A stretch of DNA of 64,000 nucleotides from Xestospongia bergquistia. Its lineage: Eukaryota > Porifera > Demospongiae > Haplosclerida > Petrosiidae. Positions 1-64,000 of this stretch are shown piece after piece. The notes beneath the pieces are model-generated. The model had not been told where the DNA came from and searched no databases. It saw nothing but the letters and a program-made list of their open reading frames with translations. Numbering within the stretch: position 1 is the stretch's first letter; each line of letters opens with the position of its first letter. The position numbers and the translations under genes are program-made. The stretch is from NCBI GenBank assembly GCA_963965975.1, contig OZ014412.1, positions 14,522,849 through 14,586,848 of the forward strand. The letters run 5' to 3'.

Positions 1-890
1 TTTATAAAGATATTCTGTTTATACAATAACACTAATATATGAATTTAGTTAGTATCACAGTGATATATAGGGATAATAACATAATAATAGAAACATTATA
101 GACTTACTAGTTTATACTGAGACATTTATAAAAAGTGTAGGTTCTCAAAACACTGTCTTCATCAAGATAGAACAGGAGATAGATCACATGATCTAAATGA
201 ATTGTAATCTAATTATAATAACTTGAGATTAGCATATCTGTAGAATGAAAGAAAGTTATAGGAATAAGCTGAGGACATTTCATTAAATCTATGATAGCTA
301 CAATGTTTCTGAATTTCAACTTTCCTCTCAAATTTTTCCTTACTATATGAATATTCCTTTTGCTGACAGTGGAATGAATGAAACATTTCATAGATAGGAA
401 GAATAAAAAAATGTTTGAGAAATTGTTTTCCTTTTTAAATTTATTGTCAGGTTAAATGACTTAGCAATATTGTTTAATACAATCTATTCTTGTTTTACAG
501 ACATTATGTCCACTAACTAGCCTTCATATTTTTAGGATTTCTTGCAATATCAAAGATACAGTCATGTTATTTTACCAGGATAACGTGTTTTATAAGGTTT
601 ACAGACCAGAAAGTCAGTAATTATAATATTATTGCGCCATAAAATATTACAAAGATCATGACTCATATTCAAAAGCATGAAATACTTATTAGAACAAAGA
701 CGATAGTTATAGAGATCCCTATTTTAAATTTACTCTTATTAATTGATTAATTGTTGTGAAGGTACACCTTAAATGCAACATTACTATTACAGCAGAAACA
801 CCTGTCATATACCAAAGTATCCATTGTTGTACACACCACATATACAAACAAGTATCCAAATCCAAGTATTCAAACTTGTATGACAGGCTT
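1..890. other. gene-free AT-rich stretch
   Basis: I see no exon-like segment here. The open frames are short, low-complexity and lack flanking splice signals. No inverted or tandem repeat stands out. Confidence 0.6.
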
Positions 891-990
891 ATTAATTCAA
901 CTACTAGACACACCCTCGTAATAGAGTAGAGCACGTGCGCTAGTACTTGACAACCTAGAAGAAGGAAAGGAAATTTGGCTGTGACTGAGC

Positions 991-2165
991 GTGAAATCTG
1001 TGAATACTTTTATCATTATGAACTTTTTGAGGCTGAAGACTAATAAAGGGAGATCTCCTCCTACGTCGAAGAAAAGCATATCGCGAAAACACTTCATTAA
1101 CAAAGAGAATGTGGCGCCAACCAGGACAAGGCAAACATCTACTACTCCACAGTATATGCTAGGTGATGATTTGTTTAGTTTACACTCTATTACTAAATAG
1201 GTTGTGGTAGATTCTGGAAATAATGATGATGAATGTGGTAAAAGTCTATCTGAAAATGATGGTGAAATATTTTTCTTACCTGACCCCAAGCTAAATAAAA
1301 CAAACACTGTTTTGCCACCTGTGAATTTGTGTTCCCCTTCAAGCAGTTGTGATGTCAATCTACCTAAAAGCAGTGCTGTTGTTGATCAAATGCATTTTGT
1401 TGACTCTTCCTAGGCTCAGATCTTTGACATTTGGGGTGTGAGTGCATCCCATTCACAAACAGATATAAATATTGCTTCTACAATAACAAGAAGCAATGTT
1501 ACAGCATTTGATTGACCAACAGAAGACTTTCACTTCAAAAATGGATGAAACAGATCCAAGGCACACCACAGCGGAGAACCTGATGAAGGAAGATTCACTT
1601 TCGTCAAATAGTAGCACACCAGAGAGAGAAAAGCAAAGGATTGCTAAGGATCTTATGGTACATTTCTGTTTGATTCTTGTGCTCATTTGATTGATTTTTT
1701 TAGAACAAGATCTCATCGTTGTATGATGCTTTACAAGAAAATGAAGAAGAAGAAATATAGAGTTAAAATTCATAGGGTATGAATTTTCCTCATTAAGATT
1801 ATTGATTCTTAGAAATTTAAGAACAGAGGAGATATTGTTAGAAAGACTGACCTTCAGTACTGGAATGACATAACATTGGATCACATGTCTGAAATAAATG
1901 ATCATCCCTCCAACACTGAAGTTATTGTCATTGATAAACCTACTTGGAGATCTGAAGGTATATTTTACAATTATGTACCTCAGTAATCTTTTTTAATTGG
2001 CATTGTGTCTCGTGTAGCTTTCTTGTAATTATTGGATGATCGCTATTCAAAGAGTGCCAGGAGTAAGGTTGATGTGTTTTTGAGGAAAACAAGAAGACTC
2101 AGGGCAAGTTCCACCTCTTAACCTCTCCCTAATATCCCAGAGTGGACTTTGAAAACCTATCGATG
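991..2165 (+). pseudogene. decayed multi-exon coding region, family unknown
   Basis: This stretch is visibly less AT-rich than its surroundings and reads as protein on the plus strand. A basic N-terminal part (RSPPTSKKSISRKHF, KENVAPTRTRQ) is followed in the same frame, after a TAG at about 1198, by an acidic Ser/Asn-rich segment ending near 1411. A further piece rich in E/K/S (PEREKQRIAKDLM) ends at a GTACAT donor near 1657. A possible exon at about 1815-1958 reads DLQYWNDITLDHMSEIND and ends WRSE at a GTATAT donor. The segment at about 2035-2165 reads LDDRYSKSARSKVDVFLRK and ends NIPEWTLKTY, with another stop. Three or more in-frame stops make an intact gene unlikely. I do not recognise the family; the tail resembles tails I associate with multicopy, possibly transposon-derived proteins, but that is weak. 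Confidence 0.4.
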
Positions 2166-2169
2166 ACTT

Positions 2170-4290
2170 TTTTGAACTTTTTCTTAATTTTTTCATGTTT
2201 TGAATTAAATCAACAACACTCAGTATACAAAACGTTTGTGCACATGTGGAAATCACACAAGAGATCCCAACAGTATGCAATACTAGTATCTAAGATTGTC
2301 TATCAGATTGGATATTAAAGTACATATTCAACCAAGTAGCCATGTTTGGATAGCTCAAATATACATTTTTAGACACCTATTGCATTCCCAAGTGACCAAC
2401 AAGGTATCCAATGTGTATTCCACACAGTTGATAAATGTGTACTAATACGGAATATTGTGTTGTTTATATGTGCTAAGTACAATTGCAAACCTGAAAAGTG
2501 CATCAGTCAGTGTAAAGTATTCTTTAACACATTACTTAGAGCCTATTTGTTTTGTAATAAAATTAGTTAAGTATTTTCATCATAACAATAGCTATTGTTA
2601 CTAAACATAGACAAACTACAAAAACCATAAAGTTTGTCACATATATAAGTATGTAGTTGTGACCATTTCTTAATAAAGATGTAATTCTGCATAATCAATT
2701 CTACAGGTATAAATGAGAGGTGTCTAGATTAAGAAAATGATTGACAAGCATATTTCCTTTAGCAAAAAAGATAGTAGTTGCTAATTTTTTAACAATTGCA
2801 ATGACATTGTAATAAGACGATTCTAGTTCTTTAATCAAGAAAAATTTAAATATTGCAAATTTATCCTCAGATTGATCAAGATTTTTGTAATGTATTGTGT
2901 GTATTCAATTGAATAATAGAGGGTTTAAAAGATTTCTATGCATTAGAAGTTAATACCAAAGGTAAGACCTATATCCATGCAAATCAATAGTATTAATGAA
3001 ATGGAGCCTTCTTCTAATTCACCACATTATTGATGACTATTGAAATATTCATTTATCCCTAGAAAAAATATAAGCATAATTGTAATTTTGAATGCATAAA
3101 ATCCAACAATAATGTACATACTTTAAATATATCAAGAAATTCTTTAGAAGAAGTAATGACTTTGATAATACAAAGCTGAATGTAAACTATAAGTATGCAT
3201 TGATCAATAAAGGTTTTAAAATATAATAACTCACCTGTTTACTCATATTTCTTCTTCCATTATATATTTCTTTAAGTCACTATTTTAGAGATTCAAATCG
3301 AAAGTAAGAGAAACACACAATGGTCCCAGAATGAGGATAAGGATATCATTATCCCAAAATTCTATATTAAAACAATGGTATAATAGCAGTTATAAGACAA
3401 AAACATACAGGAACTGTCGCTTTAGTATGAGCAGTTGCAATAACATGATATGTTCAAATAACACATGATCCATTGTATAAGGTTAATTAATACCTTACTA
3501 GCTTATTACTTCTAACAGTATTGTAAAAAAATTAATAGATACAACATGCATACTAACCATTGTAGTTCATGTAGCATACCATAGCTCTTCATTCTAGATC
3601 AATAGTTCCAATTAAAAGTTTGGCTCTACAATATAATGTACCCTTTGGTATTTGTACCATAATACTTGTGACATCTAGAATATAGATATATAATTATATG
3701 AGTCATTATACTATAAACAATGATAATAAAAATTGTTGATTGAATCAACAAATGACTTTAGTGCATATTATGTTTGTCTTTACTATACCAAACCTCACAG
3801 AGAAGAATGTACTTTGATGAAAGTCTAGAGTTAATTTATAATTAAGGTATAACAAATATAACAAACATTACCTGGTCTTTTCATCAACATTCTACAAAAG
3901 TCTTTATCTAAAAATAAAGCAAAGTCATAATAATATAAATAAAATAGTATACATATTTTAGAGGTATATGTACTTATAAAAATGCTTAACGTTTTGTTCC
4001 ATGGCTGACAATTCATGATCTTCAATTGACATTGGGGAGATACACACATAGTAGTGTCCTTTTACTTCAATATGAGGACATGTCTTTCTGAAAAGATCCT
4101 TAATGTAAAAGCTGACTTAAAATAGAAATTGGGTTTTGACAACAAGCTGTACATTAATCCCCAACGATCATCTAACATATTGTAAATAAATGATGCCTAT
4201 ATAATGTTGTAACTATGATATCACTTTACAATATAGTTAACATTAAACTAAACTGTAGAACTCTTAACATAGCTTCCTTTAAAGAAATTT
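2170..4290. other. gene-free AT-rich stretch
   Basis: No exon with convincing coding character or splice borders was found on either strand. The only longer frame, about 3.83-4.05 kb on the minus strand, is compositionally biased and resembles nothing I know. Confidence 0.5.
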
Positions 4291-4298
4291 CAGCATTT

Positions 4299-4505
4299 TC
4301 ATAAAAAACGATGTAAGTAAGAGTTTTCATCTTCTTTTTCTGCTTCATTCAATTCTTGCTCTACGTTGTCAGTTTGGAATATGTAGTCAGTGTCAACAGA
4401 ATCTATTTGAAAAATGAAACTGTTGTTTAAGTTGGTGTTATCATCAATTTCATCATTCATATTTTTCACTAGAAGTTGTACGTAAAATCGATATATCTGC
4501 ATCAA
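4299..4505 (-). other. acidic open frame, possible lone exon
   Basis: A 68-codon minus-strand frame rich in Asp, Glu and Asn (for example QELNEAEKEDENSYL). The acidic bias is unlike the hydrophobic noise frames around it, so it may be an exon or exon fragment. There is no recognisable domain and no clear partner exon. Function unknown. Confidence 0.2.
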
Positions 4506-4719
4506 TTCTACTTACATAGTGACTTGATGTTAGTAACAGTTACGATGAATCTCTCGATAGGAGGCCTATTTTTTATTCAATTGAATCTTCTATCTTCTAT
4601 TTGAAGACCAGAGTTATATATATACCAGAATCGTCTGCACTCCAATATAATTAATAAACTTTGCACTTACAAGCACGTGGCAAGTATATTATATATATAA
4701 TTATATATAATTGTGGAAA

Positions 4720-5130
4720 ATGTCGTATGTCATGGCAGAACGAAGAAGATTTATATATGAAGTAATCATCAAAAAAGATAGAAAAAGAATTACTCGTAAG
4801 TTTTGTCTTTGTTTGAGACTAAGCCTTTCTTATATGCACTATAATAATGCGTAAAATGACATCAAATTATTTTTGGTTGTCCTTCAGTAACTCAATGGCT
4901 GCTCTAAATGTTATTTATATTTATGTCGTTTACCTGAATACCAGAAAATTGTCTTTCATTATTTTTTAGGACAGTACAACTGTGCATTCCCTTCCACTGG
5001 GGAACTGTTATAAATGGATGAGACGTCATTTAATAACTTTAAAGAAGTTGATGTTGGAATAAAGGTGCTGGCTTCTTGATATAGTTGTAATGATACAACT
5101 CATCAGGTCAGAACCCTCGAAAAAAGATGG
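4720..5130 (+). pseudogene. possible decayed two-exon coding fragment
   Basis: A short frame opens with ATG at about 4720 (MSYVMAERRRFIYEV) and runs to a GTAAGT donor at about 4796. After an AG at about 4970 a second segment reads QYNCAFPSTGELL, a stop, then NNFKEVDVGIKVLAS and further residues. Two stops interrupt the second part. The splice-like borders are the main support; the family is not recognised. Confidence 0.2.
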
Positions 5131-5454
5131 TTAGTTGAATTATTATAATTATGTACACACACATCATATTATGTTTACACTTTAAAGTATGTCAAGATCA
5201 GTTAATTACTTAATCTATTGACACTATGTGTAAACTGATGTTGAACCAATAAACCATAAGCATCCTGTTTTATTTACATCGAAATTATAGCAATAAAACA
5301 ATAAATGTGTTCAACATGTAATACATAGATGTATTATATATAAGTGGATAAAGAAAGAATGCCAAGAATCCTTTAAAACAAATTAGTCTAAGAAAGAAGC
5401 ATGTTCTATGTTTAAAAGGTTAAAAATGTGCTAACTACTATAATTATATTGGTA

Positions 5455-6030
5455 CTAGTGTTGTTTTAGTAAGGAAAATGTAGTTTAGTTTATTTTAGTT
5501 TTAGTGAAGGTTATAAAATACATTTTAGTTTAGTTTAGTTTTAGTATGTAACTGGAAAAGTAATTTTAGTTAGTTATTAGTTTAGTTATTCAATTTGACT
5601 CTTCTTTATTTTAGTTTAGTTTTAGTAAGGAGTTGACGAAACAATTTTATTAGTAGTAGTATTAGTTTAGTACCTTGATATAGTTTTCTGTTTTAGTTAA
5701 TATTAGTTTACATGATTCCCTTAATTTTGTAATCATGTAAGCAAAGGCATTCAAATAATGACTAGAAAGTCATATTCTAAGTTGTGGCTTGTCAGTCTAT
5801 TAATTTTAGTAAATACTAGTAAAATAACATAATGTCAGCTTTAATTTTAGTATTATTTTGGTTTTTGATACCTAAAAAATTGGTTTTAATTTAGTTTTAG
5901 TTGTCTGGAAATGTTAATTTTTAGTTTAGTTTTAGTTAGTTATGAAAGAAATTTTTCGTTTAATTTACTAAATGTTATAGGATCTATTAAAATACATTTT
6001 AGTTTTAGTTTACTAAAACAACAATAATTG
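5455..6030 (+). repeat. degenerate TTTTAG/TTTAGT-rich tract
   Basis: About 570 bases dominated by imperfect repeats of TTTTAGTTTAG and TTTTAGTTAG, with interruptions. Examples lie near 5460-5540, 5570-5660, 5860-5960 and 5990-6020. Period and spacing drift, so it resembles an old simple repeat and not a clean satellite. No gene lies inside. Confidence 0.7.
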
Positions 6031-6036
6031 GTACTG

Positions 6037-6680
6037 TTATTTTCTTAGGTTTAATGCTACAGCTTTTTTGAACATTGACAATTTAAAACTTATTAAAAAT
6101 GCTAAAAGCAGCAGTGTTTCCATGACTACTACTACATCTGCTGTTATCAACACATTGGGTTCACCACATGATACTGTCACTGCCAATAGCATATGATGCT
6201 CTTGAATCTGATACTTTCTCTGCAGATGTGATTGATATTGATCTTCCACATTCATCAATAAATAATCCATCTACCAGTCTTTGCATTGATTCTCAAAGCA
6301 TAGTTTCTGGTAATGAAATAATGACTAATAGTACTTCAGCTGTTATCAACACAATCTCTATTCCATATACAAATCTACCCGAGACAGACTGAATTGTCAC
6401 CACATCTCTATCCTATAATACTCCTTACTAATCAACATCTGAGTCTGAATACATTCCTACATCAACATCTAAGTCAGAATACATTCTTACATCTCTAAGT
6501 AGTCATATTAAAAACGTAATAGAATCAATGATTATTCTTCAGTCTTTGTACCTGAAACACTTGATCACATCTTTTTGGAAGTTAAATTGAAGCATCAGAT
6601 TATGCTACTGTAAAAGTCAGCTTCTGTCCTGCCACGATATTTGTATTCACTTTCAAATATATTTCAGTCACCTGAATTAG
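6037..6680 (+). pseudogene. decayed Ser/Thr-rich coding fragment
   Basis: After an AG at about 6048, plus-strand frames carry an acidic, Ser/Thr-rich, non-hydrophobic sequence (DALESDTFSADVIDIDLP, SINNPSTSLCIDSQSI, then TSESEYIPTSTSKSEYI). The last part includes an imperfect short tandem duplication of SEYI-type units at about 6428-6490. Stops and frame changes break it every 30-75 codons. I cannot assign a family. Together with 4.7-5.1 kb it could be the remains of one gene or element. Confidence 0.25.
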
Positions 6681-6689
6681 TAAGTTTAA

Positions 6690-8600
6690 TTGTAACCAAC
6701 CATTTTACATAGCTATCAAATTAGGATAAATTAGATGTATCTTGTTCTGTGTCATTTCAATCTGTGGTAAGTAGTGATATTATTTTGTTCAAACTGTCAT
6801 TGTTTACATAGGTGGTACAAAGGGTCAACTGACCTGAATTATGTAAGCTGTTCTTTTCTAATATAACCTTTTATTTACTATAACTGTACATTTTTAGGTA
6901 TACAGAGTTTGGATTGTTCAAATGCAAAATCAGCTGCAAAGAATGAAAGAGCAATCTGTGCAACTTTATAAACAAAATGGTAATTACAAAGATAATAACA
7001 TTTCCTAATTCTTGCAGGTACCAAATCAGACACAGACACTAAAATAAAATCAAGCATTAGAATTTGTTAAAGTTGAAGACACAAGTCACACTACACAAAA
7101 ATCATATTATTTTAATTGCTTATTCATCCCTAGTCATATCATATCCCTAATGTGTTTATTTATCATAATATTATAGTGATTACAAAATTTAATGGTTGCA
7201 TCTTGCAAATACTTGAAGTATAGGTCTGTGTGCTATCCCAGTAACAATCCAATCACACTTCTCCTTTTTTAGGTTCTACTATTATGTAATGCACAGTTTG
7301 TTTATGTTTGGTCCACTTAACATAATATATATCAAGTGAGACATTATTGATGATACTCTACTTCAATATTTAGTACAAACAAGTAAGTACAAATTAATTG
7401 ATGACATTATAAAATGTAATAATTGTTATTTGTCACTGTTAATGAAACCACAGCTTTTTCCACCTACTACATAAGAATATCCTAAGATTGCTTTGGACCA
7501 CATGGTACATATTATACTATAATGATATGCCATTTCACATTCTTTTAATATTATAAGACTTTTGAGAGTAAAACTATACCTAAAGAAACTATCATCTGCT
7601 CTACATAGCAACAAATAATGGAATTATTTTTGCTAGTATTGGGCACAATTGATTGATAACCATAACCTCATAATTAACTTCTATTAACTCACCAGACATA
7701 GTAAATCTTACAGTAACAATAATAATGTTAAAATAATCTTAGGATTTTTATAATTATATATATATATATCTGTAATTAAAACAACATCTATACTTCTAGT
7801 GACTATAGTATTGTCTTAAATATGTACAGTAAATGCAGACCTAGAATATATATAAGCAGTTTGTTATCAGTATATTATATAACAAGTAGTTTTCACATGA
7901 TTCCAAGTTTTATATTTCAAAAGTTTCATGGACATCTTATTCTTGTGCTGTGTTAGTTGTAATCATTTAAAATAGTGCTCTATCAATAATTCTAATGCAC
8001 TTTACATATCAAATGAAAAGTTGCGCCATCAAAAATTAACACTATCAGATACTATATTAGTAAAACATGGTTGAATATCGGTCTTTTTGTTTATATCTAT
8101 TTAATTATATTCTACTACAATAAATAGTCATTATACACCATTTTGTGCTCAATTTAACATAATATTTATAATTCTATGTGAAAGGTCAAGATGTCATTGA
8201 TATGCATATTAATAATGGTGTTGTACAATATTGGGAGGTGGAACTAAAATATATTCATATGTTATTGTAACTCAATATGTCATTGTTCTAATAATATTCA
8301 TATATTGTGTAGAATTTGTGGGTGGAACTGAGATAGTATTCATGCACTGCTGCAGCTAACACATACAAGTATATTGGAATGTGACTGATGTTTATTGAAA
8401 TGAAATTTTGTTTGATGATTTTGGAGAATTTTAAAGTTAAAATTCTCTTTCAAAAGCTCTAAATAAACATTGTAAAAATAATTTTATCTTAACTACTAAG
8501 CTTTTTAGAAGCAATTAATTGACCCAATCTATTATCTAACAAAGGTTGTACTGTCCATATTAGAATAGTTAATTGCTTTTACTGAAGCATGATAGCTAGG
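6690..8600. other. gene-free AT-rich stretch
   Basis: No coding segment with usable splice signals and no structured repeat was seen, apart from short AT runs such as the one near 7757. Confidence 0.5.
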
Positions 8601-8683
8601 TAATGTGTGTAGTATTATAGTTCTTTCAGTCATATCATTTGTTTTGCTGATAGTCTATCCATGTCTTTATATATGTATGTATT

Positions 8684-8807
<124 letters not shown>

Positions 8808-8869
8808 ATAGTTAAAGTCATTACCACTAGAGGACATTACTTAGGAGCTGAATCAACAGTATTATAAGT

Positions 8870-11800
8870 TGTGGGTGTGGTTTAGAAGCACAACATCGTA
8901 CATTTTCCATACAAGGTAGAGATTTGTTTTATAATCATCACTATATACTAGAATATTATTAACATAATTAAGAACTCTCTCTAATATGGTATTCAATGAC
9001 AAACCATACTAGAATGAATCAAAAACCTCTGACTACAATGTATAATGAATGGTTGTACACAAAAATCCTACAGCTAGTACTAACAAGGAAGTAACACTTG
9101 ATTACTCTAATGTTAAATCATTGACAATAAAATTAACAATAACAGTATGTACTTAGTTAAGCTGATGATTAACCAAATTCATTAAAATTTTTTAGTCCAT
9201 CTATCCACTACTTTAATCTTTTGTTTGCCTACTTTATTTATGACTATAGTCTATTAAATTTTATTTTTGCCCACTGAAGCCAAATTTGTGTATTTGACCT
9301 TCTACTGATTACTAAATGTTATTAGTAGTAGTGGTGGAATTGTAAACAGTATTCATTACAATTACCTACATTGTTACCTAATGAATATTATTAAAAAGTA
9401 ATTAACAAGTCAAGTTATTAATTATTTGATTATGATATCTACATATTCATAAATATTATATTATTCTCTTCATCATCAATCTATTATAAGTGTTTTATCA
9501 ACAGAAGTCACAATGTACTATTGATACTACTGACATTAAGAAAGTACTGGTTCCTTTAAATACATACAGTTTACAAAGGTATTATAATCCATTTATCTAC
9601 TTCATCTATCTATGTCTTTTTTAATACTAATTGATGGTATATATATAAACATTTATTAAATCGTTTATCCATTTATTCGTCCATTTTATCTGTTGTTAAT
9701 TTAATCTGTTAATGTTTTGTAGCTATGATAACTTGAATGTCTTTGAATTAGAAAGGAGACGAATTAAAATAATCTATTGTTATGGTATCAAGACTATTTA
9801 GCATTCATTATAGTTAGTTCAATCACATTTTTAGTGATAACTCAAAGTCTGGACTAATGTAGATACATATAGAATTATGTATTTGCATTTGTCAACAATC
9901 AGAAGACCTAGTACATTGTCCAAGTACCTCAATACTGGCTTTACCATAGTTCAAAATAGATGAGTTAACAGCTTGTAAACTTATCGTACACTTGAGTATA
10001 CAAGCTGATTATCAAGTTTATTAATTTGGCATGTAGACTTTGTAAACTAGGTATAGAATTAGACTAAATTACAATCCTTGTATACAAATGTTGTTAATAT
10101 CAAATATACAAACTGGTAAATGGATTTGTTTAACTGAAATGTTTCTTCCTGTCTGTGCAATAGATTTCTTGTCAGCTCAAATTGGAACATTTGGCAGCAG
10201 CAGTGTAGATAGTTTTGAACTCAACATCTTTTAATATTCCTTTTTTGAACTTTTATTTGTTTTTTGAACTTCAACTTCTGCAGTGAAAAAAGTGTCATGT
10301 TATAATAACATAAATTGATTCAGCACAAACTATTATTACAACAATAATGTGTTATAGTAACCTTTAGATGTTATAACGAAAGAATCATTGTTGGGTATCA
10401 TATAATGTTAAATTGAGATGATGTTATTCTAATTTCATGTCATATAAATGTAATTAACTATTATAATATTAATTTGTTATGTTGAATTTTATATGCTATA
10501 TATAAAAGCACATTGTTCCAAGTGAACATAAAACAATGTTTCAGTGTATAAATGTCAGTTTGCATGTTTTGCTTTTACATGACAATGTCATAACTTAAAA
10601 CATTTATGTCTTTGAATCCTGTACTTAGATAAGCAATGAGTTTCATTGATGAATATTCATTAGTTGATGGTGAATCAACATTTTTTAAATGAATAATACA
10701 AAATTAATGTAATAACTATAAATATTATCTTTCAAAAGAAATGTTAAATAATTACCACATTACAAAAATATAAATAGTTATAAATTAATATTATATACTC
10801 CAAACAGCAATGTACAGTTATCCATCACCAATATAGGTATGAGAACAAAATACGTATTTATTACAAAGTGAAGATAACATTACACGAAAACAAGAATGGG
10901 AACAAGAAATTTGATAGAATGTAAATAATTTTTACTACCTACTGTTCTATACTTTTCAACTACAAAAAAATTATTACAAGAAGATCATTTTTTTCAAGTA
11001 AATTATTGTTTCATTATCCACAGTGAATAAATTCATCATGAAAAAAATTGCTCCATAAATATCAATCCAATTTTGGCCCAAAATCATGAGGAATCAAGAA
11101 TAACGTTTACATAATGACAATTACAATATCTGTTAATCCAATAAAGAAAGAATATTCTGCCATGATAATCAGATAAACAAACTGATCAATTAGCTTTACC
11201 TGTATAAACAATATAATAAATTTATATAAAAATTGCTTAGTTAAAAGAAAATTGCATGAAGTGGGCTGGTAAGATTTGCTTGTATATATCAAACATTCAG
11301 TAAATATATAGCAAACATTAGAGTGTAGTACATACAATAAAATGTACATCCAACAGTGTAAATATTGAATTTATTGTGATATGTAATGATAATATTTATA
11401 TACTTACAATGTCCACTTTCCAAGTCCTCTTATAAATACAGCTTTCCCTACAGAAGTTTTTGGTGCATTCTTAATACTGAATGTGGAACATTTTAAAACA
11501 ATTACCAATTTGTGGAAATCTCTTAAAGTATAAATGCTTTGCTTCCATTTGCATACACTAGCTAGAAAGCAATGGTCCTACTATACATGCCAAGAAAAGT
11601 AAAACTTATATCATAATTGAAAGTGCTTGTAAGATTAAGAATAGTGCAACTAACTTACAGTGAACACAGCCAATATGGTCATTCACAAAAGTGTTCTTGG
11701 TCTCATTTTTAGAGGTTATGGGTTCCTAATTCTGGTACATAGAGTTACTAACATTGTAAGTAATCAATGGAAGTGGATCATTTAGTGGAATTTTGGTGTG

Positions 11801-12090
11801 AAAGATACGTCTAGGTAAGACAATTTGATGTTGGTCAAATAGACTTTTCAGTAAGCTAGAAGAGAGCTGGAGACATTACTCTGGATGTACAAATTCTCAA
11901 GGGTTCCAGGAGCAGCAGGAAAAAGCTTCACAATTAAGACATTATCTTATGGAACGTTCTGACTAGTTAAAAAGATAGAAAAATAGTTTAAGTTCCACAT
12001 CTGACTTGCTATTATAGATAAACAAAAGTAGACACACTAATTCAAGGCACATAGAGCAAAATATGTCTGCATATAAAAAAGGGAAAATGA
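8870..12090. other. gene-free AT-rich stretch
   Basis: I found no exon I would defend. A minus-strand segment at about 11,640-11,860 gives a somewhat protein-like frame (SLFDQHQIVLPRRIF) broken by a stop. It may be debris of the zinc-finger copy at 12.6-13.3 kb. Confidence 0.4.
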
Positions 12091-12609
12091 GCAAATCAAT
12101 TCTGCATGGACTGAACATAAAGCAAAAATAAGGAACTATACTTATCCAATGATTGATAAAGGAAGCTTGTTAGAGGAGGTAGAGAAATAAACTGTATCCA
12201 ATCATGTGGTGGTCTATTTCTATGCTCTACCATATATAAAGTGCATACATCAATTATTAAAAAGTCTAATATAAAAAACCTTTGTGCCATATAATTCCTT
12301 AATATCAATTTTGTTTCCACTAAGAGGACTCCCTTTGACAAGACATGCATGACATTTGTGGTAATTGTTTCTTTAAAACTTGAAAATGGTGAATTTTATT
12401 GAGTGGACTTGTGCATTTTAAGCTGTCTGTCACTGAGCCATCATTTGCCTTAGGACCAATTAGCAGTGGTAACAGCATGCAGTAGAAGAACAAACATAAA
12501 GGTCTTCTTCTTTAAATGTAAAGAAATCAAAACTTAATTCATTAAACAAACATAACCAAACAACATATATATACTTACTTTCTGGTGAACATCTGTAAGC
12601 TATTACAAC

Positions 12610-13345
12610 CTACATAATCCATAAAGGGAATTGAGTATTAAGTTTCACCTCATTCAATATTTCTTGGTTTTGAAATGAAGATTTAAGGCCTTCTAAAAGT
12701 GGTATATACTGATATCCAGCTGGTTTATCACAAAAATGTCTCTCTATCACCATCCAAGATAAAGTAGTACCCAATATCTTTTTTTTGAGGTTCTTGTAGT
12801 ATGAAAAGATATAAAACATTTTAATTCTTAAAAGTCAGACTTGTATTACCCTATAACTTACCACAAACCAAAATGTTCTTGACAAAACTTGTACTGTAGA
12901 CTCTCAGTACCAAGTTTGATCAGTACAGTTAAAACATTCGGTAATATCAAGTATAACTACTTTCTCAAAATTTTTTCTAATCTTTCTTTCAACTTTGTCT
13001 TCATGTCTTCAATCAACAACCTAGCATTGCTTTGATCTGCCCAATAACATGAACTAGTGCTGCTTGATTAACAGAGTATTATTGCTTTTGTACCAAAAGA
13101 AGAGTGCAGCTGATCTTTGCAGCGTAAATGTTTGCTCCATAGCTTGAGATATGTTGTTCTCTTGTGGAAGGAAATAGTAATTGTCTTCATAACGTTCAAT
13201 AGAACTCATATCTTGTACACCAATATATTCAGAATCAGTTTTTGCAAGGGAATGAGTAAGATCTAGATCATGAGTGGGATGTTTTCTAGACAGATGACTG
13301 CTGATTGCTAAGAAAATTTGAAACATTTAATTGCAATCATCCAAA
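12610..13345 (-). pseudogene. broken C2H2 zinc-finger repeat-family gene copy
   Basis: Reading the minus strand from about 13,345, a C2H2-like finger appears: CPLDDCN, a stop codon, then FLAISSHLSRKH, giving Cys-x4-Cys and His-x4-His spacing. A linker follows (DLTHSLAKTDSEYIGVQD), then a frame-broken helical segment (SAALFFW and, in a neighbouring frame, a Gln/Asp-rich stretch). At 12,610-12,819 comes GYQYIPLLEGLKSSFQNQ, which resembles a YQYVPLLE-type motif I associate with multicopy uncharacterised finger proteins in sponges, cnidarians and fish. One stop lies inside the finger and at least one frame change follows, so this copy is dead. Whether the family is a host gene or a transposon cargo is unclear. 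Confidence 0.45.
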
Positions 13346-13513
13346 GGACAGTTGAAGGAGAAATTTGGAGAGTAATGTAGACTCAAAAGTGTGATGTGAA
13401 ACACTTTCACTTCCCACAACAAAATGCACATAAAAGGCAACAGATGAAGGACTTATTACCAATTCACATGATCTACCTGACTATTCCTCCTTGAGCATGC
13501 AGATTTAGAGAAA

Positions 13514-26027: not shown

Positions 26028-26073
26028 GCCACTGACGAAGATAGTCGCTCTGACTATTGAAACGTTTGGTGTT
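26028..26073 (+). ncRNA. hammerhead-ribozyme-like motif
   Basis: The conserved core halves are both present: CTGACGA at 26,032-26,038 and GAAAC at 26,059-26,063. Between them GATAGTC pairs with GACTATT (one G-T wobble) as a 7-bp helix II with a small GCTCT loop. GCCA before the core can pair with TGGT after it, and a GTT triplet precedes TGGT. Stem III would be almost absent, as reported for minimal hammerheads of Penelope-like elements. The motif adjoins a Penelope RT fragment but lies on the opposite strand to it. Activity is unproven. Confidence 0.55.
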
Positions 26074-26109
26074 AATACATTTTTTGCTTGGTGAAATAAA
26101 ATGAATATT

Positions 26110-27046
26110 GAAAACAGATAAAGATGTGGAACAACTAAATCCAAAAATGTATCACAGATTGTTTGACATACTGTGGATGAGTTGATGAGTCAGATATAGT
26201 CTAATAATATAATAACTTACTACCTTCTTTAACACATTGTGAAAATGTTTTGCTTACTTAAATCCAATGGTGGCAAAAATTTGCTAAGAGTGACAACACA
26301 AAAAACAGGATATATTTACAGATAGCATCAGGATTATACTTCAGAGTATCTTAATGATAAGCTAAGCTAGAACAGGTGTCATATACTTTAAAATTGATGT
26401 AGTTTACGATTAAATAAATATAACATACTGAAAAAACTTATTATTTATTTATTTCACTCAAATTAACTAATAACCAGTACAAAATTAAGTAGGAAAATGT
26501 TAAATTGCTTAAGAGCAATGTTTTAATTGATTGTCACAGTTACTATCTAGATTATTAAAGAATGCATGGGATTAGGTCCAATGTGTATCTACAGAAGAAA
26601 AAGAAAATAATTATATTATTTGTTAATCAGTGGTCTTAATAATGTTTGGTGTCATGAGCATTGTGACATGAAAAAAATATTTCATACTGAATTTGGTCAT
26701 TGAGATGTATGAATAAAGAGAGTATGCACAATGTACTGTACTGACAATTAGATTATCATTCTTTATAGTTTTTATAATTATGAACTTTTATTTATGTATT
26801 ATGCATTTTAAATTATCATTATTTCATTTTCATACTAAAGTTTCTAAATATACCTTTACATATGTAGTTGTAGCAGCTATTATGAAGTACTGCTTGGAGG
26901 ATCATCTAAAAATATAATAATTGTAATAATATGATAGAAGTTATGATAAATATAGTATATACTACAACAAGCTATTTGTTTTAACTGATTAGCTTAATTG
27001 AGCATCAATATTATACTATCATTTATGTATTACTGCTGTAAGTATT
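26110..27046. other. gene-free stretch, probable 3' flank of the ankyrin-Roc-death gene
   Basis: No coding exon was recognised. It lies downstream (minus sense) of the death-domain exon and should hold its 3' UTR and polyadenylation site. Several TTTATT strings (AATAAA on the minus strand) occur, but AT richness makes none diagnostic. Confidence 0.4.
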
Positions 27047-27336
27047 TCAAAACAGACCTGACTTTATGCCAACAAATTTGTACATTTCATTAGCAACTGA
27101 TTTCTTTTGTAGAGGACCCTCAATAACACTGATAATATTACCCCATGTTGCTGGAGTAGGCTCATTGTCCAACCAGCTCTGTAACATTTTTGACATTTTC
27201 ACCTCATCGGTGAAATTAGAGTAACACAGCCCATCAATAGTGTTAGAATCAACTCCAAGTAAGCCTCCCATCTCTTGCCATTTTGCTGTCACAGAAGAAA
27301 GCATTCTTAACAGAACATATTTCTCTGGTTTGCTAA
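27047..27336 (-). CDS. terminal exon: death domain
   Basis: The exon begins after TTTATAG and reads SKPEKYVLLRML, AKWQEMGGLLGVDSNTIDGL, a Lys/Met-rich helix, MLQSWLDNEPTPATWGNII and a final helix to GIKSGLF-stop. The pattern W-x2-(L/M)G..LG(V/I)....I, then ML..WL......TW..L, is the classic six-helix death fold (residues about 2-85). It would mediate homotypic assembly. It splices in phase from 27,784 (split Gly/Val codon). A GGTCTG string near the end could be a weak donor, but the in-frame TGA is a simple end. Confidence 0.88.
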
Positions 27337-30300
27337 CTATAAATATAAAGATATTGTAATTGTAATTAAAATAGATGTATACATAAATTGATGACAAAGT
27401 GGTGTTAAATACAACATTTAATAATAAGTAGTTATATATCAAATGCTACATGTAATCTGTGATTAAGTAAGCTATTGATTGTCATCATTAAATTGCATGG
27501 TGACAAGAGAGAAAGGTTCTTTTTAAAGATTCAGATTGACACATAAAATATTAAAGGATTGATAAGCATTCTAGTTAATAGCTTCATCAAATATTATTTC
27601 TCAATTTTGTCAGTGGAGTTGTGCACAGATCTCCAGTCAAAGCAATCAACATTATTTCATAAAGACATTGTATATAACTATAAAAGAATTCAAGTTGAAA
27701 TAATGTTAAAGTGGTAGAGACATCTAATTTTTTTACAAAATACAATGCTAAAATAATATATATATATATAAAGATTAACTTACCTAAAGTAAATGGAACA
27801 CGAGTCATCATTTCAGAATTTGAATTTGAAGAAGATCCTTTATTATCTACATTAAATAAGTCATTAATAATTATTTTTAAAATAATATTGTCCCAGTTGT
27901 CTATATTGTTATCTTGATAGAATAGATATAATTTGAAAACACTGTTCATACCATGTGTATCCAGAATAGGAGGGACTTGAACTAATTGGATTTGACAAGC
28001 TGATGTCTGATCTATAATTAAAATAACAAATAAGATATAAATGTTGAAAACAGCATACCTTTGTATCTAGTAAACCAATGTCCCTCTTTCTCTGTATGAA
28101 GTTGTATTGGCTCTAATTCTGTCATTAGTGTGCATTGAACATATTTAGAGTGACTTAACTTTGCTAGATGTGGTCGTAATTTTAAATCTGTCATGTGATC
28201 AGGATGTCTACACAACAGACTAACTGTAAACTTGAGAGCAGAAGGATCATATGACAGGGGATCAGCACAGGATGATACAGCTTCATCCAGTGTATGGCAT
28301 ATGATACTACAATTATTGATAGGAATTCCAGTAAAGTAGACCTCAATCCAAGAAAGAGAATCAACCAACAAAATTGACCCTCCTAATTCATCAGACACCA
28401 ATTTCACTCCATAGCGTAGTTGATTTGAGAATTTTGGTGATGCAACATCTAATCTGAAGGTTGGAGGAGTCTTCCTATTTAGTAAAGCTACTACAGTAGC
28501 AGGGAACACACCCTATAACAACAATAATTGTAGAGGTATGAGTAATATTTATGATATAACTTACCTGAGGCACAACTTTGTTTTCAAATTGAAGAACCAC
28601 TGGCTGACATGTTTTCTTAAAACGCTCCTTTTCTTCCTCTGTAATATGAGTACTAGGAAGAACTGCTGGTATAAAATACTGCTGTGTTAATGAAGTATGC
28701 GTAGTTTCTGTTAGATTATTTAAAGGACTAATGATACAAAGATGTGCCATTAACTCAAGGAAGTTATCCTTGGTGAACAAACCCTCAACAAACTCGACAT
28801 TCTGCAAAGCATCAAGCAATTTACTTTCAAAAGTACCTTTTTCTCGAAGCTGTATATTCCAGCCTTGATATGGAGCACAATCTTTGAAGATATGATATTT
28901 TGCAGGATCAATAAACGAAGCTCGAATGATGCAAGAGACCAAATTGACCAAGTACTGTGGATTAGTGAATATAATGTTATCAAGTACGTCAGGAAAATAG
29001 AGAACTAAAGACAAGGAGTTGAGGTATTTAATACAAAGGATTGTATCAGAAGCTTTCATTTTCAACTCTTGTCCAATCCCTATACATCTGTGAAGAGAAA
29101 CCATGCCATGATCCACTTCCTTTGCCACTTCTTTCAGACGTATTTCAAAGACATACCATCGAATTGGTATTTCTATTTCAGCAGCAACATTTTCGTAGCT
29201 AGTGATACGTTTGCGAATATCTTTTGATATTTCTTCTCGATTCCACCAGCATTTGTTGTCAACAGGAAAAATCAACTCATTTTCTGATTCATTATAAAAA
29301 ATAAAGTGATCACGAAAATCTTTCAAGGCACTTATCAGCTGAGAATTTTTTTCATGCAATGGCTCTAGTTCCTTGAACAGAGTAGTGAATCTAGTGATTC
29401 CATATGTGCGATCATAATTTGTACCAACAATACAGAAGAGAGGCTTAAAATCAATTTTGTTTAGACCTTTGGCAACAGTGTGCTTGCCTGATGCTATAGA
29501 ACGGACAAAGTATTCTATTAGCTGAAGGTTGGTCATCTGAAGCAAACTAGGCTGATGTACAATTTGACCATTGACGGAGTATAGAAACTTAGGCTTATCA
29601 CTGAGAAACTCGTTCAATTTTGTGACAATAACATTGAGGCAATTTCCACGAAGAAAAGCCCGTGATACATCAGCAAATTGAGGCTGACCTCCGCTATCAA
29701 GGACATGTATCCATGTTGATGCATGCAGCTCTTTTGACCTTTTTCCTTTTGCTAAAACATCAAGTATTTGGTCAGAGTAATAAGGAGCATCTGAATCAAT
29801 AATAGAATTGGGATCTAAATTAGTGGCACCAGAGGCAATTTTGTGGGTCAGAGGCTCAAGAGAAGCAATATCTTGTGGATCAGTACGTTCGTCTTCTATA
29901 AATGATGTGGGTACATCACCACATTTTTCAATACTGGAAGTGATACTAGGAATAGACTCTTTATCAATTTCTTCAGATTCAAAAAAATTAGGAAACACTT
30001 CCATTACTCTCTTCAATAATTCTATCCCCTCCATTCTCTCCCAAATACTTCCATGCTTCTCTCCAACTATACGCTCAATTGCACGGATAGGTCTACTGGC
30101 AATAGCTGTGCTGTTGTGATGCTTTGGAGCTGGCCAATTGAAAAGCAAATGTAGAAAAGACGTTTTCCCTACACCAGGAGGACCCATTAGCACCAACTTT
30201 ATAATTTCTACAATAACAGACCCTTCTCTTAAAGCTTGCGCAAATGATTTAGCTGATTCTGTATAAGAGAAATATAGATCAACAATAAATAATGAAAATG

Positions 30301-33300
30301 AAGTAATGTCTTTAATACAAAACTAATTTGATTAAATTATCTTTTCATTAAACAGATTACATCATCTTATGCAACATGTAATTAGTATAAATGTGCTATT
30401 ATAATAGCACATTTATACTAATTAAATATTTCATAACAATGTGTCTATTACATAAAAGAATGGATATTGATTATTTAAGAAGACATGCAAACAATAAAAT
30501 TAATAAAATTATTAATTTTATTAGGAAAAAATATTATTTTGCAATACTATTATGAATCCACAACAATTTTATGATAACAGAATTGAAGCAAATATAGATA
30601 GCTTAAACAATGTTCTTTCCTATACACAATGATAACACTAAAGTCATATTTGCTGTCAAGGATATCTTTTACAATGAAGTGGTGCTACAAACAAACTCGA
30701 TTTAACTAACCTGAATACAAGCATTTTCTAATGGCTTGAGTCGACACGTTAGCAAGATCAGCAGGTAATTTTCCTTGCTAAAAGCAAGCACTGAATAATT
30801 ATATATATAATATATGACTTACCTTGTCTGGTATATTAAAGTCAGCTCCAAATTGATGTAATAACTTTACTACTTCCATTTCCTTGTTCATAAATGCATG
30901 ATGAAGTGGAGTTCGTCTTTGCTATAAATATAAATATGTATCTGTTAAAACACCTTTTTGTCAAATGAGATGCTATGAAATTAATCTTAGAAACAAATTT
31001 AGTGATTATCTGAAAAAGATTTAGATTCTGTTATTTAATGTCAAACACTTGCATATACAACTAGTTTAATATTTTGCTATATGAAGTTTTATACTATTTT
31101 TTTAGAGGTCAACTAGTCATACCAACGTTTCTATGCTGGATATGAAACTGCTGTGTGTGTAATGTAATTTTGTGGGAAGTGACACAAACTGGAAAGATTA
31201 TGTACATGTATCATATCAAAAGTGGTTGATACATTTCATCAGTATATTAATCATACAGAGAAATAAGAAAAGCTCAACTCAGTAACCTTGGACTTTCTTA
31301 TAATTAGTCTCATCTGGTGAAATATCTAACAAGTAGGTATAGACAAATACAAACACTAATAAAATGCTAATATGACTCATTTTAAGAGGAACAGACTTTG
31401 CTTGGTGTTAAAAAAATGTGTGATATCAACAACATGTATAATTGTAAGTTCATCATAACAATGTACTGTTTATTCTTATTAAATAATTTTAAATACTGAT
31501 GTAATGAATTACTTGAAAATAGAAGCAAAGAGAATCTATACACAAAGCTAGAAGATTCTATTTTAGGCTAATAGTTAAATTAGTTGGACTGCTAACATAT
31601 TTTGCCTCCTTAAATGTGTATGAATATACTGTAATCATTAAGAATATAATTATTGTTTTGATAAATTAGACCTATTCTAATAAAATTATTGTCTCAAATA
31701 ATTTGACAAAATGAACATAACTTAAACTAACACTGATTTCCCATAATTGTTGACCACACCCTCATGAATAATAATATTTTAGAATACATCACTGTATTAA
31801 TTTTAGAAAGCTAATAACGAAGACATTCACCAATGTATATAGACAGTTACCTTATTAAAAAGATTTAGATTCTGTTATTTAATGTCAAACACTTGCATAT
31901 ACAACTAGTTTAATATTTTGCTATATGAAGTTTTATACTATTTTTTTAGAGGTCAACTAGTCATACCAACGTTTCTATGCTGGATATGAAACTGCTGTGT
32001 GTGTAATGTAATGTCAATCAAGAGTCTGTATCTCCTGAAAAGCTGGAACTAAGAGACAAGGAAACTAAGCTATTTATTTGCCTTCTTACGTCAGCTATTG
32101 AAAATGAAGAAGGTGTCTCATACACTTGGCCAATATACACCCTCATGAACAAAATTTTTTTAGAATACATAACTGTATTGATTTTAGAAAGCTAACAATG
32201 AAGACATTCACCAATGTATATAGACAGTTACCTTATTGAGAGCATCAAGGGTTGCTCCACTTTGTATAAGTAGTTGAACCATTTCAGTATGTCCTTGAGA
32301 TGCAACAGTATGTAATGGTGTATTCTTATCCTGGATAATGAAAAGTGTTAAAATTGTACAAAGTGTTAAGATAATTTAATTTATAGTACAATGACAAATC
32401 AAGTACACTACACTAGTTTCAACAGAAACTTTATTGCAAAAGCAACAGCTGGTACCATTGATGAAAGAGAGTTATTAGTGTAATCATTAAATTTTAGTTG
32501 ATCACACATTATTAGAGAATTGACTTTGGATCTAGCATGTTATTGCAAGTTCAGTATAAAACAACATATAGGTATATTCATATTAACAAAGAAGACATAG
32601 TTGGACCTTAGAGAAGCATTTTTAAGAACAAGCAACATATCACACCAGTTCTTTGATTTGCTCATTGATACGACTGCATGTATATAGTTTGTTTTTTTAA
32701 TTATGTAGGATCTCACATATAAATACAGACACTTTACATAATATTTTAAATACAGTATTTTGTAAGAGATTTTTACTTTACAAAAATCATTTCCCCATTT
32801 CTTAAACTATCAAACATAATTATTACAATCTTTGGATTTACAACATAGACAAGTTTATCATACATGTTTGCACTCTGTGAAAATTAAAATGATTGATATA
32901 ACCACAATATGGTTATACAGGTAGCATACATGTAAACCAAACAACATATTGTTTTCATTCCTAGTGGATTCTAAACAGCCATATATGCTAGTATAATAGG
33001 AATGAAACAGACTGATATTTACTTTTAGTTTGCAATATATGTGACTAGATATGCAAAAAGGGACCACTCGAGTCATTTCTGTCATAATGCTGAATTGTTT
33101 GATACCTTGGATAAATGCATGCGTTGCTAAAGAAACAACGGAAATACAGTGGCTACTACCAAAAATTAATTTTGAGAAAAGTGGAATTTTATTTTCCACC
33201 CCCGCATACCGTACACTAGAACGCGAATGCTTCTACGTGTTAATCTAAAAAGAACTTTGGCTTTATAGACGATTCAAAATGAGGTACAATTCTCTTTGTC

Positions 33301-36300
33301 AGGTACAATTCTCTTTGTTTTTTGGTTTAACTCAAATTCCCCAAAATATTGAAATCATCACTTTTTCTGTCCATACTGAGATTTTTTTTTTTTGACAGAA
33401 GTGGTCCCTTTTCGCAAATTAGGTCACATATAATTTGCTACATAGATACATGTCATCTGTATAACCATATATGGTTAAATAAACCACTCAATTTTTACAT
33501 GTGGTAAGGATTACAGTCAAGTCAGTTGCAAGAGTGTTGTTAAAAAAGTGTTGTGTACACATACAAAAGAATATGTAAGTCTGACCTACGCCAGACCCTC
33601 TATTCATGTATAAACATTAACTAATAATATAATTACAACAAGTATATAATGTAATAGATTTCAGTTATAATTGGGAGAATACTCCAGTTTATTAGTATGT
33701 TTTAACAATGTCTATTAATTGGTCATAGTTGATATATAATTTGTGATATTAACAGGTTATAGATTATAAGTATATTTTAGATTATAGCAGTATAAGGTAA
33801 TTATTGTGATAACAATGTAATAAAAGATAATGTAGGGAATATGGCAAATTGATATAATGCTGACTTTTATATCCTACAATTCACATCATTACAATTATCC
33901 AACATAATAATTATGATGATCTATACTATGTGTTATGATTGTAATAGCCACTGTATATGAATTCAACATTGATGATATTTGTGATATTTGTTATTAAAAT
34001 TATCTATAACAAACATATCTTATGATAGAGCTTGATTAGTGGGAATGGTATCCAAAAATATATTGACAACATGTAATTCATACTATTTTTGCACACATAG
34101 TGTACAACACTAGTCTTCAGGAAAGTATATCATTTATTACATATTAAAAATTTTATGTAAGCAAATTACTGAAATGTGTAAATGTATACTGTTACAAGTG
34201 GTATGACATAATATAAATTAAATTAGCACAATAATTATCTGCTTGTGACAATACTATGTGAACTATTTTGCAAGCAATGTTTGTTGTTGATTTTGCTGAT
34301 TAGTAGGAGGAGGAATAAGTTATCATCACAACAGAGATGTCAGTATAGCTATATAAAATGTTAGGATTAATACAAGTAGTAGATTGTAAAGATTCACTCA
34401 TATGTCATGTTGTAAAAAGTGACTAACAATCAGAAGAATTTATTATACAAGTCTAATTATTCACTCAATGTAAATGTCAGAGCATGTTTCTACAAGTAAT
34501 TAACAGTATCCTAGTATATTCACTATGAATCTCAAATAATTTAACTTATATCATGGAATAAACATAGTGATGACACTAACGTTACAAAACAGGTAAATTT
34601 AGTTGTATAGATGACGATTTTAACCTGTTGATAATATGTTATTGCATAGCTAATTTTTCTCATCAACAATATGTTAAAGAACGTCTCTTGAGAAGAAGAG
34701 AAGGAATATACTTAACAGAAGAGGTTGTGTAGGTCCAATTGGATTTCTGAAGCAAGAGAATAAACTTTGATGTGTTTAAGGTCAGTAGACCAAGTAACAG
34801 TCTCAGCACTACAGGATTAATAATAACTCTTAATACTAAAATATTTAGTAAGTCAATACTTTGTAGAAATGTTTGAACTTTGAAGTTTAAGAATTCGGCT
34901 CTAGTGTAACAAGCTCTAGCATTGCCTTTAGCCATAATAGCAGTCTGTTATTCTATATTTTAGTGTATACTACTGTTCTATATTTTAGTAATTGTTGATA
35001 AACGGACTGAAGTAGTTGCTGTTTCTGTTTGCTATTGCTTACAAACAATATTACTCAATAAGTTATGTTTTCAAGACTTGATACTAGATCAAAGGTAATT
35101 TCCATATGAACAGCAAGTACGGGTTTCAATCTAATTACTTGTAAACTGATTAACATATACAAATGTGAGCAACAGATGAGTTAATGCATATCTAAAAAGA
35201 TTGAATCTTAAAGCAGATACTATGTATAATCCAAAGACTGGTATTTGTCTCATTATGTGATTGTGACAAAGAGCAACTTTAAGACATGTAAAAACAAATT
35301 TGAAGATAATGCCATTGTCTTATGTTATTATTCCAATGTTCAAGAATTATTGTCAATGAAATAAAATGGAATGACTTATAATTAAAAGGATATTTTTGCT
35401 GTTTACAATAAATTTTTGCTTTTTATGATTGAGCAGCTAATTGTGAAAGACAGAAATAGGAAACCTCTCAAAAATTTTATAATAATGAACTATATATAAT
35501 TATTGCTTCTAATCTGCTGTCCATGATGATTATAACTGTGTGTGAAACTGATATTGATTGAACCACCAAAGCCAACAGCCAAAGCCCAGAAAAGAAAAAA
35601 TGTTTTGATGAATAAGGAAAAGCTACAAATCTGAAGAAAAGTAGCTATTACTATTACTTATTTAGTAGCTATTAATTATTACTTCATTTTGTTCATTATC
35701 ACAATAGAAGGGTGTTTATCATACAAATTGTATTCTACTTATTAAAGATAGTTGTTTCAATGATTCATTTCAATCATCTGAACAAATTCACTATCTGTAC
35801 ACTTATAAAGAATATCATAGACAAACATTTTGGATAACTGATGATGTACTGTACATAAATGGAGTCTTTAAAGTAATAAGATTGACAAATAATAAGATCA
35901 TATGTGACCAAAATACAAAAATGGTATGTAACACAAATAAACTTCAAGTAAATGCTTGCACATAAATGGTTTCTTTGTGGCCACCTTCAACACAAACTCA
36001 ATAAATTTAATATATGAGAAGTTTCATCATTGGTCTTATGGCTACCAAATTCAAATGATTTCTTGTTCAAGATGAACATATAGCAGTTGCTTCAATGCAA
36101 TCACTTGTTTGAAATTAGTTTGCACATTAGGTAATATTTTTCCTATTTTTGGTCATATAAGTCTAAGGTGTATGTTTCATAATAATGCATGAAGTGTTCA
36201 TTCATTTAATACAAGAAGTTTGGCATATAGAATGATACTACCATACATAATAGCTGGTTGTGCAATGCTATGTTAATGATTTTGCAAAAGATGTATTCAA

Positions 36301-39300
36301 TAACTTATTGTAGTTAATTGCTATTAATACATTACCAAATGAATGATATGAACTGGAGTTTGAAGAAAATATTTGAATATTTGAAGATTAAAGTGTTTGT
36401 CCTATTATGCAACATATCTTTTATCTATAGGTTTACAATAATTATAGTCTTATAATATAATACATGACAGTAATTAAGTCATTTGTTAAATACATGCTCT
36501 ATAGAACTTATATTATTAATTAACAAGTTATAACTAGTATATATCATTATTATACAACAGTTGCAAAATAATTAAACATGATATTAACATAATAACATTA
36601 AGTGTACACAATATCAGATATGTAATGGAAAAGAAATATCAAAATTAAAATTATCAACATCCATTAGAGGACCACTCCATTTTAATATATTTCAACCTTA
36701 AGATTCAGGTGAAAAAAGAAAACAGGAATTTTCTGATGAAACAACCAGTGTATTATGCTTCAATTTCTGTTGTCTCAATAGTAAATTACTTTAGGCCATC
36801 AACCACTATGGTATGTTTGTTTGAATTTGTGACAGTGGTCCTCTAAGGGATATATATCAGGTAACCTATACTATCCAATAATGAGAGCATTGACATCATT
36901 CTATTGCATTGATTCAATTGCTAAATGAGTTTACTGCACATATTAACATATTAACATTACATAATAAATAACTTGTAATGTTTAAATTTTATGCAACAAA
37001 GACTAGAAAGTAAATATCGAAACATATTCAAGTGTATAATATCTGACTTGTCTTCACAAGCTAGGACACTTCCAACATACTACTAAGCTATAGGATCAGT
37101 GATCTGTACTGGAAGGATAATACACAAATAAACCGCAATTTATAGTCTTTGACAAAAAGAAACGATCTAACACCCAGATGCAATAACTATAGCTATTAAT
37201 CCGAAAATTATTAAGTAAGTAACTAACGATTAATAAACATTAATAAAAATGGCGACGAAGCAGACGCTGTCACGTTGGAGAGTTCCACAGACCTTCCTTT
37301 GAAAGACACGTCGATAGATCTTGTGTGCTTTATCGTTGGAAAAAGGCTCTCCTCGTGTCACCATTTGAAAGAGAAAGTTGGAGCATACGAGAAGGCAAAA
37401 TTAGTTCAATTGAGTCACAGTGACTCAAAGACACTTCAGGCTGTCAGTAAAAGAATTCCACTTAAGGCTGCAATAGCTAATCAAGACTTAGTTTACTACT
37501 ACATCAATCTTTCCTGTGTGTTTGGTAGTAAAAACTATCAGGATAAAGGAAAGAGACCTAATCAGAGGTCAGTACTGTCATGTTTGTGTAGTTTGTATAG
37601 TTAGGTCTAAACTTCAAAATGTTTTTATAGTATTATTAAGCAAGAGTGTAAGGTGATGATCAAACTATCTCTAAGTGATGACGGGCAGCATTTGGTTGTC
37701 ACTGATGTTAATGAAAATTACACCCATGATGTTAGCAAAGTAAGAAGCAGTCATTACTGATTATTACTATGATAACTTGGTTAAATAGGAAATATATGAT
37801 CACCTTCCTCGTCAAGGGATGTTTGACTGTGAAACCAGGAAGGAAGCAGAAAGTTTTTAAAGATGAAAGTTAACAAGAAGTAGCTTCAACAACATCTTAG
37901 TGTCACAGTGTTGTTACACTGAAAGACATTAGCAACATACAGACTGGACTAGTAAGTAAAGAGGATGGAAATAATCTAGACGCTTTTGTTAAGAAGTTAA
38001 GAGATATGTCAGATATATTAATATCATTATTCACATACTTTTATATGTGTGTGAATTAATACTTTTTAGGTTTGTCAATTGAAGTATTCACTAATGCTAG
38101 CAACACTTTTAGGGCCTTTTTGTTTAAAGACAGAATTATGAAGTCTGTCTAAGCAACTTAAGCTAAAAAGTAGTGTAAAAATTATCTTTGAGTCAGAAAA
38201 TGAATGCAAAGTTGCATCTTTGGCAGGAATTCTACAAGCCACAATTACCAGTTGTCGGTGTGCCTTTTGGACTTCCACACAGTTACCCTGTTGTCACCTT
38301 TTTGCAGTGAGGGAAAGATTAATTAGGTGATGATTAATTCACAAACAACTACATTATTACATGTATTAATAACAATATTACATACAAATAATACAGTCAT
38401 GTATAGTATTGACAACATGTTCAATATAATAGAGATACTTTCTGTATTACTGAATCAATCAGATCATTTGCTGTAGAAAACAAGGTTAATGTATTTTTTG
38501 TTGGCTCCATATGCATTGGAGGTTAAGGTTTGTATTTTATTTTATTCTTCAATTTCATTTGTGGCACACAACTATAAATTATAATAAAGCAAGTTGACTT
38601 AGAAATATGTAAACATGTGTTACAAAACAATTACTATAATGTACCAGAAGAAAGAATGCTTGCAAAGATTTAGAGCAATGTAGTTTTAATTAAGGAGGTA
38701 GTGCTTTATCATAATAGCAAAGTCAATATTCATTACACTTGTTTTTGCTAAAGTTTGTATTAAATGCTTCAAAGTAAATACTACAATCATATTGGTAGCA
38801 CAACTATTAAATATATGGCCAGGCTACTTCACAACTAACTCCATGTGAGTGAAAATATAGCTACTATTGTTATCTACTATATATATTATCAAGGACAAAT
38901 TATATCTATGAATAAAAAAAATGTTTAACTTGAAAAGTACCAGTATATGAGCATTCTGCTCAACATGAAAGTTATTATTAGCTGGCTCCCTTTAAGTATT
39001 GTATGTCACCTTAAAAAAATAGGGTTTATATCACTAAAATATTGTAATTCAAGTTATGGTATTTTACACTACATTCAAAGTAATAACATAATTCCTAAGA
39101 TATATACACTAGACTTTAAGAAGCTCTTTCTTGGTTTTGATTTGTACTCAGATTACCAGAAACCATATATGGAATGTTAACTATCATATTTTTGGCTACA
39201 TATACATAAAATAATTATACTTATCATAATACATGAGAAGAAACAAATCAGAGACCAAAGCAAGCATTACTAGAATAGCAAACAAACAAAAAGCATTAAA

Positions 39301-42300
39301 TTTCCTTTTTCAGCAGTGGTGATAGGAGAAATACCTTTATATATGATTCTGATAACATCAACAAAACTCTATAGTAGATCAAAAGGTTGATATGATGATA
39401 ATTACAATACACGCCAGTCATTAAAATGAGGATATTTTGATTTTGTATGAACTAACATTATAACAATATTGATGAATTGCTTCATAACAGTAAGGTGCTA
39501 GCTATAGAAATTATGATGATAACTAATTAATTTTTAAACATGTCTAAGATACAATATTACTTGATGTAGTCGCCATTAGATTCCCTTGGCTCTTGTGATG
39601 GTATTCCCAATATGATTTGAAAGTATGGATGAACATTTTTCAATCCAATAGAATATCATACTTGTATGATGAGGAAAGGGTGATTTTTTTTCAGACGTTT
39701 TAAAGCTATAATTCAGCCAGAGTTTTATGCTACTTAATTAGTTTATTTGACAGTCCTTGTTAACCTCGCTGTCTGTCAGTGTGTGTGTGTGTGTATGTAT
39801 GTGTCTGTTACCAGGGCAAATAGCTTGAACAGCTTTAACTCGGCAAATACAGCACTTGTAGCCACCAAACTCTAGTGGACCGTAGCAAAACTTCTGCACT
39901 TCTTAAGAATACTGCCAAAAGGAGCATCAAACGAACGAAAAGCTTTAAAAGTCTGAAAAACCTTTGAAAAAAAGCACAGCTTTCAGTGAAGACTCGATAG
40001 TTCAATAAAAACCTTCTGCATACAGCTTATGACATTTTCCAACTTTTTAAAGTGAAAATTTTTGCAAAAATACTTTTGAAAGTTATGACTGTTTTACTAA
40101 CTTTTGGCAGTTATCTTTGTCAATACATTTAGCACGAACTAAAAATACTATCATCATAGCTGTCATTGGAGAATCACTAACTTTTACTAAGAAGATAGAA
40201 AGTATTGGACGTTTTGTCATTTAGAATGCAAAGTACCCAGTAAAGGCAAAGGTTTTTTCCCGTTGATTGAAGAAAAATGCTGAGTCATCAGCAATAGTCT
40301 TGCACATCATGTGGATTACGTCACTTGAGGAGGATAAAAAGAATAAAGGAAGTCTCTGGATAAGACCACAGCGAGGTTAAGCACTTTAGTGCATTTCATT
40401 TAAGTATGTATCTCAAACTATATAGTATTGTAATATTCATAGGAAAAGTAAATATTTAATTATATTTTAAAGTCATTTCATACCCTTTCCTAAGATCTTT
40501 CCTGTAAGTATGGGTTGTACAATGTACAAAAAGTCATATATCAACTACTGCATAAATGGACTGTCTAAAGTAGTAACTTTGACAAGAGCATATTAATATG
40601 TCTTAGTTATGTGCTTCACAGTTCAACATGTAATGTACATAAAAATGTCATGGAGCACACAAAGTATCTATCTGGTGTGGCATTAACTAATAGTAAGAGA
40701 TGTACTTAGAATATATAATGTTAAATCTAATAAAAATGAAATAATTACCATGAGCTGCAGTATAAAAGGTCACTTTTTGTAATCACTAACAATTTGATAA
40801 TTCTCTTATAGAATTATAATGACAATGACTAATTAATACTAAGGTTATTATTGTAAAGTTAGCCATGTTGTGCTATAATATCTAATCTCTTTTAAGTTAA
40901 TGATGATTACTTTTCATGCTAACTTATAGGCTAATTGTCATAACCTTACAATGTATGTGTCATAAATAGGATGTGGACTTTCAAATGATATCATTCAGTC
41001 TGGAATATTTCTTTAGCAGATTTTCAGAGTTAATTCAATTTTCACAGCTAACTTTACAGATTATGTAAAGAGCAAGTGAGGAATGTTTTTGTTAGAACAG
41101 GGATAAAAACAAACTGTTAATGACTTATTGCTAATTGTGGAACAACTCATGAAAAGTAGAATGCCATGAAAGCACCTAGCATATTACTAGCATTCATCAG
41201 TTGATTAAAGAAATTAATAATTAGAGTTTGACATCACTGCACAGGTTGCATGGTTCCAGCTGACGTATGTATCATACCAAATATCATGGTCACTGATTTT
41301 GACTGGTCCTCTGCAAATATTACATGGCCTCTTCATAACCTGACTGCAACAACCACTCATCATACTCAAAACATGTCCTTTTGACCAATACACAGTGATA
41401 AAGGAATATAAGCTTGAAGGCCAAAACCAGGTAAACGAACTGGACCATCTTGATGAGGAGGTAGCTTTCAAATGCCTTACTGCCAAAACAGGCCCTGGAT
41501 TGTCAGCTATATCCAGAGCAAATATGAACAACAAGAAACATAAATGACCAGATAAAAAAAGAGAGACCAAAACATTATTAGACAACAAATATAAGCAATA
41601 AGTCCAAGAACAAATAGTTACTTCAGCCTAAAAAGATGCTACCATTTTGATTATCTACATTCATAAAAGTAATCCTTATTGAATAGGTACCACTTTAGAA
41701 GGATTTGCATAGTCATAATAATAGTGACAATAATTTTGTTACAACAAGAGGGCTATAAAAAAATCAAGATTTATCATCACACACTAACACATGACTGTTT
41801 TGCAACTATAACTGCATGTCTTGTTTAAAATATAGATAAAGGTCTAGGACTAATTTTAGTATTAACTAAAATCAAGAAAAAATTGCCTTCTCTGTCGTTA
41901 TTAAACACTACTTAATAAGAAGTTATAACAATGTAACAATGACTAGGTGTCATCTTTGTTATACACACAAGAGTATTATTATTTTATATACTAGTATGAC
42001 ACTTGTAAAGAAGAGGTCCTACAACAAGATTTTATTTACACGATAATGCTACATGTTATGTATGAAGTAAATTTATATAACACTAACTTCATCAACAGAA
42101 TCTAGGTTAGCTTCGTTGTTAACCAATAGTGTAGCAACTTCAATCTTTCCATTACTTGCAGCAAAATGCAAAGGAGTTCTCTTGTTCTAAAAGATATAGA
42201 CAACAATACAAAGTAACACATGGAAATAGACTGTACTGGTACACTATGACAACATGTTTACTATTACTAATGCATCACAGAATAACTGTTAATTACTGTA

Positions 42301-45300
42301 TTGTGGGTGTAGTATGGTACAAGTTCTATACAACCAGCATACTTATATAATACATTTTATGCACTATGACTGTATGATAAAGTTCATGTTAACATAACAT
42401 GGCAGAAAGGAGAGGATATGTATGTAGTAGAGAAAATGTAAATTCGTATAAAATCAATTATAATGTCCTGTTATAAAGATTTAAAAAAAAATAAATACAT
42501 TTTTCATGTTATTATGGTATAAGAAAAACTTAAAAGACATTTTGCACAATATAATTCTGTTTTACAATTATATATTTGTTATTGATATGATAACAATATT
42601 CGGGAATGTACAGGATTTATAAGAACAAGCAATCACTGAGTGACATAAGAATGTTAAATAACACACAATATAACATCTAGACAAAGTATTATTAAGGAAA
42701 CAATTTTGTAATTGATATCTTATTATTCATTGTAATTAATTGTCATTCATATGGTTATGATTGACCAGAACAGTAGTTTCATACTTTATAATAATTCTTT
42801 GAAATAATTAACAATCAGACTTATATCTATCATACAAAACATACTTTATGCTGTCAAAATAAATCTGATGGTCTAATCTGTAGATGTCATGAGTGTAGAT
42901 AAAACAAAGGATCATTAAACTTTATTAGAACTAGACAAAAAAGAAATGGACAACTTAGTGCTAGGTTTGTAGGCATATTAGTGTTGACTACTCTATAGAT
43001 AGTAATGACCCTATTACTCACACATGAGGATGAACCTCTGGACCTTTTAGTATAAATCATTGCTTTTACAGGCTACTTCCTTGACATAAAATGTAACAAT
43101 AAAATGCCATAGATATTGTCATTATTTGAGACTCTCTCCTTTACTTATAATAGGATATTTTACTGACCCTTAAAATGGCTACAATGAAGAAGTAATTGTT
43201 CCCACAGGGGGTATCTAAGAAGTTTACAATTCTACTGGCTAGATATATCTGAGTCAACTGTCTTCTAATAGCATTTGCAATGGCTACATTGAATCTTCTT
43301 CAAGAAACATCAGTTCAAAATTTAATAGAGACCAGTAAATTAACAGGTCACAACTTATCATACTGGTAAAAGAAGTATATTTTAGGCATTGTACACTTCT
43401 GTTACCTATGACTTGTTGTCATGATGTAGAAAGGGTGATTTAATTTGAAGTATTTTAACCAATAAGTCAGCCAGAGTTTAGTACTACCTAGTTGGTCTTT
43501 TTGGAAGTCCTTGCTCAAGTGTGTATCTCAAACTAGCAATTAACATGTATAGGAGAAAGCAGATATTTCAATTTTTTCCCATGGGTACTTCATACACTTT
43601 ACTACCATTTTTGGTATGTATGGGTTCTGGCATGTACAAAAAGTCATAATATCTATGGCTAGATTCCTCACATAATATAAATTCAGACATAAATACCGCA
43701 TAAATGGACTGTCTCAAGTAGTAACTTTGACAAGTTATAAGAGCATATTAATATGTCTTAGGTGTGTGTTTCACACTGCAACATGTAATGTACATTGATT
43801 AGACACAGTATAAAAGTTTAACGTTACAAAAAATAGGACTAAAAAAGTAATGGAACACAAAAACATCTGGTTGTGGCAATAGCTCTTTGTATATATACAT
43901 AATTATTGTTAATTCTTACAAAAATGTAATAATTACTAACAATGACCTGCTGTGTAAAGATCACGTTAAATGTCATATTGTAAGGTTATTGTAATCATTA
44001 AGAAATCTGAGTATTTCCTTATACAAACTCACTATGTTTTGTCAATATAAAATGACAGGGAAAAATTCATCAAAGTAATAAACAGCTTTACGATGTATTC
44101 ACTTTATTGCTACTGATAGGGTTAAACCATTTAACTTATACAATAGAATAAACATTATGAAAATACTGACTTTAGTCAGTACTAAGGTTATAGTAGATGT
44201 AGCCATGCTGTTTTACAATAGTACCGATATCTATGCCTTTGAATGTTAAAATTAATTAATTATATTTTAGCTTATAGGCTAACTAACATCACCAGAGATG
44301 CAATGAATATGTGATAAATCACACTGTAAACAAATTGTGCAATGGTTTTATTGAAACATTCTGTAGCAAATATGTCTAGCCTCACTATTAGTGTTGAAGC
44401 TTAAACAAAAGAGGGAGAGGTGTCCTTGTAGTCATTTTACTTCTATAGATTAGGGAGAGTCCTAGATTACCATACATTGGTAGAATTATTATAATGATTA
44501 GTATATGAGAGTATCTGATGAAGATATAATTATTGTAGTGCAGTGATATTGAGGTAATCATGTTATACATAAGAAATATATCACATCAATGATGTTGTAG
44601 AGAAGCAATTGCATAATAGATACTCTCATAATAGTGATGTAAAGTACATACCTTGTTGTAATGGTAACATACTATATAAAACACCTCTTATTTGTCAGAA
44701 TACTTCTGTTTGTTAATATGTTCTAACTATGCTTATAAATTATTCATAGTTGATATATAATATTAACTTGCGATATTAACAGGTTATAGTATATAAACAC
44801 ATTTTAAATTATATCTCTATGATCATTATGCCCTTAGAGGACCACGCCTATTAATTAACATAAACCACAGGAATTAAAGCAAGTAAAAAATGGTTGTTTA
44901 TTGAGGAAGAAGACAAGTATATATACGCTTGAATTTCACTCTTCTCAAGTAGAAGAGTTGCTTTAGGCTGTCTACCAGAACGATGTGTTTGTTGTTCTGA
45001 CCTATTAGACCATTACTTTGGATACTTGAACATGCCTGCTGTCCATAGCAACGTGTAAAGGTTAGTAGTTTTGTACGTTCTTTTACTTATATAATGAAAT
45101 GAATATGTGATAAATGAAGAACTATGATTGATGAGTATCTGTTAGGTGTGATATTTTCTAAAACACTCGTCTGGTCACAACGCTGGATTCTCTGGACAAG
45201 TCTGACAGACAAATAATGTTAGGTGGTGTTCTTCACTTTTATCACTACAGACAACGCAATCTCTTCTCTTTGTTCTCTTATCCAAGTAATGAACATCCTT

Positions 45301-48300
45301 TGGATTCTTGGTAGCAGTAGCAGAGACTGATGGTGTGACAGAAAGTGATACTTCTCTCTCTTCAAGTAATGGTTCAACAAGACATTGAATAAAGATAAGA
45401 CATTCTGTGTGTGTTACCTTTGTTAGTGTCTTGATATAATTATAATATATACATTCACCACAACAATCACTTCTAACATCCAAAAGAATACTTTTTTCCA
45501 CTATTTTATGGGCTTGTATAAAAGAGTAATATGCCATTAACTGGTCAAGCTTGTCTCCAAGCATATAATAATTGTACTCATGCATGTCAAGTAGTTTCTC
45601 TTTTGTAGAGTCTGTTAACCTTATATTGATAGAGGATATTAAACCATTATTGTACATATTATCATTATAATAATTACATAGAGTTACCATTGTCATTTTA
45701 CCTGGGTTGTATTTCTATCATCTTGTTATTGTATTTTGTTGAACGCATTAGAATTGTTCTCTTATCTTGCCATGCTAAAGCCATCATATTACCACATATG
45801 TAGCTTTCAGTTGTACTCTTTTGTATTTTTTATTTTCTTTTGATTTCTACAAGGCAATCCTCGTTTGTTTGATAAAACAGTACCTAATTCCCATTTGTTC
45901 CGATGCATCAGGTAGAAGAGGACTAGTGTAAAATCGATCAGTATAAAGATCATTGCCTTTGTCCCTGAGATGATATGTCAAGGTTGTAACAAATTTGACT
46001 GTATGTGATGCTTCAGGATTGTCAATTAGGTTAGTGTCCTTTCTGTAGTATAAATGTAAGTTGTGCATGTAACCTGTTTTACTTTCGGACAGAATGTTAT
46101 ATCCTTTTAGTCCCGATGGGTTCAGTTTTCCTTTCAAATACTGATAAAATGATACTCTTTCCTTGAATGAAATGACAGATTCATCTACAGCAATTTGTCT
46201 GTCTGGATTATAGTTTGTGGTAACTTAAATAAACCTATGATGTAATGTTTATATAAATGTTCTGGAACTGCACTATATATTGTCATGTAATTTCAGTTTT
46301 GTTCAGTCTACAGTTGTTGAGTTATTGTTCTTTTAAATATATATGTTGTATTGGTAAGCTCGGTCACTAGTAGAATTACAACATATTTGGCAATTGGAGG
46401 TAAAAGAGATGGCAGCACTTATCAGTGGACTATTGGAACCGTTTGACCCATCAAAATACATACAATGTTTTGAACTATTCATAAAGGCCAATGACATCCC
46501 AGAGGAGAGGAAGAAGTCTGTCTTTCTCCCAGCCATTGGCTACAACTTGTACGAAGTTCTGGCAAACATTTTCGAGAAACTGGAGCAAGAGACTCTCAAG
46601 ACACTTGAAGCTGAACTAGAGAAGCATTTCAACTCCAAGTCTTCGGTTATAGCAGAGCAGTACAAATTTGGTTGTTGACACCAGAAAGAGTCAGAAAGTA
46701 TAGCAGATTTTGTTGTGAACTTACGTAAGTTGGTAACACGCTGCAACTTTAAGAAGGCATCGTTAGATGAAACTCTTCATGACAAATTCGTGTGTGGTCA
46801 ACAGCACAAATATATCAGAAGTCATCTTCTTACAGAGGAAGATAATCTTACCTTCGATTGATCAGTCAAGATAGCTACAGGATTAGAAGGTGCCAAGAAG
46901 CATGCACACTTAATGCAGCAAGAAACTAAGAAAGAAGCAGTCCATTGCACTACAAGATGACACAATACATTCAACCCAAGGTCGTCCACCATTGTATGTT
47001 TTCATTATGGAGGTCCGCATGCAGCGTGGGCGTGCCAGTTCATCAAAGAAAAATGCCACAATTGCGGCAAGACTGGTCACATCGCTAAGGTGTGTCGGAG
47101 CCCTACTGCAAAGTGTCAGAAGTCTAAAGGAAGACCAGCAAAGGGCCTGGACTCTGTAAACAAGGAGGAGTCATCACCTCTGGAAGAACTCACTCCAGAA
47201 GAATCTAATAATTTATTTATGATTTGTTCTTTTTCCTCTAGGTCTGATCCAATCAAGCTAGCCGTGGAAGTAAACGGTCACAAGTTACACATGGAGTTGG
47301 ACACAGGTGCTTCAGTCTCCGTCATTAGTGAAGACACCTTCAATTCAGGGCTGTCCTCCTCAGTTCAGATCCGCCCTAGTAATGCATCTCTCACTTCGTA
47401 TTCAGGGCACTCATTAGAAGTGCTAGGAAGTGCAAACGTCAAGGTTAAATAACAGACACAAACAGTCACACTTTCAATTTTTCCAATAAGCATGAGAAAG
47501 GTCTAAACTAGACCTTTCTCATGCTTATCAACAAATTGTACTAGGAGAGGATTCCAAAAAGTTTACTATCATTAACACTCAGAAGGGTTTATTTCAGTTC
47601 GAACGACTTCCTTTTGGTATCTCTTCCGCCCCTGCATTTTTCAACGAACAATTGAGAGTTTGTTGCAAGGGTTACCAGGGGTGGTTGCATATATTGATAA
47701 CATTTTAGTAACTGGAAAAAGCCAACAGGAGCACCTTGAGAACCTGACAAGAGTACTGAATTGGTTAGAAGAGGCTGGAGTAACATTGAAGAGACATAAA
47801 TGTACATTCGCTGCACCGTCAGTTGAATACCTAGGTCATGTTATCGATCAAGAGGGTTTGCATCCATCAGAGGAGAAAGTCAGAGCTATTAAACAAGCCC
47901 CACGTCCTCGAAATGTGACAGAATTAAAGTCATTTTTATGTTTGCTCAATTATTACTCTAAATTCTTGCCTCACTTATCTACTCTTATATCTCCACTGTA
48001 TCATTTACTTAGGAATGATGGAAACTGGTCCTGCAAGAAGTTGCAAGAAGATGCATTTGATAAAGCCAAGCAATTGCTTCAATCATCCACACTCCTCATG
48101 CATTATAATTGTCAGAAGGAGATCATACTTTCGTGAGATGCTTCACAGTATGGTTTAGGAGAAGCTTTAGCTCATAAGATGGATGATGGATCAGAGAAAC
48201 CAATTGCATTCATTTCTAGAACTCTCTCACCAGCTGAGAAGAAGTACTCGCAATTAGAAAAAGAAGGCCTAGCAATTATTTTTGCTGTGAAGAAACTACA

Positions 48301-51300
48301 CCAATACTTATCAGGAAGAAAGTTCAAACCCGTCCGATACCAGTGATGGCTGCATTGAGGACTCAATGTTGGTCACTACTCCTCAGTTCTTATGAATATG
48401 AGATTGAATATCGACCAGGATGCAAAGTAGCAAATGCTGATGCTCTCAGTAGACTCCCTTTACCAGAGACCACACCCAAGTCAAGTAAAGATGGATCGGT
48501 ACAACTCCTCATTTATCAACTCTCAGAAGTAATTGTCACTGCTAATCAAATAAAGAATTGAACAGAAAAGGATCCAATCTTATCTCAAGTTCATTGTTTT
48601 GTATTACACGGATGGCCAAACATTGTTGACAATCAAGATCTCAAGCCATACTTTAAACGTCGAGATGAACTCAGCATTGTCAAAGGGTTTGTCTTGTGGG
48701 GATCACGAGTAATCATACCTCCACCTGGTCAGTAACTGGTGTTGAATCAACTACATGACATTCATCCTGGAGTCAGTCAAATGAAGAGCCTTAGTCCTTC
48801 ATATGTCTGGTGGCCAGATATAGACTGATATTGTGAAGAGTGTGAGAGGATGTAATATGTGTCAAATGAATAGACCTTCTCCTAGTAAAGCTCCTCTCCA
48901 CCCATGGGAGTATCCCTCTAGACCTTGGGCGTGGATACACATTGACCATGCTGGTCCCTTCATGGGCAAAATGTTTTTAGTGGTCATAGACACTCATTCC
49001 AAATGGATTGATGTTGAAATAGTGAACTCTACTTCTGCAATGATCACCATTATTAAAATTCGTTCATTATTTGCTACACACGGCATAACAGAACAGTTGG
49101 TATCAGACAACGGATTAGGTTTTTGAAGCGAGGAATTCAAGCAATTCACAACTCAGAATGGTATTAAGCACATATTCACATCACCTTACCATCCCTCCTC
49201 CAATGGACTTGCTGAAAGGGCAATTCAAACTTTCAAGAGTACAGTTGTTAAAATGGATGGTCCAATTGATATACGTTTATCTAGATTTTCACTTCAGTAT
49301 AGGGTAACAACCCAGACTACTACTGGACTTTCCCCGTCTTAACTCCTAATGGGGAGGAAGATAAGAACATGTTTAGATGCACTACATCCTGATATGTCAG
49401 AAGATGTCGATAAGAAACAGGAGAAACTCATCTCTGGCAAGGAACCTCGAAAGTTTAAACTGGATGATCTGTTGTTTGCAAAAAAATTTCATGGATCTAT
49501 GTGGATACCGGTGAAGGTAACTAAAATAACTGGACCTTTATCGTATGAAGTTACAACTGAAAGTGGCGTGACTTTACAACGTCATGTTGACCATCTTGGA
49601 AGATTTTCAGAAGAGTCACTAACTACATTATCAATTGGTCAATAATAGATACCACACCTAAAGGAAGACCTCAACCTAATCAGGTAGAAGTTTCAGAAGC
49701 TCAAGAAGATTGTGTGGAACCAACAGCACCTACTCGATCAACACCTGAAAATCCAACACCAGTAGTGCGTTCACTATTTAGAAGATCAAGTCAAAAACGA
49801 AAACCGCCTGAAACATTTGCTCCAAAAACTTAAAAAGGGGGAAAATGTGGTAACTTAAATAAACCTATGATGTAATGTTTATATAAATGTTCTGGGACTG
49901 CACTATATATTGTCATGTAAATTCAGTTTTGTTCAGTCTACAGTTGTTGAGTTATTGTTCTTTTAAATATATATGTTGTATTGGTAAGCTCGGTCACTAG
50001 TAGAATTACAACATAGTTACCTTGTATGATTGGTATTATAATATCAAAAAAGGCTCTGTTTTGCATTTTCCTTTTCAAATTACTTCTCAAAATGTAACAT
50101 CCCAAAAATCTGGAAGAAACGATTTCAAAAAAACACTATTCGGAAAAATGGAATGTTACAAACATTATGCTGACCACTAACATGAGGAATCAGTTATTAT
50201 CACAACAGAGATGCCAGTATAGTTATATAAAAATGTTAGGATTAATACAACCAATAGTTTGTAAAGATTTACTAATATATCATGTTGTAAGAAGTGGCTA
50301 ACAATCAGAAGAATCTAATATGCAAGTCTAATTATTCTCTCAATGTAAATTTCACATTATATATGTTATTAGCAGATATAAAATACAATTCATATGTTGT
50401 AGTAGTAGGTAGTAGTTGTATTTACATAAACAACCACATTTTTTCTTTCATTATGCATTTCTCGATTAGAAAATCAAGATGTTACAAAGTGCGACAGCCT
50501 AGAATATGAACATTTATGTCTGTAACTATTAAGCTGTATGTGTGTTAATCTTCAATTATTTATAATAAATTAAGGTACTACTTTTATCTATTGGAACCAA
50601 ATTAATATGTTCTGTGGATAACAAATCTGTAAAAATCCTTCTGATATTGAGCTGACTCAATGATCATTGCTAAACTTAAAATATAGAGATACACTGTGAT
50701 GTTTTTGAGAGATAAATCTCACCTATGATAAATATAGCTACATGAGAAGTTTTAAACTTAGATTTCTGTCGAAACAAACATTTTTTTGTCATGCGAGGTT
50801 TCGTGACAATGCTGAATTTTCGAAGTCACATTGGCCTTTCGACACACAGTATTTTAAACCTATGCTATTTTTGTGTACAAGGACAAAAAACTGCTAGCTA
50901 TTTTTCGTCCTACCATACAATTTTGTATCTGCACTTGTCACTATCTCTCCTGATAGAATAAAGTGTCCTTGCAACTCAAAAGAACTAATTTAATTCATTT
51001 TGACATAACTATGATACTCTCTTCAGAGATTCATACTTGTCAATAGTTAGATGAACAAAGTATGGATGAGAGAGATGATCTAATTAATGAAGCTTTTCTT
51101 TATGTGTATGTGAAGAAATATCCAGATGGAGCCAGAGAAACTAGTAAAAGAAATAGTTATCACATTATCTCAACCCACAATTAATTATCGTTATTTCATA
51201 CTGTAGGATGTTGTAGCCACTGTTGATAATGTAACTACACAAAGAAAAGCCTTGTTTGAGAATGAAAGAAAAAATAATAGAAATAGTACAGCAGGAACAT

Positions 51301-59090: not shown

Positions 59091-60435
59091 AAGGTGAAAG
59101 TAAACAAGAAGTTGGTTCAACAACATCTTAGTGTCACAGTGGGGAGGTTGTTACACTGAAAGTCATTAGCAACACACAGACTGGACTGGTAAGTAAAGAG
59201 GATGAAAATAATCTAGACGCTCTTGTTAAGAAGTTAAGAGATATGTCAGGTATATTAATATCATTATTCACATGTACATGTATGTGAATTAAATCTTTTT
59301 AGGTTTGTCAATTGAAGTATTCACTGATGCTAGCAACACTTTTACAGGCTTATTGTTTTAAGACAGTGTTATGAATTCTGTCTTTGATTTGAATCCTGAA
59401 GTAATTGTTGTTGATGCTACTTATAAACTGAACAATTTGAGAATGCCTTTGTATTTATTGATATACATTGATGGCAATGTCCAGGGTGAAATAGTGCTGA
59501 TGTTCTTGATGACGATGGAAACAGAAGAAGCCATAACCAAATGGTCCAAACCTTTAGGCGCACAAATCCCAAATGGGAATGTACTAAGGTTGTGATGAGT
59601 GATAAAGACTTCAAAGAAAGGACAGTTTTCAATAAAGAGTTTCCTAATGCTACATTACACATTTGATTGTTTCATGTCCTGAGAAGCTTCAGAAGAAAAG
59701 TAACAACAAACAAACTGAGTATTTTTCCAGGTGAAAGAGATCATGTCTTAGAAATTATTTCTAAGCTAGCGTGTTCAAAGTCAGAGTTGGAGTATGATGA
59801 GCACTACCAGGCTCTTCTGAAATCATGACTAAAAACTATGATAACATATTACAACACTAACTGGCACGGAATTCGCCAGCAGTGGGTTGCACATTACAAG
59901 GAAGTTTTTTTCACCTTGGAGAAAGAATCAACAATAGGCTGGAAAACATCAATGGTAAAATAAAAAGTGTCTGTTGTAGGTAAGACTTCAACAATGATGC
60001 ACGTGACATTCATGTTAATCATTATTATTAAATAGGAACAGTAGTTAGTCAAAGTTTTTTAATCAGTATTTTGCTGTACTAGCTACTCTGAGGAATGAGC
60101 ATGACCATGGAACTCTAATGGCTCTTGTTAAGTGAAATGTTATGTTACTGACCCTATTGAAGTGGAGTATGCATCGATTTTGACACCTTACACATTAAGG
60201 TATTATTCCTTAATATTGTTTTTTTCATATTATCATTATCACTATTATTGTAGATTTGTGTCTAAGCAACTTAACCTAAATGTAGTATTACTAGTATTAG
60301 TAGGATTATCTTTGAATCAGAAAATGAATGCAAAGTTGTATCTTTGGCAGGAATTCTACAAGCCACAATTACAGTGTGCCTTTTGGACTTTCGGACAGTT
60401 ACCCTGTCGTCACCTTTTTGCGGTGAGAGAAAGGG
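59091..60435 (+). mobile_element. MULE-like transposase gene, copy 2, catalytic and SWIM part
   Basis: The MULE reading resumes with VKVNKKLVQQHLSVT. After introns it reads LSIEVFTDASNTF near 59,307. The RNase-H-like core follows: NPEVIVVDATYKLNNLRMPL, YLLIYIDGNVQGEIVL and VVMSDKDFKERTVFNKEF, then LHICLFHVLRSFRRKV, an order like ZSWIM1/3 and MULE transposases (first Asp in VVDATYK, second in MSDKDF). Near 59,730 comes LEIISKLACSKSELEYDEHY. The SWIM finger QCAFWT then LPCRHLFAVRE ends at 60,430; it has lost its first Cys. Stops and frame changes are present (for example near 59,360 and 59,827), so it is dead. It supplies the core deleted from the 37-38 kb copy. Confidence 0.82.
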
Positions 60436-60475
60436 GCAAATTCCTTTTATTTATTTACTCCTTTAAATTACTGTA

Positions 60476-60935
60476 GTCCATCAACCACTATGGTATGTTT
60501 GTTGTTCTTGAGACCATTTCCATGAACACTTGAACACACATGTTGTCCTTAGCAATGAATACAGGTTACTAGTTTTGTAATACTTTTAACTTGTGTAATT
60601 ATGTGAACATATCATATATGAAATGGTACAATTTATTAGTTTGAGTCAAGCATGACATTCAGGACTTCATTATCAAGTTCATTATCAAGTTACTACAGTC
60701 ATAATCATAACTGCTCTCTTTCTCTGTTTTAATATCTGAGCAATATTCAAAAACCTGATCAAAATTACTTGTTGTTTTATAGTAGTAATTATTGAATATT
60801 ATATTGTTAATTTTATATAACAAATTAACAGCAAAACTTATAAGAACAGGTAAATAAGAAATATTTTTAATTAGCATTCCACGTGTCCCAAAAATTGTGG
60901 TTATTAATGAAGGTGGGCGTGTCACGAATTTGGCA
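60476..60935. mobile_element. fourth copy of the CCCTTAGAGG MITE family, ends missing
   Basis: It shares CATCAACCACTATGGTATG, CTTGAACACACATG and, after an extra 230-base segment, ACTTATAAGAACAGGTAAAT, GCATTCCACGTGTC and AATGAAGGTGGGC with 52,332-52,681. Neither TIR is found. It is either truncated or the parent of the shorter copies. Confidence 0.65.
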
Positions 60936-60949
60936 GGTTTGTCAAAGTA

Positions 60950-61225
60950 AAGTATCAAAGAAGACCTCAAAATGTCAAGCCACACATTCTATATTACAAG
61001 ACTTCACCCCTCAGATGAAACTCCACCAGTGTCTCCACAGCAACCATGCAATAATGTGTATGATCTCTTCTCAGTCAAAGGCAAGACCAACACAATTGCT
61101 TTGACAATTCATGTAAACATGGCAGTCCTTCCCATGGAACTAGACACAGGGGCTTCTCTGTCCTTAATTAGTGAAGATACTCCTCCTCTTTTTTTGTCTT
61201 GGGTTAATAGTAATGCACAAGGCTT
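60950..61225 (+). mobile_element. Gypsy-type retroelement fragment (protease region, fossil)
   Basis: A short plus-strand piece encodes an LHPSDETPPVSPQQP linker and the protease motif MELDTGASLSLISEDT, closely like the protease of the complete-ended element at 46.2-50.0 kb. No LTR is attached. It is a truncated fossil from a related family and is cut off by a LINE fragment. Confidence 0.75.
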
Positions 61226-61229
61226 TACA

Positions 61230-62200
61230 TAAGAAGTAATTGTAAATGGTTTTCTATCTTCTAAATCTTGAGTCACCCCTTGTGTTCTCCAAGGTTCGAT
61301 TCTTGGTCCTCTCCTATTCATCATCTATACAAATGACATTGATAAACTACCACTCCTCTCTTCAGTAACTCACACCCATTATACTGATTACATTCTTCTA
61401 TGTTAAGAAATTTTTCTCCATATTTAATGTCCACTGTTCAATCCAACATCAATCTCATTACATCATGGATTAGCACTCATCATCTCACTGTCAACTCCAA
61501 AAAAAATACATGATGATCTTATGCAAGTCTCCCTCTTGTTCAACCTCCTTCTCTCCTCTTTTCTTAAATGATTCTCAACTTGAACATGTCACATCCAGTC
61601 TCTCCACTCTAAAGCTTGTCAAACAATTGGGATCATCTACTGGAACTTCTATCAGCATGCTTTCCTCAAACACTTTTCACTTTATATTCCTCTCTTGTCA
61701 ATCCCTATTTTACCTATGGCTTCTTTGTTCGTGACCCACCACTTTCTTTTATAAATTATGAAATTTTCAAACAACAACAACAATTTGCTCTTAAAATGTG
61801 CTACCATAAATGGGAGAATGATTACTCATCTCTTCTCTCAAGTTTAAACCTTCTGCTCCTCTCAACTTGTCACTCTTTCTAAATTATGCCTTTTCAATAA
61901 AAATACTAACAACCTCCTTTTATTTTCCTTCTGATGTTTTAACCACAATTCTCCTCCAAGTCATGCTTCTCAACACTTTGACCGTCTCACCTTTAACATC
62001 CCTTTTTCCCACTCATCTGCTTCACAAATTCATCTGTCCTTTCTATTTTCTTTCTGTGGAATTCACTTCCTTATCATGTGAAATGTAACTTATCTTTAAT
62101 CACTTTTAAATGTAAAGTAAATATGCTTATTTACTAATCATCACTTGCTATCACTTATCACATAAAAACTTATCAGATACCATCAATAATTTATTTTATC
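61230..62200 (+). mobile_element. LINE 3' end (RT thumb and C-terminus)
   Basis: Plus-strand frames give TPCVLQGSILGPLLFIIYTN then DIDKLP, the GxPQGSxLGPLLF and IND blocks, and TDYILL where YADDT is expected. There follow the C-terminal SSLVNPYFTYGFFVRDPP, FKQQQQFALKMCYHKWEN and FDRLTFNIPFSHSSAS, with SFCGIHFL like the terminal W/G-I-x-F/LWNSLP block of CR1/L2-type LINEs. Several frame changes and stops. A T-rich 3' stretch follows to about 62,260. Confidence 0.8.
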
Positions 62201-62204
62201 TCTG

Positions 62205-63600
62205 TCTTACTAATCATACTATATCCAGCATTTTAATAATATTTGTTTATTATTGTTCTATTCTGTTTGTGCCCTTTAATCTAGTAGTAGCTATTAGGCT
62301 TTTGTTTTGTCAATACAAAATTGGTTGCCTTTGTAATGTCTGTGCAGCAGATGCAATGCGGGCTCCATATATTGTCGAAGAGCAAAAACATTTGTCTCAT
62401 TTTATAGTATGTAAAAACAAAAGTGGTTCAAATTTGATCTTGAGTGAATGCTAAAACTAGTAAGTTTTGATAAAGGTTTTATTATACTGTTTTTGTCTAT
62501 ATACTGAAAGTGTACCAAATTTGGAAAATGCTTTTTATTCATATTGGGTCACATTTGTTGACACTGTAATTCACACAATAGTGTTGACAGCTCTATTGTA
62601 ATCATTTTGTATCTGAAAACCTGTTAAGAAGTGATATGAAGTGAGAGTGGTCTAGGCTATGTGACAAATTTGTAGATACTGCTAGACAATCATTAGTGTC
62701 ATCAAAGTTTAACATGTTATAATCCAGTACTTCCTATTGTTCTAACAATAGAGGCCTCTCAATGTCGTATTGGGTAGTGTTGTTATATGTGTGTAAAATT
62801 GACAGTGAAAGGCCAATTGCATATACATCTAGAACCTTCATGAAAGCAGTGATTAATTATTCTCAAATAAAGAAAAAGCATTATCCATAGTGTTTTGTAT
62901 TAAGAAGTTCCATTAGTATGTGTATGGCCACAGATTTCACCTGCTAATTGACCACAAGCCTCTAACTTCTATATATCTAGCCCAAATAAAAGCATAACCT
63001 CCTAATAGATAGTACCTAGTAAACTTCAGTAAAGAGTTTAACACTTTGTATGTGAAATTAATTATTATACTTCATTAATATTTTCTTAAGAATACTTTAA
63101 TAGTTGTGTCTCTGTTTGCAATAGAACGTTTTCTATTGGTTTACTATGTTTTATGCTTATCCAGTAAGATTATTTAGGATCTTATAATAGACTGAAGAGT
63201 TTAAGAACTAATAATTCTCTATCATCTCAAGCTCTACTGTTTTGTAATATTTTTGTACTAGAATGAGAATTTTGTAAAATTATTTTAGCTTTAGTAACTA
63301 TATACAAGAGCTAATACTGTACTAAAAACATTTCAAGTCAATGTACTAGAACTATTAATGATAATTCAATTACATATCTGTGGTGTGATAGAGTATGTTG
63401 TGGTTAATGTGTATTAAGTAGTGTCAATTAAGCTGGGTTCAAATTCACCTACTTCAATTTCAATACAATAGTATTTTTTTGCCAACAGATACCCTAATTC
63501 TAACTAAACAAACATTGCAAATTTACAAATTACAAGATGTGCTACTGGACCAAAAGGGACTCAAACAATCTAAGTAATGATGAAGGAATTTAAGGTAAAT
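62205..63600. other. gene-free AT-rich stretch
   Basis: No exon or bounded element recognised. A plus-strand frame at 62,269-62,454 includes CLCNVCAADAMRAPYIVEEQ but has no partner exon and no family I know. Confidence 0.45.
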
Positions 63601-63627
63601 AACGAATAAAGAGTATACTATTTAATG

Positions 63628-63999
63628 TTAAGGAAAGTAAAGATTAAAGAGTTCATAAGTTAATGTTTCGAGTATGCCTGCTACATAGTCGGATAAAGAG
63701 ATTACATTATTGCTAAGTCTTTCTTTGAGTTCCTTAATGTGTTGATCTTTCTCTATAGTTTCCTTTTCCTGACAAAGTGGACATGCACCTGCTGCAAGCT
63801 CCTGTATCAAAACCTCTATACTGGCTTGTTCTCTCTGAAATACCTCAACACATTCAAAGGTATTTGGATAGGATAACTACTCACTGTAGACAATTGGCCA
63901 ACCCTCCAAGTGATTGATTGTCTGTGGTCCTTCAATGTCACATAAGTTCCACACTGCTGTATGAAATGTTCCAGGTATCCATGTGATTATCAAAATACG
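63628..63999 (-). mobile_element. C-terminal fragment of a MULE-like transposase
   Basis: The minus strand from the window edge reads WIPGTFHTAVWNLCDIEG, PQTINHLEGWPIV, a stop, then YPNTFECVEVFQREQASIEV and on through ACPLCQEKETIEKDQHIKEL to a stop at 63,628. The block W-N-x(n)-R/Q-T-N-N-x-x-E-G-W-H followed by FQ.EQ is the conserved C-terminal region of many MULE/FLYWCH-associated transposases. Here N-N is I-N and the final His is Pro. It continues beyond the window. The in-frame stop makes a live copy unlikely. Confidence 0.65.
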
Positions 64000-64000
64000 T

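Follow-up and report, generated by a model that had tools for sequence, protein, structure and literature searches.

The minus strand of the window (our term for the whole 64,000-nucleotide stretch of sponge DNA analysed here) encodes the 3' part of one gene, as read from splice sites and frame, and this gene sits in a same-strand gene array on contig C2 of a 146-Mb genome. With a probability of roughly 0.68, we regard it as belonging to a tandem array of ankyrin-Roc-COR-death genes whose features resemble those of a rapidly evolving family of intracellular recognition receptors. Judged from sequence, the best reading of the family is that of predicted diversifying, NLR-like ankyrin-ROCO-death receptors.

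Exon structure of the gene

Ten exons, designated A to J, join in a single frame with AG/GT borders and consistent phase, giving 1047 codons before the stop (Table 1). Exons A, B, C and D are each exactly 99 nt long, flanked by AG/GT and in phase 0 at both ends. The borders, the frame and the Pfam Ank matches bear out the proposal of the first-pass annotation that each of these four exons encodes one repeat, and its description of the GTPase part as one open 1.69-kb exon with GPPGVGKTS and DSGGQPQF applies to exon F. The death-domain exon, which it had taken for the end of the gene, is followed by the 29-nt exon J, which carries the stop. A chance origin of the 99-nt pattern was ruled out by the Ank match of the joined protein (E value 4e-31) and by the same pattern in compact paralogs.

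Approximately 2.4 kb beyond window position 64000, at C2:14589287-14589189, there is another ankyrin exon of 99 nt and phase 0, termed U, the fifth of this kind, and the gene thus continues outside the window. An N-terminal kinase or other domain further upstream was considered and rejected for the stretches scanned: minus-strand Pfam scans of window positions 51500-61499 and of 20 kb beyond the window revealed no kinase domain, and in the latter stretch exon U and a hAT transposon were the only Pfam matches on this strand. The first coding exon was not found in the upstream stretches scanned.

Table 1 Features of the window gene and of its introns
Feature	Window position	Strand	Basis
Exon A, ankyrin, hypervariable type, 99 nt, phase 0-0	51785..51883	-	AG/GT, frame, Pfam Ank; homologs in same order in paralogous units; codons 1, 3, 8, 11, 12 hypervariable (n = 17 copies)
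Exon B, ankyrin, copy-number-variable type, 99 nt, phase 0-0	42088..42186	-	AG/GT, frame, Pfam Ank; 0-4 copies per unit
Exon C, ankyrin, 99 nt, phase 0-0	32232..32330	-	Homologs at same relative place in L010 and L012
Exon D, ankyrin, 99 nt, phase 0-0	30823..30921	-	Homologs in L010-L013
Exon E, end of ankyrin stack, 67 nt, phase 0 to 1	30711..30777	-	Splice sites, frame
Exon F, Roc GTPase and COR-A, single open exon, 1694 nt	28565..30258	-	Pfam below curated cut-offs; GPPGVGKTS, DSGGQPQF; at least 77 related places in genome; alignment of 30 members
Exon G, downstream of COR-A, without Pfam match	28059..28512	-	Splice frame; similar open frame 3' of Roc exon in C6 paralogs
Exon H, linker	27784..28011	-	Splice frame
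Exon I, death domain	27058..27336	-	Pfam Death 4e-4 alone; family profile
Exon J, last codons and stop, 29 nt	26877..26905	-	Splice frame
Remnant of duplicated A module, B-C intron	36369..38452	-	Self-alignment to 51683-53682 and 59088-60433
LTR-retrotransposon pieces (zinc knuckle, aspartyl protease, reverse transcriptase), A-B intron	46961..48136	+	Pfam on open frames

Domain content

The joined protein matched Pfam Ank strongly and the other expected domains below their curated cut-offs: COR-A with an E value of 8e-6 (26.2 bits, cut-off 35.3), Roc with 2e-4 (21.9 bits, cut-off 27) and Death with 0.02 (15.4 bits, cut-off 22.6). Searched separately, exon F gave Roc at 5e-5 (23.9 bits against the cut-off of 27, profile positions 1-35 only) and COR-A at 3.9e-6 (27.3 bits against 35.3, positions 1-140 of 143), and exon I gave Death at 20.8 bits against 22.6. 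Among the paralogs, at E ≤ 0.01, 19 of 21 homologs of the death exon matched Death; of 30 homologs of the Roc exon, 15 matched COR-A and 14 matched Roc, and 15 of these 30 sequences are without the N-terminal part bearing the P-loop. GPPGVGKTS and DSGGQPQF are presumably the P-loop and the DxxG motif of the Roc GTPase. Exon F has both ROCO motifs, and COR follows directly after Roc, at Pfam scores below the curated cut-offs.

A profile of the death-exon family searched against PDB had THO complex subunit 1 as its first match and also retrieved death domains, among them that of FADD. The Roc-COR profile retrieved nothing specific and no close match among PDB sequences, and no NACHT or NB-ARC match was obtained with Pfam in the joined ten-exon protein at E ≤ 10. 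The domain order is ankyrin, Roc, COR, death, with the last three below cut-off. Of the domain content that had been expected from HMM searches, the ankyrin part is strongly confirmed and the family matches agree with the remainder, which in the window gene itself stays under the curated thresholds. The prediction that the gene carries ankyrin, Roc, COR and death domains is thus supported.

The array on contig C2 and its paralogs

A translated genome search with exon F gave at least 77 distinct places (the best 77 of 491 candidates scored); in 71 of these the match contains no stop. Fifteen Roc-COR places lie on C2 between 13.28 and 14.95 Mb, all on the minus strand, and single-exon searches showed A-, B- and U-type exons interspersed among them. 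An A exon is present 11-56 kb upstream of Roc-COR in 15 of the 15 places, with 0-4 B exons between the two, and a U exon lies further out than A in 12 of the 15 units; one unit has two A exons. These counts refer to hand-chosen minus-strand C2 matches within the given limits, excluding exons on the plus strand, the Roc place at 13.05 Mb, which is broken, and lower-scoring B or U matches that coincide with another exon type; counting the U-like matches at 13372249 and 13533147 would lift U to 14 of 15. Three observations fit the scheme poorly: exon sets at 14.09-14.15 Mb (A and U, without B) and at 14.49-14.51 Mb (A, B and U) have no Roc-COR match near them and were assigned by position to a Roc place approximately 100 kb away, and a lone B exon lies at C2 14860279.

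The order common to the array units is the main evidence that the exons at 42.1 and 51.8 kb belong to the window gene. They recur in the same order and on the same strand in paralogous units, in agreement with their assignment to the gene in the first-pass annotation. The paralogous loci L010 and L012 have C, D and A in the window order and share many blocks of approximately 87-94% DNA identity with the window; exon B is absent from both (30 and 20 kb read).

The units at 13.602-13.650 and 13.906-13.950 Mb on C2 resemble copies offset by approximately 303.5 kb, and similar pairs exist on C9; the offset C2 segments may be a recent large duplication or an assembly twin. Such pairs are what one would expect if haplotype copies placed end to end imitated an array. 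As an explanation of the whole array this is hardly credible: the Roc-COR part of most C2 units is only 34-89% identical to that of the window, and the 17 A exons read all differ.

In distant compact paralogs, each 99-nt exon likewise encodes one repeat, with introns from approximately 46 bp upward; AG/GT-bounded 99-nt exons made up 8 of 9 ankyrin matches scoring above 8 in L022, 5 of 7 in L014 and 4 of 5 in L025. Since these paralogs keep the exon pattern with short introns, the scatter over approximately 10 kb is a trait of the C2 array and not of the gene type. The long introns of the array, which contain duplications and transposons, look secondary. Exon number differs among the paralogs, with one repeat per symmetric exon, as in ROCO receptors with shuffled repeat exons. 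In the C6 paralogs, the Roc-COR-death part was found and no ankyrin exon was detected in the 20 kb read.

A genome search with Pfam COR-A gave 146 places, at least 100 of them over the cut-off, and 7 are common to the set of at least 77 found with exon F; both numbers refer to places, not curated genes, and include fragments and assembly twins. These results point to a very large predicted ROCO repertoire in the genome. The COR-A places are often single open frames of approximately 700 codons in tight clusters (C10 1.40-1.70, C11 6.37-6.47 and C12 5.39-5.54 Mb). On C9, a single open frame of 4174 amino acids at approximately 5.99-6.00 Mb has many ankyrin matches, unlike the one-repeat exons, and a frame at 3186.4 kb (L053) is silicatein-like, with Ser-Tyr at the catalytic position, which hints that the genome is that of a demosponge.

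Hypervariability of exon A

All 17 A exons read are distinct at both the DNA and the protein level; they represent 17 of the 18 minus-strand A-type exons of the array, the copy at 13941055 being omitted as the offset twin of that at 13637438. The 5' flank of A (300 bp) is 97-99% identical to that of the window in 15 of 16 comparisons (two over 171 bp only), and in the same 15 the exon is 81-92% identical at the nucleotide level. In the sixteenth copy the exon is 87% and the 5' flank 88% identical, the latter with length differences. Pairwise diversity in the 17 exons was 0.44 at codons 1, 3, 8, 11 and 12, compared to 0.056 in the other 28 codons; in the 5' flank it was 0.021 (7 copies), and in the 3' flank 0.12 overall, with 0.03 and 0.05 within its two classes. 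Of the 15 sites in the five codons 13 were variable, compared to 12 of the remaining 84 exon sites, the codons for this Fisher test having been selected from the same 17 exons; in the flanks, 16 of 237 sites varied on the 5' side and 17 of 119 in the initial part of the 3' side. Outside the five codons, variability of the exon is slightly above that of the 5' flank (12/84 versus 16/237, p 0.03). The pN/pS ratio was 2.26 for the whole exon, 3.2 for the five codons and 1.17 for the remainder, and 0.28 in the Roc-COR exon of four close paralogs.

At the variable codons the third base is mostly kept while the first two change freely, and all four combinations occur in 17 of 36 informative site pairs. 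Both properties would be compatible with a dedicated mutagenic process acting at the A codons beyond selection, similar to a diversity-generating retroelement or a deaminase. We consider such a process very improbable. The adenine-rich codons adjoining the variable ones, AAT at codon 2 and AAA at codon 23, are invariant in 17 of 17 exons, unlike the result of adenine mutagenesis, and adenine-directed mutagenesis of A is accordingly disfavoured; constant third bases are also predicted by selection for amino-acid change at low neutral divergence. Selection for new binding faces would suffice to explain the pattern, with no special mutator needed.

The next most variable codon after these five is codon 33, and with a shift of two the variable codons correspond to positions 3, 5, 10, 13, 14 and the next repeat's position 2 of an engineered DARPin-type ankyrin library. 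These six outward-facing positions were randomised in that library (PMC3308923). The six most variable A codons are exactly these six positions, a coincidence with a probability of 9e-7 if all positions were equivalent. An extended version of the receptor reading would make the array a germline repertoire of DARPin-like binders for self/non-self or microbes, with dedicated codon diversification, alternative splicing of repeat exons and individual-specific receptor sets; we think this improbable.

Exons U, B, C and D

For exon U, 32 paired copies were compared using protein and flank identities and allowing one base change per amino-acid difference. In every one of the 25 copies with a flank identity of 92% or more, on both C2 and C3, the maximum possible exon identity was lower than that of the flank; the bound was indecisive for the seven copies with flanks of 80-82%. 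Two full-length U flanks on C3 (6485314 and 6498532) have no U-type exon match beside them. At C3 6.46-6.52 Mb we also observed a cluster of U-type exons with flanks 92-97% identical to the window-side U and with partial A flanks; neither an exon-F match (among the best 77 of 491 scored) nor a COR-A match was found nearby, and the cluster is possibly an ankyrin-only offshoot of the C2 array.

The B exons had no diversity excess (pN/pS 0.54; 8 unique sequences of 9). Their 5' flanks are 88-97% identical in the C2 array, and in one unit two copies of B show no difference in the 696 bp read. With three C and four D sequences, diversity could not be judged for these two types.

Surface positions vary in most ankyrin families. 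The data on A could therefore be ascribed to ordinary DAPK-like signalling genes in which surface positions are weakly constrained and introns are homogenised by gene conversion, an explanation in keeping with the lack of excess in B, with gene conversion that looks active, and with a neutral level that is uneven along the gene (synonymous 0.13 in exon F versus 0.02 in the A 5' flank). However, relaxed constraint by itself cannot raise diversity above the local neutral rate, whereas the five A codons are approximately 20 times as diverse as the 5' flank (0.44 versus 0.021) and many of the intervening codons do not vary at all, not even at the third base. We therefore regard the DAPK-like explanation as rather unlikely and prefer diversifying recognition receptors.

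Module exchange, remnants and mobile elements

A exons with 97-99% identical 5' flanks lie upstream of Roc-COR exons that are 34, 36, 43, 46, 48, 88 or 89% identical to that of the window. Since the A flanks stay alike where Roc-COR is this divergent, modules exchange between genes. In the seven copies compared, membership in either class of A 3' flank does not follow the Roc class. Divergence between L010 and L012 is 0.4% for exon F and 7% for exon H, as against 9% and 2%, respectively, between the window and L012. In the remnant of an A module in the B-C intron (A-flank match C2:14559217-14559352), the exon is gone save for approximately 10 nt of its 3' end. Turnover of repeats, suggested in the first-pass annotation, is thus seen in the 0-4 B copies, the second A in one unit and this remnant. 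Taken together, the copies point to duplication, loss and exchange of modules that would be continuing.

When the 5' A flank was used as a query, 44 of 48 matches lay within 600 bp of an A-type exon; of the other four, one is the window remnant and three are at C1:21.88 and C3:6.46 Mb. That 44 of 48 matches adjoin A-type exons led us to reject the A exon as genome-wide transposon cargo.

The LTR-retrotransposon pieces (Table 1) lie on the strand opposite to the gene. Pieces of piggyBac-type transposases were seen on the minus strand at window positions of approximately 46 kb and 54-55 kb, within or just upstream of introns, and also in L043; a hAT element lies beyond the window, further upstream. 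The C-D intron has an identical 156-bp direct repeat (31013-31168 and 31857-32012) adjoining a 92% copy of the 3' edge of exon C (31756-31856 and 32137-32237). Long open frames at window 897-1992 and L044 1468-2130 (C2 approximately 14.598-14.599 Mb) share peptide stretches; the frame at 897-1992 has no Pfam match, and the two are probably an unclassified repeat.

With retrotransposon and piggyBac pieces in introns of approximately 10 kb, a hAT element further upstream and remnants of a dead A module, one might take the distant exons for fossils, with expression confined to C, D and the Roc-COR-death part while A, B and U decay in transposon-rich DNA. This is quite improbable. All 17 A and all 9 B copies read have an intact frame and both splice sites, with no stop, although this intactness is partly a selection effect because the copies were found by protein search, which would miss decayed ones. 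Moreover, amino-acid change exceeds silent change in A; such an excess requires translation and thus speaks against fossil exons.

A possible mechanism and its significance

Since each repeat is one 99-nt phase-0 exon, gain, loss and exchange of exons preserve both frame and repeat register. Within the long introns, which are rich in repeats, gene conversion and unequal recombination may duplicate exon-plus-intron modules; both would also shift modules between different Roc-COR cores and keep the introns alike, an outcome visible in the copies compared. Diversifying selection would then replace binding-face residues of the A and U repeats, as suggested for A by divergence at codons 1, 3, 8, 11, 12 and 33 above that of the preceding intron and for U by the bound on exon identity. 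Going by the domain types, the variable ankyrin stack may bind a ligand, the Roc-COR GTPase may serve as a switch or dimeriser, and the death domain may pass the signal on. Recognised targets could be microbes or other sponges. The immune role proposed in the first-pass annotation would be one by analogy, now backed by divergence at known ankyrin binding positions that is higher in the exon than in the intron preceding it.

If true, an early-branching animal would possess the natural equivalent of a DARPin library, and ROCO GTPases would join the animal families that resemble diversified recognition receptors. The locus offers a concrete place for testing sponge allorecognition or microbe sensing.

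Comparison with known systems

The animal protein DAPK1 has the domain order ankyrin, Roc, COR, death, the same as in the window gene. In contrast to DAPK1, the sponge has many copies and not one, and no N-terminal kinase domain, as is typical of DAPK, was found in the upstream stretches scanned. DAPK1 is listed as a human ROCO protein in PMC11378527.

Demosponge NLR repertoires are described as large families of death-domain receptors based on NACHT and LRR (PMC12909245, available part). The family described here would likewise be a large receptor family with death domains but differs in its core and repeats; in the same part of that source, COR occurs only in a legend of domain names and Roc is absent. 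No report of a sponge ankyrin-ROCO family was found in a limited search of the open-licence literature, nor does the accessible portion of PMC8195603 contain one.

In fungal NLRs with highly conserved WD, ANK or TPR repeats, diversifying selection is described at a few positions of the binding face of the repeats (PMC4986451, PMC2873952). Diversification of the binding face, change of repeat number, exchange between loci and a link to cell death would be common to the fungal NLRs and the sponge family. The fungal proteins have a NOD core and amplify their repeats as one coding region (same sources), whereas the sponge family has a Roc-COR core and repeats that are separate exons, most of them kilobases apart.

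In the LRR-ROCO genes of brown algae (PMC11378527), each repeat is encoded by a 72-bp phase-2 exon, and exons are shuffled and alternatively spliced. They number 9-47 per species, described there as exceeding other organisms reported, compared to at least 77 subfamily places and 146 COR-A places in the sponge genome. COR was detected by profile in 18 of 111 Roc-containing proteins of brown algae, and LRR-ROC-COR is given as their sole architecture (same text). The two systems have in common Roc proteins whose repeats are each encoded by a symmetric exon, shuffling of exons and a putative role in immunity; the sponge differs in having ankyrin repeats, 99-nt phase-0 exons, a death domain and a same-strand array, and in that module exchange is visible at the DNA level. 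The sponge locus, with its ankyrin exons and predicted Roc-COR and death domains, thus appears to combine brown algal and fungal features in an animal.
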